Source: Synechococcus sp. Tobar12-5m-g (lineage in GTDB: Bacteria; Cyanobacteriota; Cyanobacteriia; PCC-6307; Cyanobiaceae). From it: a stretch of DNA of 64,000 nucleotides. The notes beneath the pieces are model-generated. The model saw nothing but the letters and a program-made list of their open reading frames with translations. It did no database searches and had not been told where the DNA came from. The DNA is taken from NCBI RefSeq assembly GCF_024345415.1, contig NZ_JAGQBB010000003.1:62001-126000 (forward strand), read 5' to 3'. Shown piece after piece: positions 1 to 64,000 of this stretch. How positions within the stretch are numbered: the first letter of the stretch is position 1; each line of letters opens with the position of its first letter. A program made the translations under genes and the position numbers.

Positions 1-401
1 GCGGTGGCCAGGAGTTGCTTGGTGCCCTCGACGAGGAGAAGGGGGATACGTGGATCTCTCTGGTGCTGCTCGAAGCCCGGGGCGATTCCGACCCGCCCAC
101 CAGAACCCTTTGGGAACAGGTATTTGATGGGCTTGCCGTCCTCCCCGAGAGGTGGGCTGTCGGGCCGCAGCTGTCGCGTGACGATGCCAGAAGCGGATGT
201 CCAGGTGAAGCAGTAGCTGGGCACTGCCTTCCTCCCCCAGGTGGTGAACTCCGGCGGCAAATCGGCGATGGTCTCGATGCGGGTGATCCCCTTCACCCGG
301 CGGTCGTCGATCGCGCAGCTGCTCAGCCAATCCTTCTGCTCCTCGGTGAGGGGTTGGCCGTAGTGGGCGGCTGCGCTGGTGCTGGTGTTGGTGTTGCTCA
401 T
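1..401 (-). CDS. Primase/helicase-like protein of a mobile element (5' part only, runs off the window)
   Basis: The reading frame opens at an ATG whose first bases overlap the helicase stop (ATGA) and continues to the window edge without a stop. The visible 133 residues resemble the N-terminal DUF3854-type region of the island primase at 24033-26498. Both share an LRPD-SPPL-like stretch, then KYLFPKG, IAPGF-QHQRD and LLVEGTKQLL. The VEGTKQ segment fits a TOPRIM-like fold of replication primases. The overlap with the helicase means the two are translated from one mRNA. It is most likely the replication protein of the element whose recombinase lies at 3087-5036. The C-terminal helicase half is outside the window, so full domain structure is unknown. 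Confidence 0.75.
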   Translation of the reverse strand, partial: MSNTNTSTSAAAHYGQPLTEEQKDWLSSCAIDDRRVKGITRIETIADLPPEFTTWGRKAVPSYCFTWTSASGIVTRQLRPDSPPLGEDGKPIKYLFPKGSGGRVGIAPGFEQHQRDPRIPLLLVEGTKQLLAT

Positions 402-1987
402 GCCGCCATCTCCACGACGCCGGCCTCGTTGGCTTTGGCCTCCCGTTCGGCCACCACATGCAGGGCCAGGGCCGCTCTTGTGATGCCCACGTAAGCGAGC
501 TGATTGAGCGCCTCAGCGTCTTTGTTCCGGTCCACATCGGGATGCAGGAACACCCGCTCGAAGGTGGAGCCCTGGGCTTTGTGGACCGTCATGGCCCAGA
601 CCGGACTGATCCCCCCGAAGGCGTCCCTCCGGCGCCAGTACATGCCCCAGAGCACCTTTGCGCCCGCCTCGTTCCCGGCCTCCTTCTCCACCCTGGCCGC
701 TGCGGCGATGGTGTTGTTTGCCTTGCGCCAGCTCTGCAGATGGTCCTGGCAGAGCACCCGAAAGGAGATGCGCCGCCCCCAGGTGCCGGAGACGTGAGCC
801 TCGATCTCCCACCACTGCCACGCCGGGAGCAGCTCTCCGGCTTTGGTCTTGCGCTTGCCCAGCAGCGCCTCGCGCACCTCGGTACGTTCGTCGCCGTCGA
901 TGGCTCCCCAGTCCGGGGTGACGCTGACCAGCCTCATCTCGCAGGTGGAGCCGACCAGCGGCGCCCCGCCGGGCCCGACAATCACCCCGCTGGAAACGAC
1001 CGGCTGCCCAGGAACCCATGGCGGTGCGGACGGACCGCAGATGGCACGGTGCAGCAGCTGGTTGAGCTTGTCGGCCGCGACGTTCGTCCAGCACAGAACC
1101 CGAACCGCGTCGATGTCCTCGTTGTGGGCGGCGATGCGAACTTGTCGGACAACTTCCCGCCGCCAGGAGCCGAGGTTCTCATGGGCCACCACATCGCTGT
1201 GGTCCCCATGGCGCGAGATGAACGCAGGTCGGCCGCTGGCCAACTTGCGGGTGGCCGTCGCCAACTCCAGGATCGGCCCGGCATGGCGCACGACCTGGGA
1301 GAGGTGCGCGTGGATCGGGGCCTTGAACAGGGGGCAGGGCGTGGGGTCCTCCACCGGCGGTAACTGGGCCGGATCCCCGATGGCCACCAGGGCGGCAGCC
1401 TGCGGCATGGCAGCCTCCAGCTGGCCGGCCAGCGCAGCGGAAACCATCGAGATTTCATCCAGCACCACCAGGGCGGTGTCGTCCCCGATCAAGCGGGTGG
1501 CGTTGGGATCTGGCTGGAAAGTCTCCACGCCTTCATCACGAACCGGGCGCAGGCCCAGCGCGGAGTGCAAGGTGGTGACCTTCACCTGGTCGAGCCCGTA
1601 GCCGACCAGGGCCCGCTCCAGTTGGCGGGCAGCCTTGTGGGTCGGGGCGGCGATCACCACGGCCGGCGGCTTTTCCCATTTCCCCCATCGGTCGCGTTCG
1701 CCCAGGGCGCCGGCGATGGTCAGGGCCTGGGCGATCAACCGTGCTGTGAGGAAGGTCTTACCGGTGCCGGCAAACCCGGTGAGCACGCCGCGGGCGCCTG
1801 ACACCTCCCCCCGGAAGATCGGGGCAAGCTGATCGAACGCCTGCTGCTGGTCAGTGGTGAGCTGCACCTCCTGCTGACCTGCCGCCGCTGGCAGAATGTG
1901 GCGGGAGCCAACAAACCCGTTTCGGCCGTGGGCCGAGGTAGTGCCCGGGGTCGTCACGCCCTGGGCATTGCTGTTTGTGGGAGCCAT
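398..1987 (-). CDS. RecD/Dda-like superfamily 1 DNA helicase
   Basis: 529 residues. Walker A (GFAGTGKT) lies near residue 72 and the Walker B-like DEISM near 180. A C-terminal TVHKAQGST motif and YVGITRA block are typical of the UvrD_C_2 half of RecD, Dda and Pif1-like helicases. It probably unwinds DNA 5' to 3' during replication or repair of the mobile element. TTG at 1990 is in frame, but the adjacent ATG at 1987 is the more likely start. The stop overlaps the next gene's ATG by 4 bp and the upstream small gene ends 3-4 bp before, so the three genes form one transcription unit. Such helicases are common on phages and integrative elements. Confidence 0.85.
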   Translation of the reverse strand: MAPTNSNAQGVTTPGTTSAHGRNGFVGSRHILPAAAGQQEVQLTTDQQQAFDQLAPIFRGEVSGARGVLTGFAGTGKTFLTARLIAQALTIAGALGERDRWGKWEKPPAVVIAAPTHKAARQLERALVGYGLDQVKVTTLHSALGLRPVRDEGVETFQPDPNATRLIGDDTALVVLDEISMVSAALAGQLEAAMPQAAALVAIGDPAQLPPVEDPTPCPLFKAPIHAHLSQVVRHAGPILELATATRKLASGRPAFISRHGDHSDVVAHENLGSWRREVVRQVRIAAHNEDIDAVRVLCWTNVAADKLNQLLHRAICGPSAPPWVPGQPVVSSGVIVGPGGAPLVGSTCEMRLVSVTPDWGAIDGDERTEVREALLGKRKTKAGELLPAWQWWEIEAHVSGTWGRRISFRVLCQDHLQSWRKANNTIAAAARVEKEAGNEAGAKVLWGMYWRRRDAFGGISPVWAMTVHKAQGSTFERVFLHPDVDRNKDAEALNQLAYVGITRAALALHVVAEREAKANEAGVVEMAA

Positions 1988-1990
1988 CAA

Positions 1991-2242
1991 TCAGCCCTCC
2001 CCCGCGAGGGTGGGAGTCGCCGCTGCTCGAAGTGAGCGATGCGGCTTGCTTCTGATCTGCTGGCCAGCTGAAATCAGCTGGTCTGGAATGTCGGAACCGA
2101 TCTGATCGGCGGCGACGGTGGATGCGTAGTGTTCGACGCCACGCCGTAACAGCGCGGCAATGCTGATGCCCAGCTCTGCAGCCAGACGGTCAATGAGTTG
2201 CGAGTAAGTCGGCGGGCATCGGAAGGCCACAAGAGTGGTCAC
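1991..2242 (-). CDS. Small ribbon-helix-helix-like DNA-binding protein (putative)
   Basis: About 83 residues from a GTG at 2242; longer TTG-initiated forms to 2272 are possible. A basic, hydrophobic N-terminus (VTTLVAFRCP) is followed by a predicted helix pair (YSQLIDRLAAELGISIAALLRRGVEHY in part), which resembles the beta-helix-helix layout of CopG/Arc repressors. It heads the operon with the helicase and primase-like gene. Repeated sequences lie directly over and upstream of its start (2240-2381), as expected for an autorepressor or partition protein. No confident family assignment can be made by eye, and the start is uncertain because it falls inside the inverted repeat. Confidence 0.5.
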   Translation of the reverse strand: MTTLVAFRCPPTYSQLIDRLAAELGISIAALLRRGVEHYASTVAADQIGSDIPDQLISAGQQIRSKPHRSLRAAATPTLAGEG

Positions 2243-2307
2243 GTTCAACCCACCTGTTGCTGATCCCTTCAAGGGTCTGCTCCAGGATTTTTGTTTGGTT
2301 GAACGTG
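2240..2307. repeat. 11-bp perfect inverted repeat over the start of the small DNA-binding gene
   Basis: CACGTTCAACC at 2240-2250 is the exact reverse complement of GGTTGAACGTG at 2297-2307, with 46 bp between them. The left copy covers the proposed GTG start of the ribbon-helix-helix-like gene. This layout fits a pair of operator half-sites for autoregulation, which is an inference. Confidence 0.5.
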
Positions 2308-2381
2308 TCCCTTTCGGTGTACCCCTGCCGCACGGTCGGAGGGGCCGAAGGCGGGGCCTAACCAGGATTCCCGCTTGGTTG
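2282..2381. repeat. Imperfect 20-bp direct repeat upstream of the helicase operon
   Basis: Positions 2282-2301 and 2362-2381 match at 16 of 20 bases. Both start CCAGGATT and end TTGGTTG, differing mainly in a TTT versus CCC core. They lie in the 160-bp non-coding stretch between the divergent operon at 2242 and the gene at 2431, so they may be operators or part of a replication or attachment region. Confidence 0.45.
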
Positions 2382-2430
2382 TAAGTTTACTTAACAGCGG
2401 TAGCGTGTCAAGAGTTCGCGCACCCCACCA

Positions 2431-3096
2431 GTGGTGGTATCCATTTCGGCTCCGGCTCCAGCTGTTGACCCGCTGGACCTTTTTCCCCGCGACCCAATCG
2501 GGGATCGGATCAGAGCCTGGGCGGCTGGCGATCGGCGCTGGCCTTCAGAGAAAGAAGGGGATCCCGATCTCTTCCACGTGGGACCCAGGTTGCCTGGCAA
2601 GCGTGAAGAGGATGACTCCCTGAGGCTGGAGGGGTACCTCGGCACATCGAAGAAACCCGCCGCCAGCGAGAGCGAACGCAAGGCCCAGCTGGCAGCAGCC
2701 AGGGCCTCCCGGAGCATCACCAGGACCAGCATCCGGGTCTACGGAAATGAAACCAAATGGCTGGGCGGTATCGCTGACACCCTCTGTTCATTTGATGGGC
2801 TCCGCGACATTACGGGCCAGTTCTGTGATGGGGCGATTGTCTGCCTCACCGCTGGCGAACAGCAGCGGCTGAGAGGCCTCCTTCATCAGGCGATGGAGGA
2901 TATGGACATAGGCCTGGGCCTCCCGCAGCCGGAAGCGGAAGTTCTCACGATCGAACAACTCAAGGGCCGTCGATTTCAGGAAGTCTTTGTAGCTCCAGAG
3001 ATAAACCCCGAGTCCACTGAGCTGGGGGGGGTGTTGCGGGTGTTCGGTGCCGCCCGTGTTGGTCTGCACCTGGTGCGCTGGGAACCTCAGCCCTGA
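2431..3096 (+). CDS. Hypothetical protein of the serine-recombinase element
   Basis: 221 residues from a GTG. The protein has an acidic-basic mixed middle (ESERKAQLAAARASRS) and no recognisable motif. It overlaps the stop end of the serine recombinase gene by 10 bp in convergent orientation. A shorter antisense frame at 2788-3069 encodes a plausible helical 93-residue protein, so which strand is coding is not certain. I favour the plus strand because the frame is open over the whole interval and the composition is balanced. Function unknown. Confidence 0.45.
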   Translation: MVVSISAPAPAVDPLDLFPRDPIGDRIRAWAAGDRRWPSEKEGDPDLFHVGPRLPGKREEDDSLRLEGYLGTSKKPAASESERKAQLAAARASRSITRTSIRVYGNETKWLGGIADTLCSFDGLRDITGQFCDGAIVCLTAGEQQRLRGLLHQAMEDMDIGLGLPQPEAEVLTIEQLKGRRFQEVFVAPEINPESTELGGVLRVFGAARVGLHLVRWEPQP

Positions 3097-5036
3097 GCTG
3101 CTCGCTCCAGCAGCACCGCCACCAGCCTTTCCTGCAGCCCCTCGATCTGCTCGGCGGCGATCCCATCGAGGCGGCCCTGGGCCCGGTAGTCGTCGAGCAG
3201 CTCGACCACAACCCTGTGGGCTCGCACCTGAGCGGTGGCGTCGATCCAGTCCTCCCCCTGCATCCGTGCGACTGCGACTTCGACGGCTGGCCCCACTTCC
3301 CCTGTTGACCGGAGCCAGATCAGGGTGGCCCCCTCATCGGTCACCTGCTGAGCCAGCGGGTCAACCAGTGCCAGACCACGGGCCAGACCACGGGAAAGGG
3401 GGGCGAGGGGTTCCGCACCAACCAGGCGGCCTTCCACCAGCATCTCGATCATCCGGTCGCCACCATCGGCCGGCTTGGGCTGAACCCTGAACTCGATCGA
3501 GCGGGAAAGGATCCAGCGGTTGAAGCTCAGCCGCTCGGCCGGTGTGGCGGTGCCGATCGAACCCCAAAGCTCCCGCACCCTGCCGTGGATCGCGGCCGCG
3601 GCCTCCTGGGCGCTGGGGCGTGACCGGGCCACCGCCAGGCGCTGCTGAGCTTCGGCCAACTGCTCTTCGGCCAGCGCCAGTTCGGAGCGGAGCCTGGCCA
3701 ACGACCTCTCCACCGTGGCCTGCCGTTCCTCGCTGGCGTTCTCCAGCCACAAGCCCTCAGCGCGGTGCTCGGCCTGCTCCAGCTGGGCCTGCAGCCGGTC
3801 CCGTTCTCCCCCCAGCTGCTCTGCGGCTTGCTCCAGTTCGTGGCGGTCCTGGTCGTCCTCGGGCCGGTGCAACAGGGCCTCCCAATCGGCTGAGGAAAGC
3901 CGGGTCAGGCAGTGGGTCTCGAGTTGGTCGTAGAGGATCGTCCCGGTGTTACTGCAGGTCCCTGCACCACGCCGCGCCGCACGGCAGGACAAATAGCCGG
4001 GATGGCCAGCACGGGCACGTTTCGAAGCAGCGGCGTAGGAGATCGGCCCACCGCATAGCGCGCACCTGATCGCCCCTTGAAACAGGTTGTGGCATTGCGA
4101 GGACAGACCGCGCAGCCGGCCCTTCATTCGATCCCGTTGCTGAACGCTGGCCCGCAGCGCCTGGTGCTCGGCATCGGTGATCACTGCCGGGTAGTAGCCA
4201 GGCAGGTCCGGGGCTCCCTTCCGTTGCAGGGTGCCGGTCAAGCTGGGGTGGGCCAGGAGTTGGCTGAAGATGCCCGCTGTCCATTCCGGTGCGGTCTTTC
4301 CTCCGTACTGGTTCCTAGCCCGCCAGGTCGGCGGCGGTATGAAGCCTTCCTCGGTGAGCCGCCTGGAGATCAGCACCATCCCTTGGCCAGCAGTAGCGAG
4401 CGCCACGGCGCGGCGAATGCTCCGGGTGTGGTCCGGGTCCAGCACCAGGGTTCCGTCTTCACCCCGCAGCAGGCGGCCGGTGCCGGGATCCCTCGCCAGC
4501 CACCAAGGGGCGCGGCCATCGGTGCGGATCCCCTCGTCCTGTGAACGCCTGGCCCTGGCCGCGGCCCCCTTCGAGCGGCGGGAACGCTCCAGCCATTCGG
4601 CCCGGGCCTGGCCGATCGCACCAAGTACGGCGTGCAGCCGGTGATCTTCACGAGCGATCAGCTCCTCATCGAGGATCACCCCGTCGGTGCAGAAGCTGAT
4701 CGCCAGTCCGGCGCCCCAAACATCGTTCAGCAAGGTGCGCAACGTGGTGGTGGCAATCTCCCTGGAGAACCTGCTCATTGACTCCACCACCAAGCAGCCC
4801 CCCGAGGGCACGGCACCACTCCGGCCACCCTCAATGAACCGGGCCAGGGCGCCGCGTGTTCGGTTCCTGCCGCGGCCAGCACTCACGCCGGCATCGACCA
4901 GGGCCTCGCGCAGTTCGTAGTCGGGGTGGTCAGCCAGCCAGCGGGCCAGGGCGGCCTCTTGGCGCTCCATGCCCGACCGGTCCGATCCAGCCTGCCTGGC
5001 CGTGGAGGTTCGGCAGTAGCTCCAGGCAAGGGGCAT
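3087..5036 (-). CDS. Large serine recombinase (integrase/transposase type)
   Basis: 649 residues starting at an ATG (M-P-L-A-W-S-Y). The N-terminal resolvase domain shows YCRTST with the nucleophile Ser11 and the downstream RQ. Then come a Recombinase domain (about 180-300) and a zinc ribbon (CALCGG followed by a Cys pair around 390-420). A long Glu/Gln/Arg coiled coil (about 440-500) and a C-terminal tail complete it. Such proteins integrate and excise phages and mobile elements at short att sites. The open frame continues upstream to 5765 through the pilin-like gene, but the conserved catalytic start identifies the real N-terminus. It probably moved the element whose genes fill 1-3096. Confidence 0.9.
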   Translation of the reverse strand: MPLAWSYCRTSTARQAGSDRSGMERQEAALARWLADHPDYELREALVDAGVSAGRGRNRTRGALARFIEGGRSGAVPSGGCLVVESMSRFSREIATTTLRTLLNDVWGAGLAISFCTDGVILDEELIAREDHRLHAVLGAIGQARAEWLERSRRSKGAAARARRSQDEGIRTDGRAPWWLARDPGTGRLLRGEDGTLVLDPDHTRSIRRAVALATAGQGMVLISRRLTEEGFIPPPTWRARNQYGGKTAPEWTAGIFSQLLAHPSLTGTLQRKGAPDLPGYYPAVITDAEHQALRASVQQRDRMKGRLRGLSSQCHNLFQGAIRCALCGGPISYAAASKRARAGHPGYLSCRAARRGAGTCSNTGTILYDQLETHCLTRLSSADWEALLHRPEDDQDRHELEQAAEQLGGERDRLQAQLEQAEHRAEGLWLENASEERQATVERSLARLRSELALAEEQLAEAQQRLAVARSRPSAQEAAAAIHGRVRELWGSIGTATPAERLSFNRWILSRSIEFRVQPKPADGGDRMIEMLVEGRLVGAEPLAPLSRGLARGLALVDPLAQQVTDEGATLIWLRSTGEVGPAVEVAVARMQGEDWIDATAQVRAHRVVVELLDDYRAQGRLDGIAAEQIEGLQERLVAVLLERAAQG

Positions 5037-5085
5037 TCGGGCTGGACACCTTCTTGATCTCCAACTTACTCGCGCTATCCTTAAG

Positions 5086-5097
5086 TCACCATGGTGA
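5086..5097. repeat. 12-bp perfect palindrome between recombinase start and pilin-like gene
   Basis: TCACCATGGTGA is its own reverse complement. It lies in the 73-bp gap between the recombinase start (5036) and the pilin-like stop (5110). This is where a recombinase operator or an attachment core would be expected; either role is an inference. Confidence 0.35.
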
Positions 5098-5109
5098 TCT
5101 CGGTGAGGT

Positions 5110-5619
5110 TCATCGGCCCAGGCTCCGCACACCCTGCACCTGGGTCGGCCGGGCCGGATCCAGCCGCAGGGCGAACAGCCCCTGCTGGCGGCTGGCCGAT
5201 CCCCCCCCCTCCAGAGCCAGCCTGAGCTCGCCAGTGGCCGGCTGCCACGACAGCAGCCGGTAGCGGCTGCCACCCAGTTGGGCGTTGGTAAGCGTGGCGA
5301 GGCCGGCGCCGGGCCCACAACCCGTGGTCGGCCAGGCGGCCGAGGCGGTGGACAGCAGGCAGCGGTAGGGGCCGTTGAACTGGGCGGCCACCTGCTGGGC
5401 GGCCGAGGCCAGGGCATCGTCGGCCTGGCGCTGGCGCAATTCCGCCGCGTGAAGGTGGGTGCCGTGCAGGGCGGCCGTCTGCACCGACAGGCTGCTGAGC
5501 AGCAGTACCAGCCCCACCCCGAACGAGAGGGGCAGAAAGAAGCCCGCCTCTGCAACAGAGGCGTTGGCGGAGGTGCTGTTGGCGGCGGTGGTTTTGAACA
5601 AAGCGTGGCGCGATGCCAT
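5110..5619 (-). CDS. Type IV pilin-like/pseudopilin protein
   Basis: 169 residues. After a 23-residue leader there is an AEAG-FFLP junction of the prepilin-peptidase type, followed by a hydrophobic helix (LSFGVGLVLLLSSLSV). This is the class III signal layout of pilins and minor pseudopilins that are assembled at the inner membrane. The +5 Glu typical of major pilins is absent, so a minor component is more likely. The C-terminus ends close to the recombinase gene, and the element may have inserted at or just after its 3' end. Another pilin-like remnant is found at 6160-6727 on the other strand, so this was a pilus locus. Confidence 0.6.
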   Translation of the reverse strand: MASRHALFKTTAANSTSANASVAEAGFFLPLSFGVGLVLLLSSLSVQTAALHGTHLHAAELRQRQADDALASAAQQVAAQFNGPYRCLLSTASAAWPTTGCGPGAGLATLTNAQLGGSRYRLLSWQPATGELRLALEGGGSASRQQGLFALRLDPARPTQVQGVRSLGR

Positions 5620-6159
5620 CGGCAGCCTCCTGGACGGGTCACCGCTTCAGGGTTCCCGCGCCCTGGCCAGCTGTCACCAGGTGGGCAGCCGAGCAAGCCC
5701 AAAGAAACAATTTTTTGCATAGGCTCGCCACCTATCACTGCTAGTATATCTGTACTATAATTCAATTCGAGCGAATTGCTCCCCTTGGCGTGAATCTCAA
5801 AGCACCGTTTCCGCCAGTGACGGCCCTGCCGTTCTCCCTCCCGGTCACTCCATTGGAATCCCCCAGCCCTTCGGGCTCGGCTCCATCGCTGCCGGCATGG
5901 CGCTCGTTCTTGTCGAAGCTCAACTGGCGACCCGCTTCCAACTCCAGCCCACCCCTATCCACCGACGGCAGCTGAGCGCCCTGCTCGCCCTGCTGGAAGA
6001 GTTCGGCGGTTGAACACCCCGGCAAGGGCTGGGCGGGTTTCCCCACTGCCAGGTTGGATTCCGCCAGGACTGGTCAGGGCCAAGAATCTGAAAGCCTATT
6101 GGAAACTACAAATGATGAGAGATTTCTCAAGAATCTCTCGATCAATGCGTGCGTGAATT
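5620..6159. other. Non-coding or eroded stretch between pilin-like genes
   Basis: No convincing gene is seen. A locally AT-rich block around 5705-5775 (including TAGTATATCTGTACTATAA) could hold the pilin-like promoter on the minus strand. A 13-codon mini-frame at 6115-6156 is followed by a stop. Short open frames at 5790-6015 have no recognisable product. Confidence 0.4.
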
Positions 6160-6727
6160 CGGCTCCTGCTGATCAGCTCAAGACCTTTCCAGGCCTGGAT
6201 CCTGGCCAACCAGGCGGGCTTCTCCCTGGCGATGGCCCTTTTCATGATCCTCACCGTGATCCTCGGCTTGGTGGTCCTGGCCAGCCGCACCACCCTCGGC
6301 AAGCTCAGTGCCGCTTTCCAGGGTGAAAGCCTCGAAGCCCGTGAATCCTCCGAAGCCGGCCTGGCCACGGTAATCAGCACCCTCAACCAGGAACAGAACC
6401 GCAAGCTGCTGTTGTCCAACGTAGCGCTCAACTGCATAGTTAAAATTGCGTAGGCGACGGCGTTGACAACAGGCAGTTCAGTTCCGGATCAAGGGCACCT
6501 CGAACACGTCAAAAAATCCACAAAGACCACCAAGGCCATAAAGTAGACATAGTGGATCTAAGCGAGTCCTATCTGCGTCCCATGTCAGACTGGCTGATGG
6601 TGGGCTATTCTTTGAGGTGACAACTAAGGCGGTGAACAATGGCATCACCCTGCGGGATGCCAACGCCGCCAACCCGATGACCCGCAACGGCATCTCCAGC
6701 AAAACCCGCATCATCTTGATCAACTGA
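6160..6727 (+). pseudogene. Remnant of a PilX-like minor pilin gene
   Basis: From about 6160 the frame has no ATG before an ANQAG-FSLAMALFM segment. That is a prepilin cleavage site followed by a hydrophobic helix, then GKLSAAFQGESLEARESSEA, typical of PilX-like pseudopilins. The frame ends early at 6453 with an unrelated tail. A second piece at about 6546-6727 reads GGLFFEVTTK...TRNGISSKTRIILIN, which looks like the missing C-terminus. About 90 bp of unrelated sequence separates them. The gene therefore lacks a start and is interrupted in the middle. Confidence 0.55.
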
Positions 6728-7830
6728 TCGGCAGCGGGGCTTGCGGATCGAGACCCCTGCAAAGAGTCGCCGCAGGGAAGGCAGAGAATCCCATCGATCC
6801 GCAGGGGTTCCGGGCCCTGATGCAGCACGGCCACCGTGGCTTTCGGATAGTCGGACTGGAAGGCCTTCAGATCGCCGGGGTGCACCTGGCGATTGCGCTT
6901 CACCTCCGGGGCTGCGAAGGTGTCGGAGCCATGCACCACGAAATCCACCTCCCGGCCCGCCTTGGTGCGCCAGAAAAAGTGGATCGTCGCTGTCCCGGTA
7001 GGCGATCCAGCCCCGCAGGTGCTGGGCCACCAATCCCTCCAGCGCCATCCCCTCGATCTCCGCCGGGGCATCCAGCAGACCTGCCGGCTTCGGCGAGCGG
7101 AACGCGCCGGTATCGACATAGAAGAACTTCTCATGGGCCACCAGTTGGCGCTTGGCTCGCCGGCAGAACACCGGCACCCGAAAGACCAGCAGCAGATCCC
7201 CCAGGATGCCCAGGTAACTCTCCACCGTTTTCCTGCCCACCTGGCACTCCCGGGCCACAGCCGAAAGGTTGATGGTGGAGCCATGCGAGAAGCTGATCGC
7301 CTCAAGAAACCTCGCGAAGTAGCCCAGATCCCGCACCAGGGCCTCGGCCTGCACCTCCTCCCGGAGCTAGAGCGAGGCATGGGCCCGCAGAGTCTTCTCC
7401 GCCTCAGCGGCTTCCCACACCAAGGGCACCAGGACGATGCGCAGAGCGCGCTCCAGGCTGAACTCGTTCCCCAGTTCCGACGCCAGAAACGGATGCATCG
7501 ATGCCGCCACCAGCCGCCCGGCCAGCAGGTTCCAGCTGCCCCGGCGCAGTTTGCGGGCGCTGGATCCGGACAGCACGAAGCGAAGCCCGGGTTGCTCCTC
7601 CACCAGGGCATGCCCCACATCCAGCAGCGCCGGCACCTTCTGCACCTCACCGATCACCACCGTGGTGATGCCGGGTTCAGCCGCCAGCCGCTCCCGCAAC
7701 CGTTCAGGCCGTGCCGTGAACCGGGCGCACCCAGGCTGACTTGCCAGTGTCGGGGGCCCAAACAGGAAGAAACTCTCGGCTGGTTCCCGCAAGAAATCGC
7801 CTGATCGCTGCCAAATCCGCCGCCTTTATG
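6728..7830 (-). pseudogene. AAA ATPase of the DUF4143 type, broken
   Basis: The family is recognisable in pieces. REPAESFFLFGP is followed by the P-loop DTGKSAWVR in a shifted frame, and VVIGEVQKVPALL is the Walker B region. RFVLSGSSARKLRRG and LREEVQAEALVRDLG precede the DUF4143 half, which ends in AGREVDFVV. Breaks include a shift at the P-loop (about 7755), a return about 20 nt later, an in-frame TAG at about 7367 and another shift near 6980. Two of the shifts lie in runs of C or T and could be sequencing errors, but the TAG is a substitution. Intact homologues bind ATP and carry a nuclease-like C-terminal region; their role is poorly known. Confidence 0.7.
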
Positions 7831-7930
7831 GAGTTTGTGGTTCCAATTCTGCCGGTCGGGCGGCAACAACAATAAAGCCGCATCAAACGATGCCAGAGTT
7901 GATGCGCAACGAGGCAAGTCCCCGTCAGGC

Positions 7931-8127
7931 ATGCGCACCACCGTCCCCCTCGACGACGAACTCCTGAGCAAGGCCCGGCAGCTCAGTGGAATCAGCGAGC
8001 GCACGCTGTTGATTCGCGAGTCACTCAAAGCCTTCGTCCAACGCGAAAGGGCCAGCCGCCTTGCCCCCTGGCCGGTTCCGAGCCCAGGCTCGATGCCATC
8101 CCACGCAGCCGGGGCGAACCGATTTGA
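7931..8127 (+). pseudogene. VapB-family antitoxin with a frame break
   Basis: It starts MRTTVPLDDELLSKARQLSGISERTLLIRE in part, the ribbon-helix-helix region of VapB2-type antitoxins that bind their own promoter. At a run of five C near 8066 the expected tail (GSEPRLDAIPRSRGEPI, then TGA at 8125-8127) lies in another frame; one added C would restore it. With that correction the stop overlaps the toxin's TTG start, as in normal VapBC operons. The break may be real or a homopolymer error. Confidence 0.65.
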
Positions 8128-8476
8128 TCCTGGTCGATACGTCGATCTGGATCGATTACCTGCGTGGCGCCAGCAGGGAGCTGACCACTCACCTTGAAGC
8201 AGGTCAGGTCGCCATCCATCCCTGGGTGATCGGGGAGCTGGCCTGCGGCACCCTTGAAAATCGGCAGACCGTGCTCAGCCTGATGGGCACAATGCCCACC
8301 GTGGTGATGGCTGACCATCAGGACATGTTGACCCTGATCGACACCCACCAACCTATTGGGAGGGGAATCGACTACGTCGACGCCCACCTGATCGCCTCAG
8401 CCCTGCTGAACCACTCCATGTTCTGGACCGGGGCCAAACCCTGCGCAGCGTGGCGATCGATCTGGGCCTGGCCTAG
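8124..8476 (+). pseudogene. VapC-family PIN-domain toxin with a frame break near the end
   Basis: The reading frame from TTG 8124 gives ILVDTSIWIDYLRG (first PIN acidic residue), a central IGELACGTL and GIDYVDAHLIASALL, matching VapC endoribonucleases. Near 8430 the expected ending (RSVAIDLGLA, stop at 8474-8476) is in another frame. One extra C in ACCGGGG would restore it. Without correction the protein acquires an unrelated tail and the last PIN aspartate region is altered. It is paired with the VapB-like gene just upstream. Confidence 0.65.
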
Positions 8477-8640
8477 GGATTCCTCTTCAGCTCGTTGGCA
8501 GAGCCGGCTACGGAGCGATCAGCCAGCGCAGTAATCGGCTGAGCGTGGCCGCCAGCTTCGGGTTCCAGTCAGGCAGGCTCTCCCATTTGCTGATGGCGGT
8601 GGCATGGAGAAGACCCTGCTCGCTCTGCAGTCTGCCCTGC

Positions 8641-8981
8641 TCAAAACTCCCAGAGCGGGGCCAGATCCAGCGCCAGGCCCGCGAACAGTTCGCCGCCCTC
8701 CAGGGTTTCTGCGTCGGCGAGGCGCTCGGGTGTGGCCGCTCCAGCGCGCCATTGCGGGCGCCTGTTTCGCTGCCGGTGGGGGTCATGGCGATCAGTTGGC
8801 CATCAGCCGTGAGTTCGAACACCGCATCGGGATTGGCCTGGCAAACCAACTCGAACTGATCGGCGTTGAGCCGCAACTCCCAGGGCAACTGCAGCGTCTG
8901 CAGGACTGGCGATGGGCCCTGAGCCTGAGCTGCCAGCGTTATGGACCAACCGCCAGGTGAATTCAAGGGTACTGAAATCAC
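8641..8981 (-). pseudogene. Uma2-family (DUF820) endonuclease-like gene, truncated
   Basis: The N-terminal part LRLNADQFELVCQANP...LIAMTPTGSETG matches the start of Uma2 proteins, which are abundant in cyanobacteria and have a PD-(D/E)XK nuclease fold. The central catalytic part is missing. A typical C-terminal ending (ETLEGGELFAGLALDLAP, stop at 8641) follows in another frame. The gene has an internal deletion and is not expected to work. The 8508-8640 stretch beyond it holds no recognisable gene. Confidence 0.6.
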
Positions 8982-9006
8982 TCAGGCGTCAGCCCCGAGG
9001 ATCGCG

Positions 9007-9135
9007 ATGGCCGCTGAACCCGGCAACTGGGTGCTGGCGCCGGACCTGGTGCTGGTGGAGCTGCTGAAAGCGGGTTCGAAACGCCTGCGGCCAGACCTGC
9101 CGGCCGCGATCAATCTGGCCAGCTTCAAGGGTTGA
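9007..9135 (+). CDS. Short hypothetical frame or gene fragment
   Basis: 42 codons from ATG 9007 (MAAEPGNWVLAP...). It ends 9 bp before the lepA stop, in convergent orientation. The sequence looks protein-like, but no start signal or family is evident. It may be the tail of a lost gene of the decayed region. Confidence 0.25.
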   Translation: MAAEPGNWVLAPDLVLVELLKAGSKRLRPDLPAAINLASFKG

Positions 9136-9144
9136 GCTTCAGGG

Positions 9145-10953
9145 CTACTGGTTGAGCTTCAGCACCGCCATGAAGGCCTCCTGGGGCACGTCCACCCGGC
9201 CCATCGCCTTCATGCGTTTCTTTCCCTTGGCCTGTTTCTGCAGCAGTTTCTTCTTGCGGGAGATGTCACCGCCGTAGCACTTGGCCAGCACATCCTTACG
9301 GATCGCGCTGATGCTTTCCGACGCAATGATGCGGCTGCCGATCGAGGCCTGGATCGGGATCTTGAACTGCTGGCGCGGAATCAGTTCCTTGAGCTTCTCC
9401 ACCAGCCCCTTGCCCACGTTGTAGGCCTTGTCGCGATGCACGATCGTTGTGAGCGGATCGGCCTTCTCGGCGTTGATCAGCACATCGAGGCGCACCAGTT
9501 CGTTCTTGCGATAGCCGATCAGGCTGTATTCCATCGAGGCGTAGCCCTTGGTGCGACTCTTCATCTGATCGAAGAAATCGGTCACCACCTCGGCCAGGGG
9601 CATCTCGTAGTGCAACGTCACCCGATCGGTGGTGATGTACTTCATGTCGATGAACTCGCCCCGCCGCTCCTGGCACAGCTCCATCAAGGTGCCGTTGTAG
9701 ATGTTGGGGGTGTAGATCTCCAGCTTCACATAGGGCTCCTCGATCGATTCGCGCTTCTGTGGATCGGGCAGTGTGGCCGGATTGTCCACCATCAAGGTGC
9801 TGCCGTCGATCATGTTCACCTGATAGATCACCGAAGGCGCCGTGACGATCAGGTCGAGGTTGTACTCCCGCTCCAGCCGCTCCTGCACGATCTCCATGTG
9901 CAAGAGGCCAAGGAAGCCGCAGCGGAAGCCGAAGCCCATGGCGCTGCTGGTTTCCGGCTCGTATTTCAGGGCCGCATCGGAGAGCTGTAACTTGTCGAGC
10001 GCTTCACGCAGATCCGGATACTGATCGGCGTCGGTGGGGAAGAGGCCGCAGAACACCATCGGCTTGGCCTCGGCATAGCCCGGCAGGGGCTCGTCCGCCG
10101 GATTGGCCAGCAGGGTGATCGTGTCGCCGACGCGGGCATCGGCCACCGCCTTGATCGAGGCCGCCAGATAGCCCACCTCGCCGGCATGGAGACTCTCCAC
10201 CTGGCGCTGGTCGGGCGCCATCACGCCCACTTCGTCGAGTTCGTAGCTGGTTTTGCTGGCCATCAGCAGCACCTTGTCCTTCCTGGCGATCGAGCCACTG
10301 ATCACCCGGAAATACACGATCACGCCGCGGTAGGCGTCGTAGTAGGAGTCGAAGATCAGGGCCCGCAGGGGTTCATCCACCCGATCGGCCGGCGGCGGTA
10401 CCCGGTCCACCACAGCCTGCAGTATCTCAGGCACCCCCAGGCCGGTCTTGGCGGAACAATCGATCGCCTTGGAGGTATCGAGTCCGATGATCGATTCAAT
10501 CTCCTCCTTGATGCGCTCCGGATCGGCGCCAGGCAGGTCGATCTTGTTGAGCACCGGAATGATCTCCAGCTCGTTCTCAAGCGCCAGATACACATTAGCC
10601 AGCGTCTGCGCCTCCACCCCCTGGCTGGCATCCACCACCAGCAGCGCCCCTTCGCAGGCCTGCAGGCTGCGGCTCACCTCGTAGGAGAAATCCACGTGCC
10701 CGGGCGTGTCGATCAGGTTGAGGATGTAACGCTCCCCGTCGGCGGCGGTGTATTCCATCCGGGCGGCCTGCAGCTTGATCGTGATGCCCCGCTCCCGCTC
10801 CAGTTCCATGTTGTCGAGGAACTGGGCCTGCATGTCCCGCGCCGCCACCGTGCCGGTTTCCTGCAGCAAGCGATCCGCCAGGGTCGATTTGCCGTGGTCG
10901 ATGTGGGCAATGATGCAGAAGTTGCGGATCCGCTGGACGGGAACGTCGGTCAT
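9145..10953 (-). CDS. lepA: Elongation factor 4 (LepA), ribosome back-translocase GTPase
   Basis: 602 residues, the full family length. G1 AHIDHGKST near residue 16, DTPGHVDF and NKIDLPGAD mark the GTPase domain. The EF-G-like domains and the LepA C-terminal domain ([17 protein letters not shown]) follow. It acts on stalled or mis-translocated ribosomes in the cytosol. The gene is intact and is divergent from the dehydrogenase gene at 11035 with an 81-bp gap. It marks the start of the well-preserved core region. Confidence 0.98.
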
Positions 10954-11034
10954 GCGGTGGTTGATTCCCGGCTTGGGCGCAGTGAACTCAAGCCTGAGAT
11001 CCTAGGGAGCCATCAACGCCGCTCTACTCCCGCC

Positions 11035-12171
11035 ATGGCCTGGACCGATCGGGTGATCTGCATGCATCACCGTCCTCTGGCCGTCTTCGCCAGCCCGGGG
11101 CGCTATGTGCAGGGACCCGGCGCCACCTGGGAACTCGGTCGGGAGCTGGAGCGGCTGGGCCTGGAGGGGCCCATTCTGTTCATCGCCGCCGGCACCGCCA
11201 GGCGTGAACTACAACCGATCTGGGAGGAGGTGCTGCCCCCGGTCGGGCTGTGGCCGACGGTGATCGCCTTCGGTGGCGAATGCAGTGTCGCGGAAATCGA
11301 CCGGCTCGTCGCCGCCGGCTCGGGGCAACCGTTCTGTGCCGTGGTGGGGGCCGGCGGCGGCAAGACCTCAGACACCGTCCGTGCCGTAGCTGATCAGCTC
11401 CAGCTGCCGGCGGTGATCACACCGACACTGGCCAGCACCGATTCACCCTGCAGCGCCCTTTCGGTCGTGTACACCAAGGAGGGCGCGGTCGAGGGGTTCC
11501 GCTTCTTCAACCGCCATCCGCTGCTGGTGCTGGTGGACACCGAGGTGGTGGCCCGTGCGCCCAGGCGGCAGCTGGTGTCGGGCATCGGCGATGCCCTGGC
11601 CACCTGGTTCGAAGCCCGCACCGTGCGCCAGAGCCACAAAACCAACGCCGTGGGAGGGCTCCCCACCACCACGGGCACCGCCCTGGCCAAACTCTGCTGC
11701 GACATCCTTCTGGCCGATGGCCCCGCCGCCTGCGCCGCCGTGGACGCCCAGGTCACCTCGCCGGCACTTGAGCGGCTGGTGGAGGCCAACAACCTGCTCT
11801 CCGGCCTGGGATTCGAAAGCGGAGGCCTCGCCGTCGCCCATGCCGTGCACAACGGCATCAGCGAACTGCCAGGCAGCCATGGCAGCCTGCACGGCGAGAA
11901 GGTGGCGTTCGGCCTCCACACCCAGCTGGTGTTGGAGGGCCAGCCCCAGAGCGAAGTGATGGAAATCCTGCGCTACTGCCGTGCCGTGGGTTTGCCGACG
12001 ACGCTGGCCGAGGTGGGCATCGATGCGGATGACGAGAACCAGGTGCGCACCATTGCCACCCGCAGCGTGATCCCCGGTGAGACCAGCCACAATGAACCTT
12101 TTGCCGTGACGGCCACCGCCGTAGTCGCCGCCCTCAGAGCAGCGGACCGACTCGGACGAACACTCGCCTGA
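11035..12171 (+). CDS. Glycerol dehydrogenase-like iron/zinc-dependent alcohol dehydrogenase
   Basis: 378 residues. It has the Rossmann-like N-terminal half with VGAGGGKTSDT (NAD-binding loop) and TLASTDSP. Metal-binding positions typical of the family follow: Asp in GIGDALATWFEA, His in VAHAVHNG and His in HGEKVAFG. The family oxidises glycerol or related polyols with NAD. The open frame extends upstream antisense to lepA, but the ATG at 11035 matches the conserved N-terminus. The true substrate in picocyanobacteria is not established from sequence. Confidence 0.85.
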   Translation: MAWTDRVICMHHRPLAVFASPGRYVQGPGATWELGRELERLGLEGPILFIAAGTARRELQPIWEEVLPPVGLWPTVIAFGGECSVAEIDRLVAAGSGQPFCAVVGAGGGKTSDTVRAVADQLQLPAVITPTLASTDSPCSALSVVYTKEGAVEGFRFFNRHPLLVLVDTEVVARAPRRQLVSGIGDALATWFEARTVRQSHKTNAVGGLPTTTGTALAKLCCDILLADGPAACAAVDAQVTSPALERLVEANNLLSGLGFESGGLAVAHAVHNGISELPGSHGSLHGEKVAFGLHTQLVLEGQPQSEVMEILRYCRAVGLPTTLAEVGIDADDENQVRTIATRSVIPGETSHNEPFAVTATAVVAALRAADRLGRTLA

Positions 12172-12422
12172 AGGAAGCCCTGCTGCCCAAAATGGGAGCT
12201 TCAGGTCGTGGAGGCTGGCAAGTGCCATGGCCGGAGCGATCACCCTTGGTGACGATTTCGACCTCCCCCTTGGGGAGCTATTCGACGGCCTGGCGGGGTG
12301 AGCGCTGGCTCGGCGATGCCCCGCGCCTGCCAGCGGCCCCTGTCCCGCTGGCGATGGATCCGGCCACCATCCCTCGACTTAGCCAGGAGCAAACTAAACT
12401 AGCTCCACTCTGGATCAAAGCC

Positions 12423-12650
12423 ATGCAGGTGAACCTTCACGACGCCAAGACCCACCTCTCCCGCTATGTGGCCCAGGCCCTCGACGGCCAGGAGGTGGTG
12501 ATTGCCAAGGCCGGCCGTCCCCTCGTGCGCCTGGTGCCGGTGGAAACCACTCCAGAAGCCCGGCGCGGTGGATTCCTGCAGGGTTCCGCGGTGGCGCCCA
12601 TGGATCTCAAGGCCGATTTCGCCGGCGAGATCGACGACCTGTTCGGCTGA
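12423..12650 (+). CDS. Phd/YefM-family antitoxin
   Basis: 75 residues beginning MQVNLHDAKTHLSRYV and containing GQEVVIAKAGRPLVRLVP, the classic Phd/YefM DNA-binding fold. The C-terminal tail (DFAGEIDDLFG) is the toxin-binding segment. It lies 10 bp before the PIN toxin gene. The antitoxin should repress the operon alone and more strongly with toxin. Both genes are intact, unlike the VapBC pair at 7.9-8.5 kb. Confidence 0.85.
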   Translation: MQVNLHDAKTHLSRYVAQALDGQEVVIAKAGRPLVRLVPVETTPEARRGGFLQGSAVAPMDLKADFAGEIDDLFG

Positions 12651-12660
12651 TCCGGCTGCC

Positions 12661-13068
12661 GTGACCCGCACCGAACCTCAACCTTTGCTGCTCGACACCC
12701 AGATGCTGCTCTGGTGGGCGATCGAACCGAAGCGGCTGCCTGCTGCCGCGTTGAGCCTGCTGGCAGATCCGGCCCAACCGCTGGTGCTCAGCGTGGTGAG
12801 CCTGTGGGAGGTGGCCTTCAAATCCTCCCTCGGGCGTGCCGATTTCCAGGTGGAGGCTGCCGCCCTGCGGCTGGGCCTGCTTGGTCAGGGATTCCGCGAA
12901 CTGCCAGTGCGCGCCGAACACGCGCTGGCCGTTCAGCACCTGCCCTGGATCCACCGCGATCCTTTCGACCGCCTGCTGGTGGTGCAGGCCCGGGTGGAAG
13001 GCCTGGGGCTGCTCAGCGCCGATCGCACCCTGGTGGCCTACGGAGAGCACGTGCAAGCCGTGGGCTGA
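12661..13068 (+). CDS. PIN-domain toxin (VapC-like ribonuclease)
   Basis: 135 residues from GTG. LLLDTQMLLWW holds the first acidic PIN residue. SLWEVAFKSSLG and HRDPFDRLLVVQA carry the central acidic residues, and LSADRTLVAYG gives the last. This is the PIN subgroup commonly paired with Phd-type antitoxins in cyanobacteria. It is expected to cleave RNA when the antitoxin is lost. It is downstream of and co-transcribed with the antitoxin gene. Confidence 0.85.
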   Translation: MTRTEPQPLLLDTQMLLWWAIEPKRLPAAALSLLADPAQPLVLSVVSLWEVAFKSSLGRADFQVEAAALRLGLLGQGFRELPVRAEHALAVQHLPWIHRDPFDRLLVVQARVEGLGLLSADRTLVAYGEHVQAVG

Positions 13069-13107
13069 TCCGCTGATCAGGCTCCTAAGCTCGCTCCAAG
13101 CCCGTTC

Positions 13108-13401
13108 ATGCTCCAACCCATGACCCTCGAAACCTCCACCGCCCCGCTCGCTGCCGAGGCCACCGACCCCCGCGCCCTCACCGTCGAGAACGTCGAGCGG
13201 GTGCTTGATGAGCTGCGCCCCTACCTGATGGCCGACGGCGGCAACGTCGAGATCGTCGAGATCGACGGCCCTGTGGTGAAGGTGCGCCTGCAGGGCGCCT
13301 GCGGCTCCTGCCCTAGCAGCACCATGACCCTGAAGATGGGCATCGAGCGCAAGTTGCGGGAAGAGATACCCGAAGTGAGCGAAGTGATCCAGGTGCTCTG
13401 A
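13108..13401 (+). CDS. NifU-like C-terminal-domain Fe-S cluster scaffold
   Basis: 97 residues from ATG 13108 (ATG 13120 also possible). It contains [19 protein letters not shown] and the cluster-binding CGSCPSS motif of Nfu proteins. In cyanobacteria the short Nfu is the main scaffold delivering [4Fe-4S] clusters, for example to photosystem I. It sits 50 bp upstream of serS in the same direction. Confidence 0.92.
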
Positions 13402-13450
13402 GGCCCGGGGGCTCACCCTTAAGCTCCCCACTGACCTTGCCGGTTGGGCC

Positions 13451-14743
13451 GTGCTGGATCAGCGCCTGGTGCGCGACACCCCTGAGCGGATTGTCGAGGA
13501 GCTCGGCCGCCGCGGCCTGAAGCTCGATCTCACCGCCCTGCAGATGGTCGCGCGCCAGGAGCGCGACCTGGAGCAACAGCGCAGCACCCTCCAGGCCGAG
13601 GGCAACCGGGTAGGGCGCCAGGTGGGGGAGCTGATCCGCTCCGGCGAAGCGCCCCACAGCCCGGCCATCCAGACCCTGCGCGACCAGGGCAACCGGCTCA
13701 AGCAGCAGGTGGGGGTGCTCGAAGAGGAGGAGAAGATCCTCGAAACCCGCCTGCACGACCAGCTCCTCGCCTTCCCCAACCTGCCCTCACCGCTCTGCCC
13801 GGAGGGCCGCTCCGAAGCCGACAACGTCGAGCTCCGCCACTGGGGTACCCCGCGGCTGCCCGCGGCAGGCGAGCCTGCCCTTGAGGAGCACTGGCTGATC
13901 GCCGAGCGCCTCGGCCTGTTCGACACCGAGCGCTCCGTGCGCATCGCCCAGAGCCGCTTCATCACCCTGCTGGGCCAGGGCGCCCGGCTGGAGCGGGCCC
14001 TGATCAGCTTCATGCTCGACCTGCACGGCCGACGCGGCTATCGCGAGGTGATGCCGCCGATCCTGGTGAACACCGCCAGCCTCACCGGCTCCGGCCAGTT
14101 GCCCAAGTTCGCCGAGGAGAGCTTCCGCTGCGCCGACGACGACCTCTGGCTCACCCCCACCGCCGAGGTGCCGATCACCTCCCTGCACCGCGACGAGCTG
14201 ATCCCCGCCGAGCAGTTGCCGCTCAAGTACGCCGCCTACACCCCCTGCTTCCGCCGCGAGGCCGGCTCCTACGGCCGCGACACCCGCGGTCTGATTCGCC
14301 TGCACCAGTTCAACAAAGTGGAGCTCTACTGGTTTTGCCACCCCGAGCAATCCGAGGAGGCCCACGCCCAGCTCACCGCCGATGCCGAAGCGGTGCTGCA
14401 GGCCCTCGACCTTCCTTACCGGGTGCTCGACATCTGCACCGGCGATCTCGGCTTCTCCGCCGCCCGCACCTTTGACCTGGACGTGTGGATGCCGGGGGCC
14501 GGGGCCTACCGAGAGATCTCCAGTTGCAGCACCTGCGGTGATTTCCAGGCGCGGCGCTCCGCCATCCGCCTCAAGGAAGGCAAGAGGACCCGCCTGCTGC
14601 ACACCCTCAACGGCAGCGGCCTGGCCGTTGGCCGCACCATGGCCGCCCTGCTCGAAACCGGCCAGCAGGGCGATGGCAGCGTGCTGCTCCCGCCGGCGCT
14701 GGTGCCGTATTTCGGCACCGATCGGATCGGCCCGGAGCCGTGA
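13451..14743 (+). CDS. serS: Seryl-tRNA synthetase
   Basis: 430 residues from GTG, the normal length. The N-terminal coiled-coil arm (RDTPERIVEELGRRG through LEEEEKI) binds the long variable arm of tRNA-Ser. The class II catalytic core follows, with TPTAEVPITSLH, FRREAGSYGRDTRGL (motif 2) and NGSGLAVGRTMAALLE (motif 3). It charges tRNA-Ser in the cytosol. The last codons and the stop lie inside the left arm of a strong inverted repeat (14731-14801). Confidence 0.97.
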   Translation: MLDQRLVRDTPERIVEELGRRGLKLDLTALQMVARQERDLEQQRSTLQAEGNRVGRQVGELIRSGEAPHSPAIQTLRDQGNRLKQQVGVLEEEEKILETRLHDQLLAFPNLPSPLCPEGRSEADNVELRHWGTPRLPAAGEPALEEHWLIAERLGLFDTERSVRIAQSRFITLLGQGARLERALISFMLDLHGRRGYREVMPPILVNTASLTGSGQLPKFAEESFRCADDDLWLTPTAEVPITSLHRDELIPAEQLPLKYAAYTPCFRREAGSYGRDTRGLIRLHQFNKVELYWFCHPEQSEEAHAQLTADAEAVLQALDLPYRVLDICTGDLGFSAARTFDLDVWMPGAGAYREISSCSTCGDFQARRSAIRLKEGKRTRLLHTLNGSGLAVGRTMAALLETGQQGDGSVLLPPALVPYFGTDRIGPEP

Positions 14744-14801
14744 GCCCTCCGGCGGCTGAGCGGCTGCGCCGCAAGGCCGCCTCCGGGCTCACGGCTCCGG
14801 G
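14731..14801 (+). terminator. 17-bp perfect inverted repeat at the end of serS
   Basis: CCCGGAGCCGTGAGCCC (14731-14747) and GGGCTCACGGCTCCGGG (14785-14801) are exact reverse complements. They enclose 37 bp that can fold again through GGCGGC and GCCGCC. The serS stop codon is in the left arm. There is no T-run after it, so it is not a standard intrinsic terminator. It may act as an mRNA 3'-end stabiliser or a Rho-independent-like block. Confidence 0.55.
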
Positions 14802-15060
14802 CCTCATGGCCGGTGCTGGGGGTGTGACGCGGTTTGGATGCCTGGGGGATGGGGCCTCGGGCGGATTCCCGCCGTCCTCGGCCCGCGAGACTCCAACACC
14901 CTCCAAGGCGCCCTGCAGCGAAGGGGGGGTTGGTCTTCCGAAGCCTGGGGTGCCGACGCAGCGCTCCCGCAGGCCGTGTTGCCGCGCCAGCGGCGCAACG
15001 GCCGCAGGGAACGCTGCGGCGGCACAACCCCCAGAATGAAAGCCCAATCCCCCGGACTGA
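14802..15060. other. Intergenic stretch between serS and rseP
   Basis: GC-rich and without a convincing gene on either strand. It presumably carries the promoter of rseP-nth; no clear -10/-35 pair was identified. Confidence 0.4.
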
Positions 15061-16149
15061 ATGGGCGTTCTCTCGGCACTGGCGATCCTGGCGATCCTGA
15101 TCGTGGTGCATGAGGCCGGCCACTTCTTCGCCGCCACCTGGCAGGGCATTCGGGTCAGCGGCTTCTCGATCGGCTTCGGGCCGGTGCTGCTGGAGCGCCA
15201 GCGCCGGGGGGTGCAGTTCGCCCTGCGGGCCATCCCGCTCGGCGGCTTCGTGGCCTTCCCTGACGACGACGAAGACAGCGCCATCCCCGCCGATGACCCC
15301 GATCTGCTGCGCAACCGTCCGCTCAGCCAGCGGGCCCTGGTGATCGCCGCCGGCGTGCTCGCCAATCTGCTGCTGGCCTGGGCCGTGCTGGTGGCCCAGG
15401 GCGCCCTTGTCGGCGTGCCGGCCGGCTTCAGTGCCAGCCCCGGTGTGGTGGTGGCCGCCGTGCAGCCCGGCCAACCCGCCGCCGCCGCCGGCCTGCTGGC
15501 CGGGGACAGGATCCTCAGCCTCGGCGGCGTGGAGGTGGCCGGCGGCCAGGCCGCCGTGGCCAATCTGGTCGCCGACATCAAGGCTGCCCCCAGCCGGTCC
15601 CTGGCCCTGGTGGCCGCCCGGGGCGACCAGAGGCTCAGCCTCAGCCTCACCCCCGACAACAACAACGGCATCGGCCGCATCGGCGCCCAGTTGCAGCCGA
15701 ATGGCAGCGAGGCCTTCCGGCCGGCCCGGGGGCCCCTGGAGGTGATCGGCCAGGCCAACCGCGTCTTCGTGCAGCTCACCCGCCGCACGGTCGATGGCTT
15801 CGTCGCCCTGGTCACCCGGTTCCGTGAAACGGCCCCCCAGATGTCCGGGCCCGTGAAGATCGTTGAGATGGGAGCCTCCCTGGCCAAAAGCGGCGGCGGC
15901 AGCCTCTTTCTGTTCACGGCGCTGATCTCGATCAACCTGGCCGTGATCAACGCCCTGCCGCTGCCCTTGCTGGATGGCGGCCAGTTCCTGTTGCTGCTGA
16001 TCGAAGGCCTGCGGGGACGCCCCCTGCCCCAGCGCCTCCAACTGGTGTTCATGCAATCGGGCTTCCTGCTGCTGGTCGGCCTCAGCGCCGTGCTGATCGT
16101 CAAGGACACCAGCCAGCTCTCGGTGGTGCAGCAACTGCTCGGCCGCTGA
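15061..16149 (+). CDS. rseP: Site-2 intramembrane metalloprotease RseP
   Basis: 362 residues. The zinc site HEAGH is at residues 17-21 in the first membrane helix. A single PDZ domain spans about 130-200. The C-terminal motif NALPLPLLDGGQ supplies the third zinc ligand. It cleaves membrane-bound anti-sigma factors or signal peptides within the cytoplasmic membrane. It begins at ATG 15061 and ends one base before the nth start, so the two are likely co-transcribed. Confidence 0.93.
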   Translation: MGVLSALAILAILIVVHEAGHFFAATWQGIRVSGFSIGFGPVLLERQRRGVQFALRAIPLGGFVAFPDDDEDSAIPADDPDLLRNRPLSQRALVIAAGVLANLLLAWAVLVAQGALVGVPAGFSASPGVVVAAVQPGQPAAAAGLLAGDRILSLGGVEVAGGQAAVANLVADIKAAPSRSLALVAARGDQRLSLSLTPDNNNGIGRIGAQLQPNGSEAFRPARGPLEVIGQANRVFVQLTRRTVDGFVALVTRFRETAPQMSGPVKIVEMGASLAKSGGGSLFLFTALISINLAVINALPLPLLDGGQFLLLLIEGLRGRPLPQRLQLVFMQSGFLLLVGLSAVLIVKDTSQLSVVQQLLGR

Positions 16150-16150
16150 G

Positions 16151-16813
16151 GTGCCCCGTTTCCCAACGGCGCGCCAGCGGGCGCCGCTGATCCTGGAGCG
16201 CCTGGGCCAGCTCTACCCCCACGCCACCTGCTCCCTCGACTGGCGCACCCCCTGGGAGCTGCTGGTGGCCACCATGCTCTCGGCCCAGTGCACTGATGAG
16301 CGTGTCAACCGGGTGACCCCGGCCCTGTTCGAGCGCTTCTGCGATGCGGCGGCGGCCGCTGCCGTGGACAGTGACGCGGTGGAGCCCTACGTCCGATCCA
16401 CGGGCTTTTTCCGCAACAAGGCAAAGAACATCGTGGCCTCCTCCCGCCTGCTGGTGGAGCGCCATGGCGGTGCGGTGCCGGCCAGCATGGCGGAGCTCCT
16501 GGAGCTGCCCGGCGTCGCCAGGAAAACCGCCAACGTGGTGCTGGCCCACGCCTTCGGCATCAACGCCGGCGTCACCGTTGACACCCACGTGCGCCGCCTC
16601 AGCAGCAGGCTTGGCCTCACCAAACAGAGCGAGCCGCGCCGGATCGAACCGGAACTGATGAAGCTGCTGCCCCAGCCGGAATGGGAGAACTTCTCGATCC
16701 GGATCATCTTCCACGGCCGGGCCGTCTGCACCGCCCGCAAACCCGCCTGCGCCGGCTGCCCCCTCGCCGACCTCTGCCCCAGCCACCCGGACCACGGCCC
16801 AACGGCGCGTTAA
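16151..16813 (+). CDS. nth: Endonuclease III (DNA glycosylase/AP lyase)
   Basis: 220 residues from GTG. The helix-hairpin-helix ELPGVARKTANVV contains the catalytic Lys, and VDTHVRRL has the catalytic Asp. The C-terminal [4Fe-4S] ligands are spaced C-x6-C-x2-C-x5-C (CTARKPACAGCPLADLC). It removes oxidised pyrimidines in base excision repair. It directly follows rseP. Confidence 0.96.
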   Translation: MPRFPTARQRAPLILERLGQLYPHATCSLDWRTPWELLVATMLSAQCTDERVNRVTPALFERFCDAAAAAAVDSDAVEPYVRSTGFFRNKAKNIVASSRLLVERHGGAVPASMAELLELPGVARKTANVVLAHAFGINAGVTVDTHVRRLSSRLGLTKQSEPRRIEPELMKLLPQPEWENFSIRIIFHGRAVCTARKPACAGCPLADLCPSHPDHGPTAR

Positions 16814-16846
16814 GGTGAACGATCACCGCACCAGCACAGCAGCCGC

Positions 16847-17149
16847 ATGGCGAAGAAGTCGATGATCGCGCGCGACGTCAAGCGCAAAAAAATCGTGGCT
16901 CGCTTCGCCGTCAAGCGCGCTGCCCTGATGGCCGCCTTCGAAGCCGCCCCCGGTCCGATGGAGCGCCTGGAGGTTCACCGCAAGATCCAGGGCCTGCCCC
17001 GCAACAGCGCCGCCAACCGGGTGCGCAACCGCTGCTGGGCAACCGGCAAGCCCCGCGGTTACTACCGGGATTTCGGCCTATGCCGCAACCAGCTGCGGGA
17101 GATGGCCCACAAGGGTCTGCTCCCCGGCGTCACCAAATCCAGCTGGTAG
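16847..17149 (+). CDS. rpsN: 30S ribosomal protein S14
   Basis: 100 residues, the longer zinc-free form used by cyanobacteria and chloroplasts. It starts [16 protein letters not shown] and ends LPGVTKSSW, with [22 protein letters not shown] in the RNA-binding core. It is a stand-alone gene here, followed by an intrinsic terminator at 17192-17221. Confidence 0.98.
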
Positions 17150-17191
17150 AAGCTGGACCTTCAACTCACAGCAGTTCAAATCAGAGCAGCG

Positions 17192-17221
17192 AAAAGGGTG
17201 GCCACAGCCACCCTTTTTTTG
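17192..17221 (+). terminator. Intrinsic terminator after rpsN
   Basis: AAAGGGTGGC pairs with GCCACCCTTT around a CACA loop and is followed by a run of T. This is a textbook Rho-independent terminator 43 bp after the rpsN stop. Confidence 0.9.
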
Positions 17222-17347
17222 GCCGTCTCCAGCTCCGGCCGAGAACCCCTCCAGGCCGAAGCTCCCGTTGGCTGGGGTTCGCCAGCTAGGGCCTTGGAAC
17301 CCCGAATGCGACAATCGATACCGACAACAAAACGGACATAAGCAGAC

Positions 17348-19468
17348 GTGCCAGGAAAAACTCAGTTGGTCTCCTTCGATGGTCGGGAGATCCGACTGAC
17401 CACAGGGTTGTTCGCCCCCCAGGCGGGCGGTGCGGTGTTGGTGGAATGCGGTGACACCTCCGTGCTGGTCACGGCCACCCGCGCCAAGGGCCGGGAAGGC
17501 ATCGATTTTCTCCCCCTCACCTGCGACTACGAGGAGCGCCTCTACGCCGCAGGGCGCATCCCCGGCAGCTTCTTCCGCCGCGAGGGGCGCCCCCCCGAAC
17601 GGGCCATCCTCACCACCCGGCTGATCGATAGGCCCCTGCGCCCCCTCTTCCCCGCCTGGCTGCGGGACGACCTCCAGGTGGTCGCCACCACCCTCTCGCT
17701 CGATGAGCGGGTGCCCCCCGACGTGCTGGCAGTCACCGGTGCTTCGATCGCCTGCCTGTTGGCCAGGCTTCCTTTCTATGGCCCGATGGCGGCCGTGCGG
17801 GTGGGCCTGCTCGGCGACGACTTCGTGCTCAACCCCAGCTACCGCGAGATCGAGCGCAGCGAGCTCGATCTGGTTGTGGCCGGCACCCCGGCCGGCGTGG
17901 TGATGGTGGAAGCGGGCGCCAACCAGCTGCCCGAGCAGGACGTGATCGAGGCCATCGACTTCGGCTACGAGGCGGTGGGTGAGCTGATCAAGGCCCAGCA
18001 ACAACTGCTCGCCGACCTGGGCATCGAGCAGGTGATCCCCGATAACCCCGTCGAAGATCCCACCCTGGCCGATTTCCTCGCCCAGGAATGCTCCGGCGGC
18101 ATCGGCGAGGTGCTCAAGCAGTTCTCCCAGACCAAGGCCGAACGCGACGGCAAGCTCGATGCCCTCAAGGCCGAGGTGGCCAGCAAGATCGCCGATCTGG
18201 CCGACACCGACCCGATCCGTCTGGCCAGCAACGGCAAGGCCCTGGGCAACACCTACAAGGCGCTCACCAAGAAGCTGATGCGGGCCCAGATCCTCAGCGA
18301 AGGCAAGCGCGTCGACGGCCGCAACCTCGATGAGGTTCGGCCGATCACCGCCGCCGTGGGGGTTCTGCCCAAGCGGGTGCATGGTTCCGGCCTGTTCCAG
18401 CGCGGCCTCACCCAGGTGCTCTCCTGCGCCACCCTCGGCACCCCGAGCGATGCCCAGGAGATGGACGACCTCAACCCGTTGGGCGAGAAAACCTACCTCC
18501 ACCACTACAACTTCCCGCCCTACTCCGTCGGCGAAACCCGGCCGATGCGCTCCCCCGGCCGCCGCGAAGTCGGCCACGGTGCCCTGGCCGAGCGGGCCCT
18601 GATCCCCGTGCTTCCCGCCAAGGAGGGTTTCCCCTATGTGCTTCGGGTCGTCTCGGAGTGCCTTAGCTCCAACGGCTCCACCTCGATGGGCTCGGTCTGC
18701 GGCAGCACCCTGGCGCTGATGGATGCCGGCGTGCCGCTCAAGGCACCGGTCAGCGGCGCCGCCATGGGCCTGATCAAGGAGGGCGAGGAGGTGCGCATCC
18801 TCACCGACATCCAGGGCATCGAGGACTTCCTCGGCGACATGGACTTCAAGGTGGCCGGCACCGAGAAGGGCATCACCGCCCTGCAGATGGACATGAAGAT
18901 CGCCGGTCTGGCGGTCAAGACCATCGCCGAGGCCGTCAACCAGGCCAGGCCGGCCCGGCTGCACATCCTCGAGAAAATGCTCGAAGCGATCGACAAGCCC
19001 CGCGACACCATGTCGCCCCACGCGCCGCGCCTGCTCAGCTTCCGCATCGACCCCGAGCTGATCGGCACCGTGATCGGTCCCGGCGGCCGCACGATCAAGG
19101 GCATCACCGAGCGCACCAACACCAAGATCGACATCGAGGACGGCGGCATCGTCACGATCGCTAGCCACGACGGCGCCGCCGCCGACGAAGCCCAGCGGAT
19201 CATCGAGGGACTCACCCGTCGGATCAGCGAAGGCGAGCAGTTCAGCGGCACCGTCACCCGGGTGATCCCGATCGGTGCCTTCGTGGAGATTCTGCCCGGC
19301 AAGGAGGGGATGATCCACATCTCCCAGCTCTCCGAAGCCCGGGTCGAAAAAGTCGAAGACGTGGTGAAGGTGGGCGATCCGGTCACGGTGCGGGTGCGCG
19401 AGATTGACAACCGCGGCCGCATCAACCTCACCCTGCGCGGTGTCCTCCAGGAACCCGTCGCCGTCTGA
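17348..19468 (+). CDS. pnp: Polyribonucleotide nucleotidyltransferase (PNPase)
   Basis: 706 residues from GTG. It has two RNase PH-like domains, with the second catalytic core around [21 protein letters not shown] domain ([15 protein letters not shown]) and a C-terminal S1 domain ([21 protein letters not shown]) follow. It degrades RNA 3' to 5' using phosphate and adds tails. The 3' end overlaps the rsmI start region. Confidence 0.97.
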
Positions 19469-20312
19469 GCCCGCCGCCGGGGTGCTGTATCTGGTCGGCA
19501 CCCCGATCGGCAACCGAGGCGATCTCTCCCCCCGGGCCCGCTTCGTCTTGGAGGGGGTCGACCGGATCGCCTGCGAGGACACCCGCCACAGCGGCCAGCT
19601 GCTGGCGGGTTTTGCCATTCGCGGCCGGCTGGTCAGCTTCCACCAGCACAACCAGCAGGCCCGGGTGCCGGAACTCGTGGCGGCCCTCGAAGCCGGCGAA
19701 AGCCTGGCGGTGATCAGCGACGCCGGCCTGCCCGGCATTTCCGATCCCGGCGAGCTGCTGGTGGCCGCCGTCCGCGCCGCCGGCCTGCCAGTGATCTGCA
19801 TTCCGGGACCCTGCGCCGTCACCACCGCCCTGGTGAGCAGCGGCCTGCCCTGTGGCCGCTTCTGCTTTGAGGGCTTCCTGCCCGCCAGGTCCGGCCCGCG
19901 GCGCCAGGCGTTGCAGGAGCTGGCGGCTGAACCCCGCACCCTGGTGCTGTTCGAAGCGCCGCATCGGCTGGTCGAGCTGCTGGAGGATCTGCTCGATCTG
20001 CTCGGAGACCGCCCGCTCCAGGTGGCCCGGGAGCTCACCAAGCGCCATGAAGAGCAGATCGGCCCCACGGTGAGCGCGGCCCTGGAACACTTCCGGCGGG
20101 TGCCGCCCCGGGGGGAATGCACATTGGTGCTGGGGGGCGCCCCTGCCCCAGACCTCCCACGCTGGAGCGAGGCCGACCTCAAAAAACAACTGGTTGAGCG
20201 GGTGGCGGCGGGCCTCAGCAGCCGCGACGCCGCCCGGCAGTTGGCGGCCGAAACCGGCCTGCCGCGCCGCGATCTCTACGCCCTCCTGCACGAGGGGGAA
20301 CCACGGCACTAG
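19440..20312 (+). CDS. rsmI: 16S rRNA (cytidine-1402 2'-O) methyltransferase
   Basis: About 290 residues. It opens with [19 protein letters not shown] and continues with EDTRHSG and [13 protein letters not shown], the signature of the tetrapyrrole-methylase-like RsmI family. A GTG at 19440 (29-bp overlap with pnp) and a GTG at 19482 are both possible starts. The order pnp-rsmI is common in picocyanobacteria. Confidence 0.93.
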
Positions 20313-20397
20313 GCCGAGGGCCAGCGCGAGCCGAACGGAGCGCTATCGAAGCCGGCGCACCACCAGGCAGACTCAGACCATCGAACCGGCCTCGCCT

Positions 20398-20640
20398 GTG
20401 CTACTGCGTCTGCGCCTGCTGCTTACCAGCCTCGGCGGCGGCCTGCTGCTGCTGCTGATCCTCTGCCTGGGGGCCCAGAACCTCAACGACCGTCCCAGCC
20501 TCTGGCTGGGTTTCGGCCGTACCGTTCCTCTGCCCACCGGCTTCATGGTGGGGGTGGCCCTGGTGGTGGGGGTGATCAGCGGCGGCACCGCCACCGCCCT
20601 GCTGATGCCCGGCTCCGATCAGGAACCGGGCAGGGAGTAG
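20398..20640 (+). CDS. Small two-helix membrane protein
   Basis: 80 residues from GTG 20398. Two hydrophobic helices (LLLTSLGGGLLLLLILCLGA and GFMVGVALVVGVISGGTATALL in part) flank a short loop, similar in layout to LapA/DUF1049 proteins. Function unknown. Its 3' end overlaps the stop end of the gene on the opposite strand by 22 bp. Confidence 0.65.
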   Translation: MLLRLRLLLTSLGGGLLLLLILCLGAQNLNDRPSLWLGFGRTVPLPTGFMVGVALVVGVISGGTATALLMPGSDQEPGRE

Positions 20641-21467
20641 ACGGCTCCTTCCAGCACCAGCCGGGTGATGCCCTGGCCCAGCAGGTAGGGGGCGGTGCGG
20701 TGGATCACCTGGCTGTCGGGCAGCTTGATCACCCGCTGGGTGCGGCCACAGTGCCGCTTGGCCTGGCGGGGATTGGCGAACACCACCAGGGCCTGGCGCC
20801 GCTGCTCCCCATCGGGCAGGGGCCCGAGCTCTGGGAAGTCGCTGAGCGGGTGGGTCTGCAGTTCCACTGTCTTGTCCACCAGCATGTAGAGGCTGTCTGG
20901 CAGGGGGGCGGCCTCCAGGGGCCGGCAGGTGGCGGGCGGGCGATCCTCCAGGGCCACCCCCACTGGCACGGTCACGAAGATGTTCGCCTCCCGGTCGCGA
21001 TCGAGGCCGCCCCATTCGGCACGGACCCCGCCAGCGTCTGGTTCCTCGTCGCTGTCTTCGAGCTCGCCGTCGTCCACCCCCTCGTCGCTGTCCTCGGCGC
21101 CGAAATCATCGGCATCGTCGATGGCGAGCACCCCAGGGGTGGCGTCGTCGTCCCCGTCGGCGTCGAGGTCCGCGATGTTGTCCTCGTCAGCAGGAACGAA
21201 GGCAGCGTCGCCGCCTGCAGCCAGCGCTGCAGGTTCAGGGGTGGTCGTACCTGGAGCGGCCACGACCCGGGTGGAGAGCGTGCCCCTGGAGCCTCGCTGC
21301 CGTTTGAGCTGCCCATAGAGATCTTCCCCCAAGGCCCCCTTGACCAGACGGATCACGGTGTTGGGACTGCAGCCAAAGGCTGCCGCCAGGTCCTGGGTGG
21401 CCTCGCCCCGCCGGTAGCGCTCCACCAGGTCCGCTTTCTGGTCGTTGCCGAGCCGGATGGCCGCCAT
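20619..21467 (-). CDS. Conserved cyanobacterial protein with N-terminal helix-turn-helix
   Basis: 282 residues. The first 50 residues (KADLVERYRRGEATQDLAAAFGCSPNTVIRLV in part) form a Hin-recombinase-like helix-turn-helix. A long acidic Asp/Glu linker spans about 85-150. The C-terminal half is globular and lacks a known motif. It may be a DNA-binding regulator. It is the last core gene before tRNA-Arg. Confidence 0.7.
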   Translation of the reverse strand: MAAIRLGNDQKADLVERYRRGEATQDLAAAFGCSPNTVIRLVKGALGEDLYGQLKRQRGSRGTLSTRVVAAPGTTTPEPAALAAGGDAAFVPADEDNIADLDADGDDDATPGVLAIDDADDFGAEDSDEGVDDGELEDSDEEPDAGGVRAEWGGLDRDREANIFVTVPVGVALEDRPPATCRPLEAAPLPDSLYMLVDKTVELQTHPLSDFPELGPLPDGEQRRQALVVFANPRQAKRHCGRTQRVIKLPDSQVIHRTAPYLLGQGITRLVLEGAVYSLPGS

Positions 21468-21508
21468 GGAAGAGGGTTGCGCAGCCGCTCACCTTAGGCT
21501 GCCCGGGT

Positions 21509-21582
21509 GGGCCGTTAGCTCAGCTGGATAGAGCATGCGACTTCTAATCGCACGGTCGCTGGTTCGAGTCCAGCACGGCCCG
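21509..21582 (+). tRNA. tRNA-Arg (anticodon UCU)
   Basis: 74 nt. The acceptor stem GGGCCGT pairs with ACGGCCC. The D-arm is present, and the anticodon stem TGCGA/TCGCA encloses loop CTTCTAA, giving anticodon TCT. The T-arm contains GGTTCGAGTCC. CCA is not encoded. The 3' half of the gene is the integration site of the island and is duplicated at 59291. Confidence 0.97.
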
Positions 21583-21589
21583 TTTCCAT
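21541..21589 (+). repeat. Left attachment site (att direct repeat)
   Basis: 49 bp identical to 59291-59339, starting CTTCTAATCG and ending CGTTTCCAT. Flanking bases differ on both sides. It covers the tRNA from the anticodon loop to the discriminator and 7 bp downstream. Confidence 0.93.
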
Positions 21590-21699
21590 AAATCACAGTC
21601 CCTGACAGCGATCTACCCATCAGTAGTAGGCGTTTTCTGGGGCTCCCATTTCACGAAAACAGGCCCCCGAAGACCCCGAAAACCCCGGAAAATGCCAGG

Positions 21700-21719
21700 A
21701 TTTCACGCAGATTTCACGC
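21700..21719 (+). repeat. Tandem ATTTCACGC motifs, left end (putative integrase arm sites)
   Basis: ATTTCACGC at 21700-21708 and 21711-21719, period 11 bp, with a partial copy ATTTCACGA at 21648. The same pair with the same period occurs at the right end (59208-59227). Arm-type sites of lambda-like integrases have this helical spacing. Confidence 0.6.
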
Positions 21720-21725
21720 GTGAAA
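21712..21725. promoter_or_regulatory. 14-bp perfect palindrome directly before the integrase start
   Basis: TTTCACGCGTGAAA is fully self-complementary. It includes the second ATTTCACGC motif and ends 4 bp before the integrase ATG, where the ribosome-binding site would be. It could be an operator through which integrase or an excisionase controls int expression. Confidence 0.45.
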
Positions 21726-21729
21726 ACCG

Positions 21730-22923
21730 ATGGCCTCTCCCCCTTGGCTGCGGAACCTGAGCGCAGCGTTCAAGGCGCACCGGTTGGGCCGCACCGGCTG
21801 GTATCTGGAGGTCAACCGCGAACGGCTGCGCGTGGTCTCCACCGAGCTGCCGCCGCGCCCTGGTGATGAACCGGATCAGCCCCACAAACGCCGGGCTTTC
21901 ACGCTTCAGGCCGCTCCCGGCCCGGCAACATCCGCCGCAGCCCTGAGCGAAGCCTGCGGAATCTTCGATGCTGTGATGGCTGGCAGCTGGACCTGGCCTG
22001 ACTCGGATGCAACCCCACCAACGGATGATCCTGAGCACCTTCAGCCTGCCCACCTGGAGCGCTTGGCCAGACAGCTGGAAAGCAAGCTTGTGGGGGAGCA
22101 GACGACGGCCCGGACATGGGAGCGCAGCTGGGCGCCGTTTCTGCGTCGATTGGTGAAAGGAGCGGTAGAACGCCGCTGGGGTGATGATGCGGCCCTTCTT
22201 GGCGCCTACTTGCGGCACTGGGAAGCAAACACGCGGCACCGGCAACTGGCCCACGACCGTGCCCGCCGGCTGTGGAAGGAAGCGGGCTGGCCCTGGCCTG
22301 AGGATGTGGCGCCACTGCGGGGGAACGGCAAGGCAGCGGCTGATCCGCGAGGGGTTCGATCGTTCACGGATGCAGAGACCGAACTATTGCGCGCGCGGAT
22401 CGTGGCGAGCGCCAGGCTTACGGCCGCCGATCTGGTGGCATGGGACTGCCTGATCGTGTTCGGGCTGCGGCCCCAGGAGCTGATTGGTCTGGCGCTGAAA
22501 GCCTCGCCCAGCGGTGCTCCACTGGCTGTGGTTAGCCGCTTGAAGCGATCCAGCAAGGGCACCACACGGCCGCGGCATGTGCCAGCAGTCCCACCAGCAG
22601 CATGGCCGGCGGATTGCTTCCGGCTGTTGGCTCGATGGCGGACCCACGGCCTGCCCGACTGGAGCCAAAGCGCCTACAGCCCTGGGTCGCACATGAGCCA
22701 GCAACTACGACGGTTGCAGATGCCCAGCGGCCTCACCAGTTATGGATTGCGACACGCCTTCGCGCTGCGTCTTGGCCTTGACCTAGGGCTCCATGTCCGC
22801 GAGAGCGCTGAGTTGATGGGCCACTCCCCACAGGTGCATCTGGCCGCCTATGGGCGGCGGCTGGATGGCCCGAGCCTCCAGCGGAAGGTGCAGCAGCTGG
22901 TAGCCGGCCGCGGCGGGCAGTAA
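21730..22923 (+). CDS. int: Tyrosine recombinase (island integrase)
   Basis: 397 residues. The C-terminal catalytic domain has Arg in FGLRPQELIGLALK, then YGLRHAFALRL, LMGHSPQ and the nucleophile Tyr in LAAYGR near residue 377. The N-terminal part would bind the arm and core DNA. It lies right beside attL and reads away from the tRNA. No Shine-Dalgarno sequence is visible because the palindrome 21712-21725 occupies that place. Its expected role is site-specific integration at and excision from tRNA-Arg. Confidence 0.9.
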   Translation: MASPPWLRNLSAAFKAHRLGRTGWYLEVNRERLRVVSTELPPRPGDEPDQPHKRRAFTLQAAPGPATSAAALSEACGIFDAVMAGSWTWPDSDATPPTDDPEHLQPAHLERLARQLESKLVGEQTTARTWERSWAPFLRRLVKGAVERRWGDDAALLGAYLRHWEANTRHRQLAHDRARRLWKEAGWPWPEDVAPLRGNGKAAADPRGVRSFTDAETELLRARIVASARLTAADLVAWDCLIVFGLRPQELIGLALKASPSGAPLAVVSRLKRSSKGTTRPRHVPAVPPAAWPADCFRLLARWRTHGLPDWSQSAYSPGSHMSQQLRRLQMPSGLTSYGLRHAFALRLGLDLGLHVRESAELMGHSPQVHLAAYGRRLDGPSLQRKVQQLVAGRGGQ

Positions 22924-23096
22924 GCACAAGCATAGGTTCGCTGGCAAAAGATAGGAAAGAGCTCTTTCCTTGCTTGTGATTGGAAAAGGAAATGAACGCC
23001 TCCTTTTAAATCCCTACACCAGAGCTGACTACGGCGATATAACTCCTCCAAGGGCCAGGAAAGCTCACAACCATCCACCTGGCCCCAACGATCACA

Positions 23097-23315
23097 ATGG
23101 CCTTTACGACCACCACCGCAGAGGTGGCGGCAGCACTTCGGCTGTCAAAAAATACGCTGATCCGACTGCGAGCCTCGGATGTTCTTCGGCCCGCAGTTCA
23201 CTACATCAACATCGGCAGGGGAGAACAGCGTGCATGCCTGAGGTGGGATCTCGACAAGGTGGAAGAAACCCTTGTGCGACGCTCGAAATCACTCCCCCGC
23301 CCCAGCATGAAGTAA
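23097..23315 (+). CDS. Small excisionase/AlpA-like DNA-binding protein
   Basis: 72 residues. TTAEVAAALRLSKNTLIRLR is a winged or plain helix-turn-helix of the MerR/excisionase type. A basic tail (VRRSKSLPRPSMK) follows. The position directly after the integrase gene fits a recombination directionality factor or a regulator of int. The family match is by pattern only. Confidence 0.6.
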   Translation: MAFTTTTAEVAAALRLSKNTLIRLRASDVLRPAVHYINIGRGEQRACLRWDLDKVEETLVRRSKSLPRPSMK

Positions 23316-23661
23316 CCAGTAGCAGTCACCAACCCCACTGGAGATTCGCCTCTCCTCTCAATTCTTGGAGCGCTGCATGGCCGCCGAATGGCAGCACCAC
23401 CGCCCCGAAGGCAGCCTCGCTCATCAGCAAATTGAGGCCGCGGCCAAGGGGAGCAGCTTGCACAACCTCGTGTGCTCAGAGCGCAGGCCTAGGTCGAGGT
23501 GGCTAGGGGGATGGCCGAGGAGGAAGTAGCCACCTGAGCCATGAACGGAAAGAGATATAGGCAGTGGCGCCCTCTGCAAGGGCAGCAAAGGCGGTGAGTG
23601 GGTACTAATCATCGGCCGCGGCATTTCAAAAGACCTCAGAGACAAACACTTTGAACTCATC
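23316..23661. other. Mostly non-coding stretch after the excisionase-like gene
   Basis: A 50-codon frame at 23377-23529 (MAAEWQHHRPEG...) looks weakly protein-like, but it has no clear start signal. A mini-frame starts at about 23541. Nothing else is recognised. Confidence 0.35.
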
Positions 23662-24036
23662 ATGATTTTACCGGTTCCATTTCCTAGCGGGAATAGCCCA
23701 AGGGCGGCGTCGTGCTCGTCGGCAACGGACCCATCCGGCGGAGCGACACTAGCGGGGCCGTCTTTACCCGCCGCCGTTCCCTCCACATCGGCAAGGCCGT
23801 GGCGGCCAAGGATGAGCGCAAGCTGCTGGACCCCGACGCCGTTCTCGCCAGATACAAGCGAACGGCCTACCGACTGGCTGGAGCTGCTGGCCATCCACCG
23901 ACAGGCCAATGAGATCGGCTGGGGGGCTGAAAGCTACCTGGCTGTGGCGGACTGGGTGCAGCGACACCGCCCGCGGGAGACGGGGATCATTTCCTTCTGG
24001 CGCCGGATTGCCTGCGGGCTGGGGGTGGCGCAGTGA
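23662..24036 (+). CDS. Small hypothetical protein upstream of the primase
   Basis: The C-terminal 55 residues (ERPTDWLELLAIHRQANEIGWGAES in part) look like a real protein. The stop overlaps the primase GTG start (GTGA), indicating translational coupling. The N-terminal half of this frame is compositionally odd. A neighbouring frame from 23712 gives a more natural sequence (KAVAAKDERKLLDPDAVLAR), so a frame break near 23850 is possible. Confidence 0.45.
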   Translation: MILPVPFPSGNSPRAASCSSATDPSGGATLAGPSLPAAVPSTSARPWRPRMSASCWTPTPFSPDTSERPTDWLELLAIHRQANEIGWGAESYLAVADWVQRHRPRETGIISFWRRIACGLGVAQ

Positions 24037-26498
24037 GCACGGCCCCGTCAGAAGGCCCCGATGGTGGGGTGACGGAAGAACCGGCCGAGCCGGGCCAGCC
24101 GCTCGATCATGAAAGCATCGAATGGCTGAGAAAGGCTGCCATCGATGAGGAACGAATGGTCGGCATCCGCCGGGCTTTCGGACCCGATGATCTGCCGCCA
24201 GAACTGCGGTCCTGGGGCACGAAAGGGTGCCCAGGTTTCCTGTTCCGTTGGCGCTGCACAAGTGGCCGGATCGTATGGCAACTAAGGCCCGATAATCCTC
24301 CGCTCGACAAGGAAGGACGCCCGCTCAAATACCTGTTCCCCAAGGGTGGTGGGGGCATGGTGGCCATCGCCCCAGGCTTCGGGCAACATCAGCGGGATGC
24401 CCGTTTGCCGGTTCTGCTGGTGGAGGGCACCAAACAACTGCTGGCAGCCGCCAGCGTCCTTTCAGGGGATGACCCGATCGCGGTGCCATTCGGCGTCGCC
24501 GGCTGCTGGGGATGGTCTTCCGACGAAAAGCCTGGCGACGATCTGGGCTACATGGCCTTGCATGGACGCGACGTGGTGTTGGCATTCGATGCCGACGTGT
24601 TCACCAACTACTGGGTCTATCGAGCGGCCGCACGGCTGCAGGATCACCTGCGATCTGAGTTTCTTTGCCGTTCGGTGAGTGTGCTCCAAATCCCTAGTGG
24701 AGGGAAGGACGGCCTCGACGATCTACTGGGGAGGGTCGACCCCAGCATGCGGCTGGAGGTGCTGGGGAGGCTGATCCGGGAAGCGGTGCCGCTGCCGAAG
24801 GCCCCGCCGAGGAAACCCCGGAAGGGGGGCTCAGAGTTCTTCGATGACAGCGGCGGCCTGCGGCCCCAGACCCTTTGGGCCTACCTGGAGCAGGAGCACC
24901 ATCTCGCCATGGCGGGCGACAACTCGATCGCGGTCTTTTACGGCGGCGTGTATCACAACGGCAAGAGCCGGCGATTCACGCGCCTACTGGCTGACCTACT
25001 GGCCGATCACTACCGGCCTGAGCACTTGAAAACGGTTATCGAGTTCGGGCTCAGCATCCTCAAGACCGAAGGCAAGGTGATCCCGTTCAAACAGGACCGC
25101 CCCCTAATCAACATGAAGAACGGCCTACTCAACCTGGAGAGAGGCAAGCTGCATCCGCACGATCCGAGCTTCCTCTCGGGGGTTCAGTTCCCGTTCGAGT
25201 GGGATCCGAAGGCCACCTGCCCGACCTTCGACCGCTGGCTTGATGAACAACTGCCGGGCCAAGGAGGCGTCCTACTCGATGTCGCCAGCCAGATGCTCGA
25301 TCAGACGCGGCAGCCGACGAAGTTCTTGTTCTTAATTGGGCCATCCCGGACGGGGAAATCGACGTTCCTGCGACTGCTCCAGCAGATCGCTGGTCCCGAG
25401 CGTTGCAGCAGCGTCAGCCTTCACTCTTTGAGCACGGAGAGATTTGCTCCGGCCCGATTATTCGGGAAGGTGCTCAACACTTTCGCGGACCTGAGCGCTG
25501 ACGAACTGAGCGATCTCTCGATCCTGAAGGCCCTCACCGGCGGCGACACCATCCACGCCGAATACAAGTGCGTTGACGGGTTCGACCTGCAGAACATGGC
25601 CCTGCTGGCCTTCAGCGCCAACACGGTGCCACTCACCAGTGAAGCCAGCCAGGCTTATCTCAGCCGCGCGTCAGTGTTCCGCTTCGATCGGACCTTCCTT
25701 GGGACGGAGGATCCGTCAATCGAAGCGGCGATGTTTCGTGAGCTGCCGGGTATCTTCCGGCGCCTGGTGGAAGCTCTGATCGAGCGCCGCAAGCGGGGCC
25801 GGTTCCTCGAAGGCGATCAATCGGTCCAGCAGGACTTCGCCCGCAGGAGCGACCGGGTCCGGGCCTACCTGGCCGAGCGGACTGTGCCGTGCGATCGCTG
25901 GGCAGCTTGCCTCGCGCAAAGTGCCCTGTTCGAGGACTACCGACGCTGGATGGAAGCTGATGGAACCGCTAGCCGGGGGATGCTGGGCAAGCACAAGTTC
26001 AACGATCGGGTCCGCGCTGCCGGCGTGCCAGAGGGCAAGACCGGAGTGCAGCGCTGGGGTTTGAGGCTGCTACTGCCCGGCGAAGCCGCCGAATGTGAGG
26101 GGTCGGCGGTTCCCGATCTAGGGCAGTTAGGGCAGTTTTCCCCTTACTCCTTCCAGGTTCTCAGAGAAGAAAAAAACGCTCACAACCTTGGAGAATGGAC
26201 AGAAACTGCCCAAACTGCCCAAAAGCTTGATCCTTGGGGTGCCGTTGAGGCCAAGCCTTGCGCTGAGTGCAACGGGCAGGCCCATCCCCTCCATCCCCAG
26301 GCCACTAACACAGAGCACGTGGCAGCCTCGCTGGCAGCCCTCCGCCTGGCCCCGGAGCCATCCGCCGCCGAAGCAGTCTGGGAGTGGCTGAAGAAGAAAG
26401 GAACACCCGTTGCGCGCGCTGCAGTGGTCATCGCCCTAGAGCGCCTGCAGGAGTTTGAGGCCGAGGAGGAACCACAGCTTGGGCTTGCGGTGATCTGA
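24033..26498 (+). CDS. Primase-helicase (DUF3854 region plus D5/P4-type SF3 helicase)
   Basis: 821 residues from GTG. Residues about 30-230 form a DUF3854/TOPRIM-like primase-associated region with LLVEGTKQLL and VVLAFDADVF. From about 350 comes the phage/plasmid D5-type helicase, with P-loop FLIGPSRTGKST near 433, then a Walker B-like segment and NTVPLTSEA. The C-terminal tail is variable. Such proteins start and drive replication of phage satellites and integrative elements. The N-terminal half is clearly related to the partial gene at 1-401. This gene suggests the island can replicate after excision. Confidence 0.85.
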   Translation: MSTAPSEGPDGGVTEEPAEPGQPLDHESIEWLRKAAIDEERMVGIRRAFGPDDLPPELRSWGTKGCPGFLFRWRCTSGRIVWQLRPDNPPLDKEGRPLKYLFPKGGGGMVAIAPGFGQHQRDARLPVLLVEGTKQLLAAASVLSGDDPIAVPFGVAGCWGWSSDEKPGDDLGYMALHGRDVVLAFDADVFTNYWVYRAAARLQDHLRSEFLCRSVSVLQIPSGGKDGLDDLLGRVDPSMRLEVLGRLIREAVPLPKAPPRKPRKGGSEFFDDSGGLRPQTLWAYLEQEHHLAMAGDNSIAVFYGGVYHNGKSRRFTRLLADLLADHYRPEHLKTVIEFGLSILKTEGKVIPFKQDRPLINMKNGLLNLERGKLHPHDPSFLSGVQFPFEWDPKATCPTFDRWLDEQLPGQGGVLLDVASQMLDQTRQPTKFLFLIGPSRTGKSTFLRLLQQIAGPERCSSVSLHSLSTERFAPARLFGKVLNTFADLSADELSDLSILKALTGGDTIHAEYKCVDGFDLQNMALLAFSANTVPLTSEASQAYLSRASVFRFDRTFLGTEDPSIEAAMFRELPGIFRRLVEALIERRKRGRFLEGDQSVQQDFARRSDRVRAYLAERTVPCDRWAACLAQSALFEDYRRWMEADGTASRGMLGKHKFNDRVRAAGVPEGKTGVQRWGLRLLLPGEAAECEGSAVPDLGQLGQFSPYSFQVLREEKNAHNLGEWTETAQTAQKLDPWGAVEAKPCAECNGQAHPLHPQATNTEHVAASLAALRLAPEPSAAEAVWEWLKKKGTPVARAAVVIALERLQEFEAEEEPQLGLAVI

Positions 26499-26539
26499 AG
26501 GCGGCCCTCAACCCTCCGCCACCCGCAAGAGATCAGCCC

Positions 26540-27043
26540 ATGTCGGTGGTAGCTCTGCCGCAAGAGCCCGCGCCGCAGACTCCAGAGATCCAATTGTCGC
26601 TCTGGAGCGAGATCCGCTATCAGCCCTCCGTATGGCTTCCACTTTCTTCACTGAAGCTGCTTGGCTTCCCACCACTCACTTTCCAGCTTGCCTTGATGGA
26701 GCAGGGGGCGATCGGCCCGTTTCGCACACTGGAAGCCCCCTTCTGGCCTGGGCAAGACCCTGGCCATCCTGCCCGTTGCTGGCTGTGGGACCGCCAGCAG
26801 CGGCCAGGTGTCACACCACGTCGGCCGATCTACCAGCTCCGACTGCGCACCCTCACGGATCAGATCGGCGCTGAATGCCGGACGGTGATCGATCGCCTGG
26901 GGGTCTCGATTCCGGTGTACGTGCTGCGCGGAGGCCAGGTGGAGAACGACTACGTGGACGACTTGGCGGGGGAGGCGGTGACCGTCGGCACCATCGATCA
27001 GGTGGTTAGCCCCCAGCTCAACCAGCCCTTGGTATCGACTTGA
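26540..27043 (+). CDS. Hypothetical island protein
   Basis: 167 residues from ATG 26540, 41 bp after the primase stop, in the same direction. It starts with a Pro-rich segment and contains WLPLSSLKLLGFPPLTF and VENDYVDDLAGEAVTVG. No family is recognised. It is probably part of the replication/mobility block of the island. Confidence 0.6.
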   Translation: MSVVALPQEPAPQTPEIQLSLWSEIRYQPSVWLPLSSLKLLGFPPLTFQLALMEQGAIGPFRTLEAPFWPGQDPGHPARCWLWDRQQRPGVTPRRPIYQLRLRTLTDQIGAECRTVIDRLGVSIPVYVLRGGQVENDYVDDLAGEAVTVGTIDQVVSPQLNQPLVST

Positions 27044-27102
27044 GCTGCGGATTGACGAGACCCCCATCAGTGGTCGAGTTTCGATGTGAGCTGATGGGCT
27101 GA

Positions 27103-27204
27103 TCAGGCCGCTTTCCTTAGCTGGATGATTTCCAGAGGCGGACAACCCTGGATAGCCGAATGCAGTCTGTGGACGTCGTACTCGAGGGGGTCATGCCTTA
27201 GCGC
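27103..27204 (-). pseudogene. Transposase C-terminal stub (integrase-core type)
   Basis: The minus-strand frame reads EYDVHRLHSAIQGCPPLEI and ends at 27103. This is the familiar ending of IS3-like DDE transposases (YN-x-RPHSAL-x-x-x-TP). A stop at 27205 lies directly upstream, so only about 33 codons remain. Confidence 0.6.
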
Positions 27205-27252
27205 TCACAACCAATCCACGTCCAAGGACCCACCCCGAAGGACTCACAATTG

Positions 27253-27771
27253 ATGGAGCCTTGGCTTGATCGGTTGACCCTCCTCCAGAGCCCCATTCAG
27301 CACCGCACCAGGCTGCCGCGGGCCGAGCGCGATGCTCAGATCCTGCGGCTGCGGGCCGCGGGTCAGACCCATTTGTTCATCGCCAACCAGGTGGGTTGTG
27401 GAGAGGCCACCGTTCAGCGGGTGGTGCGCGGTCACCTCCAGGCACTTCAGCGGGAGATCCGCCTGGATACCGCCAGCATCCGCTCCCAGCATCTCCTTGA
27501 ACTGCGCTGGTTGAGAGAGCGCCTTGCCCCCGCAGTTGCTCGCGGCGACACCTCGGCGGTCGGTCGCTGGCTACAGGTGCAAGACCGTGAGGCCAAGCTC
27601 CTTGGCCTTGATGCCCCCCTACAGATTGAGGCCGCGGCCGAGCAGCTGGCTGCCATCACCGTCCTCCAGCACCTTGCCGATGAACTGCCGGTGGAGGTGA
27701 TGGATCAGATCGTCGAGGTTCTTGCCCATGCCCCCACGGAGCTCCGCGATGTTGAAAGCACTCAAGACTGA
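27253..27771 (+). CDS. Helix-turn-helix protein, terminase-small-subunit-like layout
   Basis: 172 residues from ATG 27253 (in-frame TTG 27250 directly before). RAAGQTHLFIANQVGCGEATVQRVV in part is a resolvase-like helix-turn-helix. The remaining helical part (LGLDAPLQIEAAAEQLAAI) resembles small terminase subunits or phage-associated regulators. No large terminase is present, so a packaging role is unlikely. The 3' end overlaps the next gene by 20 bp. Confidence 0.6.
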   Translation: MEPWLDRLTLLQSPIQHRTRLPRAERDAQILRLRAAGQTHLFIANQVGCGEATVQRVVRGHLQALQREIRLDTASIRSQHLLELRWLRERLAPAVARGDTSAVGRWLQVQDREAKLLGLDAPLQIEAAAEQLAAITVLQHLADELPVEVMDQIVEVLAHAPTELRDVESTQD

Positions 27772-28453
27772 AGCCCTGCGGATCAAGGGCATCCAAAAGA
27801 TGCTGGCTAATCAACCTCTGGAGGTAGCCGCCCGCGCTTTGATGCGCTGGGTCGTCAGTCGTCCTGATCTGGAACCGGTGATTCCGATCGATCAACTTGA
27901 CACCAGCCAGATTCAACCGGCGGGTCAGCGGGTGCTGATCGATGGCCAGGAATGGTTTTTGCGCATGCAGCAGTTCCATTCCGACGGCCGCGACTGGATC
28001 AGCCTGCCTCCCAGGCCCGAGGAGATCACCAGGGTGAATCCGCTGGAAGCGTTCCCACTCGATGCCCCAGCGGAGAAGCTGCTGCGATGCTGCCGAGTGG
28101 TGGCCCTGCTTCAGGCCGCGGCCGGTGGTAACCCTGTCGAGATATGGCAGGTGCTGAAAATTGCAGGATTAGAGGAAGCCGCCGATTTTGTGGCAAAGCA
28201 CGCCAACGGCAAAATAACCTGGGACGAGCTCCTGGTGCCGTCAGCATTCCCAAGCCCACGCAAGTTTCTGGTGGCGGCCTTTGCTGGGCCGAGGCATGAG
28301 TGGCACCATTGGGTTCTGGAGAACCTCTGCGAGGGCGGAGAGGACTGGGACCAGGGCGAGAACCCGGTGCAGGTTCCCCTGCCGGCGGGTTCAGCCATCA
28401 AGGCGGATGAAGGCGCAGCAGAGGCCGCGGCAGAAACCATCAAACCCTGCTAG
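27752..28453 (+). CDS. Hypothetical island protein
   Basis: 233 residues from ATG 27752; an upstream in-frame start at 27722 is possible. It begins with a basic helix (LKALKTEALRIKGIQKML) and contains RVLIDGQEWFLRMQQFHSDG and AAGGNPVEIWQVLKIAGLEEA. There is no family assignment. It is coupled to the helix-turn-helix gene by overlap. Confidence 0.6.
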   Translation: MKALKTEALRIKGIQKMLANQPLEVAARALMRWVVSRPDLEPVIPIDQLDTSQIQPAGQRVLIDGQEWFLRMQQFHSDGRDWISLPPRPEEITRVNPLEAFPLDAPAEKLLRCCRVVALLQAAAGGNPVEIWQVLKIAGLEEAADFVAKHANGKITWDELLVPSAFPSPRKFLVAAFAGPRHEWHHWVLENLCEGGEDWDQGENPVQVPLPAGSAIKADEGAAEAAAETIKPC

Positions 28454-28481
28454 TACAGACGTATTAATCAGGAGTAGATGG

Positions 28482-28769
28482 ATGGCCCCGCTGCGCCCCT
28501 CTTACAAGCCCGCCTTCAGTAGCTGCAGCGAGGTTCCCATCGAAGAGTGGGCCTATCTCGATGGCGAGGTGCTGGTGGCCAGCCGCAGCCGCAAGGTCTG
28601 CCTCACCTGCCATTGGTTCCGCCACCACGCCGGGGTCAATTGCATCCCGCTTCTGACCTGCCAGCTCCACCAGGGCCTGCTGGCCCACGGGGAGCACCTC
28701 ACCCGCCGCTGCCACGGCTGGACCGATGACATGGCCCGCCAGCGGGGCTGGTGCCCGGAGGCGGGATGA
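28482..28769 (+). CDS. Small Cys/His-rich protein
   Basis: 95 residues from ATG 28482, with AGGAG 8 bp upstream. It contains CLTCHWFRHHAGVNCIPLLTC and further Cys/His residues, suggesting zinc binding. An ATG 4 bp earlier is out of frame. The stop overlaps the next start (ATGA), so it is co-translated with the LOG-like gene. Function unknown. Confidence 0.6.
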   Translation: MAPLRPSYKPAFSSCSEVPIEEWAYLDGEVLVASRSRKVCLTCHWFRHHAGVNCIPLLTCQLHQGLLAHGEHLTRRCHGWTDDMARQRGWCPEAG

Positions 28770-29278
28770 GCAGGCGGCGGCCCGTGGTGGGTGTGATGGG
28801 CTCCGGAGAGGGCGCCTCCGCTCAGGCTGTGGCCCTGGCTGAGCAGCTTGGGGAGTGCATCAGCGCCAGGGGTTGGGTGCTGCTCACCGGTGGCCGCCCG
28901 TCGGGGGTGATGGCTGCGGCCAGCCGCGGCGCAGCTCGGGTGGAGGGACACCTTGTGGTGGGGGTGTTGCCCAATGAAGGGTACGGAGACGATAGGCAAA
29001 ACACAGCGGACCTGGATCTCGCCCTGTTCACCGGAATGGGTAAGGCCCGCAACGTGATCAACGTGCTCAGCGCCGACATGGTGGTGGTCTGCGGAGGCGG
29101 CGGCCCAGGCACAGCATCAGAAGCCGCCCATGCGATCAACGGCGGCAGGCCGCTTGTCCTGCTGGCGGTGCCGCCGCTGTGGCGGGACTTCTTCTGTTCC
29201 CTCGGTGGGGCAGTGGAGAGCGCGAGCGACGTGCAGGAGTGCTGCCGGTTGATCGAAGGACGACTCGCAGAGGCATGA
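28766..29278 (+). CDS. LOG/SLOG-family nucleotide-processing protein (TIGR00725-like)
   Basis: 170 residues. RPVVGVMGSGEG, LLTGGRPSGVMAAASRGA and VVVCGGGGPGTASEAAHAI show the Rossmann-like SLOG fold with the PGGxGT-like loop. Relatives include LOG phosphoribohydrolases, and other SLOG proteins sense nucleotides in conflict systems. ATGA overlaps on both sides tie it into a small operon with the Cys-rich and the 29275 genes. The true substrate is unknown. Confidence 0.75.
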   Translation: MSRRRPVVGVMGSGEGASAQAVALAEQLGECISARGWVLLTGGRPSGVMAAASRGAARVEGHLVVGVLPNEGYGDDRQNTADLDLALFTGMGKARNVINVLSADMVVVCGGGGPGTASEAAHAINGGRPLVLLAVPPLWRDFFCSLGGAVESASDVQECCRLIEGRLAEA

Positions 29279-29532
29279 GTTGGCCGCCATCATCCCGGGT
29301 CCCCCTCACCCCCAAGGAGGGCTGGCTCAGTGACGGCCGCCAGGTGCTGCGCTTTCGCCCAACCCGATGGGAGCGCCTGGTGCACCAGCTGGAGATCACC
29401 ACCGGCGAGCTGCTGCCCGATCAGGAGATCCCCTTGCTCAAACGGCGAGAGGAGCTGAGCAGCAAGGAGGCCCTTCTGCTCTGGGCCGAGAAGCGCAAGG
29501 CGGGCTGGGCGCCCTGCAGCCCCCAGTGGTGA
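29275..29532 (+). CDS. Small hypothetical protein
   Basis: 85 residues, with its ATG overlapping the stop of the LOG-like gene by 4 bp. The C-terminal half is charged (PLLKRREELSSKEALLLWAEK). No family is recognised. Confidence 0.55.
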   Translation: MSWPPSSRVPLTPKEGWLSDGRQVLRFRPTRWERLVHQLEITTGELLPDQEIPLLKRREELSSKEALLLWAEKRKAGWAPCSPQW

Positions 29533-29592
29533 GCATGCCTTGGCCCCTTGAAGCAGGCTGGGCCATGGAGCCGCTCCATCCCTGAATCCCCG

Positions 29593-29754
29593 ATGGCCGA
29601 CCACCCAGAGCGCTCCACCAAGGTCTGCCCGGTCTGCGGGCGGCCATTTCAATGGCGAAAGAAATGGAAGGACGTCTGGGAAGAGGTGCGGTACTGCTCG
29701 GAGCGGTGCCGCCGCCGCCGTTCCAGCGTTGCTGAGCCCATTGGGGCGGAGTGA
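29593..29754 (+). CDS. DUF2256-family zinc-ribbon-like small protein
   Basis: 53 residues from ATG 29593. [16 protein letters not shown] followed by [10 protein letters not shown] is the conserved DUF2256 motif with two Cys pairs. These proteins often lie beside photolyase/cryptochrome genes in bacteria; no such gene is seen here. An upstream in-frame ATG at 29548 would add 15 residues. Confidence 0.85.
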
Positions 29755-29914
29755 GCCATGGCGGTCGCCGTGCTGAGCGAGCAGGACCGCTTGGCTGGCT
29801 GGGCGGCAAGGGGGACCCGTTCTTTGCGGTGCTCGCCGAGAAGCCGGCGGAGTAACCCTGCATCGTCCCGCCGAGCCTCCAACGTCGCCAGCATGGGAGG
29901 ACAGGATTGGACCC

Positions 29915-30160
29915 GTGCTGTTTCCCACGCCCCCTTGCCCGCTCAACGCAGCCAGCCTGCTGGGGTTGAAGGCCACGGTTCTGTTGTTGATCACCCTGCT
30001 GATCAAAGCCAGGATCCAGATCAAGCTCGCCTCGGCCTTGGGCCTATTCCTGCTGGCTCTCCAGACGTTGCTGTTCCTGGCCGCGGCGGGAGCCCTCGGC
30101 CTGGCGGGTCTTGGCGGTGCGGCCTACGCCCTCCAGCGCAGGCAGGCCACCGGGGCCTGA
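29915..30160 (+). CDS. Small hydrophobic membrane protein
   Basis: 81 residues from GTG. Two long hydrophobic segments (LLGLKATVLLLITLLIKA and LGLFLLALQTLLFLAAAGAL) and a basic C-terminus suggest an inner-membrane protein. Function unknown. The 29755-29914 stretch before it holds only a short eroded frame. Confidence 0.55.
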   Translation: MLFPTPPCPLNAASLLGLKATVLLLITLLIKARIQIKLASALGLFLLALQTLLFLAAAGALGLAGLGGAAYALQRRQATGA

Positions 30161-30173
30161 GGGGATCGCCGCA

Positions 30174-30616
30174 ATGAACACTGTTCTCACGCCACCGCTC
30201 ACCGAGGAGACGCTCAGGGCCCTGTTCACCAAGCCCTTGGCGCTCCGGCGCCCACGCCGGAGCAGTGGCGGGCCGTCTATGACGATTCGGTCCATTGTCA
30301 GGACCCCACCCAGGAGAAGCAGGGAATCGAGGCCTATATCGCTGCCCAGGAGGGATTGATGCGCCGCTGCGATGACGTCTTCATCGAGCCCGGCGCCGTG
30401 GCGCGCAGCGGCACGACGGCTTTCGTGGAGTGGACGATGGGCCTGAAGATCAAGGGGATCGAGTTCGTCTATCCCGGCACCACGCGCCTGCGCATCGGTG
30501 CCGACGGAACGATCGTGGACCATCGCGACTACTTCGATTTCGTCGGCCCCACCTTCGCGCCGGTGCCGGTGGTGGGTGGCTTCGTGCGCTGGCTGTACCG
30601 GCGGTTCGTGTCCTGA
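30174..30616 (+). pseudogene. NTF2-like (SnoaL/nuclear transport factor 2) protein with a frame break
   Basis: It starts MNTVLTPPLTEETLRALF. After about 20 codons the family-like sequence (EQWRAVYDDSVH, DPTQEKQGIEAYIAAQEG, YFDFVGPTF) continues in another frame to 30616. One added base in AAGCCC near 30233 would join them into a 147-residue protein. This fold covers diverse small enzymes and binding proteins. The break may be a sequencing error. Confidence 0.65.
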
Positions 30617-31069
30617 AGGCAGCGGGGGAGACCGATCAGGTCATCGGCAACACAACTTCATCAGCGAATGTGTCTGTCGTTCTCCACACCCTGCCTTTCA
30701 TCAGCAGGGAATGGGATGGCTGTATGGGTAGACCAAAGGGCAAGGAGCCCCAATCGTGTTGCATACCATCCCGCTGTTGGCCGCCACCTGTCTGACGGGA
30801 TTCGCGATGCTGCAACTGATGTTCAGCATCGGCTCGTTCTGATCGGCCGTTGGCTGGTGCCAGAAGTACCTGACTTAAGAAAGCCTCAGGTGACTCAGAC
30901 AAAGACAGAGTACTGGTGGCTGCCGGTGCACTGAGTGAAGGGAGGCGCTGCTGTGCCCAACCCAAGCGAGCGGACCGATGGCGCCCATGCCGGTGTCTTG
31001 CTTCCCCAGCAGTGCCCTGACCTCTCCGTCGGCCATGCCTAGCGTTTGGGCCATACCGCAAGGTGGGCC
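30617..31069. other. Gap with one possible micro-gene
   Basis: No normal-sized gene is supported. A 28-codon hydrophobic frame with a good ribosome-binding site lies at 30756-30842. The remainder shows no recognisable signals. Confidence 0.4.
30756..30842 (+). CDS. Putative 28-residue hydrophobic micro-protein
   Basis: A GTG start is preceded by AAGGAG at 8-bp spacing. The product (MLHTIPLLAATCLTGFAMLQ...) is one hydrophobic helix. It could be a small membrane subunit or a toxin-like peptide, or a chance frame. Confidence 0.35.
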   Translation: MLHTIPLLAATCLTGFAMLQLMFSIGSF

Positions 31070-31459
31070 ATGGCCGTGGTGAACCGCTGCGCGGTGGGGA
31101 TCTACCCCAGCGAGAAACTGCTCGATTGGGCCCGGGGGCTGGACATTGATGTCGATGTCGCCGGGATCCGGGAGCCCTGCCTGTATCTGATCCCCGACTA
31201 CGACACGGAAGCGGAGGCAGAGGAGCTCCTCGAGGAGATCTACGAGACGATCTTTGAGGCTGAGCTGGACTACTGGAACCGCGACTCCGGCACCTGGCCG
31301 GCGGAGCGCACCTACCCGGTGTTCCGAAAGTGGTTCGAGATCAGGCTCTACCCCATGATCCAGGACCTGGTGGGTGAGGAACTCAGCGCCACGGAGGTGG
31401 ATGAGGAGTTCATCGGCGAGGTGCGCACGGCGCTGGCGGGTGTGGAGCAACTCGCCTGA
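31070..31459 (+). CDS. Hypothetical acidic protein
   Basis: 129 residues from ATG 31070. It is rich in Glu/Asp (DYDTEAEAEELLEEIYETIFE) and has several aromatic residues. No motif is recognised. Its codon use and composition match the cyanobacterial background. A function cannot be proposed. Confidence 0.65.
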   Translation: MAVVNRCAVGIYPSEKLLDWARGLDIDVDVAGIREPCLYLIPDYDTEAEAEELLEEIYETIFEAELDYWNRDSGTWPAERTYPVFRKWFEIRLYPMIQDLVGEELSATEVDEEFIGEVRTALAGVEQLA

Positions 31460-31501
31460 GCAAGGCCAGATGGCAACGGCGTCGGCCCCCACACTGGGTT
31501 G

Positions 31502-32152
31502 ATGCCCCTGAGCCATCGCCTGCTTTTTGGACTGTTGCTGGTGGTGCAAGCGGCCCCGGCTGCCTTGGCCGGACCCGACATCCGCGCCACGGTGATCTCG
31601 ATCGGCGACGGCGACACGATCCGAGTGCTGGAAGGTGGCAAGCGGCTCACGGTGCGGCTGGCCTGCATCGACGCCCCCGAGATGGCCCAGGCTCCCTATG
31701 GAGCCAAATCCCGCGCCTATCTGCAAACGCGGCTGCGAATCGGCGCCGCGGTCACGCTGCTGCCCCAAACGGTGGATCGCTACGGCCGCACGGTGTCCGA
31801 GGTGATCGCAGAGATCAATCTCGGCCTGGCGATGGTGGAGGACGGCCAGGCGTTTCCCTACCGCAAGTAAATGGGCCAGTGCGACGCCAAGGAGTATCTG
31901 GAAGCCGAGTTCAGGGCTTCTCGCCGCCGCACCGGGGTGTGGAGGGTGCCGGGTGGCATCACCCGCCCCTGGGACTTTCGCCGCAGCAGAAGCTCGGGGC
32001 GATCAGCCAGCAGCACCGGGTCGATTCCTGGTGGGCGGACGTATCGCTGCAGTGAGATCAGCTCCTTTGCACGCGCACAGGAGTTGCTGCACCGAGGTCA
32101 CACCAACCTGGATGGGAATGGTGATGGCGAAGCCTGCGAAAGCCGCCGCTGA
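31502..32152 (+). pseudogene. Secreted thermonuclease-like protein with Excalibur domain, split by a stop
   Basis: The N-terminus is a signal peptide (LLFGLLLVVQAAPAALA). A staphylococcal-nuclease-like domain follows, with DGDTIRV, VRLACIDAPEMAQ and VDRYGRTV. At 31868-31870 an in-frame TAA interrupts it, and an ATG (31871) follows at once. The second half, GQCDAKEYLEAEFRASRRR, completes the nuclease. A C-terminal Excalibur Ca-binding motif (LDGNGDGEACES) ends the protein. One base change at the TAA would give a single 216-residue protein. Reinitiation at 31871 could still make the second part, but it would lack a signal peptide. Confidence 0.75.
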
Positions 32153-32231
32153 AGGAGCGGACACCCATTCCTTTATCATCTGGCAATGTTAGACTCGGTC
32201 GTTACCATCCCCCTATACACACCCCAGCAAC

Positions 32232-32597
32232 ATGGCTCTCACCGGTGCTGATCTACTCGCCAAAGTCAAGGAACTGAGCGATGCCTCCAAATCGGAGCTG
32301 GTGCGTGCTGCCGGCTACCTCAGCACCAAAAAGGACGGCAGCGAGCGGCTGAACTTCACGGCGTTTTACGAGGCGCTGCTGGAAGCCAAAGGCGTGAGTG
32401 TGGGCAAAGACAGCAGCAAAGGCAAGGCAGGACGCAGCTTGAGCTACGTGGCCACCGTGCAAGGCAACGGGAACTTGCTGGTGGGCAAGGCCTACACGGG
32501 GTTGTTGGGTCTCACCCCGGGCGAAGAATTCGAAATCAAGCTGGGGCGCAAGCAGATCCGGCTGGTGCCAGTAGGTGGGGCTGACGAGGAGGACTGA
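32232..32597 (+). CDS. cyAbrB-type transcription regulator
   Basis: 121 residues. The N-terminal cyanobacteria-specific helix region (GADLLAKVKELSDASKSELV) precedes an AbrB-like C-terminal domain (LLVGKAYTGLLGLTPGEEFE and KQIRLVPV). Cyanobacterial AbrB proteins bind DNA broadly and tune carbon/nitrogen genes and phage-related genes. Its presence inside an island suggests an acquired paralogue. An AT-rich stretch at 32180-32230 probably holds the promoter. Confidence 0.88.
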   Translation: MALTGADLLAKVKELSDASKSELVRAAGYLSTKKDGSERLNFTAFYEALLEAKGVSVGKDSSKGKAGRSLSYVATVQGNGNLLVGKAYTGLLGLTPGEEFEIKLGRKQIRLVPVGGADEED

Positions 32598-32625
32598 GGA
32601 ACAGGCTCGCTGATCGTTGTTGACC

Positions 32626-33216
32626 TCATACCAACTGGTCGCAGGGCACCAGAAACGCGCTGACCTGATCAGGCCATTTCACCAGGACCAGCAGTTCACG
32701 GGGGTCGCGGGCAAAGGCCAGTTGGGCTAGGGCAGCAAACTTGAGCACCTGGGCTTCAGCTACCAACGGTTCGAGCTGTTTGGGGTCTAGATCCTGGCTG
32801 GGGTTGACCTGGTCCTTGACGATGCAAGCCTGGAGAGCGTTATCCAGGCTCTTGCCTTCGAACCGCAACCGAGCGTAGGTGTCGATCCCTGTAGTGGGTA
32901 TCGGCCTCAGCAGTCCTGGTAGTCCTTGGATCGGCGCGAGCGTCACTCCTCCCTGGGGCTGGTGCAGCAGGACGATGGTGACTTCCGCAGACCAGCTCGG
33001 CTGAGCTAGCAGTTTCTCAGCTGCCATTTCCAAAGCTCCCAGGTACTCCTCGACCAGGTCCGGGTGATGGCGGAGAAGATCATTGATGGTTGGTGCTGGT
33101 GAGCAGACCTCACTCGATCGGGGTCTTGGCTCCCGGCCCCTGCATTGTCCACCCCTCGGCAAGGGCTTTGCTGGCCTCCTAGGGCGATCCCGAACCTGGG
33201 GAGTCGAGCACAGCAA
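32626..33216 (-). CDS. Hypothetical protein
   Basis: Up to 196 residues; the first 40 are Arg/Pro-rich and probably not translated. The likely body starts near TINDLLRHHPDLVEEYLGALEMA and ends LVKWPDQVSAFLVPCDQLV. It is convergent with the cyAbrB gene. No family is recognised. Confidence 0.55.
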   Translation of the reverse strand: MLCSTPQVRDRPRRPAKPLPRGGQCRGREPRPRSSEVCSPAPTINDLLRHHPDLVEEYLGALEMAAEKLLAQPSWSAEVTIVLLHQPQGGVTLAPIQGLPGLLRPIPTTGIDTYARLRFEGKSLDNALQACIVKDQVNPSQDLDPKQLEPLVAEAQVLKFAALAQLAFARDPRELLVLVKWPDQVSAFLVPCDQLV

Positions 33217-33915
33217 ACATCAAATGCCAACCCTTGCCAGAGGGGCGGTAGCCGGGTCGTCCCGTTGCAGGCGCCCAGCGCTCGAACGATGACTCTAACC
33301 ACGCTGAATTACTAAGCCGGCGATTACGGCTGCTTGGTAGCCACTTGCCAGCAGGCTTTAGAACGGCTCCTGCTGCTCAGCCGAGGGCCACCTGTGCAGT
33401 GCTGCTGAACCGACTATCCCTACACCGAGTAAGAGGTCACGTTGTTGGAGGAAGGAGTAGGTGCTGCCGGCGATACTGTTTTTCTTGGAGCATGTTGGGG
33501 AGATCGATGTCGGGCTGTAGGCCGAACAAGCAGGCTGAACCCTTCATATGCAGGTTGAAGGGTGGCCTGTGGGTCTGAGGTAATAGTCTTCCATAGAGTG
33601 AGAGTTCAGTCGTCGACAGCAGCAAGCGGACAAGTAATGTCTACCAAATGATGGTCCAACTACATGTGGATCAGCACTGCCTCTGAAACCTTTGCCGAAA
33701 GCCTCCTCTGAAAGTCTTAGCCTAACGCCGGATTGCATCTCAGTTCCGTTATGCACACGTCATGTGTCAGAAATTTATGGCAGAATCCCCAGGGCATCAG
33801 GGATTTGCCAATCGCAATGGAAAGCATGAGCTACCTAGGCGGCGGTCTGGTCCAAGCCATGAGTCCATCACGGAACCGACCATGTAGTTGTTATGCAGCT
33901 TGTCTGAGGTGAACC
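33217..33915. other. Gap with falling GC content
   Basis: No gene is supported on either strand. GC drops towards 33.6-33.9 kb, marking the left edge of the low-GC cassette. A SD-like GAGGTG precedes the TTG start at 33916. Confidence 0.45.
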
Positions 33916-35220
33916 TTGCCGTATCAGACCGACGAAAGACTAAAGAGTTACCTCGACACGAATCAGCTCTACCGAGAGCAGATGTGCCGAGCGGTGCTTG
34001 CGACCGACCCACGGTTTTCGGAAGTGCGCCCACGGCACCCGCGTGGTGGTCCCGACGGGGGGCGTGACATTGAAGCCCTGTACCGAGGCGAACAGAAGGC
34101 CATAGGGGCGGTTGGCTTTGTCAATCAGGCTAACGATTCGAACGAGCAGAAGCGAGGCATAGAATCAAAGTTTGCGGCCGATCTCGAAAGCGCAGTAGCC
34201 GCAACCAACGAGCTTGGTGCATTTGTCTTCTTCACCAACATTAATTTAACCATTGGCGAGAAGAACACGTTCACACTGCAGGCAAAGTCACGCGGAGTGC
34301 CCTTCTGTGACATATTCGACCGCGAACGACTGAGAATCGATTTAGACGGACCAAATGGTTTCTTCATCAGGTTTCAGTACCTTGGGATCCCCCTCACGGA
34401 AGCGGAGCAGGCCAGCTTCTTCGCCCGATGGGGCGACGAGATTCAATCCGTCATCTCGAGCGGGTTCGATCGCATGGAGTCCGCTCTCAATCGGATTCTC
34501 TTCCTTCAAGAAAGCCGGGACCCAATCGTTCGCATTACAGTCGCGGTAGAGCTAGACAGGAAATACACAGCAGAGGAAATCGGCCACTTCCGATTTTTCT
34601 GTTCGCTATACCTGAAGGAGCCGAAGCTAGGTATCATGGCAATACTGTTCGGATCTTCGGACAAGTCTTGCCGAATGAGATCTGATGCCGCCTCTGATTT
34701 CTCGACACAGCAACCTGGAATCAAGTATGGAATCAGTAGCGGCCAATGGGAACGGCATATCACATACAGCAATGAGGATAAGCCTGACCAGCAAGAGCAA
34801 GATGAAGAGGAGAGATACACTCCTGTTGGTTCCTCCTCATCGATGGGGCCAGATGAGATTGAGTTTCTGTCTATCAGATATGACAAGGATCCGTTCTTCA
34901 GACTTCAGCCTGGGCTTGCTCTCAAAGATCTTGACGACTCAATATTCATTTTCTTTTCCAATAACACTCTATCCCATAAGATCCGAGCAGTTCATGTCTA
35001 TTCGAATGGCTACAAGCTTCAGGAGATCACCGAACTTACTATCGACGAATCGAAGTTCGAGCCGAAGCTCCCAGTTGACTTTTCCGAGGATGAGCTTGCC
35101 GACCCTTGGGTGCGTATTCGTCCGGTGGAGTTCTCATCTGCCTTTCATTTCCGGTTCTTCGAAGTGACGCCTACCCGACTTTTCTCCCCAGATCAAGTCA
35201 AGAACAGCCTCAATATATGA
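33916..35220 (+). CDS. PD-(D/E)XK-like protein of a low-GC accessory cassette
   Basis: 434 residues from TTG with GAGGTG upstream. The N-terminal 150 residues have GGPDGGRDIEALYRG and GAVGFVNQ, then AFVFFTNINLTIGEK. This pattern is seen in restriction-like nuclease domains of defence proteins that use D-x(n)-E/Q-x-K-like cores. The C-terminal half has no recognised motif. GC content is well below the neighbours. Proposed as a nuclease or sensor; the catalytic Lys is not clear (Gln/Asn in place), so activity is uncertain. Confidence 0.5.
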   Translation: MPYQTDERLKSYLDTNQLYREQMCRAVLATDPRFSEVRPRHPRGGPDGGRDIEALYRGEQKAIGAVGFVNQANDSNEQKRGIESKFAADLESAVAATNELGAFVFFTNINLTIGEKNTFTLQAKSRGVPFCDIFDRERLRIDLDGPNGFFIRFQYLGIPLTEAEQASFFARWGDEIQSVISSGFDRMESALNRILFLQESRDPIVRITVAVELDRKYTAEEIGHFRFFCSLYLKEPKLGIMAILFGSSDKSCRMRSDAASDFSTQQPGIKYGISSGQWERHITYSNEDKPDQQEQDEEERYTPVGSSSSMGPDEIEFLSIRYDKDPFFRLQPGLALKDLDDSIFIFFSNNTLSHKIRAVHVYSNGYKLQEITELTIDESKFEPKLPVDFSEDELADPWVRIRPVEFSSAFHFRFFEVTPTRLFSPDQVKNSLNI

Positions 35221-35379
35221 GCAGGGCGGAACTGCTCGGTAGCGGCACTGCATAACAAGCCCCTCGAGTGGACAAGCCGCCATCAAACATCTAGCATACG
35301 TTTTATAGACCTTGCCCGCCACTCAGGGGCAGCGTTAGGCCGCCAGCGATTTCCTGGCCTCTTCACAGGGTGAGAACGT

Positions 35380-36228
35380 ATGCCAGAGCAGTCGATTAAC
35401 ATCGTCACATTTAACGCCAACGAGCGCGACGCTATCGATTTTCTGCTTAAGGACATGTGCGGCAATGGAAGCGCTTGGAGACCGAAGCACGATAATCCTC
35501 GCTCGATCAGCCGCACGAACCCCAAGTGGCGCGTGACGCATGAACCATTGGAAGCTCAAGGAAATGTCATGGCGGCGACCCAGACTGCAAAGCTCTTCAA
35601 CCCGCGCAATAGACCGGATATGGTCATCTTTTATGGTTGTGCAGGTTCAAATGACACGGCACTAGTTGGGCATGTCTTTTTTGTTGGTACCGTGGCATAC
35701 GCATCCCTTGGGACCGTTGACGACGAGATCGAGCCCGCTGCAGAGCGCTTACGCGAGCTAGTTACACTGAAGCGGAAATGGCTAGATGAAACTATGATGG
35801 GGGGTGTTACGCCGTTAGTTGTGCATGTATTCGAAACTGGATCAGACACATCGAGTCGCGGTCTGCCTGCGACTACTGGCATTGATGTCGCTCATGTGAT
35901 CGCTACTGACAAAGTTGTAAAAGTAGCGGCAGTCCTAGCAACGCCCAAGCCGCCAAAGGAATGGACCTATTCGCACGCCTTGGCGTGGATGGCGACACAA
36001 AGCAAATACCCTGCGGTGCTAATCGAAATGGAGTCCTACGGTATCGCCGCAATCGCTGAAGCGCTCGAGATTAAAGAACGGGTACTCGTCATCCGCGTAG
36101 TGACAGACTGCCTTGTGGATAAAACAACATCAACATCAGATGAGTCGCAGCGAGAGTTGCTAATTGATGGTCGTCAAGCAGTTGCTATTGTTCTGGATGA
36201 GATTATCAGTCGTACCGGTGAGGGTTAA
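35380..36228 (+). CDS. Nucleoside-phosphorylase/MTA-SAH nucleosidase-like protein
   Basis: 282 residues from ATG. MVIFYGCAGS, GHVFFVGTVAYASLG, LIEMESYGIAAIAE and VLVIRVVTDCLVDK match the PNP/UDP phosphorylase superfamily (substrate Glu in EME, catalytic Asp region near VTD). In several bacterial immune systems this fold degrades nucleosides or ATP. Here it is stand-alone and 3 bp upstream of the next gene. An ordinary metabolic nucleosidase is possible, but the neighbours and length argue for a conflict role. Confidence 0.7.
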   Translation: MPEQSINIVTFNANERDAIDFLLKDMCGNGSAWRPKHDNPRSISRTNPKWRVTHEPLEAQGNVMAATQTAKLFNPRNRPDMVIFYGCAGSNDTALVGHVFFVGTVAYASLGTVDDEIEPAAERLRELVTLKRKWLDETMMGGVTPLVVHVFETGSDTSSRGLPATTGIDVAHVIATDKVVKVAAVLATPKPPKEWTYSHALAWMATQSKYPAVLIEMESYGIAAIAEALEIKERVLVIRVVTDCLVDKTTSTSDESQRELLIDGRQAVAIVLDEIISRTGEG

Positions 36229-36231
36229 GAC

Positions 36232-36942
36232 ATGGACCTAAAACAACTACTAGCTCAACGCACATATGAGTCTACACTAGACCACCTAACGGCAAAAACG
36301 ATACAGCGACGCGGCATTGGACAGGTTGCCATCGCGCAGCCGCAACAGATTGCCGCCCAATTGCAGGATCTTCGAAATTGGCAAGTTGATGCGCTGATCT
36401 CCTACTGTCGTACCGCCGTTACAGCCACTCACATGCAACACGGCGACAGTAAGGTTGTTGGCGATATGGATGCCGGGGAATCAACAGGTATCACGCACCT
36501 TTTGAGCGAACCTCGGCACGTGGCACGGCTCATCGTCAACGAGCTATCTCGTCGTGCGGCATTGGAAGGTCTCGGTAATGTGACGCCCGATTCGGTACTG
36601 TCTGCCAACGACACCAAGTTTTTGTCCCTAATTGGCTGGCTGGAGCGCAAGGGTTCAGGGCCAACGCCCGAATGGGGTTCACCCACGTCAAATGCGTTAT
36701 TGGCTAGTTGGCAGGCGGCCGCAGGTGTCATTGTTGGCGGCTTCGCGTTTCGCCTTGCCGGATGGCTTGCCGTGCAAAAAGGCTTGCCCAATAACGAACT
36801 CAACAACCCGGAAGAAATTGAGATTCTCTCCACCCTAGCCGATCGCGGAGTGATATTACCTAGGTGGTGGATAGGCCAGCTTGTGGAGGAGGGCCGCAAG
36901 CGCCTCAAGGAACTAGTGGACCGAAAGCCAAAGCGGCGGTAA
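36232..36942 (+). CDS. Unknown partner protein of the nucleosidase-like gene
   Basis: 236 residues; its ATG is 3 bp after the previous stop. It is helical, with a moderately hydrophobic segment near 155-180 (LLASWQAAAGVIVGGFAFRL) and a basic C-terminus. It is not recognised. The tight coupling implies it works with the nucleosidase-like protein, perhaps as sensor, inhibitor or membrane anchor. Confidence 0.65.
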   Translation: MDLKQLLAQRTYESTLDHLTAKTIQRRGIGQVAIAQPQQIAAQLQDLRNWQVDALISYCRTAVTATHMQHGDSKVVGDMDAGESTGITHLLSEPRHVARLIVNELSRRAALEGLGNVTPDSVLSANDTKFLSLIGWLERKGSGPTPEWGSPTSNALLASWQAAAGVIVGGFAFRLAGWLAVQKGLPNNELNNPEEIEILSTLADRGVILPRWWIGQLVEEGRKRLKELVDRKPKRR

Positions 36943-37047
36943 GAACCAAGATGCGCTCGTGGTTCATACGAGGTTGGTCTCAGTTGGCGGCCTTACCCGC
37001 CCATGCAGCTGATGGGCCAGTCCTTAGCAAGACCAAGAGGTGCACCC

Positions 37048-37365
37048 TTGGGTGAACTACATCTGAGTTACTTCAGAACACGTGGCATGTTTCGTGAAGC
37101 TCGTGATACCCTCGCGACCCACCCAGGCGACCTACGAGTACGGCTTGACATCCTCGACAAGGAGCTCTTCATGCTGCCAGAGACGCAGGTGCCGGAGGAT
37201 CTACACCAGGAGTACGCCGATCTGAGGAGGCGTTGTACCAAGCTCAAGGCAAGCAATGGCGAAGGCCCCATATCTGCAACGTTTCGGCGATCGCGAATAG
37301 CAACGTTGGAAGGGATCGCGCAGATCATTGTTGACCTCTGTCATGAGTTTGATGGGTTTTGCTAG
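37048..37365 (+). CDS. Small hypothetical protein
   Basis: About 105 residues if started at TTG 37048; ATG 37087 is an alternative. Charged helices (LRVRLDILDKELFMLPE, QEYADLRRRCTKLKA) suggest a coiled-coil or small regulator. No family is recognised. Confidence 0.45.
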   Translation: MGELHLSYFRTRGMFREARDTLATHPGDLRVRLDILDKELFMLPETQVPEDLHQEYADLRRRCTKLKASNGEGPISATFRRSRIATLEGIAQIIVDLCHEFDGFC

Positions 37366-37802
37366 GCTTGCCAGACGACCGATCCCATGGTCGGTTTGTT
37401 TGCTCTAGGGGGCCTCACAGCGTCACCCACGCCAGACCCACGGCGGTGTAGGGACTTTTGGTGTGTGACGAGTGTGACGCTCAAATTGCCTGAACGTCGG
37501 CCACAACACTTTTGGATGAGCGGGGCGAGGCCTCCAGCACCCGTCCTGTATGCAAGGCGCGAACCCTCCAACCCTGCTCGACCAGGTGGTCAAGCAGGGT
37601 CGATGGATTCCGTGGCAGTGGCTGTCCCTTGATTCCTGGGCCACAGTGCTTTTTATCAGCTCCATCCGCGTGGTGGAGTTGGAAAGCTGCTCACGATCCT
37701 GCTGGCCTGTTTCCTTGTACCGGAGACTGACCTGGCCCACCATACAAACAGCGAGGACGATCTTCTGTTCCACGCTGGAGGTCGTCTCAATGGGTTCCTT
37801 CC
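37366..37802. other. Gap upstream of the BREX-associated nuclease
   Basis: No gene is supported; the open frames here look like random readings. It contains the inverted repeat 37571-37600. Confidence 0.4.
37571..37600. repeat. 30-bp imperfect palindrome
   Basis: Arms ACCCTGCT and AGCAGGGT, plus inner GACCA and TGGTC, pair with one mismatch around a 2-bp centre. It lies about 230 bp before the 37803/38000 genes and could be an operator or a transcript-end hairpin. Confidence 0.45.
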
Positions 37803-38003
37803 ATGCCACGTCCTCGTTACCGACAGAATCCCCTGCCGCTGGGAGCAGAGGCACCATCCGCTGAACTGTTCCGACCTGAGCGACCGAACCAGCCGGGCTT
37901 GCAGGTTGCGAAGCAAGGTCAGCTGGATGTGGTGCCACTCGGGCTACTGTTCGATGAATCCCAGGATCTGGGTCCCGATCGTGGATCTACTCCCAACTCA
38001 TGA
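37803..38003 (+). CDS. Small hypothetical protein coupled to the Mrr-like nuclease
   Basis: 66 residues from ATG 37803. The stop overlaps the nuclease ATG (ATGA), the main reason to believe it is translated. It is Pro/Gln-rich and has no known motif. Confidence 0.4.
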   Translation: MPRPRYRQNPLPLGAEAPSAELFRPERPNQPGLQVAKQGQLDVVPLGLLFDESQDLGPDRGSTPNS

Positions 38004-39052
38004 CCCTCTGGCTGATCCGCTCAGGTTCCCGCGGCGAACACGAGCAGAAGTTTCTTGATGAGGGCCGTAGCTACGTGGCCTGGGATGGCCTGGATGTCGA
38101 CCTCGCCTGCCTCACCGAGCGGCAGGAGCTCATCGCCGCGTTGGCCGAGCGCTACCCGGAGGAGAAGCCCAAGGCCCTTATTAACTGGTCGGCGCAGGTG
38201 TGGGCATTCGGGCGGGATATCGCGGAAGGCGATTGGGTGGTGATGCCCTCCAAGCTCCAATCAGGGATCTACTTCGGTGAGATCACCAGTGGCTATCACT
38301 ACAATCCGTTGGGGCCGAATCCCTACTTCCATTGGCGCAGCGTCAACTGGTTCAGTGGCCTGATCCCCCGCAGCGCCTTCCCGCAGGACCTGTTGTTTTC
38401 GTTCGGGGCGTTCCTCACCATCTGCCGCATCCAGCGGAACGATGCAGAAGCGCGGGTACGGGCGATGGCGGCAAACAATTGGCGTCCGGAGACCGCTGGT
38501 GCCAATACGGCAAGCGTGCCGTTACCAGGTCAGGGTGAACCCATCAGTGATGCCACGGAAGCCGGCCGCATCAACCTCGAAGAGCTTGTCGCCGACCAGG
38601 TGGAGCGGCAGATCGAAGCCAGGTTCAAGGGGCATGGGCTCACCGTGCTGGTGGAGGCGATCCTCCAGGCAGAGGGCTACAGCACCTATCGCAGTCCCGA
38701 GGGGGCCGATGGCGGCGCAGACATCCTTGCGGGAGGGGGTGAAATGGGCTTCGGGAATCCCTCGATCTGCGTTGAGGTGAAGTCTGGCGATGGGCCGGTG
38801 GATCGCCCCACGGTCGACAAGCTGATCGGGGCCGGGCAGAAGTTTGGCGCCGAGTCCTGTCTGTTTGTGAGCTGGAGCGGCTTCAAGCCCAATGTGCAGA
38901 AGGAACTGGCGCGTGATTTCTTTCGGGTTCGGCTCTGGAGCCGCAAGGATCTGCTGGAGAAGCTCTTTACTCACTACGGCCGGTTGCCGGAGGAGATCCG
39001 TCTGGCGTTACCCCTCAAACGGGTGTGGATGGTGGCAAACCAGAGCGATTGA
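38000..39052 (+). CDS. Mrr-family restriction endonuclease next to BREX
   Basis: 350 residues. The N-terminal half (about 1-145, with QVWAFGRDIAEGDWVVMPSK and IYFGEITSGY) resembles an EVE/Mrr-N-type reader. The C-terminal Mrr catalytic domain has GADGGADI (Asp241) and CVEVKSGDG (Glu259, Lys261), a PD-(D/E)XK site. It points towards brxL with only a 4-bp gap. Such nucleases often cut modified DNA, complementing BREX, which blocks unmodified phage DNA. Confidence 0.85.
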   Translation: MTLWLIRSGSRGEHEQKFLDEGRSYVAWDGLDVDLACLTERQELIAALAERYPEEKPKALINWSAQVWAFGRDIAEGDWVVMPSKLQSGIYFGEITSGYHYNPLGPNPYFHWRSVNWFSGLIPRSAFPQDLLFSFGAFLTICRIQRNDAEARVRAMAANNWRPETAGANTASVPLPGQGEPISDATEAGRINLEELVADQVERQIEARFKGHGLTVLVEAILQAEGYSTYRSPEGADGGADILAGGGEMGFGNPSICVEVKSGDGPVDRPTVDKLIGAGQKFGAESCLFVSWSGFKPNVQKELARDFFRVRLWSRKDLLEKLFTHYGRLPEEIRLALPLKRVWMVANQSD

Positions 39053-39071
39053 GCCGTCAAGGCTTGACGGC
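39053..39071. terminator. Hairpin at the convergent nuclease/brxL junction
   Basis: GCCGTCAA and TTGACGGC pair perfectly around a GGC loop. The hairpin begins right after the nuclease stop and includes the brxL stop codon. It lacks a strong T-run, but its position fits a bidirectional terminator. Confidence 0.55.
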
Positions 39072-41267
39072 GATATAGCTGATCTCACATCCCTTGGTCA
39101 ATCGGGCCTCTTGAACGACGGCCGCAGCGTTAAAGGGAGAAGACTCAAACCGTTGGAAGAGATCCAAGCCGCGATCGAGGGCAATTTTCCAGCCGGTGTT
39201 GGTGGTGAGGCTGCGCGCATGGAAGTTGGGGCTGGCGTCGATCTCCCAGGAAAAGGGAGTACTGGTTCCCGCGAAGGAGTCCTGGACCTGGCCCAGAATT
39301 TCCACCTGCCTCTCCAGGGTCTCTTGATCGGAGCCCGTGATCAAATGCACGGTCACCTCATCGCCCATAGGGGTGATCTCGTTCACCATGCGCAGGAACT
39401 CCACGAGGTTGCGGATCTGGTGGAAGGCGCGGATGTAGGGATCCCGGACAATGATCCCGGTGGTGCCAGTGAGGTAGTCACCGAAGAGGCGACGGTAGCT
39501 CCAACCCTTGGAGTTTTCCGGGACAACCAGATGGTGCTCCTTAAGCTTTGAAGGCTCTGGTGGCTGTGGGGCCACCTCAGCTGCGACGGCTGGAGAGGGA
39601 GGGGACTCACCGTTGGAGGCAACTGAGGCAGTGGTCTTGGATGCCGCAGGCTGACCGCCCTCGCCAGGGGCGGGCTCTGCCCTGTTGATGTCTGCCTCGC
39701 TGGATAGGGGCCGAAGCCCGGAGAAGGCGGGGTACTGCTTCTCCTCAGGCGTCATCATCGTGACCTCTTGGCCGGTCTCCAGGTCGCGGTAGATGAAGTC
39801 GTTGGTTCGGAAGGTATCGTCGATCCTGAGGATCTGCTCTCGTACCCGGCGACGGCACTCCATAGCGAACTCCAACAGCTCGGCAATCTCCTCCTTGCTG
39901 GCCTTGCCATCGGGATGGAGGATCTTCATCAGGCCTGAGAAAGTCTTCTCGAAACCGGTCTGGTCGCGGGTGGAGACCTCCGAGCTGATCTCGAAGAACG
40001 GCTTGTAGAGGCCGGTGAAGTCTTCCGTGCGCAGGTGCTTGAGCACCTCAGCGATGTAGTCCACCACGAAGCCATAGCCGGTGCAGAACAGCTCATGGCG
40101 CACCGGTGCCACTTCCCAACCAGGGTTGAAGGCATGGATGCGATCAAGGAAGGCCGAGTCGATGTACTTGTCTGGCAGCGGCTCGTAGAAATGGGAATGC
40201 TTGAGCATGTAGGCCACCGACTTCTGGGTGTTGCCCATGAACACCATCGACGCTTCTGCGGTGAGCTGCTCGATGCCCCTTGAGAAGGTGCGGTTGGCCA
40301 TGTAGTTCTTCATGATGTCCACCAGGGTCTTGTCGACCTTCTTGTCCTTGCCGGCGAACTCGTCAAAGCAAATGCAATCCCAGTAGCCCACCAGGCCGAT
40401 CTTGCCGCTGGCATTGCTCACGAAAAGCTTTGGTGCGGTGACCTCCGAGCCTGAGATCAGCATGCCGTGGGGGGAGAACTCGGCAAAGATGTGGGATTTG
40501 CCGGTTCCCTTGGGGCCCAGTTCCAGCAGGTTGTAGTTGCGCTCGCAGTAAGGGATCAGCCGAATCAAGGTGAGCAGCTTGGCGCGGCGGCTGAAGTGCT
40601 CGGGATTGAAGCCCACGCTTTGCATGAGCACATCCATCCACTCGTCGGTGCTGAACTTGGCGCGGGCGGCGAGAAACTCGTCGTGGTCAACACCAGCCAC
40701 CTGGATCGGTTTGACGGAGGAGATCTGCCAGGGGCTGGCTTTGGGATCGGTGGGGAGTTCGTACTCGACATCGGTGATGGCCCAGATGCCGCCCACCAGA
40801 AGCTTGGGGTAGCGCTTGATGAAGTCCACATCGATGGGGACCTTCTTGAGGCCGAGGTTGGTGAACTCCATCTCGTAGAAGCCGCCCTTGTCGTTGAGCT
40901 CCACAGTGAGCTTGTCGATCACCTTGTGGGTGCCGCGCTCTTTGATGGTGGACTTAATCAGTTCCGCTTGGTTGCGGTGCACGTAGTGCTTGGAGAGGAT
41001 GCGCCGGACCGATTCCAGCCCCTCGGCAATGAAGGCGGGGTCGTCGGTGGCGCAGTGCTGGCCGAGCAGGTACTCGAGAACGTAGGTGGGCACCACCGCG
41101 TTTTGCTTGAGCTCAGTGGTGAGGTCCTTGCGGACCACCAGACCTGGGAAGTGCTCAAGGATCTTCTGGTCCAGGGCGCTGGGCGTGCGCAGGGAGGCCT
41201 CGCCACTGCTGTCGGTGGTCTTGGCAGTGGGGTCGGGGTTGGTGGCGGTCACGGGCTCAGAAGTCAT
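39057..41267 (-). CDS. brxL: BrxL, Lon-like AAA+ protein of BREX
   Basis: 736 residues from ATG 41267. The AAA+ core has P-loop GPKGTGKSH (251-259) and CICFDEFAG near 300. A Pro/Ala-rich linker (about 540-600) leads to a Lon-protease-like C-terminal domain (ENSKGWSYRRLFGDYLTG). BrxL is the DNA-binding AAA+ effector candidate of type I BREX. It overlaps pglZ by 11 bp and is the last gene of the operon. Confidence 0.93.
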   Translation of the reverse strand: MTSEPVTATNPDPTAKTTDSSGEASLRTPSALDQKILEHFPGLVVRKDLTTELKQNAVVPTYVLEYLLGQHCATDDPAFIAEGLESVRRILSKHYVHRNQAELIKSTIKERGTHKVIDKLTVELNDKGGFYEMEFTNLGLKKVPIDVDFIKRYPKLLVGGIWAITDVEYELPTDPKASPWQISSVKPIQVAGVDHDEFLAARAKFSTDEWMDVLMQSVGFNPEHFSRRAKLLTLIRLIPYCERNYNLLELGPKGTGKSHIFAEFSPHGMLISGSEVTAPKLFVSNASGKIGLVGYWDCICFDEFAGKDKKVDKTLVDIMKNYMANRTFSRGIEQLTAEASMVFMGNTQKSVAYMLKHSHFYEPLPDKYIDSAFLDRIHAFNPGWEVAPVRHELFCTGYGFVVDYIAEVLKHLRTEDFTGLYKPFFEISSEVSTRDQTGFEKTFSGLMKILHPDGKASKEEIAELLEFAMECRRRVREQILRIDDTFRTNDFIYRDLETGQEVTMMTPEEKQYPAFSGLRPLSSEADINRAEPAPGEGGQPAASKTTASVASNGESPPSPAVAAEVAPQPPEPSKLKEHHLVVPENSKGWSYRRLFGDYLTGTTGIIVRDPYIRAFHQIRNLVEFLRMVNEITPMGDEVTVHLITGSDQETLERQVEILGQVQDSFAGTSTPFSWEIDASPNFHARSLTTNTGWKIALDRGLDLFQRFESSPFNAAAVVQEARLTKGCEISYIAVKP

Positions 41268-43776
41268 CAAAATCGCTTCCGAAAGCCCTTTGCAGCTTGA
41301 GCTCCACAGTCTTGCCTGGATCCGGCACCGGGTCATTCACCCCTGCCACCCAGCGCTCGAAGCGCAGTTCGATCGGTTGGTTGTTGTAGGCCTCGGCCGC
41401 GTTAGAAAGCACCAGCTCCAGCCGCTGTTCCCGTTCGCGCGGCTCGGCGGCTGTGGAGTCAAAGACCAGGGTCTTGGATTCACAAAGCAGGGTCCCATCC
41501 GCCTTGGCATAGAGAGCCACCTTCAGGCGGATGGGCAGGACAGTCGGGGAGATGGCGTCCCGCTGGAATAGGGAGACCGGCACCTTACCAGTTGTCACTT
41601 TGCTCGGAACCCGCAGCACCTCAACCTCCACCAGACAGGAATCGTCCTTGCGCTCGCGCTTGAGCTTGATCACTGGCACCACCACCTCTTGCAGCAAGGG
41701 ACCGCCGTGCACGAAGCGTGAACCCGAGCCCTTGATCGGAAAGCGTCCCAGGGACAGGGGGAACACGGCACTCCAGGTGCCCATGAAGCCGAGGGCCTGG
41801 GCCGTGAACACCTTCAGCCCTCTGGCTGGATCGATCTCTTCTCCGTAGGCAAAGCGACGGTTCTTGAAGGTCAGGGCATCCGCCTTCGGGAAGACGGCCG
41901 TATCGATGGTGTCGACCGCTTCCTGCTGGAAGAGGAAGCCGTGATCGGCGGTGATCACCACATGGCTGCCGTTGAGGTTGGCGATCTTGCGCAGGATCGC
42001 CTGCAATTCCTCGAAGGCCTGCTCCACCGCCTCGAAGGTGCTGGCCTCGGTGTTGAGCTTGTCACCCACCTGATCGATGACGTTGTGGTAGATCACGATC
42101 AGGTCATGGTCCTTGGTGAGGGTACGGCCATCGGTGCGGCTGTTGAGAGCCAGGAAATCACCCGCGCGGATGGCCTTGGCACGGCCACCGGTGGCACCCT
42201 TGAGGATCTTGTCGCGGTTGTTGGTACCGCTGGCGCTCTGGCCATCAATCGCCACGGTGGCATCAGCGGGGTTGATGGTGATCTGGGCCCCAGGCAGCAA
42301 GGCGGCCATGCCCAGCTGGGTGTAGCTGGGCAGGGCACCAAAGAGCGCCTCCACCTCGGTGCTCCATCCCTTGCCATGGGTGAGCTTTTGGGCCAACTCC
42401 CGGGCGGCCTCGTAGCGAAGGGCATCGGAGACCACCACAAACAGGCGCTGGCCTTTGGCCAGCACGGGATTCACGTGGCGGGCATAGAACTCTCGCTGCC
42501 TGGGGAGGGCTTCTGCTTGCCAGGTGGTGAGCTTGGCGACCTGATCGCTCCAGTGATCGGAAAGGGGCAGCAGGAAGTTGTTGACGTAGTGGTTCTCCAC
42601 CCAACCCTTGAGCCCTTCCATCAACCCGGGCTGGCCGTAGGCGCGCAGGTTGGCGATGCAGAGGCGATAAGCCTGATCGAGTTGCCACCAGCGCTCCACG
42701 TAGAGCTGGAGGCCTTGATCGAATGAGGCCACGCTGAGCTCGGTGGTCTGCAGAAGGCTGCGCAGCTGAATCGCCTGCTCGATCGCCTGATAGCCGCGGC
42801 GGTGCTTCTCGAACCAGGTGGAACTGCGGCGAGAGCGGATCAACTCCAACAGGGTGCATGCGGGTGCGCCTGCCTGGAAGCCCTGCACAAGCCGGTGGAG
42901 GGTGTAGCGATCAAACAGCTCGAAGGTGTCGTCGTCACCGAGTTGGGGATCCGTGGCATCGGCAAGCTGGGCCTCGATCTGCAGGGTATCCGCCAGCAGG
43001 GTTGACCAGGCCTCAAAGGCAGGCCGGCTGCTGAGGCTGTCTTTCCAGAAGCTCAGGAACACCCGGCCGTGGGGCTTGAGGTCGGCCTTTGCCTGGAGGG
43101 GGTTGACGCTGCGGAACAGGGAAACGGCGAAATCCCGCAGATTCGGCTGGGTGCTGCCGTAGCCAAATTTGGCTACCACCGCTGCCCAGAAGGCCTCCAC
43201 CAGAGCGTGGCTGCCGTAGGCCTCCTGCACCTCATCGCTGAGGGGAAGCTCGTGGGGTTCGGCCCGGCTGAGGAAATGGAGCAGAAGCTTGTCGATGTCA
43301 GCGGGGACCCCCGCCAGCACCGCCATCATCTTGAGGCGGATCGACCTGGCGTCATCGGTGGAGCGCAGTTGCTCCCTGAGCTTCTGGGTGCGCACCATCG
43401 AGCGAAAGAAGGCGCTGTGCTGCTTGGCCAGATCGCGGAATTCCAGGGTGAGCCCGGCGTCCTGGATGTCGAGGGAGGCGCGGTCGGCCTTGAACTCATG
43501 GCCGGCGAGGAGCAGATCCAGGAGCCAGTTGTCTTTTTCCTCTGGCTTCTCGCTGGGAATGTAGAGCAGGAAGCGCTGATGGCTGGGGCCACGGGCCACC
43601 AGCACCTTGCTGGCGAACTCATTGCCTTCCACCCGCCGTTTCTCAACGCCTTTGCCGGTATAGCTCACAAACACATCGCTCCATTCGCCAGGGGCGTCGT
43701 ACCAAATCACCACTCGCTTGCGGGCCAGGGCCGCATCGAGGCTGTCGTGGACGCGGGTGGTGGTAGGGCTCTGCAT
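41257..43776 (-). CDS. pglZ: PglZ, alkaline-phosphatase-fold protein of BREX-1
   Basis: 839 residues. The N-terminus RVVIWYDAPGEW and the phosphatase-like core VVVSDALRYEAAREL (about 446-460) mark the family, with ITADHGFLFQ at about 605 supplying metal ligands. PglZ is a defining BREX component that forms complexes with PglX and BrxB. It starts 5 bp after the upstream GTPase gene. Confidence 0.95.
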   Translation of the reverse strand: MQSPTTTRVHDSLDAALARKRVVIWYDAPGEWSDVFVSYTGKGVEKRRVEGNEFASKVLVARGPSHQRFLLYIPSEKPEEKDNWLLDLLLAGHEFKADRASLDIQDAGLTLEFRDLAKQHSAFFRSMVRTQKLREQLRSTDDARSIRLKMMAVLAGVPADIDKLLLHFLSRAEPHELPLSDEVQEAYGSHALVEAFWAAVVAKFGYGSTQPNLRDFAVSLFRSVNPLQAKADLKPHGRVFLSFWKDSLSSRPAFEAWSTLLADTLQIEAQLADATDPQLGDDDTFELFDRYTLHRLVQGFQAGAPACTLLELIRSRRSSTWFEKHRRGYQAIEQAIQLRSLLQTTELSVASFDQGLQLYVERWWQLDQAYRLCIANLRAYGQPGLMEGLKGWVENHYVNNFLLPLSDHWSDQVAKLTTWQAEALPRQREFYARHVNPVLAKGQRLFVVVSDALRYEAARELAQKLTHGKGWSTEVEALFGALPSYTQLGMAALLPGAQITINPADATVAIDGQSASGTNNRDKILKGATGGRAKAIRAGDFLALNSRTDGRTLTKDHDLIVIYHNVIDQVGDKLNTEASTFEAVEQAFEELQAILRKIANLNGSHVVITADHGFLFQQEAVDTIDTAVFPKADALTFKNRRFAYGEEIDPARGLKVFTAQALGFMGTWSAVFPLSLGRFPIKGSGSRFVHGGPLLQEVVVPVIKLKRERKDDSCLVEVEVLRVPSKVTTGKVPVSLFQRDAISPTVLPIRLKVALYAKADGTLLCESKTLVFDSTAAEPREREQRLELVLSNAAEAYNNQPIELRFERWVAGVNDPVPDPGKTVELKLQRAFGSDFDDF

Positions 43777-43781
43777 CGCGA

Positions 43782-45500
43782 TCAGACCGCAGTGGGATAG
43801 AGCTCAGCCAGCAGGGCCATCAACTGCTTGCGGTGTGCCGCGAGACCCTCCACCAGGGACTTTGTGGACGCTTGATGGGCCAGGATCTCGTCACGGGCAC
43901 GTGTCAGGGCGGAGGCGATCTTCTCGATGATCTCTAAGTCGTACTGGGACTGATAAACCTCGAACAGTCGGGCTGCAGTGGCCTCGGCACTCTGTTGGAG
44001 GGCGGAACGGAAGACCAGCAGCTCCTTCTCGCGTTGACGATCCCTTTTCTCTGCTTCAACTCCCTGGTTGATGACGTCGTAGACCTCGAAGGCGGAGATG
44101 GCAATGCTCAATCCAATCATCAAGTTGCCAGCTCCTTTGACGGCATTAACGGCTCCCCATGGCTTGAACTTGAATCCAAGCAACTTGCCGCCTTCGTAAA
44201 TCACCTTATGAAGGCTGCCACCGGCCACCTCCTTGGCGTCGTACAGCATTTTTGACTGGGTTGCACCGGGTTTGAGAACGGCATCTCGCCCTTGATCGAG
44301 CAACTTCTTGAACGTCTCTTTCAATCCGCCCACGCCACGCTGGGGCGGAGCGCCATCACGCGGTGCGGACTCTGTTAATGAAGCCTCCACCTTGGCGTAG
44401 TAGTCGGCCACAAAGTTCTCCTTGGCGAACTCCTCAAGCTTGGCCTCGATTATTTGGTAGTCACGCTGGAGGGTGGCATTGAGCTCCGTGTAGGCAGCAG
44501 CATTGATGGCCTCCCAGCGCTGATCGAAGGCTTGCTTGTTGGCTTGCTCCTCTGAGCCGAGCTCACCTTCGATCAGCTTCTCGCCGAGTTCGAGCAGCTG
44601 CTGGATGCAGCTGGTTCCGATCTGCTTCACCTCAGCAGCCGTGCGGCTGCGTTGGTTCAGAACAATGCGATGCTGCTGATTGAGAAGGAATAGTTTGGGA
44701 TCGTCCCCAAAGGTGGGTTCCGGCAACGAGGCAAGGCTCTGATCAATGGCGTTCAAGCCTAGGCGGATCGGCGGATCCAATCGGGCCAGCAGGCCCTGGC
44801 TCTGCACCCAGCTGTTCAGGCCATCGATGAAGCCAGGGAAGCGGCTGAAGCTGACCAATTGCTCGTTGCCTGTCGCGATGCCATCGCGGTAGTCCTGGGC
44901 ATCAATGAAGGCATGGGGAAATTTGTTGAGTTGGTGAGGCGAAAGGGTGCGATTGATTGACTCGGTGAGGTTGCTGATGTACTTATCCATATATTCAACA
45001 TCCTCCATGGAAAGCTTGTTGATCACTAAAAAGATCTTGCCTGCAAATCCCTGTTCAAAGGCAAGCTGGCGAAAATCCCTGGCCGTCACCTCATCAAACA
45101 GGTTGGTCGTGAGGCAATAGACGACCAGATCCGACTCCCGCAGCGCCTTCTGGGCTTTTTCGTCATGGTCAATCCGGTTGGCATAGAGCCCTGGGGTATC
45201 CCAGAGTTCAACGCCGCTCCAGGCGTAGGCTGTGACTGAGTCGGTGGTGACATCAGCAGAGATCTTGATCTCCCGATTGCCTGTAAGGGCTGAGATGATC
45301 GTGGATTTACCCGCGCTGAACTGCCCACTGAACGACAGGCTGAGCAGGGAGCGGCCGGCAATGGATTCCCGCTGTTGTTTCAGCTCAGCAGCCTGCTGTT
45401 GGATGGCTGGCTCCGGCCTGGCGAGCAGAAAAGCCTGCAGTTCATCCATGCTACGGGTGCTGCGCCGTTGAAGGTCGGCGAGCTGAAGTGAAGGCGACAT
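43782..45500 (-). CDS. Dynamin-like GTPase embedded in the BREX operon (second of pair)
   Basis: 572 residues. G1 GQFSAGKST is at 59-67, a G2 Thr is in DVTTDSVT, and G3 DTPG is at 101-104. The G4 position reads NKLS (161-164) instead of NKxD. Long helical segments follow, with a hydrophobic patch near 445-465 (GAGNLMIGLSIAISAFEVY). This is the layout of bacterial dynamin-like or LeoA-type proteins that work at membranes, often as pairs. It sits 21 bp after the first GTPase gene and 5 bp before pglZ. It is not part of the standard six-gene BREX-1 set; its role there is inferred. Confidence 0.8.
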   Translation of the reverse strand: MSPSLQLADLQRRSTRSMDELQAFLLARPEPAIQQQAAELKQQRESIAGRSLLSLSFSGQFSAGKSTIISALTGNREIKISADVTTDSVTAYAWSGVELWDTPGLYANRIDHDEKAQKALRESDLVVYCLTTNLFDEVTARDFRQLAFEQGFAGKIFLVINKLSMEDVEYMDKYISNLTESINRTLSPHQLNKFPHAFIDAQDYRDGIATGNEQLVSFSRFPGFIDGLNSWVQSQGLLARLDPPIRLGLNAIDQSLASLPEPTFGDDPKLFLLNQQHRIVLNQRSRTAAEVKQIGTSCIQQLLELGEKLIEGELGSEEQANKQAFDQRWEAINAAAYTELNATLQRDYQIIEAKLEEFAKENFVADYYAKVEASLTESAPRDGAPPQRGVGGLKETFKKLLDQGRDAVLKPGATQSKMLYDAKEVAGGSLHKVIYEGGKLLGFKFKPWGAVNAVKGAGNLMIGLSIAISAFEVYDVINQGVEAEKRDRQREKELLVFRSALQQSAEATAARLFEVYQSQYDLEIIEKIASALTRARDEILAHQASTKSLVEGLAAHRKQLMALLAELYPTAV

Positions 45501-45521
45501 GGCGGGGGAGCGCTTGGCGGG

Positions 45522-47840
45522 TCAGTGCAGGGTTGAGGCCAGGAGGGAGATCTGCTGCTGGCAGCGGTAAATCTGCCCGGCAAAGGCTTGCAGAGCCGTC
45601 TTGGTGCTTCCGAAGGCGAGACTGTAGGAGGAGGCAAGTTGATCCCGCTGGGTGATCAGCAACTGATCGAGGTTGTTGATGAATGGGTCTTTCTGATCCT
45701 TGATGGATCGTAGAAGCTGTTTGCAGAGCTTCTCCTGGGCTTCTTTTCGGCGGTCCTCCATGCCTGGAAAGAAACTTTCAAACCAATCTTGCATCCAGCC
45801 TGTAATGGGGCCAACAATCCAACGCAATGGAGCAAAAGCTATCCCCACTCCCACGACAAGAATCTTGAGGACAATCCTGATGTTTTGTCGCAACGACTCT
45901 TCGTAGCCAATATCAATCATGTCATCGAGACTGTGGCTTAGTCGGATGGTCTGCATCTGAAACTTAAGCCGCTCCTGGATGTCGTCTTGGAGTTGTTGCA
46001 GACGGGCGACGATCTGAATCTTGAGTTCGGCCACGAGGGCATTCGCTTGTGTAGTGAGCTTGGCCTTTTCAATCTCCTGCTTCCAGAGACGCTCCAGCTC
46101 CTGACCATTCTTCTTGAGATGGGTCTTGCTGAATCGCTGGGCCTGGAGTTCAAGCGGGGTGAACAGCGCGCTGCCCTTGCTGGCGGCGAGTCGGCGTGTG
46201 TCTTCAAAGATGTCAACCACACATTTACGCGCACTCACTTCTGCGTCCGCGAGGACCCTGGCCTGCTCCGACAGTCGCTGGTGCAGGGCCTTCAGCTCTG
46301 CGCTGATCATTTCGAGCTCCAATTGCGGGTTCTTGCGCAACGTGTCGCGCCGCAGAGCAGGGGCCTTAGCGGTGATCAACTCATCGAGCGCTTCGAGGAA
46401 ATGATCGATTCGGCTGAGCTGACGCCACTGCTCCGCTTCCGAAGGATTTTGGTTCTGGCTTGCATGCAACGCGGCAACAGCATGGATCGGAATGATGGGG
46501 ACGGCCAGGCTGCCGTTCTCCCCAATGGCCCTGGTGAGAAGTTCCCGAATGGTGATGATGTTGCCGACAATCGACTGCTCTCCCTCCATGGAAAACATTG
46601 GCTCAAGTCGCCTGCGCAGGTCAACAATCCCCTCCTTTGCTTTCGCCTTTACGTTAAGAAGGATTAGAAAGGCTATGCCACGAGCATGCAGCTTTTTTAT
46701 CAGCTCAGGTTCGCAGGGCATGGTGGAGATGTTGTCGGTAACAATACAGACGAAATCGGTTTCAGGGAAGATGCTGCGGGCCACAGCACTGTCGCGAATT
46801 TCCGCCTGTTCAAACGAGGCCCCTTGGCCACCGGCTGCGCCGATGCCGGGGGTATCGATCAACCGCATCCCGAAGAAGTCATAGGCGCGGTTGTAACGGG
46901 TGAACCCCTGGCCGCCATCGCCAATGGAGGCTTGATCGCGACCGGTGAGAGTCGAGATCAATGTGCTCTTCCCTCTCTTGCTACCACCAACGGCGGCGAT
47001 GCAGAAGCGTTTCAAACTGCGCTGCTTGGCCTGCAGATCGTGGTTGAGGCGAGCCAGATCGCTCGACACCAAGCGATCTAGAGTTGAGCGCTCGGTATTC
47101 AGCACCATCTGGAGCTGGCGCCGGCATTCGACAGGCAGCTCGGCAGCGATCGGGTCGGTGCTGATGGCAGCAAAGCCTGCCTGCAAGGCGATTAGCTGGG
47201 AGCTGGCGGATTCCAGCACTGCCTGGGTGTGGGGCATCAACTCCGCCGTGAGCTCATCCATGCTCTCAAGGCTCTGGTTATAGCCCTTGTGATTGAAGAG
47301 GCTGCGCCGCCTCCAGGTACGTAAGCGATGGCTCTGGCGGAGTAGGGCAGCGAGCCTGTCCACACGCTCCTGGCCCAGCTTGAGATCCAGCTGGCGCAGT
47401 GCCCTGATCCTGCGGGAGGGGGTGGGTCGGGGTTGGTTGAGCTCCTTCCTGATGCTCTGAGTCCGTTCGCGGGCGGCCGTGAGCCTTTCTTGCGTGGAGG
47501 CTCTGGTTTGCCCAAGCAATTCAGCCAGGCGTTCAATCGTGGCGATCTCCCGTGGATCGGAGTGGTCGTCGACGGTGGTGATGTCGGCCAGTAGATCGAG
47601 CAAGCCCTCTTGATCTGCAGCAGTCAACTGCCGAAGGGCCTCGACGTTCACCACGGGATCGTCGTGGGCGACCATCAGCCTCTGTTCAGCTTTGGCGAGC
47701 TCCATGCCCCTGGCCTCTCGGTAGGCTCTGAACCAGGAATGGGAGCTGAGCAGGGCGAGCTCATGGACATCCACCAGCTGATCGGCAAAGACCAGCTCGG
47801 CGATGGCCTCCAGGACGGGGTCGGGGGTGGGATCGCTCAT
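45522..47840 (-). CDS. TerB-like domain fused to dynamin-like GTPase (first of pair)
   Basis: 772 residues from ATG 47840, overlapping the pglX stop by 4 bp (ATGA). Residues 1-112 look like a TerB-type helical domain (IAELVFADQLVDVHELALL, then ITTVDDHSDPREIATIERLAELLG). The GTPase has G1 GGSKRGKST (285-293) and DTPG (329-332); G4 is degenerate (NVKAK). Long helical stalk regions follow, and a hydrophobic segment lies at 657-682 (KILVVGVGIAFAPLRWIVG). This suggests a membrane-active, dynamin-type partner of the 43782-45500 protein. Confidence 0.8.
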   Translation of the reverse strand: MSDPTPDPVLEAIAELVFADQLVDVHELALLSSHSWFRAYREARGMELAKAEQRLMVAHDDPVVNVEALRQLTAADQEGLLDLLADITTVDDHSDPREIATIERLAELLGQTRASTQERLTAARERTQSIRKELNQPRPTPSRRIRALRQLDLKLGQERVDRLAALLRQSHRLRTWRRRSLFNHKGYNQSLESMDELTAELMPHTQAVLESASSQLIALQAGFAAISTDPIAAELPVECRRQLQMVLNTERSTLDRLVSSDLARLNHDLQAKQRSLKRFCIAAVGGSKRGKSTLISTLTGRDQASIGDGGQGFTRYNRAYDFFGMRLIDTPGIGAAGGQGASFEQAEIRDSAVARSIFPETDFVCIVTDNISTMPCEPELIKKLHARGIAFLILLNVKAKAKEGIVDLRRRLEPMFSMEGEQSIVGNIITIRELLTRAIGENGSLAVPIIPIHAVAALHASQNQNPSEAEQWRQLSRIDHFLEALDELITAKAPALRRDTLRKNPQLELEMISAELKALHQRLSEQARVLADAEVSARKCVVDIFEDTRRLAASKGSALFTPLELQAQRFSKTHLKKNGQELERLWKQEIEKAKLTTQANALVAELKIQIVARLQQLQDDIQERLKFQMQTIRLSHSLDDMIDIGYEESLRQNIRIVLKILVVGVGIAFAPLRWIVGPITGWMQDWFESFFPGMEDRRKEAQEKLCKQLLRSIKDQKDPFINNLDQLLITQRDQLASSYSLAFGSTKTALQAFAGQIYRCQQQISLLASTLH

Positions 47841-50800
47841 GAATCCTCCTTTGCCGCCAGCCCTGGGATCGGAGCCAGCACGCCGGTGAGCTTGAGGTAG
47901 TTCACCTTCACGCCGTCGTCGAGATCGAGCGAGATGCGCTGCTGGGCCAAGGGCAGGAGGGCCTCCCGCTCCCAGTCCTGGCATTCGCGCAGCACCTTGG
48001 CGATCTTTTCGAGCTCCTTGCGCCCGGCGGTGCGCTTCTTGGCGGGGAGAGCCTCGTTGAGTTGATCCAGCTCGAGCTGGTGCTGGCGGGCCTCCAGCTT
48101 GAGCAGGAAGGGCCGCAGGTAGTTGTTGAGCACCAGGTTGAGCGTGTCCTTGGTGTAGCGGTGCAGGTAGATCAGGCAGGCGAAGCCCTTCTTGGGGCTC
48201 TGCACCAGCCAGTAGATCGGTCGCTTCTTGTAGGTCTGGAGATGATCTTTGTAGAAGTCGGTGCAGAAGTACTTGCGGATGTCCTTGCCAAGGACGGTTT
48301 CAATGAAGCGCAGGTTCTCTGCAAGGGGACTGCATGGGAAGGTTGCCACGAGGAACTCACGGCTGCGGGCCACGATGTCGTCCTCGAACCACTCGCCATC
48401 GAGCACCGGGATGATGCCGTCCTCGTCGGGGGCGAAGGTGAGTTCGGCCAGGGGCTTCCCCACTTTCTCCAGAAACTCACGCAGGGAGTCACCGGCGTTG
48501 GCGATGATGAGGCCGGGCTGGTCGGGGGAATAGCGGCCCATCATGCAGCCGACGCCATAGGAGAGTAAGGCGGCCACATCCGTGCGGGCCTCGGCGCGGG
48601 CGAGGGTGATCTGGTCTTCGGGTACTTCGGGCTGCAACTCGCCGTCGAGGCCGTAGGCGGCGATCAAGAGCCGGTTGTTCTCAGTCTCCAGCTCCTGCAT
48701 CCGGCGGATGGCGGCGGTGCTCTGCGCCTCCCAGTTCCGCCAGCTCGCCTCCAACGCCAGACCCTTCATCCCCGGCCGCAGCAAAGGCTGGTCGAGGAAG
48801 TCCCACGAGGTCTCGAAGTTGTCCCAGTCGGCGCGGGCAATTTGAACCAATTCATCAACGATAGCTTTGAGTTCTGGCCATTCAGATCGAAGGCTGAGAG
48901 GAAGGCTTTCGATTTGTTGGATTTCGATATTTAGGGTTGGGGCGAGGCCTGCCAAAATTGCTCTGGCAATTATCGTGTTACAAAATGAGAGGACTTGGAT
49001 TCGGTCGTTCTCGCTGCTAGCAAATATTGAGCTGCCCGCGACATCGAAGATGAAACCCGTAGGAAATTTCTTAAAAGACGGGAAGCTAGAGCCGACTTTA
49101 GAAAATGAAACGGATTCTCGAAAGTAGAACTCTTGGTTCTTTGCCACAAAGTTTGGATTACCTTTCAAGTAGGGGTATTTACTGACTATCGCGCTTTTGA
49201 TGTCCGCTCCATCATTTCGCCAATTAACAATGTAATGTTGATTGCCCCACCATTTCCGAAACTCGCCACCTTTGTTATAGGGAAACCAGATTTCTTGACA
49301 TTCAATCGTGGCCATTTGAGAGTCTAAACCAAACCCGATATGGCTGTGAGAGACTTCGTGCCAAGAGCGCACAAACAGTGCGTTCTCCGTGGTTGCCAAG
49401 CCCTGCCTCGCGGTGAAGTTATCACCCAGTACTTTGTTGTTTGGGAATAAGTCCAATATCTTCTCAGATAGCATGAATGCAATTGGGCTACTTGGTATTT
49501 TCGCAAAAATTGTCTGGTGCAGCCTACGAACCTCACCCGTTTCGAGTTTCGTCTTGAAGACTTGCTCCTTATCGGCGGTCTGCGGAGCATCATTTAGATT
49601 TACGAAGACACTGCGACTGCCACGTCGAGTCCTTTCAAGGACAAAAGCGCAAGCCTGGACGACCTTGGAGTTCAATTCCGGAAAGCTATTATAGCCGATT
49701 TGAATCAGCATGTTGATGTACTGATTTGCCAATACACTTAGACGCAATGCCTGGTAAGACGAAAGGAACATCCAGCTTTGCATTGTTACAAGAGCTGAAA
49801 AACCTTTTGGCTGAACAAGCCGCAACCCCAGTTCGATGAACATTGCGAAAGTGTCGGATTTGGAGTCTGGAAAATGTTGTTGTCCGTATTCTTTGAGCGC
49901 CGTCCCCATTTGCTTTCCACCCATATACGGAGGATTAGCCACCACTACGTGTTGCCGCTGGGTGAGCGCCTGGGCTTGTTCGAGCACGCGCAACAGTTTG
50001 CTGTGCGTCTCGCGCAGGAAGAGCTGGCCGCCGAGGTCCTTCGCTTCGATTGCCTCACGCACGAACTCCAGGCTCCGTCCATCCATGGCAGGCTGAATCA
50101 GCGAGCCGAAGGTCTTCGCTTCCTCGAACTGGCGGAGCAACTTGAACAGGCTCTGGTCGAAGAGTTCGCCAAGGCCGAGAGCTTCGATGTAGACGTTCAG
50201 TTCTTCCCCGTCAAACCGCACATTCTGCAGCTCAAGGATTTGGGGCCGCAGAAGCTGATCAGGCTGGAAGAAGCGCCGGGATTGTTCCCTGGCCTTGAAG
50301 ACGAGAGCCAGCTCGGCGAGCTGGGCGGCGCGGGGGCAGATCTCCAGCCCGTGCAGATTGTGCCGGAGGATGAGGGCGGGGATCTCGGTGGGGGCGTAAC
50401 CTTCCTCCTCGTAGATAAGGGTGAGCAGGTCGAAGGCGTAGGTGAGCATGTGCCCACTGCCGCAGGCCGGATCCAGCAGCTTGATCTCTTCCGGCTTGCT
50501 GATCCTCAGGAAATCTGTTTCCTCTTCGCCCTCGATGTAGTACGGCATCTGCTCGCGCAGCTTCGAACTGGGCCGGTTCAGCAGCCATAGGCGCCCCAGG
50601 GAATTCTCAACCAGGTAGCGCACGATCCAGTGGGGCGTGAACAGCTGGGTGACAGCGGGGATGTCTTCCGTGGGCACTGCCTTCTTGCGGGCCATCACCT
50701 CATCTTTTTTCTCGGCGATATAGAACTGATACAGCCAGCCCAGGAGCTCCACGTCGTCGCAGTCGGCGTCACTGATCGAGCGTCGGAAGCCCGCCGCGAT

Positions 50801-51358
50801 CGAGCCCTCCGTGAGCAGGTCATCGGGCAGCAATAACTCGGTGGCGTCATCGAGCCCTTCGAACAGGCTGGGCAGGAGCTGGTGATAGAAGCGGCACACC
50901 GCCAGCACCAGCTCCCTGTACACCTCCCCCTGGGGGTCTGCGCCGGGAAGGGCCGTAGGGATCTGGCCATCGAGCAGTTGGTTCAGCCGTGCTTCCTGGC
51001 AGTGGCTTGTCAGCTCAGCTGGAAGGTTGGCGCTGCGCATCAGCTTCAGCAGCTCCGGCTGGGTGTCCGCCTCCGTGGCCGGCATCAGCACCCTGGCGCC
51101 GAACGGATGCCAGCCCCGGGCATCGAGGTAGCGCAGCGCCGCCAGCCGGTTGAACCAGCTGTAGGCCACACGCTCCAGCAGCTCCTGTCGGCTGTCTTGC
51201 TCCTGCTGCCGCAGCTCGTCGATCTGCCTGGCGTAGGTGGTCAGCGTGTCCGGCGTCTGGCTGGTGAGCAGCCGATCCAGCTTGCGGCCCACCGCCTCGA
51301 TCAGCTGCCGCCGCATCGCCGGGGCGAAAGTTTTGAGGCTGGCGGTGTTGAGGGGCAT
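47837..51358 (-). CDS. pglX: PglX, BREX-1 adenine-specific DNA methyltransferase
   Basis: 1173 residues from ATG 51358. SAM motif DPACGSGH lies at 296-303 and catalytic NPPY at 475-478. It methylates host DNA at a non-palindromic site and is needed for BREX defence. Residues about 490-840, the target-recognition part, are encoded by visibly AT-richer DNA (48.8-49.9 kb) than the rest of the gene. An in-frame GTG/ATG run upstream to 51433 is not conserved-looking. The stop overlaps the GTPase start. Confidence 0.95.
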   Translation of the reverse strand: MPLNTASLKTFAPAMRRQLIEAVGRKLDRLLTSQTPDTLTTYARQIDELRQQEQDSRQELLERVAYSWFNRLAALRYLDARGWHPFGARVLMPATEADTQPELLKLMRSANLPAELTSHCQEARLNQLLDGQIPTALPGADPQGEVYRELVLAVCRFYHQLLPSLFEGLDDATELLLPDDLLTEGSIAAGFRRSISDADCDDVELLGWLYQFYIAEKKDEVMARKKAVPTEDIPAVTQLFTPHWIVRYLVENSLGRLWLLNRPSSKLREQMPYYIEGEEETDFLRISKPEEIKLLDPACGSGHMLTYAFDLLTLIYEEEGYAPTEIPALILRHNLHGLEICPRAAQLAELALVFKAREQSRRFFQPDQLLRPQILELQNVRFDGEELNVYIEALGLGELFDQSLFKLLRQFEEAKTFGSLIQPAMDGRSLEFVREAIEAKDLGGQLFLRETHSKLLRVLEQAQALTQRQHVVVANPPYMGGKQMGTALKEYGQQHFPDSKSDTFAMFIELGLRLVQPKGFSALVTMQSWMFLSSYQALRLSVLANQYINMLIQIGYNSFPELNSKVVQACAFVLERTRRGSRSVFVNLNDAPQTADKEQVFKTKLETGEVRRLHQTIFAKIPSSPIAFMLSEKILDLFPNNKVLGDNFTARQGLATTENALFVRSWHEVSHSHIGFGLDSQMATIECQEIWFPYNKGGEFRKWWGNQHYIVNWRNDGADIKSAIVSKYPYLKGNPNFVAKNQEFYFRESVSFSKVGSSFPSFKKFPTGFIFDVAGSSIFASSENDRIQVLSFCNTIIARAILAGLAPTLNIEIQQIESLPLSLRSEWPELKAIVDELVQIARADWDNFETSWDFLDQPLLRPGMKGLALEASWRNWEAQSTAAIRRMQELETENNRLLIAAYGLDGELQPEVPEDQITLARAEARTDVAALLSYGVGCMMGRYSPDQPGLIIANAGDSLREFLEKVGKPLAELTFAPDEDGIIPVLDGEWFEDDIVARSREFLVATFPCSPLAENLRFIETVLGKDIRKYFCTDFYKDHLQTYKKRPIYWLVQSPKKGFACLIYLHRYTKDTLNLVLNNYLRPFLLKLEARQHQLELDQLNEALPAKKRTAGRKELEKIAKVLRECQDWEREALLPLAQQRISLDLDDGVKVNYLKLTGVLAPIPGLAAKEDS

Positions 51359-51419
51359 GGGGCTGAAAACAGATAGCCAGGGGATCAGGGGGAGAAGCGC
51401 AGGAGAAGCGACTTGGGGC

Positions 51420-52898
51420 TCAAGGGCTCCCACCTGAGGGCTCAGGCAGCAGGCCTGCCGTGAGATCGACCAGCGACTCGGGCAGGTAGCCCTTCGCTTC
51501 GATCGCCAGGCGTTCCTCGGGCGTTAGCGACGGTGCAAGGGCCACCCTCTCGACCTGCCAGCCGGCGAAGCGCGGGAAGGCCTTCAAGAACCGAGCGACA
51601 TGACCGTCAAACCGACCCAGATCCGCTACTAGAGCCGTTGATGAGCGCTTGCAGCTGCCGAGCCGCAAGTGCTGATGGGTTTGATCGAGGGCCACCAGGT
51701 CGATCTCGGTGTCGCTCCGGTCCCACCAGCCCTCGATGCGGGACGTGAGAGGGAAATCCCCCAGCCCCTTGCGGCTGCGTTCCTCGTAGAGCTGGCCCAC
51801 CAGCCGCTCGAGCCCATGGCCCTCGGCGGTCATCAGCCGCTGATCCGCTTGTTCCACCAGGACATTCAGAGGGCGGAAGTTGATGGCGGCCGTCGGCACG
51901 GCCAGCGCATCCAGCCAGCTGCGCAAAAAGTTGTCGCTGATCGTGTAGTGCCCCCTTCTGGCTTTGGCCTTGGCGAACACCGGCAGCCGCTTCTCCACCA
52001 TTTCGTACTTCTCTTCCAGCGTCTTCAAGTAGCCCCCCACCTGGCTGCCGATCTCGGGGGCCACCGAATCGGCATGGGCCTGCAGATCGGCATGGGTGCA
52101 ACCCGGGTGGCGGGCCACATACTTGAGCACCAGGTCATAGCGGCCCCGGAGTTCCCGCAGGAACCAGTTGTCGGCTTCGGTTCGCAGGGGGGAGCTGCTG
52201 CTGAAGAACATCCGCTCCAGCAGCGTTTGCCGATCGGCGGCGATCACCCCCTGCTCGAAGCAGTCGCGGTAGAACTTCGGCACCCCCTCGAACAGATTCC
52301 AGAGGAACAGCAGCCGCTCCGGTGAGGTGTCCGCATGGGCCTGCAGCAGTTCCAGCAGCGAGGCGATGTCGAGATGGCCCAGGCTGATCGTGTCGGTGAG
52401 GCGCTGGTAGAGCGGTGCGCTGCGATCTTCCAGCAGCGCCTGCATCTCCGTGTGCAGGGAGCCCAGCACGATCAGACCGCCCCTGGCCTCGGGTGTGGCG
52501 GCCAGCCGATCCACCACCGACTGGAGTTCCGAGGTGAAGGGAAACAGCGCCTTGCGGCTGAAATACTGGAATTCATCGAGCGCTACGATCCAGCCCTCGG
52601 CGCAGAGCTCACCGATGCGCACCGCCAGCGACCGGAGGTCATGGGGCAGAGGTGCGCTTACCCCGAAGTTCTCCATGAAGTCGCGGGCCGTGCTCACCAC
52701 ACCGGCAGGATCGGAGTCGGGGATCTGGATGTAGAGCACCCGCTCCCGGCGTTCCGGTTTGAGCAGCTCCTGCACCAGGCGTGTCTTACCGATGCGCCGT
52801 CGCCCGGAGATCTGCAGGAAGAACCAGCGGCCCCGCGCGAGCACCGAGGCCAGCTGCGAGCGCTCCTGATGCCTGCCGTAGAACCCCCACTCCGTCAT
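51420..52898 (-). CDS. AAA ATPase with DUF234-type C-terminal domain, inside BREX
   Basis: 492 residues. P-loop SGRRRIGKT spans about 31-39, and WIVALDEFQYF (about 104) is Walker B. The C-terminal DUF234-like domain shows TEIDLVAL and GSCK, where family members usually have ECK, so the nuclease-like Glu is replaced by Ser. Its own putative promoter lies at 52923-52951. It separates brxC from pglX and is not a standard BREX-1 core gene. Confidence 0.8.
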   Translation of the reverse strand: MTEWGFYGRHQERSQLASVLARGRWFFLQISGRRRIGKTRLVQELLKPERRERVLYIQIPDSDPAGVVSTARDFMENFGVSAPLPHDLRSLAVRIGELCAEGWIVALDEFQYFSRKALFPFTSELQSVVDRLAATPEARGGLIVLGSLHTEMQALLEDRSAPLYQRLTDTISLGHLDIASLLELLQAHADTSPERLLFLWNLFEGVPKFYRDCFEQGVIAADRQTLLERMFFSSSSPLRTEADNWFLRELRGRYDLVLKYVARHPGCTHADLQAHADSVAPEIGSQVGGYLKTLEEKYEMVEKRLPVFAKAKARRGHYTISDNFLRSWLDALAVPTAAINFRPLNVLVEQADQRLMTAEGHGLERLVGQLYEERSRKGLGDFPLTSRIEGWWDRSDTEIDLVALDQTHQHLRLGSCKRSSTALVADLGRFDGHVARFLKAFPRFAGWQVERVALAPSLTPEERLAIEAKGYLPESLVDLTAGLLPEPSGGSP

Positions 52899-52922
52899 TC
52901 GCTCGATAACTTAATTGTTTTT

Positions 52923-52951
52923 ATGTTAGTGGCCCTGTTCAGTGCCGCCAA
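52923..52951 (-). promoter_or_regulatory. Putative internal promoter before the DUF234 ATPase gene
   Basis: On the minus strand TTGGCG (52951-52946) and TAACAT (52928-52923) are spaced 17 bp in an AT-rich gap, 24 bp before the ATG. Each box matches the sigma-70 consensus at four of six positions. Confidence 0.4.
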
Positions 52952-52965
52952 GGCTTCTGGGCCGC

Positions 52966-55900
52966 TTACAGGCTGATCCGGTGGCCCGCATCAAGCTCTG
53001 CCTGGGCCGCAACCCGCAGGGCCTCCAGCCACTGCTGCAGCTCCCCGGAGTTGGTGATCTGGCCCAGGGGAAAATCGGGTTTCAAACTCAGCGCCGTCAC
53101 CACTTTGATCGGAGGTCCCGGTGCATCGGCCGGCGCGGCCAGAGCTGCCACCCGTTGCAGCAGCGCAGGTACATCCGCCTTCTGGAAGCGGTCCAGCCGC
53201 AGCTGCACCCGTGAGGGCTGCTCCGCCTTCGCCAACTCCTTCTTCACCCGATCGGTGCTGGCGAGCACCTGTTCTTGCTGCTCCGGTGCCAACTGCTGGA
53301 AATCAGCCCCAGCCTGGAGCTTGGTTTCCTGCTCGGTGATCTGGATCAGGGCCTTGGAGCGGGCGATCTGAAGCCGCTCCTCCAGCAGACCTTCCAGCGT
53401 GGCGACGGCCCCATTGGCCTCCGGTATCAAGGAACCGCGATAGGGCGCTGGGCTGTCCATCACCCGCTCCAACGCTGCCACCTGCTCAGAGGGCAGCTCC
53501 ATCAGATCGTCGCCGTGCTTGGCCAGGAAGCTCCGCACCTTGTCGTACACCAACCTCTGGTTGCCCTTCAGGAACGCCTTGATCGGCGTGAGTGTGTCCT
53601 CCAGCTGCTCCAGCAGTTCACCTGTGAACAGAGCCTGCTGGTTGAAGAGGTAGGGGTCGTCTTTAAGGCTCAGCTCCCGGACCTTGGCGGCGATCGGCGC
53701 CACACCAGCCACGAAGGGATAGCGCTCCTGCTGGCTGGCGAGGGCGTCGAGCTCGGCGGCCTCGCGGGCCAGCGCCTCGCGCAAGGCGCTGGCGGTGGTT
53801 CGGGAATCGGTGCCGCTGCTCGTTACCCCGAAAAAATCCTGGTGGAAGCGCCTGAGCGTGTTGATCGCTGCCGGATCGGGTTGCTCCTGCTTGCGCACCA
53901 GCACCAGCCCCTGGCGGCGGCTGTTGGTGAGCGCATCGATCACATCATCGGGGCCGAGGATCTCCTTCTCGCGCAGCTCCACCTTGCCCAGGCGGAACAG
54001 CCGGCCTAGGAAGGTGAGTGTGGCCCAAGGGCTCCAGCCATAGGGCCTCGCTTCAAACACCCGGATCAGATCGGCGGCGGAGGTGCGCTCCCCTTCCAGT
54101 TTCTGGCGGCGGATCACTTCGGTGAACACCTCCTGCTCCGCCTCCGAGAGCTGCAGGTCGCTGCCAGCCAGTAGGTCGTCCTGCTCCTGCACCACCTGCA
54201 TCAAGGTGCCTTCGTTGTGGATCTGCTTCACCATCCGCAGCTTGGGGTAGGCCGAGCGGATCAACTCCTGATATGCCTTGGAGAAGCGGTTTTGGGGATC
54301 CCCTTCCCCCACCTCCAACCGCCTGCCGTTCACCACCAGCGGGGCCCGCCGCAGCGCCTCGCCGGCCAGGCGGGTGATCTCACTGCGGCGGGTGCTGTTC
54401 TGCCGGCCCCGCTGGGCCAGGATCTCCCTGAGCGCCTCGTCTTCGCCGCCGGAGTTCTGCTTGATGTATTTCTCAGTTTTCAGATAAGTGCGGATCAGAT
54501 CCGTGAGCCGACCCTGGGGCGGCAGGATCACCATCAAATCGGCGCGTCCCATGTTCTGAGCCACCAGAACAGCCTCATTACCAAAGTTGGGATGTTCCGT
54601 GGTGATCACGTTGACGGCCACGTCCTCCAACTTGCCCTTCACCAGGTTGTCGTCGATCTTCTGGGCATAGGCATAATCCTGGTTGTTGTCTTCGAAGCGG
54701 ATCTTGTTGGTGCGCAGCACATCGTTGAAGATCGTGGCCTGCAGGGATGCCATCACCTGGGAGTCTTCCACCGTGGTGATCTTGATCTCCTGCTCCACAT
54801 CCTTTTCCTTGTCGGTGAGGAACTCGTAGAGCTCACCACTGCGCTGCAGGTAGCTCTGCACTTCCAGGTTGCGCAGGGCCTCCTTCACCTGCTGCTCATG
54901 GCTGCGGATGTCGAGAGCGGGCTGATCGATCAGCAGGATCGAAATGTTGCGGGGTGAGGCCTTGAACGGGGTCACCCACTTGAGCAGGAACAGGGCCTTG
55001 AGGATGCGCAGCTCCAGCGGCGCCACCTGGCGTTCCGCCAGCACCATCGTCTGCTGCTTGTCGCCGCGGATCACATCGCGGATGCCGTCGTACAGCTGAT
55101 CGAAGCTGGCGAGCTTGCCGATCGGCAGATCCATGATCGCCTTGGCCACCTCCTGGAACACCGAGAGCATCGAGCGTTCACCCACGGCCATGTTGCGGCC
55201 CCCAAACACGTTGTGAACGGCCAGGGTCTGCAGGGCCTGCTGGAACAGGTTCAGCTGATAGGGGTGGAAGGGGTAGAGGCCACAGAAGGCCTGGCAATCA
55301 GCCCAGCCCTTGAGTTGCACGGCGCCATCACCGAAGCGGAACAGGGTCTGGAGGTTGTCCTTCTCTGCCCCATAGATCTCGATCAGCTCATCCGGCTCCA
55401 CAGGAGTCTTCTCCAGCAGCCGCCGCTGAATCACCTCCTGCACATCGGCGCTGGCCAGGGTGAGCTTGGTGCGGAAGCGGCCTTGGATCTTGCTGAGGTC
55501 ATCGGCCTGGCGCACCTTCTCCTCGCCCAGGATTCCCTCCAGATCCGCCTGGGAGGTGACGAACACAGAGGCACGGCCATTGGTGGCCGTCGCCAGGCTT
55601 TCCACCACGGTCTGCAGATTGAGCAGGCGGCTGCGGTCCTGGCCGATGAACTGGCCGGCCTCGTCCACGAAGAAGTTGAGCCTGCAGCCTGGTGGTTGGC
55701 TCTCGAGGTAGTCGCTCACGCGGGCCGCCAGACCTTCGATTGAAAGGCGGTAGTCGGCTTTGGCCTCACCGATCACCTTCATCGCTTCCTCTGAACTGGT
55801 GGAGAACAGTTCGGCGTAGGCCATTGCGAAGGCGCTCTTGGTCACGGTGGCAACCGCTTCCCGGTCCTTCTCCCAGCTGCGGTCATTCAGCCGGAGATAG

Positions 55901-56451
55901 GTGTCCTTGAACGTGCCGAACACACCGCGCTTGTCGAGGTCGTGCTCGAAGCGAGCGATGTAGCCCTGGTTGCCGTAGTAGCCCTGCAGTTCGTTCAGCA
56001 CCTTCATGAACACTTCCAGGATCGGGGCGCTGTGCTCGCCGCCGATGCCGTCGTACTTCTGATCGATGTTGAACAGCACGCTGCGCGCCGGCGTGGTGAT
56101 TGCCTTGCGCAGGTTGGCCCGGATGATCTCGTCCTCCACCTTCGGCAGCAGGATGTCTGCCGGCCGCTGGTTGGCTGGCCCCACACGCCGCTCACTGTCG
56201 AGCAGCAACGAGAAGATCTTCAGCAGGTGCGACTTACCGCAGCCAAAGAATCCCGAGATCCACACCCCATTGGCTGTGGGGTTGTCGAGGTAGCAGTCCA
56301 CGAAGGCTCCCAGGCCCTTGAGCACATCACGGGTGATGACGTACTCATCGAGCTCCACCTTGAGGTTGCGCTCATCATCGGCCTTGATCACCCCATCGAT
56401 CGGGCGATCGACCGGCTTGGCGAAGAGCTCGCGGATCGTGGCGGCTGTCAT
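52966..56451 (-). CDS. brxC: BrxC, large BREX ATPase (PglY-like)
   Basis: 1161 residues. P-loop GFFGCGKSH is at 67-75, followed by FFVDEAGQFIGQD (about 258) and a long helical C-terminus. BrxC is the DUF6079/P-loop core protein of BREX-1 and is needed for defence. Its ATG overlaps the brxB stop by 4 bp. Confidence 0.94.
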   Translation of the reverse strand: MTAATIRELFAKPVDRPIDGVIKADDERNLKVELDEYVITRDVLKGLGAFVDCYLDNPTANGVWISGFFGCGKSHLLKIFSLLLDSERRVGPANQRPADILLPKVEDEIIRANLRKAITTPARSVLFNIDQKYDGIGGEHSAPILEVFMKVLNELQGYYGNQGYIARFEHDLDKRGVFGTFKDTYLRLNDRSWEKDREAVATVTKSAFAMAYAELFSTSSEEAMKVIGEAKADYRLSIEGLAARVSDYLESQPPGCRLNFFVDEAGQFIGQDRSRLLNLQTVVESLATATNGRASVFVTSQADLEGILGEEKVRQADDLSKIQGRFRTKLTLASADVQEVIQRRLLEKTPVEPDELIEIYGAEKDNLQTLFRFGDGAVQLKGWADCQAFCGLYPFHPYQLNLFQQALQTLAVHNVFGGRNMAVGERSMLSVFQEVAKAIMDLPIGKLASFDQLYDGIRDVIRGDKQQTMVLAERQVAPLELRILKALFLLKWVTPFKASPRNISILLIDQPALDIRSHEQQVKEALRNLEVQSYLQRSGELYEFLTDKEKDVEQEIKITTVEDSQVMASLQATIFNDVLRTNKIRFEDNNQDYAYAQKIDDNLVKGKLEDVAVNVITTEHPNFGNEAVLVAQNMGRADLMVILPPQGRLTDLIRTYLKTEKYIKQNSGGEDEALREILAQRGRQNSTRRSEITRLAGEALRRAPLVVNGRRLEVGEGDPQNRFSKAYQELIRSAYPKLRMVKQIHNEGTLMQVVQEQDDLLAGSDLQLSEAEQEVFTEVIRRQKLEGERTSAADLIRVFEARPYGWSPWATLTFLGRLFRLGKVELREKEILGPDDVIDALTNSRRQGLVLVRKQEQPDPAAINTLRRFHQDFFGVTSSGTDSRTTASALREALAREAAELDALASQQERYPFVAGVAPIAAKVRELSLKDDPYLFNQQALFTGELLEQLEDTLTPIKAFLKGNQRLVYDKVRSFLAKHGDDLMELPSEQVAALERVMDSPAPYRGSLIPEANGAVATLEGLLEERLQIARSKALIQITEQETKLQAGADFQQLAPEQQEQVLASTDRVKKELAKAEQPSRVQLRLDRFQKADVPALLQRVAALAAPADAPGPPIKVVTALSLKPDFPLGQITNSGELQQWLEALRVAAQAELDAGHRISL

Positions 56452-57065
56452 GAGCTCGGGGTTTCGAAGTAGGCGAGGTTGGTGGCGCGGTAGTGGGGGT
56501 TTTCGATCTTGGTGTTGGGCGTGGTGCCAAACAGCCGCAGGTAGGAGCCGCCATCGGCATCCTGCGAATAATCCCCAGGGAAAAAGATCACTACGGGATG
56601 CTTCACCATCTCCGGTTGCAGGGCCTCGATGATGGCGTGGGTGCGCAGGAAGGGATAGATCCGCCCCGAACCCGTGATCAGGGTGAGTTGGGGGTTCTTG
56701 CCAATGGCTGCCATCAACTTCGGCACCAGCTCCTTGGTGGGCTCCGAGACGTTCTGCAGGGTTTCCAACAGGGCGCTCTTGGCCCAGCTCGACTCCTCCT
56801 TCAGCAGGACTTCCAGAAAGCCCTTCTCCTCGAGGAGCTCAATCACCAGGTCGAACAGGTCGACATGGGTCACGCGCAGTCCAGCCTGTTTGAGCCCCTG
56901 GAGCAGTCCTTTGACGATCTGGCGTAGCTCGTCTTCCTCGGAAGGGTCATAGGTCTGGATGAAGATTGGGATCTCCTTGGCCAAACCCTTCATCGCCAAG
57001 AAGCTGGGTTGAGCCAGGACCTGCCTCAGCCTCTGATCCAGACCAGTGGTGGTTTTGTCGCTCAT
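56448..57065 (-). CDS. brxB: BrxB, DUF1788 protein of BREX
   Basis: 205 residues. FIQTYDPSEEDELRQIVKGL and the conserved HPVVIFFPGDYSQD and LRLFGTTP are hallmarks of BrxB. It is a small core protein thought to bridge PglZ and other subunits. ATGA overlaps join it to brxA and brxC. Confidence 0.94.
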   Translation of the reverse strand: MSDKTTTGLDQRLRQVLAQPSFLAMKGLAKEIPIFIQTYDPSEEDELRQIVKGLLQGLKQAGLRVTHVDLFDLVIELLEEKGFLEVLLKEESSWAKSALLETLQNVSEPTKELVPKLMAAIGKNPQLTLITGSGRIYPFLRTHAIIEALQPEMVKHPVVIFFPGDYSQDADGGSYLRLFGTTPNTKIENPHYRATNLAYFETPSS

Positions 57066-57715
57066 CCTTTGGGCGCTCGCTTATTCTCCTTGGTGGCAAC
57101 CCGTGCCCGCAAGGACGGTGCCACGAGGAAGCCCGCCAGGAGTGCGGGGTCATCGGCGGTGACCAGTTGTTGGACCTCAGTGGAGAGCAGCGGGCGTTGC
57201 ACCGTTCCCAGAACACCGCCCTTGCCTGCTTTCCCAACCAGCAAGCCCGCGTCCCGGAGCATGTGCAGAAGGGTGGAGCGGATCTTTTGCTGTGTGGACG
57301 GCGCCACCTGGGCCAGCTCCGGGTGGTGGCGTTCCTGTTCCTCATAGAACGCCACCATGTCCGAGCGGCGTAGCACCGGATCCAGCCCGACCAGCTTTTC
57401 GGCCAGCACGTTCTGCACCACAACGCAGGCCAGCTGGATCCGCTTGAGCAGCGCCAGCCAGGCCATGGCGGTGCGGTCGTCGCTCGACCCAATGGCGAGG
57501 AGCTCCAACTGGGCTGGGGTGAGGGTCTGCAACCGTTGCCGCAGTTCCGACTCCAGACGCTTGGCGCTGCTTGCGGATCTCGCCTGGAGGGCGTTGCTCT
57601 CAAGCACGGCCGCCTTGGTCTTGCGCCAGTCCCCCTGCTGCAGGTGGATCTGAGCGATCACGGTGGCGAGCTCGGGCCTCAGGCTGGCGGCAGTGAAGCT
57701 CAGGCAGTACCGCAT
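57062..57715 (-). CDS. brxA: BrxA, DUF1819 protein of BREX
   Basis: 217 residues from ATG 57715 (MRYCLSFTAASLRPELA). An in-frame ATG at 57775 would add 20 residues, but the family begins near the YxLSFTA motif. BrxA is a NusB-like, DNA-binding small protein that heads BREX-1 operons. Its stop overlaps the brxB start. Confidence 0.9.
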   Translation of the reverse strand: MRYCLSFTAASLRPELATVIAQIHLQQGDWRKTKAAVLESNALQARSASSAKRLESELRQRLQTLTPAQLELLAIGSSDDRTAMAWLALLKRIQLACVVVQNVLAEKLVGLDPVLRRSDMVAFYEEQERHHPELAQVAPSTQQKIRSTLLHMLRDAGLLVGKAGKGGVLGTVQRPLLSTEVQQLVTADDPALLAGFLVAPSLRARVATKENKRAPKG

Positions 57716-58385
57716 GGCTCCGACTGCAGCTTTCGCCAACGCCCCCACCCACCTCCTATGCCTTGATCCTGGCATCGCCAGAGCAGCCCCCACATCCAAC
57801 AAGCCAAGCCCCCCATGCCGTTTCGCGCCCACGCAAGCTATGGGAGCTCAACGGATTTTGGTCAGCGTTTCCTGCGAAGCACCAGATTCCTGCAACCAGC
57901 AGTGATGGCCACCATCTGCTGTTAATGCTGAGCCTCAGCTGGGTGGGCCCTCAGCCGGGAGACAGGTTCGCGACCACTCAAGTGGGGAGGGCCAAGGACT
58001 TGGGATCGATCTGCAGCCGCTGGAGCGAATGCCGCGGCGTGAGACCACCCAGGGCCATGTGGCACTTCTGACCGTTAGAGGTCCCGATATACCGGTGCCG
58101 TCAGGCCGCCTCCGCGGAAGCATGGGAGCCATTTGTAGTTGGGGGCGCAGGCTGGTTCCAGCGGCAGAGGCGAGGTTTTAAAGCAAACCCCGCTTTCGCG
58201 ATATCAGCGGATCAGTCGCTCCCAACAGAGCTGCGTCAGGCGGTCCAGGGGATGGCTTTGAATCGGGGGAGACTGACTAGGGATTGGCGGTGAAGGTCCT
58301 GCCCAGGCGGCCTAAGACTCTGTCAGCTGAGCAACCTGGTTGAACTACACATCCATAGAACACAGGCTCGACGTTTAACGGCTGT
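57716..58385. other. BREX upstream region with a transposase remnant
   Basis: No intact gene. It must hold the BREX promoter; no convincing -10/-35 pair was found. A transposase stub occupies 57978-58100. No BrxR-type regulator is recognisable here. Confidence 0.5.
57978..58100 (-). pseudogene. Transposase C-terminal stub
   Basis: The minus-strand frame reads GQKCHMALGGLTPRHSLQ and ends with LALPT at a TGA (57978-57980). HMALGGLTP is the typical ending of integrase-core (DDE) transposases. Only about 40 codons remain. Confidence 0.55.
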
Positions 58386-59150
58386 TCATGACTCGGGATG
58401 GCTCACCCAGTGCAGCCGCAGACCATGGTTGCCGCCAATATGCGCTGCTACCGGCTCGTCGCCATCGCCGATGTGATCCAGCCCCCAGAGGCCTAGCAGC
58501 TCCAGGAGTTTGATCCCTTCCACCAGCTCGCCGCGCCACCTACTGGCCTCTGGGTCCCACAGCAGCAGGTCGGTGCCAGGCCCCGTTCCGATCGGCCCCT
58601 TTGCTGGCAAAAGCAGCCTCCCTCTCACCAACACCTCCACAAGGTGGCCCATAGCTAGCTCGTACCCTGCCCAGCCTTCAGGCCGCAAGAGCATCCCCAG
58701 GACGGGCCCAGGGCCATCGGCCGCAATCACTTGCGTCGGCTCTCCTGGCCTGGCGCCACCCAACGCCCGCACTGGTGCCCCTGGGGGGATGCCGGCCGCG
58801 GCCGTGATTGCTTTGATGGTCTCGTGGCCCATACCAAACGGGCTGCCAGGGAGCAGAAGTCGCTGTGCCAGCGTGCGGCGTTGCGGCGGCTGCACCCGGC
58901 GGAAGGCCCAGGAGTCTTCACCTCGACTGCTGGCCGGCTTGCCACGCCGAGCAGGGGGGCTGGCTACCACCGCATAGGCCAAGCCGTCCTTGTCCGTGAT
59001 TGGCTTGCCGGTTTTCCGATCCTTCAATACCGGCCACTCGACCCTGTCGGATCCTTGCTTGGCCTTCCTGGCAAGGCTCCGGATGTCGCGTTCATCGCGG
59101 TAGAGCGCCTCGGCGAGGTCTTTTACGGCCAGATCGCGCCAGACCGGCAT
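58386..59150 (-). CDS. Hypothetical protein between BREX and attR
   Basis: 254 residues in the BREX direction. The N-terminus (VKDLAEALYRDERDIRSLARKAKQG in part) could be a DNA-binding helix pair. The middle has basic linkers, and the C-terminal half (LLLWDPEASRWRGELVEGIKLLELLG) is acidic. No family is recognised. Its position suggests a BREX regulator or a mobility factor. Confidence 0.5.
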   Translation of the reverse strand: MPVWRDLAVKDLAEALYRDERDIRSLARKAKQGSDRVEWPVLKDRKTGKPITDKDGLAYAVVASPPARRGKPASSRGEDSWAFRRVQPPQRRTLAQRLLLPGSPFGMGHETIKAITAAAGIPPGAPVRALGGARPGEPTQVIAADGPGPVLGMLLRPEGWAGYELAMGHLVEVLVRGRLLLPAKGPIGTGPGTDLLLWDPEASRWRGELVEGIKLLELLGLWGLDHIGDGDEPVAAHIGGNHGLRLHWVSHPES

Positions 59151-59207
59151 CGTGAGGTGGCTTGCTGAACTCCCAGCTTGGCACCGAAAGACCCAGTAAG
59201 GGCCGTG

Positions 59208-59227
59208 ATTTCACGCCAATTTCACGC
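59208..59227 (+). repeat. Tandem ATTTCACGC motifs, right end
   Basis: ATTTCACGC at 59208-59216 and 59219-59227, period 11 bp, same orientation as at the left end. It lies 63 bp inside attR, matching the pair at 21700-21719. Confidence 0.6.
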
Positions 59228-59290
59228 AGGCCGCGCTGCTGGCGGCGCAATGCCCAGTTGCCGCTATGCCTTTCAGCATCGATTTTCCGC

Positions 59291-59339
59291 CTTCTAATCG
59301 CACGGTCGCTGGTTCGAGTCCAGCACGGCCCGTTTCCAT
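59291..59339 (+). repeat. Right attachment site (att direct repeat)
   Basis: Exact copy of 21541-21589. It contains only the 3' part of tRNA-Arg and has no 5' half, so it is not a second tRNA. Chromosomal DNA resumes after 59339. Confidence 0.93.
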
Positions 59340-59495
59340 CGTTCCTCGCCACGGATCCGCCGGCATGGGCTGGGTCGAATGGGCATGGGGAGGGCGACCC
59401 AGGGATCCCTGACCACAGAAGCGTTCTGTAGCAAACAATCCGCCCGTTGGCGGTCGCTGTCATCAGTCTTGATGAACTCAGCATCCGTCGCCGCC

Positions 59496-59983
59496 ATGGC
59501 CCAGTCCCGTCGCGTGGAAATCCTTCGGCTCGAGCGCGTCAGCGCCGGCCGCACCACCTTTTGCGAGGCCCAGACCAGCCACGAAACCCTGATCGCCGAG
59601 CTGGCCCCTGGGCACCCTGGGAGATGTTTTGCCATCGTCACCAGACCGACCAGCTCATCCTGCTGCGCGGTTGGCTTGATCTGGTGGTGCTCCAGAACGC
59701 TCGCCTCGAGCGAATCACCCTACGGGAGGACGAACCGGTGATGGTGCGGATCCCCCCCGGCGTTCCCCACGGAGCGATCAACAACGGCCGCCAGTCGGCC
59801 ACGGTGGTGAATGCCGTGATCCGCCACGGCCCCAGCGACCCGCTCGACTTCAGATCCCGGCCCGTGCCAGCGTCGTTGCTGGGGCAGTGGGGCGCTCTGG
59901 CCGGCGAGCGCGATCCAGCAGATCGGCCTGGCTGGGAAGAATCAAACGGGAGGCGAGGCCGAAGCGCTCCAGCAGGCGGATGA
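59496..59983 (+). pseudogene. Cupin-like protein with a frame break
   Basis: MAQSRRVEILRLERVSAGRT starts one frame. From about 59615 the family-like part (WEMFCHRHQTDQLILLRG, VRIPPGVPHGAINNG) is in another frame. The HRHQTDQ and PPGVPHG segments mark a cupin barrel. A one-base change in the G/C runs near 59610-59620 would restore it. The frame tail overlaps the desaturase 3' end on the other strand. Confidence 0.6.
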
Positions 59984-60764
59984 AGGCGTAGGTGGGGTCG
60001 GGCAGTCGCCGCACCTGGCCCTGGTCCAGGGTGTATCCCTGCCGTACCGAGGCCTGAAAGGCATGGTGCAGGTTGTGCCAGCCCTCCCCCAGGGTCAGCA
60101 GGGCCACCCAACCGTTGTTACGGCTGTGGTCTTGGGTGCGGAACGGCTGATCGCCGGCCAGGTGTGCCACCGAATTCACGGTGGCCACCCCATGGAAGAG
60201 AACTGTGGTGCTGAGGCAATAGGCCGCCAGGAAGGGCCAGCCCCCCAGGCCGTAGGACAGCCAGCCCAGGGCCAGGGCCGGCAGCACATGGAGACGATCA
60301 ATCAGCCGCAGCACCGGGTCGGCCTCCACATCGGCGGGCAGGCGCGCGGGAAAGAAGGACGGCTGCAGCAGCCAGCCGGCCTGGGAGCGCCAGAACCCCC
60401 TCCAGCCCTGCTCAGGGGCCAGGGGGCTGTGGGGATCCTCTGCAGTGTCGACATGGCGGTGATGGGCCAGGTGGTGGGCCTTCCACCAGCTCGGACCCAT
60501 TTGGCCCGCCGAGGCCCCCACCAGCGCCCCGATCCAGGCAACCGGCCGGGGAGCCTGGTAGCTGCGATGGGTGATCAAGCGGTGGTAGATCGCCGTGGTG
60601 GCCAGCATCCGCACCAGATAGAGGGCCGCCGCCCAGGCGAGGGCCCCGAGGCTGAGGCCGGTGGCCAGCAGCAACAGGCAGCCCAGATGGGAGGTGATGA
60701 TGAAAACCGGTCCCAGCAGGTAGAGGAAACGGGTGAGACCGGAGTTCAGAAGATTGCTTGCGAC
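59850..60764 (-). CDS. Acyl-lipid/acyl-CoA delta-9 desaturase-like protein
   Basis: About 300 residues. Three histidine boxes are present: HRLITH, HHLAHH and HNLHH. Several membrane helices surround them, and NSVAHLAGDQPF is typical of DesC-like enzymes. It inserts a double bond in fatty acids at the membrane. No ATG or GTG is found in frame near the expected N-terminus. The open frame continues to 60956, but its beginning is not family-like, so the start is unresolved or a frame error exists. Confidence 0.8.
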   Translation of the reverse strand, partial: VASNLLNSGLTRFLYLLGPVFIITSHLGCLLLLATGLSLGALAWAAALYLVRMLATTAIYHRLITHRSYQAPRPVAWIGALVGASAGQMGPSWWKAHHLAHHRHVDTAEDPHSPLAPEQGWRGFWRSQAGWLLQPSFFPARLPADVEADPVLRLIDRLHVLPALALGWLSYGLGGWPFLAAYCLSTTVLFHGVATVNSVAHLAGDQPFRTQDHSRNNGWVALLTLGEGWHNLHHAFQASVRQGYTLDQGQVRRLPDPTYAFIRLLERFGLASRLILPSQADLLDRARRPERPTAPATTLARAGI

Positions 60765-60833
60765 AGGTCCACCACGGTAGGGAAGGAGGCTCGGGGACGA
60801 CCAAGATGATGGGCCAGCACCTGCCTTGCTGCG

Positions 60834-60950
60834 ATGTACACCGATTGGACCTCCGTGATCCTGCTGCTGCTGACCGCAGCGCCGCTCGCCGTGGTGGTGG
60901 CAACAGCGGTCTTCTTCATCTGGAGCCAGAAGAAACGGCCTCAGCGTTGA
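60834..60950 (+). CDS. 38-residue single-helix membrane protein
   Basis: ATG 60834 to TGA 60948-60950. MYTDWTSVILLLLTAAPLAV is followed by a hydrophobic stretch and a basic end (WSQKKRPQR), the layout of tiny thylakoid or cytochrome-complex subunits. It is not matched to a known one. It overlaps the 3' end of the opposite-strand gene at 60916. Confidence 0.5.
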   Translation: MYTDWTSVILLLLTAAPLAVVVATAVFFIWSQKKRPQR

Positions 60951-61173
60951 TGCCATCGGCGGGGGGCAGGGGGACCCGATCCTCCTGCCGATGAAGCAGC
61001 TCCTGCAGGCTGGGCTGAGGGTCGAAGACCGGCAGGTGGCCCTGGCCCAGGCAGTCGAGGCAGGTGCGGAAACGCTGATCGCTCATCCGCAACACGCCAC
61101 TTCCGCCGCAGTGGGGGCAGGCGTCCGGTTGCAGCGCCTTGGAGGACGCACCTGGAGGCGAAGCGAACGTCAT
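60916..61173 (-). CDS. Small DnaJ-type zinc-finger-like protein
   Basis: 85 residues. CPHCGGSGV and CLDCLGQGH are two CxxCxGxG repeats as in the DnaJ zinc finger. Only one zinc site can form. Its start overlaps the gluQ stop by 4 bp, indicating co-translation with gluQ. Confidence 0.65.
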   Translation of the reverse strand: MTFASPPGASSKALQPDACPHCGGSGVLRMSDQRFRTCLDCLGQGHLPVFDPQPSLQELLHRQEDRVPLPPADGINAEAVSSGSR

Positions 61174-62204
61174 GAATTGAACACTGATTGCATGGCTTCA
61201 CTGTGCCCCGTCATGGGGGCCTCCAATCCGGAACCTTTCTTAAGAGTTCCCGGCAGAACAGTTCCCGGCAGAGCCTTGGCTCGCAGCGCATCCCTCAGCT
61301 CCAGCTCGCTGAGCTGTTGTTGAAGCTCCAGGGCGCTGAGGCGGCTGCCGGCTGGAACAAGCTCTAGGCTCGCCGCCAACCGACCGATCACCGCCGCCGC
61401 ATCCAGCCCCCGCTCGCGCAGGGCCTCCAGCCCCTCGGAGCCGTCCCGCTTGGCGAGCCGACGCCCATCGTCCTGCCGCCAGAGGGGCACATGCCAGTAC
61501 TCGGGGAGCTGCTGCAGTCCCAGGCAGCGCATCACGGCCAGCTGGGGGGCGGTGGAGTGCCAGAGGTCGTCGCCGCGCAGCACCGTGGTGATGCCGAGGC
61601 TGAGTTCATCCACCGCCGTGGCCAGGTGGTAGGCCACAAACCCATCGGCGCGGCGCAGCACCACGTCGCCCACTTGCGCGGCAAGGTCAAGGTCGCCCCC
61701 GGCACCGACCTGCTCCGGCCAGCGCAGCCGGCCCTCTGGCAGCCGCAGCCGCCAGCTGGGCCGCCGCCCCTGCAGCTCCCCCCAGTGGGGGGGGAGCTCC
61801 CGGCAGAGGCCTGGGTAGACGGGCCAGGCCCCGTGGGGGGCCGAGACAACGGCCAGGGAGCGGCGGCTGCAGTGGCACGGGTAGATCTGCCCCTGGCGGC
61901 GCAGGGAGGCGAGTGCCGCGGCATAGAGGGGCCTGCGCTCGCTCTGGAGGATCACCGGCCCGTCCCAGCCGAGGCCCAGCCAGCTGAGGTCGGCGAGGAT
62001 CGATTCGGAAGCACCGCTTCGGTTGCGCGGCGTGTCGAGATCATCGAGGCGAAGCAGCCACTCGCCGCCGCTCAGCCGGCTCTGGAGCCAGCCGAGCAAG
62101 GCGGTGCGCAGGTTGCCGAGGTGAAGCACTCCGGTAGGGAGGGGGCGAAGCGGCCCCGGCGCTGCTGGCGCCTTAGAACCTTGCCCTGCTCCAAGGCGCG
62201 GCAC
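61170..62204 (-). CDS. gluQ: Glutamyl-Q tRNA(Asp) synthetase
   Basis: Up to 344 residues. LHLGNLRTALLGWLQSRL (HIGH region), PCHCSRR, RGDDLWHSTAPQL and KRDGSEGL (KMSKS equivalent) identify GluQRS, which glutamylates queuosine in tRNA-Asp. The expected GRFAPSPTG is split: GRFAPS is in one frame and PTGVLHLG in the next. This indicates a one-base loss in a C run near 62135-62142, so the first residues of this frame are not authentic. Confidence 0.85.
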   Translation of the reverse strand: MPRLGAGQGSKAPAAPGPLRPLPTGVLHLGNLRTALLGWLQSRLSGGEWLLRLDDLDTPRNRSGASESILADLSWLGLGWDGPVILQSERRPLYAAALASLRRQGQIYPCHCSRRSLAVVSAPHGAWPVYPGLCRELPPHWGELQGRRPSWRLRLPEGRLRWPEQVGAGGDLDLAAQVGDVVLRRADGFVAYHLATAVDELSLGITTVLRGDDLWHSTAPQLAVMRCLGLQQLPEYWHVPLWRQDDGRRLAKRDGSEGLEALRERGLDAAAVIGRLAASLELVPAGSRLSALELQQQLSELELRDALRAKALPGTVLPGTLKKGSGLEAPMTGHSEAMQSVFNS

Positions 62205-62223
62205 AGCAGGGAGCTGGCCGGGC

Positions 62224-62499
62224 TCAGCCCTGAACCTGGTCCTTGAACTGCTTGCCGGCGGTGAAGGCCGGCACCCGCTTGGCGGGAATGGCGATCTTCT
62301 CGCCGGTCTTGGGGTTCAGACCCTGCCGGGCCGAGCGCTCCCGGGCTTCGAAGGAGCCGAAGCCCAGAATCGAGACCTTTTTCCCTTCCACGACCGAGTC
62401 GATGATCGTGGCGATGGCGGCATCGACCACCTGGGACACATCGGTCTTGGTGAGTTCGGTGCGGGCCGAAACGAGATTGACGAGATCAGCTTTGTTCAT
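62224..62499 (-). CDS. hup: DNA-binding protein HU
   Basis: 91 residues from ATG 62499. MNKADLVNLVSARTELTK, ILGFGSFEARERSARQG and the arm PKTGEKIAIPAKRVPAFTAGK (in part) are standard HU. It bends and compacts nucleoid DNA. An upstream frame to 62646 is not part of the protein. The gene is divergent from glgX. Confidence 0.97.
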   Translation of the reverse strand: MNKADLVNLVSARTELTKTDVSQVVDAAIATIIDSVVEGKKVSILGFGSFEARERSARQGLNPKTGEKIAIPAKRVPAFTAGKQFKDQVQG

Positions 62500-62777
62500 C
62501 GGAAACGGGAAACCTCGAGGAAGTGCGGGAGCTGGGCGAATCGGAACGTCCCTCCCGCCAGGCGGTGGAGCGGCCAACGCGATGTTGAGCGCGCCAATCG
62601 TATGGGGGAAGGGCTGATCGGGCAACCGAAAACGCTCTCTCGGCAACGGTTTTGCCCCAATTCAGGCCAAAACGCCCCGGCGCGGACCGTCCCAGGGCGG
62701 CGAACGCCCCCCCCGCAGACCCCCGGGTGGCGGACGCGTGGGGCCTTCTAACTTGTGGGCGCAGCCCGGCTGAGCCC

Positions 62778-64000
62778 TTGATCCCGATCCTGCTCGGACA
62801 TCCCTGGCCCCTGGGGGCGAGTCTCACCTCCCGGGGGGTCAACTTCTCGGTGGTGGCCCCCCTGGCCTCGCGGGTGGAACTGCTGCTGTTCCGCGATGGG
62901 GCAGCTGCGGAGCCCTACCGGGTGCTGAACCTCGACGGCCAGCACCGCTCAGGCGACCACTGGCATGGGGAGGTGGAGGGGGTCGGGATCGGCTGCTGCT
63001 ATGGCTACCGGGTCTACGGACCGCGCCAGCCGGGGATGCATGGCTTCAATCCCGCCAAGGTGCTGCTCGACCCTTGCGCCCGGGCGATCACCGGCTGGGA
63101 GGTGTACCAGCGCCGGGACGCCACCGGCACGGTGCCCAACACCTCCTCCTGCCTGAAGGGGGTGGTGACGGAGAGGGACCGCTTCGACTTCGACGCCGCG
63201 CCAAGGCCCCGCCACAACTGGCAGCGCAGCGTGATCTATGAGCTCCACGTGGCGGGATTCAGCCACGGCGAAGGAAGCCCCACCCCAGCAGAGCGCCAGG
63301 GCACCCTGCTGGGCCTGATCGACACCCTCCCCTACCTGAAGAGCCTGGGGGTGACCACCATCGAGTTGCTGCCGGTGATGGCCTTCGATCCCCAGGACGC
63401 CCCAACCGGCCGGCAGAACTACTGGGGCTACAGCCCCCTGAGCTGGATGGCACCGCACCAGGGCTACCTGGTCGGCCACGACCCCCTGGAGGCCCGGCAG
63501 CAGGTGAGAGCCCTGGTCACCGCCTGCCACCAGGCCGGCCTGGAGGTGCTGCTGGACGTGGTCTTCAACCACACCAGCGAGGGCAACCAGCAGGGCCCCA
63601 CCCTCAGCTGGCGCGGCTTCGGCGATGCCCTCTATTACCAGCAAACCTCAGACGGCGATTACCTCGATGTGACCGGCTGCGGCAACACGATCGCGGCCAA
63701 CCGGCCCCTGGTGCGGCGCCTGATCCTGGAGGCCCTGCGCTGCTGGTCCCTGGAGCTCGGCATCGACGGCTTCCGCTTCGATCTGGGCATCGCCCTCTCC
63801 CGGGGGGAAGGACTGGCCCCCCTGGACCAACCGCCCCTGTTCGAGGAGATCGAGGCCGATCCTGAGCTGAGCGATCTGAAGCTGGTCAGCGAACCGTGGG
63901 ACTGCGGCGGCCTTTACCGGCTCAGCGACTTCCCTGCCCAACGGATGGGCACCTGGAACGGCCGCTTCCGCGACGATTTGCGCCGCTTCTGGAAAGGCGA
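62778..64000 (+). CDS. glgX: Glycogen debranching enzyme GlgX/isoamylase-type (5' part, runs off the window)
   Basis: 407 codons are visible. An N-terminal CBM48-like domain (SRGVNFSVVAPLASRVELLLF in part) precedes the GH13 barrel. That barrel has DVVFNHTSEG, GIDGFRFDLG with the nucleophile Asp, and KLVSEPWD with the acid Glu. It hydrolyses alpha-1,6 branches of glycogen. A TTG at 62778 is the proposed start; no ATG is nearby. The 62500-62777 region upstream carries the divergent hup/glgX promoters. Confidence 0.92.
   Translation, partial: MIPILLGHPWPLGASLTSRGVNFSVVAPLASRVELLLFRDGAAAEPYRVLNLDGQHRSGDHWHGEVEGVGIGCCYGYRVYGPRQPGMHGFNPAKVLLDPCARAITGWEVYQRRDATGTVPNTSSCLKGVVTERDRFDFDAAPRPRHNWQRSVIYELHVAGFSHGEGSPTPAERQGTLLGLIDTLPYLKSLGVTTIELLPVMAFDPQDAPTGRQNYWGYSPLSWMAPHQGYLVGHDPLEARQQVRALVTACHQAGLEVLLDVVFNHTSEGNQQGPTLSWRGFGDALYYQQTSDGDYLDVTGCGNTIAANRPLVRRLILEALRCWSLELGIDGFRFDLGIALSRGEGLAPLDQPPLFEEIEADPELSDLKLVSEPWDCGGLYRLSDFPAQRMGTWNGRFRDDLRRFWKG

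Follow-up and report, generated by a model that had tools for sequence, protein, structure and literature searches.

The locus described here lies within a 64,000 nt stretch of contig NZ_JAGQBB010000003.1 of Synechococcus sp. Tobar12-5m-g, hereafter the window, and comprises three plus-strand genes together with integron recombination sites (Table 1). A stretch of 159 bp separates gene 1 from the PNP gene and contains an attC site. All three open reading frames claimed in a preliminary description of this DNA are present, and the 3 bp spacing that it gave for the PNP and partner genes is borne out by their coordinates. The low GC content that it claimed likewise stands: gene 1, the PNP gene and the partner gene have 51.1, 51.6 and 55.0 % GC, respectively, whereas the window as a whole has 63.3 %. 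Third-position GC is 52–58 % in the three genes as opposed to 77–81 % in the Mrr-like, brxL and pglZ genes beside them.

Table 1. Positions of the genes and recombination features, in window coordinates
Feature	Position	Strand	Description or basis
attI site, integrase gene missing at the locus	33734–33890	+	Homology to intI-flanking segments; insertion point after G33890
5′ junction of cassette 1	33890–33896	+	G|TTATGC, exact complement of its own R″
Integron gene cassette 1	33891–35334	+	1444 bp, single gene and attC; junction 7/7 complementary
Gene 1	33916–35220	+	434 aa, TTG start
attC of cassette 1	35250–35340	+	BLAST relatives, covariance-model matches in relatives, bottom-strand fold
PNP gene	35380–36228	+	282 aa, PNP/nucleosidase-superfamily protein
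Partner gene	36232–36942	+	236 aa, no assigned family, probably helical
Possible worn-out attC of the PNP–partner unit	36990–37030	+	GCCTTAC, GCCCAT/ATGGGC hairpin, CTTAGCA; not significant

The locus is flanked by a segment with a helicase-like ORF on one side and by a BREX locus on the other, the genes brxL and pglZ being placed 2 kb downstream by family profile searches. A PglX-like protein, judged by eye, is also encoded in the minus-strand BREX locus. The genes brxL and pglZ, followed by two genes for LeoA/LeoBC-type dynamin-like GTPases, form one minus-strand run (39057–47984), and the brxL product ends in an MIT_C/phospholipase D-like domain (112 bits). Immediately ahead of the BREX genes lies a plus-strand gene (38000–39052) for an Mrr-type restriction endonuclease, which matches the PADLOC candidate family PDC-S02 very strongly (477 bits). 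A 120-aa plus-strand ORF follows the partner gene (37003–37365); its GC content of 54.5 % is cassette-like, and no family or homologue was detected for it. An SLOG-type LDcluster4 protein (28751–29278, plus strand; E 3e-40) is encoded on the side of the island that bears tRNA-Arg.

Recombination sites, integrases and the first cassette

When positions 33217–33900 were compared with genomes of the order, a match was found in the same genome on contig C33 (1228–1387, minus strand; 71 % over 160 bp, E 3.8e-15), approximately 220 bp downstream of the intact integrase gene of that contig. The match ends at window position 33892, i.e. at the cassette junction G33890|TTATGC, and because the end of this intI-flanking match falls at the junction, the stretch from 33734 to 33890 is, on sequence homology, an attI site. 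Its core, TCACGGAACC...TAG..GTT, is also located downstream of intI in the genomes G144 and G010, and a similar core, TCACGGAACC..CCAATGACTAGTT, is found in several other genomes. Pairing of GCCTAAC with GTTAGGC had made 33720–33896 a candidate for a long attC; this was rejected, as the match to the C33 segment shows an attI.

No integrase gene or trace of one was detected within the window. Elsewhere in the genome two intact integron integrases are encoded (C33:1607–2524 and C27:967–1932, both on the minus strand), which are 69 % identical to each other. They score 461 and 446 bits, both above the integron-integrase cut-off of 265 bits (TIGR02249). One of the two aligns end to end with the solved IntI4 (E 3e-84), and a contig bearing one of them also encodes the photosystem II protein PsbQ, which marks the host as a cyanobacterium. 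A broken integrase copy is located at the end of contig C12. An integrase above the cut-off is encoded by 52 of 250 sampled genomes of the order, and cyanobacterial integrons have been on record from the earliest surveys of genomes onward (PMC2426708; see also PMC9668308). In three relatives (L080, 5692–6435; L085, 2594–3337; L071, 3017–3790) intI is followed, a few kb downstream, by a gene for another tyrosine recombinase that has about 30 % identity with IntI. The first gene behind the C33 attI (L008, 77–943, minus strand) encodes 288 aa with a hydrophobic start and is presumably the first cassette of the C33 integron; the contig ends before its attC.

The attC site of cassette 1 reads GCATAAC AAGCCCCTcGAGTGGACAAGCCGCC ... 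CCTTGCCCGCCACTCAGGGGCAGC GTTAGGC, with GCATAAC as R″, GTTAGGC as R′, an imperfect stem GCCCCT(c)GAGTGG / CCACTCAGGGGC and one extrahelical base. By BLAST alone, contigs C31 and C28 of this genome yield four relatives of the site (76–73 % identity, E 1.9e-9 to 4e-5). They flank short genes, among whose products are a HicA/HicB pair and an antidote of the HI1420 type. A covariance model built from five attC sites, the window's own among them, detected strong copies in 10 of 12 genomes of the family; the BLAST relatives and the matches in other genomes are independent of the inclusion of the window site. Several relatives carry attC copies 4–5 kb downstream of an integron integrase and on the same strand. 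The ends of C28 (L023, 463–2557) and C31 (L024, 189–1232) break within an integron array and have approximately 120 bp in common; the cassettes of these arrays encode a PD-(D/E)XK-like protein, HicA/HicB, the HI1420-type antidote and others of unassigned function.

In a cassette that was once circular, the start is the exact complement of the R″ box. Here GTTATGC at 33890 and R″ GCATAAC at 35250 are complementary at 7 of 7 positions, by which gene 1 and the attC form what is, as read from the sequence, a complete integron gene cassette. On C31 the same holds for an array cassette lying between two attC sites, which opens with GTTCGAA and has TTCGAAC as its terminal R″ (7/7), and the junction pair of a C28 cassette is complementary at 5 of 7 positions.

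This arrangement resembles the chromosomal integron of the Treponema denticola type, in which intI is transcribed toward attI (PMC3607928): the intI genes of the relatives point toward attI, cassettes and attC sites share a strand, and the junction rule is followed. Unlike that type, the present locus has no intI (the two intact copies are located elsewhere), its host is a cyanobacterium and only one attC is recognizable.

Origin of the PNP–partner pair and rival readings

The region is probably a small integron array without an integrase gene, consisting of attI, cassette 1 and the PNP–partner pair as a likely older cassette, with a putative effector function for the PNP protein. Cassettes would have been captured by IntI-mediated recombination between attI and attC, cassette 1 being the most recent insertion because it stands directly next to attI, and the integrase would probably have acted in trans; the C33 or C27 enzyme may be responsible. 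When cassette 1 is removed on paper, G33890 is joined to TTAGGC35335 (TAGTTG + TTAGGC), and this restores TAGTTGTTAGGC, the form found in the attI of G144 and G010 (TAGTAGTTAGGC). The restored form suggests that the PNP–partner pair stood first behind attI before cassette 1 arrived. There is thus good reason to regard the pair as an older, second cassette, which would comprise two genes and have a 3′ attC that has decayed or been deleted. A covariance-model search past 36942 detected no significant attC. The GCCTTAC box at 36990 agrees with the expected GCCTAAC at 6 of 7 positions (covariance-model score 3.9 bits, E 3) and, together with its small hairpin, is at best a remnant.

The lack of an attC behind the partner gene, and the presence of a single site of the attC family in the window, would also fit a reading in which only gene 1 is a cassette and the PNP–partner pair is a resident two-gene unit behind attI that never moved as a cassette. 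However, the segment behind attI is the insertion side for cassettes, the PNP gene begins 39 bp past the attC R′ box and on the same strand as cassette 1, a placement also seen for genes of the C28 and C31 arrays, and the GC content of the pair is low like that of cassette 1. Residence is considered unlikely, if still a serious candidate.

Placement of the PNP protein in the PNP superfamily, as initially proposed, is confirmed by PF01048 (E 1.4e-7; 31.6 bits against a gathering cut-off of 25.1). The motifs GCAG (residue 86), EMES (216) and RVVTD (239–243, TD at 242–243) are present, so that the Glu and Asp motifs are kept; EMES and RVVTD presumably hold the ribose-binding Glu and catalytic Asp conserved in the superfamily, as in MTA/SAH nucleosidases. 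The retained catalytic motifs, and a fold family that is mostly metabolic, are compatible with the pair being a horizontally acquired nucleoside salvage enzyme with a subunit of no assigned family. Against this, the PNP protein falls far below every NCBIfam equivalog cut-off (at best 27.8 against 124.7 bits, for futalosine hydrolase; 12.9 against 73.8 for the MTA/SAH nucleosidase TIGR01704), a typical full-length member of the superfamily, which by eye resembles MTA phosphorylase, is already encoded on another contig (C44:59135–59854), and the pair is located in an integron beside BREX. The preliminary description had called for a comparison with housekeeping enzymes, and in it the PNP protein proves distinct from the host's own; a metabolic role appears rather improbable.

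A single weak match to PADLOC (PDC-M60C, E 0.0025) was obtained for the PNP protein, and none of Pfam, NCBIfam, PHROGs and PADLOC assigns the partner protein to a family. The partner is predicted to be probably helical, with a hydrophobic stretch and possible helix at residues 163–181; AlphaFold single-sequence models are of low confidence (pLDDT 38). Homologues of either protein were absent from plasmids and phages (tblastn) and from viral contigs and approximately 85,000 genomes in pattern scans, which reach close relatives only. HMM searches likewise found no PNP homologue in 299 genomes of the order and no partner homologue in 386 genomes of the phylum.

The gene 1 protein has no Pfam match. 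The only full-length homologue found is 48–50 % identical and stands alone in an Azospirillum Mu-like prophage. The N-terminal domain (about residues 1–195) also occurs in two further genomes of the phylum, in one of them as a fusion with Fic; this Fic-domain protein, whose N-terminal half is the gene 1-type degenerate nuclease-fold domain, adjoins a phage-type integrase (L035, 970–2097, minus strand). The earlier designation of the gene 1 protein as PD-(D/E)XK-like survives in part: there is no significant match and the ExK motif is absent, whereas a weak match of a distant relative of the domain to Mrr_cat (E 0.12) and the GGxDxGxD motif fit the designation. Since GGxDxGxD is conserved in all four N-domain relatives and ExK is replaced by VGF or VYF in all four, the domain is likely a restriction-endonuclease-like fold without the nuclease triad; the C-terminal half belongs to no assigned family. 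In a profile search of the PDB, nothing stronger emerged than a weak match to the N-terminal domain of DnaB (E 0.007).

The preliminary description grouped the three genes as one cassette and a possible second defence module. The word cassette proves literally true for gene 1, which is a separate integron cassette; it fails for the three genes as one unit, and a single module is not supported, as the attC splits them in two. A system with the gene 1 protein as sensor, the PNP protein as effector and the partner as regulator would be in keeping with the shared strand, the adjacency and the similar GC content, and promoter-like and terminator-like sites between the genes are not stronger than chance. 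Because the attC stands between gene 1 and the PNP gene, a one-operon defence system of three genes is rejected as improbable; the junction structure shows separate arrival, and the solitary prophage homologue of gene 1 also argues against it. That the attI- and attC-like stretches are chance inverted repeats or terminators, as a bottom-strand fold that by itself is only moderately unusual (z −2.3 to −3.1) might allow, is most improbable, being already contradicted by several homologous sites in this genome and its relatives (E to 1e-26), a number of which adjoin integrases.

Proposed function and relation to known systems

A defence role for the locus can plausibly be inferred: PNP proteins include a family of effectors, the setting is an integron and BREX genes lie nearby. 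For the PNP–partner pair, defence is likelier than metabolism because integrons are reported as antiphage libraries and BREX adjoins. The PNP protein would act on purine nucleosides or nucleotides as an N-glycosidase or phosphorylase, and the small helical partner, translated with it, may hold it in check or trigger it. Upon phage infection the PNP protein would deplete the purine pool and growth would stop. The best guess at the function of the pair is that of a purine-depleting effector governed by its partner. More tentatively, the pair could be a new type of two-gene immune or toxin–antitoxin module that is carried as an integron cassette, with the PNP protein consuming purine nucleotides under the control of its small helical partner. 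The 434-aa protein would constitute a single-gene unit of its own, independent of the pair; its catalytically dead nuclease-fold domain may recognize nucleic acid, and its C-terminal half would act.

PNP effectors are known in CBASS (Cap17), Detocs, pAgo and NLR-like systems, and those of CBASS and Detocs are reported to act by purine depletion (PMC10952713). The present protein shares with them the PF01048 domain, the Glu and Asp motifs and a defence neighbourhood. It differs in that it is a stand-alone protein of 282 aa, accompanied by a small helical partner, and that no sensor protein of those systems is encoded next to it; family profile searches of the three proteins found neither Detocs/Cap17 partner proteins nor a SLOG domain. 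The pair is also similar to the HicAB-type cassettes on C28 of the same genome in having two short genes per cassette, overlapping or nearly so. There is no sequence relation between them, and the substrates of the PNP family are nucleosides or nucleotides, not mRNA.

Cassettes of Vibrio chromosomal integrons and of mobile integrons were reported in 2025 to be antiphage libraries (cited in PMC12444791). These integrons resemble the present one in their cassettes of unknown function and their two-gene cassettes, here located beside a BREX locus. The present array differs in its cyanobacterial host and in cassette proteins that lack relatives in the defence libraries.

Several parts of cyanobacterial integrons can now be read, namely a pair of intact integrases, an attI that is shared and a family of attC sites found in many genomes of the family. 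Candidate defence cassettes could be obtained simply by listing the content between attI and attC across these genomes. Here a cassette platform lies within a BREX-bearing island, a setting that would tie the capture of genes to phage defence in phototrophs under heavy cyanophage pressure. If the proposed function is correct, the integrons of these small-genome cyanobacteria may be defence stockpiles, as in Vibrio.

Follow-up and report, generated by a model that had tools for sequence, protein, structure and literature searches.

In the LeoABC system of enterotoxigenic Escherichia coli, LeoBC-type and LeoA-type dynamin-like proteins are encoded by tandem genes (PMC4159319). Loss of leoA, leoB, or both reduces two vesicle marker proteins to about half, and the word TerB does not occur in the main text of that paper. 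In the Cj-DLP1/Cj-DLP2 pair of Campylobacter, Cj-DLP1 carries a 119-aa N-terminal assembly domain that is essential for oligomerization with its partner and is called Campylobacter-specific (PMC6104087). In Bacillus subtilis, the dynamin-like protein DynA protects against phage and delays phage lysis (PMC8844932). TerB domains have been described in the anti-phage system Shango, together with helicase and ATPase genes and no dynamin (PMC10250203), and in a second anti-phage system, Bunzi (PMC10952713, which also covers Shango). In the 2026 survey of BREX systems, auxiliary nuclease genes in BREX loci are read as backup effectors; the words dynamin, GTPase, and TerB do not occur in its main text (PMC12839542). 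No description of a dynamin-like pair within BREX was found among the literature matches listed, with subscription papers mostly outside their scope, or in the main text of the 2026 survey.

The locus described here lies in a stretch of 64,000 nucleotides from Synechococcus sp. Tobar12-5m-g (the window). Two genes, designated G1 and G2, are located in a type I BREX operon, where PglX and PglZ flank them. As in LeoABC, a LeoBC-type gene and a LeoA-type gene stand in tandem, whereas in E. coli LeoB and LeoC are split genes and the locus is tia rather than BREX (PMC4159319). G1 resembles Cj-DLP1 in size and position of an additional globular domain, which comprises roughly 120 residues at the N-terminus of one member of the pair, but the available text on the Campylobacter pair describes no defense operon (PMC6104087). 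DynA differs in being one two-headed protein derived from gene fusion, for which no surrounding defense operon is described in the available text (PMC8844932). TerB is the feature that G1 has in common with Shango and Bunzi.

Organization of the BREX Operon

The operon contains all six type I core genes, each as an open reading frame and each assigned by PADLOC. All of the genes are encoded on the minus strand. BrxA (57062..57832; E 7.1e-38), BrxB (56448..57065; E 2.5e-42), and BrxC (52966..56451; E 0, 1184 bits) are followed by an AAA/DUF234 protein (51420..52898) that corresponds to the PADLOC candidate PDC-S27 (E 4e-222; DUF234 in Pfam, E 1.7e-5). The PglX (BrxX) methyltransferase is encoded at 47837..51433 (E 0, 1298 bits) and PglZ at 41257..43776 (E 1.1e-223). 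BrxL (39057..41336; E 3.3e-294) carries a C-terminal phospholipase-D-like domain, with Pfam E-values of 8.5e-123 for BrxL_ATPase and 1.9e-32 for MIT_C. The six core genes are common to the known type I system and to this operon, whereas the dynamin-like pair and PDC-S27 are insertions of the latter.

G1 (45522..47840) encodes a 772-aa protein whose residues 191–758 match LeoBC in PADLOC with an E-value of 3e-55. The likely start is the ATG at 47840, as previously assumed in the sequence-only reading of this DNA, and it overlaps the PglX stop by 4 bp. The mechanically derived open reading frame for G1 begins further out, at 47984. G2 (43782..45500) encodes a 572-aa partner that matches LeoA (PADLOC, E 2.3e-86) and Dynamin_N (Pfam, E 3e-7), and 21 bp separate the two genes.

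Identification of the N-Terminal Domain of G1

The sequence-only reading had proposed that residues 1–112 of G1 resemble TerB-type domains known from stress and phage-response systems and are fused to a GTPase within a BREX operon. When these residues were compared with Pfam, TerB (PF05099) was the sole family returned at E ≤ 1, with 21.8 bits and an E-value of 2.4e-4. The match in the window is suggestive by sequence alone because it does not reach the gathering score, which is 24.4 bits. Five of the six relatives tested are above the cutoff (29–46 bits; these five at 21–23% identity), and relative G026, with 49% identity to G1, is under it at 22.3 bits. Ten further N-termini were also compared with Pfam. 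TerB is matched above the cutoff in two (L055 and L095), below it in four (L082, 23.1; L073, 24.3; L071, 17.8; and L099, 16.3 bits), and not at all in four (L053, L094, L103, and L111).

Alignment of the profiles for 6 BREX-type and 22 stand-alone N-termini with hhalign gave a probability of 90 over 107 columns, with an E-value of 1.7e-6 that refers to this single pairwise comparison rather than to a database. A profile of the stand-alone N-termini retrieved 2ou3 (tellurite resistance protein, COG3793; E 0.0035) and 2jxu (TerB; E 0.0072) from the PDB, and a family profile of full-length G1 retrieved 2h5n (E 0.0037). When the profile was built from only the six BREX-type N-termini, no TerB structure was retrieved from the PDB (neither 2ou3 nor 2jxu). 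Pfam TerB is matched at E ≤ 0.1 by 21 of the 22 stand-alone N-termini, which is not an unbiased rate because the 22 were picked after earlier TerB matches were known. HTH_10 is weakly matched in 6 of the same 22 (best E 1.4e-5).

An HMM built from five stand-alone relatives matches 48 of the 62 G1 proteins of at least 690 aa (weakest E 0.0011), a fraction that is likewise not unbiased because some seed genomes recur among the 62 and because the database loci came from an alignment of TerB-carrying members. Two of the 48 matches (L061 and L070) are partial. L053 and L094 are within the 48 yet have no Pfam TerB match; for L053, a neighbor of Bacillus Zorya, TerB is recognized by this HMM alone (30.8 bits). 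The BREX-type G1 proteins from L032, L033, and the window are not matched by it.

TerB domains carry two acidic D...E motifs. Acidic pairs of this type are present in the window at D20/E27 and D91/E98, and the four residues are conserved in 22, 22, 23, and 24 of 25 N-termini, respectively. The TerB portion is under purifying selection in the two pairs compared, with dN/dS values of 0.05 (L032/L033) and 0.14 (L024/L163). A phmmer search of the PDB with full-length G1 returned TAL-effector repeat proteins with E-values down to 1.3e-6 over query residues 33–240. These were rejected as a composition match to helical leucine-rich stretches of the TerB domain and the helices that follow, because only the stretch matching 4osk passes alone and the profile searches give none.

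The AlphaFold2 model of residues 1–124 is all-helical, with a mean pLDDT of 89.4. In Foldseek, the first rank went to 2h5n, which we take to be a TerB-like structure, and the ninth to 2ou3; all matches had E-values above 0.001. Alignment with VIA-align gave a Z of 10.1 for 2h5n (111 residues, 3.8 Å) and 9.8 for 2ou3 (109 residues, 3.2 Å), and the next folds are unrelated globins with Z ≤ 4.7. A VIA-align Z under about 13 may reflect an arrangement common among helical bundles, and therefore the weight rests on how far these values lie above the next fold and on the agreement across methods. On the predicted model, the N-terminus of G1 is a TerB-fold domain. It spans residues 1–124 (47469..47840, minus strand), as judged from Pfam, the model, and VIA-align, and is best delimited as residues 8–124. 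The proposed resemblance to TerB thus holds in both the profile and the structure searches, and the placement of G1 in a BREX operon is borne out by the flanking PglX and PglZ genes.

Dynamin-like Architecture of G1

In the full-length model of G1 (pLDDT 80.2), the TerB domain is followed by helices, a GTPase domain, a stalk, and a hydrophobic tip, with the neck and trunk helices and overall fold of a dynamin-like protein. The GTPase domain (residues 278–462; 46455..47009, minus strand) is delimited by its motifs, by a Pfam match to MMR_HSR1 (E 8.7e-8), and by the strands and helices of the model. The P-loop GGSKRGKST, T314 of switch I, and the DTPG motif are present. The NKxD position reads LLNVKAK, in which the canonical motif is unclear; LLN is followed by V or I in seven relatives.

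The top Foldseek matches for G1 are LeoA (4aur, E 4.2e-8), BDLP1 (2j69, E 1.9e-7), and IniA (6j72), and Cj-DLP is also matched (E 6.6e-5). TM-scores against dynamins stay low, at 0.25 of the query in the case of LeoA, and a PDB profile search with G1 gave Era/Der GTPases, not dynamins. From the PADLOC match and the modeled fold, the remainder of G1 after TerB is dynamin-like and of the LeoBC type, in agreement with the fusion that had been proposed. The hydrophobic paddle or tip comprises residues 637–693 (45762..45932, minus strand), with a Kyte-Doolittle peak of 2.2 at residue 654. Model confidence is low in this region (pLDDT < 50 at residues 637–649 and 660–693), and the hydrophobicity of the sequence makes the tip a candidate site at which G1 may contact the membrane.

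Distribution of the Pair and the PglX–PglZ Interval

An alignment-based scan of contigs gave 86 loci, of which 80 were kept; an earlier single-protein scan had confirmed 0 relatives among 20 candidate stretches. G1-like and G2-like open reading frames occur together in 69 of the 80 loci, and in 64 of these 69 they are on one strand with no more than 600 bp between the end of G1 and the start of G2. The pairs from Acetobacteraceae are without a TerB domain, so the pair can exist without it. BREX genes are found near the G1 relatives in 2 of the 80 loci.

The fusion of TerB to G1 is common in a LeoBC subfamily that is mostly found away from BREX. The TerB-dynamin fusion is thus neither specific to BREX nor made there, and since it is common elsewhere it most likely entered BREX ready-made. 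Within the class, G1 is present in 34 of the 388 genomes sampled, and PglZ is within 10 kb only in the window. Recurrent BREX embedding in other cyanobacteria was considered and not found among these 388 genomes, many of whose contigs are short. In G084, G1 and PglZ matches are located on one contig, more than 700 kb apart.

Within the family, an intact BREX-type G1 was found in 5 of 400 genomes, without stops in any of the five, and each copy is within 10 kb of a BrxL match on the same contig. BREX-type G1 was seen solely in picocyanobacteria. In the phylogenetic tree, the five BREX-type sequences group together (SH-aLRT 100), but the branch leading to them has a length of 2.74 and carries a long-branch warning, which leaves their nearest relatives unsure. 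G2 is too distant to serve as an outgroup.

The gene order PglX-G1-G2-PglZ is found in the window, L024, L033, L163, and L165. Five BREX operons with closely related core genes (PglZ at 60–64% and BrxL at 81–92% identity) are without the pair (L158, L159, L160, L161, and L164). The pair is not needed for BREX because these related operons do without it, and its assignment as a core component is ruled out. PglX and PglZ overlap directly in L160, with no genes between them, and the same interval elsewhere contains genes for a HipA-like protein (L033 and L163), an AAA_15 ATPase (L159 and L164), or HATPase_c_4 (L161). The PglX–PglZ gap is a variable accessory slot, and the pair appears to be an optional addition to it. 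In G305, PglZ is split across two overlapping frames, and BREX may therefore be broken there.

The pair also occurs beside other defense systems. In Marinobacter (L082) it is inside a row of genes for a DrmD-like helicase, a type IIG-like methylase, and PDC-S37, and in Bacillus (L053) it is directly upstream of ZorABCD (Zorya). Most of the G1 neighbors inspected in filamentous cyanobacteria look like housekeeping genes, as judged from the starts of their open reading frames. Of 20 proteins scanned from stand-alone neighborhoods, 15 have a PADLOC match, including one G1 itself and some remote matches, and 5 have none; no enrichment for defense is shown by these numbers because few neighborhoods were scanned and these were chosen by eye.

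Proposed Function of G1 and G2

The folds and the operon context are consistent with G1 and G2 acting as an accessory membrane-tethering module that backs up BREX, with TerB as the docking part; we give this reading a probability of about one-half. Together, G1 and G2 would form a hetero-oligomer. By tethering or resealing cytoplasmic membrane damaged by phage injection or lysis, it would provide a backup at a stage on which BREX does not act. The least certain element is the role of TerB, which may be a docking part rather than a sensor of tellurite or metal. By analogy with the assembly domain of Cj-DLP1, it could dock G2, or it could dock a protein of the defense system.

In a second, more tentative reading, much as the sequence-only reading had suggested with its membrane-associated sensor module, TerB is a sensor whose acidic residues bind a metal ion or metabolite set free when the membrane is damaged, and this binding would activate the dynamin pair. 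TerB-fold proteins bind metal, D20, E27, D91, and E98 are nearly invariant, and TerB proteins are present in anti-phage systems. However, these acidic residues could be conserved because they hold the fold together or form a protein interface, and no TerC-like match was found among the operon proteins scanned with Pfam and PADLOC.

Equally tentative is the reading that the pair is a general system for membrane maintenance or vesicle release, which happens to be carried along in the BREX slot and plays no role in defense. The mostly stand-alone occurrence of the G1 family and the halving of vesicle markers upon loss of leoA or leoB (PMC4159319) are in line with this. Such a role is harder to reconcile with the same PglX–PglZ position in five operons, the overlap of 4 bp between G1 and PglX in the window, the stop-free state of G1 in all five, and the separate occurrences beside other defense systems in Marinobacter and Bacillus.

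An abortive effector, which would disrupt the membrane and kill the cell when BREX fails, is unlikely. The HipA-like, AAA_15, and HATPase_c_4 genes in the same interval and the reading of auxiliary BREX nucleases as backup effectors (PMC12839542) would suit it, but DynA, a dynamin-like protein with a tested role against phage, protects membranes and does not break them (PMC8844932). Finally, the alternative that an all-helical region resembles TerB by coincidence, to which the Pfam score under the cutoff, the Foldseek E-values above 0.001, a Z within reach of helical bundles, the failure of the stand-alone HMM on BREX-type G1 and of the BREX-type profile on TerB in the PDB, and the phmmer repeat proteins over residues 33–240 could all be ascribed, is highly improbable, since Pfam on the relatives, hhalign, the PDB profile search, and the structure agree and the Z for TerB is double the highest value among unrelated folds.

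A rather speculative possibility is that the TerB-dynamin pair serves as a portable cassette for guarding the membrane, recruited separately by defense systems that target DNA: by BREX in picocyanobacteria, by the helicase-methylase operon of Marinobacter, and by Zorya in Bacillus. TerB would then be an adaptor through which the recognition of foreign DNA leads to tethering of the membrane where injection or lysis takes place.

If the proposed tethering module works with BREX, a membrane arm would be added to a system that is thought to act on phage DNA, and the PglX–PglZ slot would be a place to seek further backup effectors. The TerB domain of G1 is small, conserved, and removable from one gene of a defined defense operon, which offers a concrete test of the role of TerB.

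TerB Domain of G1

The dynamin-like protein G1 (772 residues, LeoBC-type; 45522–47840, minus strand) had been proposed from sequence alone to begin with a TerB-like domain at residues 1–112. A Pfam search with this region returned TerB as the sole family at E ≤ 1, but the score of 21.8 bits (E = 2.4e-4) lies below the gathering score of 24.4. The copy in genome G026 (22.3 bits) also falls short of it, and scores of 29.1 to 46.0 bits were obtained with N-termini from five distant relatives in cyanobacteria. Alignment of the N-terminal profile of BREX-type copies with that of stand-alone copies, found away from BREX, matched 107 columns with a probability of 90 and an E of 1.7e-6. The PDB search with the stand-alone profile retrieved 2ou3, a tellurite resistance protein (E = 0.0035), and 2jxu (TerB; E = 0.0072), and the full-length G1 family profile retrieved 2ou3 (0.00011) and 2h5n (0.0037). 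Neither TerB structure was retrieved from the PDB with the BREX-type N-terminal profile alone.

The TerB region was modeled with AlphaFold2 from 25 sequences as an all-helical domain with a mean pLDDT of 89.4. The top Foldseek matches were four chains of 2h5n (E 0.05–0.14, probability 1.00), which we take to be TerB-like, and 2ou3 was ninth (E 2.8, probability 0.63). VIA-align gave Z values of 10.1 for 2h5n (111 of 124 residues), 9.8 for 2ou3 (109 of 124), and 4.7 for the best other fold, the globins; by the program's own note, helical bundles may reach a Z of about 10 without kinship. The proposed TerB resemblance is upheld by this predicted fold, with which the Pfam scores of relatives, the profile–profile alignment, and the PDB search with the stand-alone profile agree. 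Acidic residues are retained at D20 and E27 (22 of 25 sequences each), D91 (23 of 25), and E98 (24 of 25). Values of dN/dS for the domain are 0.05 and 0.14 in two close pairs of BREX-type copies.

Dynamin-Like Protein and Partner

The model of full-length G1 (pLDDT 80.2, pTM 0.73) places after TerB a series of helices to residue 274, the GTPase domain at 278–462, long stalk helices, a hydrophobic and poorly predicted tip at 637–693, and a long C-terminal helix. The best Foldseek matches were LeoA (E = 4.2e-8), BDLP1, IniA, SynDLP, and the Cj-DLP pair; the TM-scores are low, as can be expected where proteins hinge. With VIA-align, single GTPase domains lead, and mitofusins, IniA, SynDLP, and Cj-DLP are among the rows. 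G1 has a P-loop, the threonine of switch I, and DTPG; no clear NKxD motif was found. PADLOC identified G1 as LeoBC (E = 3e-55) and its neighbor G2 (43782–45500, minus strand) as LeoA (E = 2.3e-86).

BREX Operon and Accessory Slot

An operon-like row runs from 57832 to 39057 on the minus strand of this 2.95 Mb genome, in the order BrxA, BrxB, BrxC, an AAA/DUF234 gene, PglX, G1, G2, PglZ, and BrxL; the GTPase is embedded in BREX, as first suggested. Neighboring genes overlap or stand no more than 67 bp apart: the end of PglX shares 4 bp with G1, and 21 bp separate G1 from G2. The AAA/DUF234 gene inserted between BrxC and PglX (51420–52898, minus strand) is the PADLOC defense candidate PDC-S27; a copy 89% identical lies upstream of PglX in stretch L161 (18653–19999, cut by the stretch end). 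Converging on BrxL is an Mrr-type restriction endonuclease gene (38000–39052, plus strand; Mrr_cat E = 1.5e-20), and a gene near the operon (35380–36228, plus strand) has at its end a nucleoside phosphorylase-like domain, PNP_UDP_1 (E = 1.4e-7).

Intact BREX-type G1 was found in 5 of 400 family genomes, with fragments only in one other (G335); a BrxL ATPase match was found in 40. All five intact copies share a contig with a BrxL match less than 10 kb away. Loci L032 and L165 are apparently the same contig of G305 (both 18,006 bases) and the coordinates of L033 are those of G226, so the distinct operons number five: the window, G026, G226, G242, and G305. The PglZ of G305 is split into two frames that overlap, one of 250 and one of 672 residues (L165, 3518–6074), owing either to a frameshift or to misassembly. 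The G242 operon has a transposase-like gene, assigned by eye, between PglX and G1 (L163, 4626–6309), and I replaces M at the usual G1 start. G1 relatives occur in 34 and PglZ matches in 38 of 388 genomes of the class, and the two lie within 10 kb of each other in the window only.

Fifteen stretches around BrxL matches, hand-picked from the listed matches of family genomes, were compared. The pair is present in two (L163, L165) and absent from five with a closely related BREX core. In these five, PglX and PglZ overlap (L160), or the slot holds an AAA_15 ATPase and a small gene (L159, L164), a gene weakly matching EVE (L158), or HATPase_c_4 and AAA_16 genes with a HipA-like gene assigned by eye (L161). 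In the remaining eight, where BrxL stands alone or the BREX proteins are more distant, no pair was detected at E 1e-5. HipA-like genes follow the pair in L033 and L163. Because related BREX cores carry other genes or none at this position, the pair is one among several optional occupants of a BREX slot.

Distribution of the Fusion

A contig search with seven aligned relatives yielded 86 loci, of which 80 were kept. The closest relatives of G1 outside the window are from Vulcanococcus limneticus and an uncultured cyanobacterium, which suggests that the window comes from a picocyanobacterium. A G1-like frame was found in 79 of 80 loci, a G2-like frame in 70, and both in 69; in 64, the two share a strand and G2 begins within 600 bp of where G1 ends. 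A blastp search with the window proteins found BREX genes in two loci (L032, L033), within flanks of at most 10 kb, and diverged BREX may escape this search.

G1 is at least 690 residues long in 62 of the 80 loci, and 48 of these 62 carry TerB at or near the N-terminus by a home-made HMM built from five stand-alone relatives. Ten further N-termini were compared with Pfam TerB; two scored above the cut-off and four below, in members from Bacillota, Spirochaetota, Bacteroidota, and Marinobacter. No TerB was found with either method in an Acetobacteraceae-like group (703–731 residues). Since TerB occurs in many LeoBC relatives and BREX genes in 2 of 80 loci, the fusion is, as judged from sequence profiles, a frequent feature of a LeoBC subfamily and in all likelihood older than its entry into BREX. 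Open frames of 1417, 1411, and 1713 residues containing G1 (G697:C3:4033230–4035704; G535:C1:1489077–1491452 and 828890–830851) may be dynamin pairs joined into one protein, like DynA. A Pseudanabaena galeata plasmid (NZ_CP112878.1, 6064–9016) bears a G1 relative with two GTPase features.

Twenty neighboring proteins, picked by eye and implying no enrichment for defense genes, were scanned with PADLOC, and five gave no match. In a Marinobacter MAG (L082, 1883–17507), an SNF2 helicase (best DrmD, E = 5e-94), a type IIG-like methylase (E = 1e-274), G1, G2, and PDC-S37 (E = 0) form one row; the TerB score of this G1 N-terminus, 23.1 bits, is slightly short of the Pfam cut-off. In Bacillus sp. ISL-41 (L053, 9218–20283), the pair is directly upstream of ZorA, ZorB, ZorC, ZorD, and a type I methylase; this G1 N-terminus has no TerB match in Pfam and scores 30.8 bits with the home-made HMM. 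Among the single neighbors matched by PADLOC are Cas9 (L090), Dsr2 (L104), type I restriction (L106), an MkoC/PDC-S37-like protein (L055), and a HEC-01A-like ATPase (L036). Two of these loci, L104 and L106, fall in the group that lacks TerB.

Proposed Function

The sequence-only reading linked TerB to phage response, in accord with passages describing TerB in anti-phage systems (PMC10250203, PMC10952713) and with a review table that lists Dionysus among them. No description of a TerB–dynamin pair in BREX was found among the papers listed by literature searches that covered few subscription papers. The words dynamin, GTPase, and TerB have 0 occurrences in the main text of a 2026 BREX survey, whose auxiliary-effector section concerns nucleases in its first part (PMC12839542).

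Published work reports that a dynamin acts against phage, DynA delaying phage-induced lysis (PMC8844932), that the DLP pair of Campylobacter tethers liposomes, its oligomerization requiring a 119-residue N-terminal assembly domain (PMC6104087), and that LeoA was proposed to work with LeoBC (PMC4159319). TerB may be the docking domain of the G1–G2 pair; the main rival, still plausible, is that TerB is a sensor. The predicted fold, the G1–G2 pairing, the slot, and selection are directly supported. The pair, with TerB as its presumed docking domain, would protect the membrane of infected cells and so add a second layer of defense to BREX.
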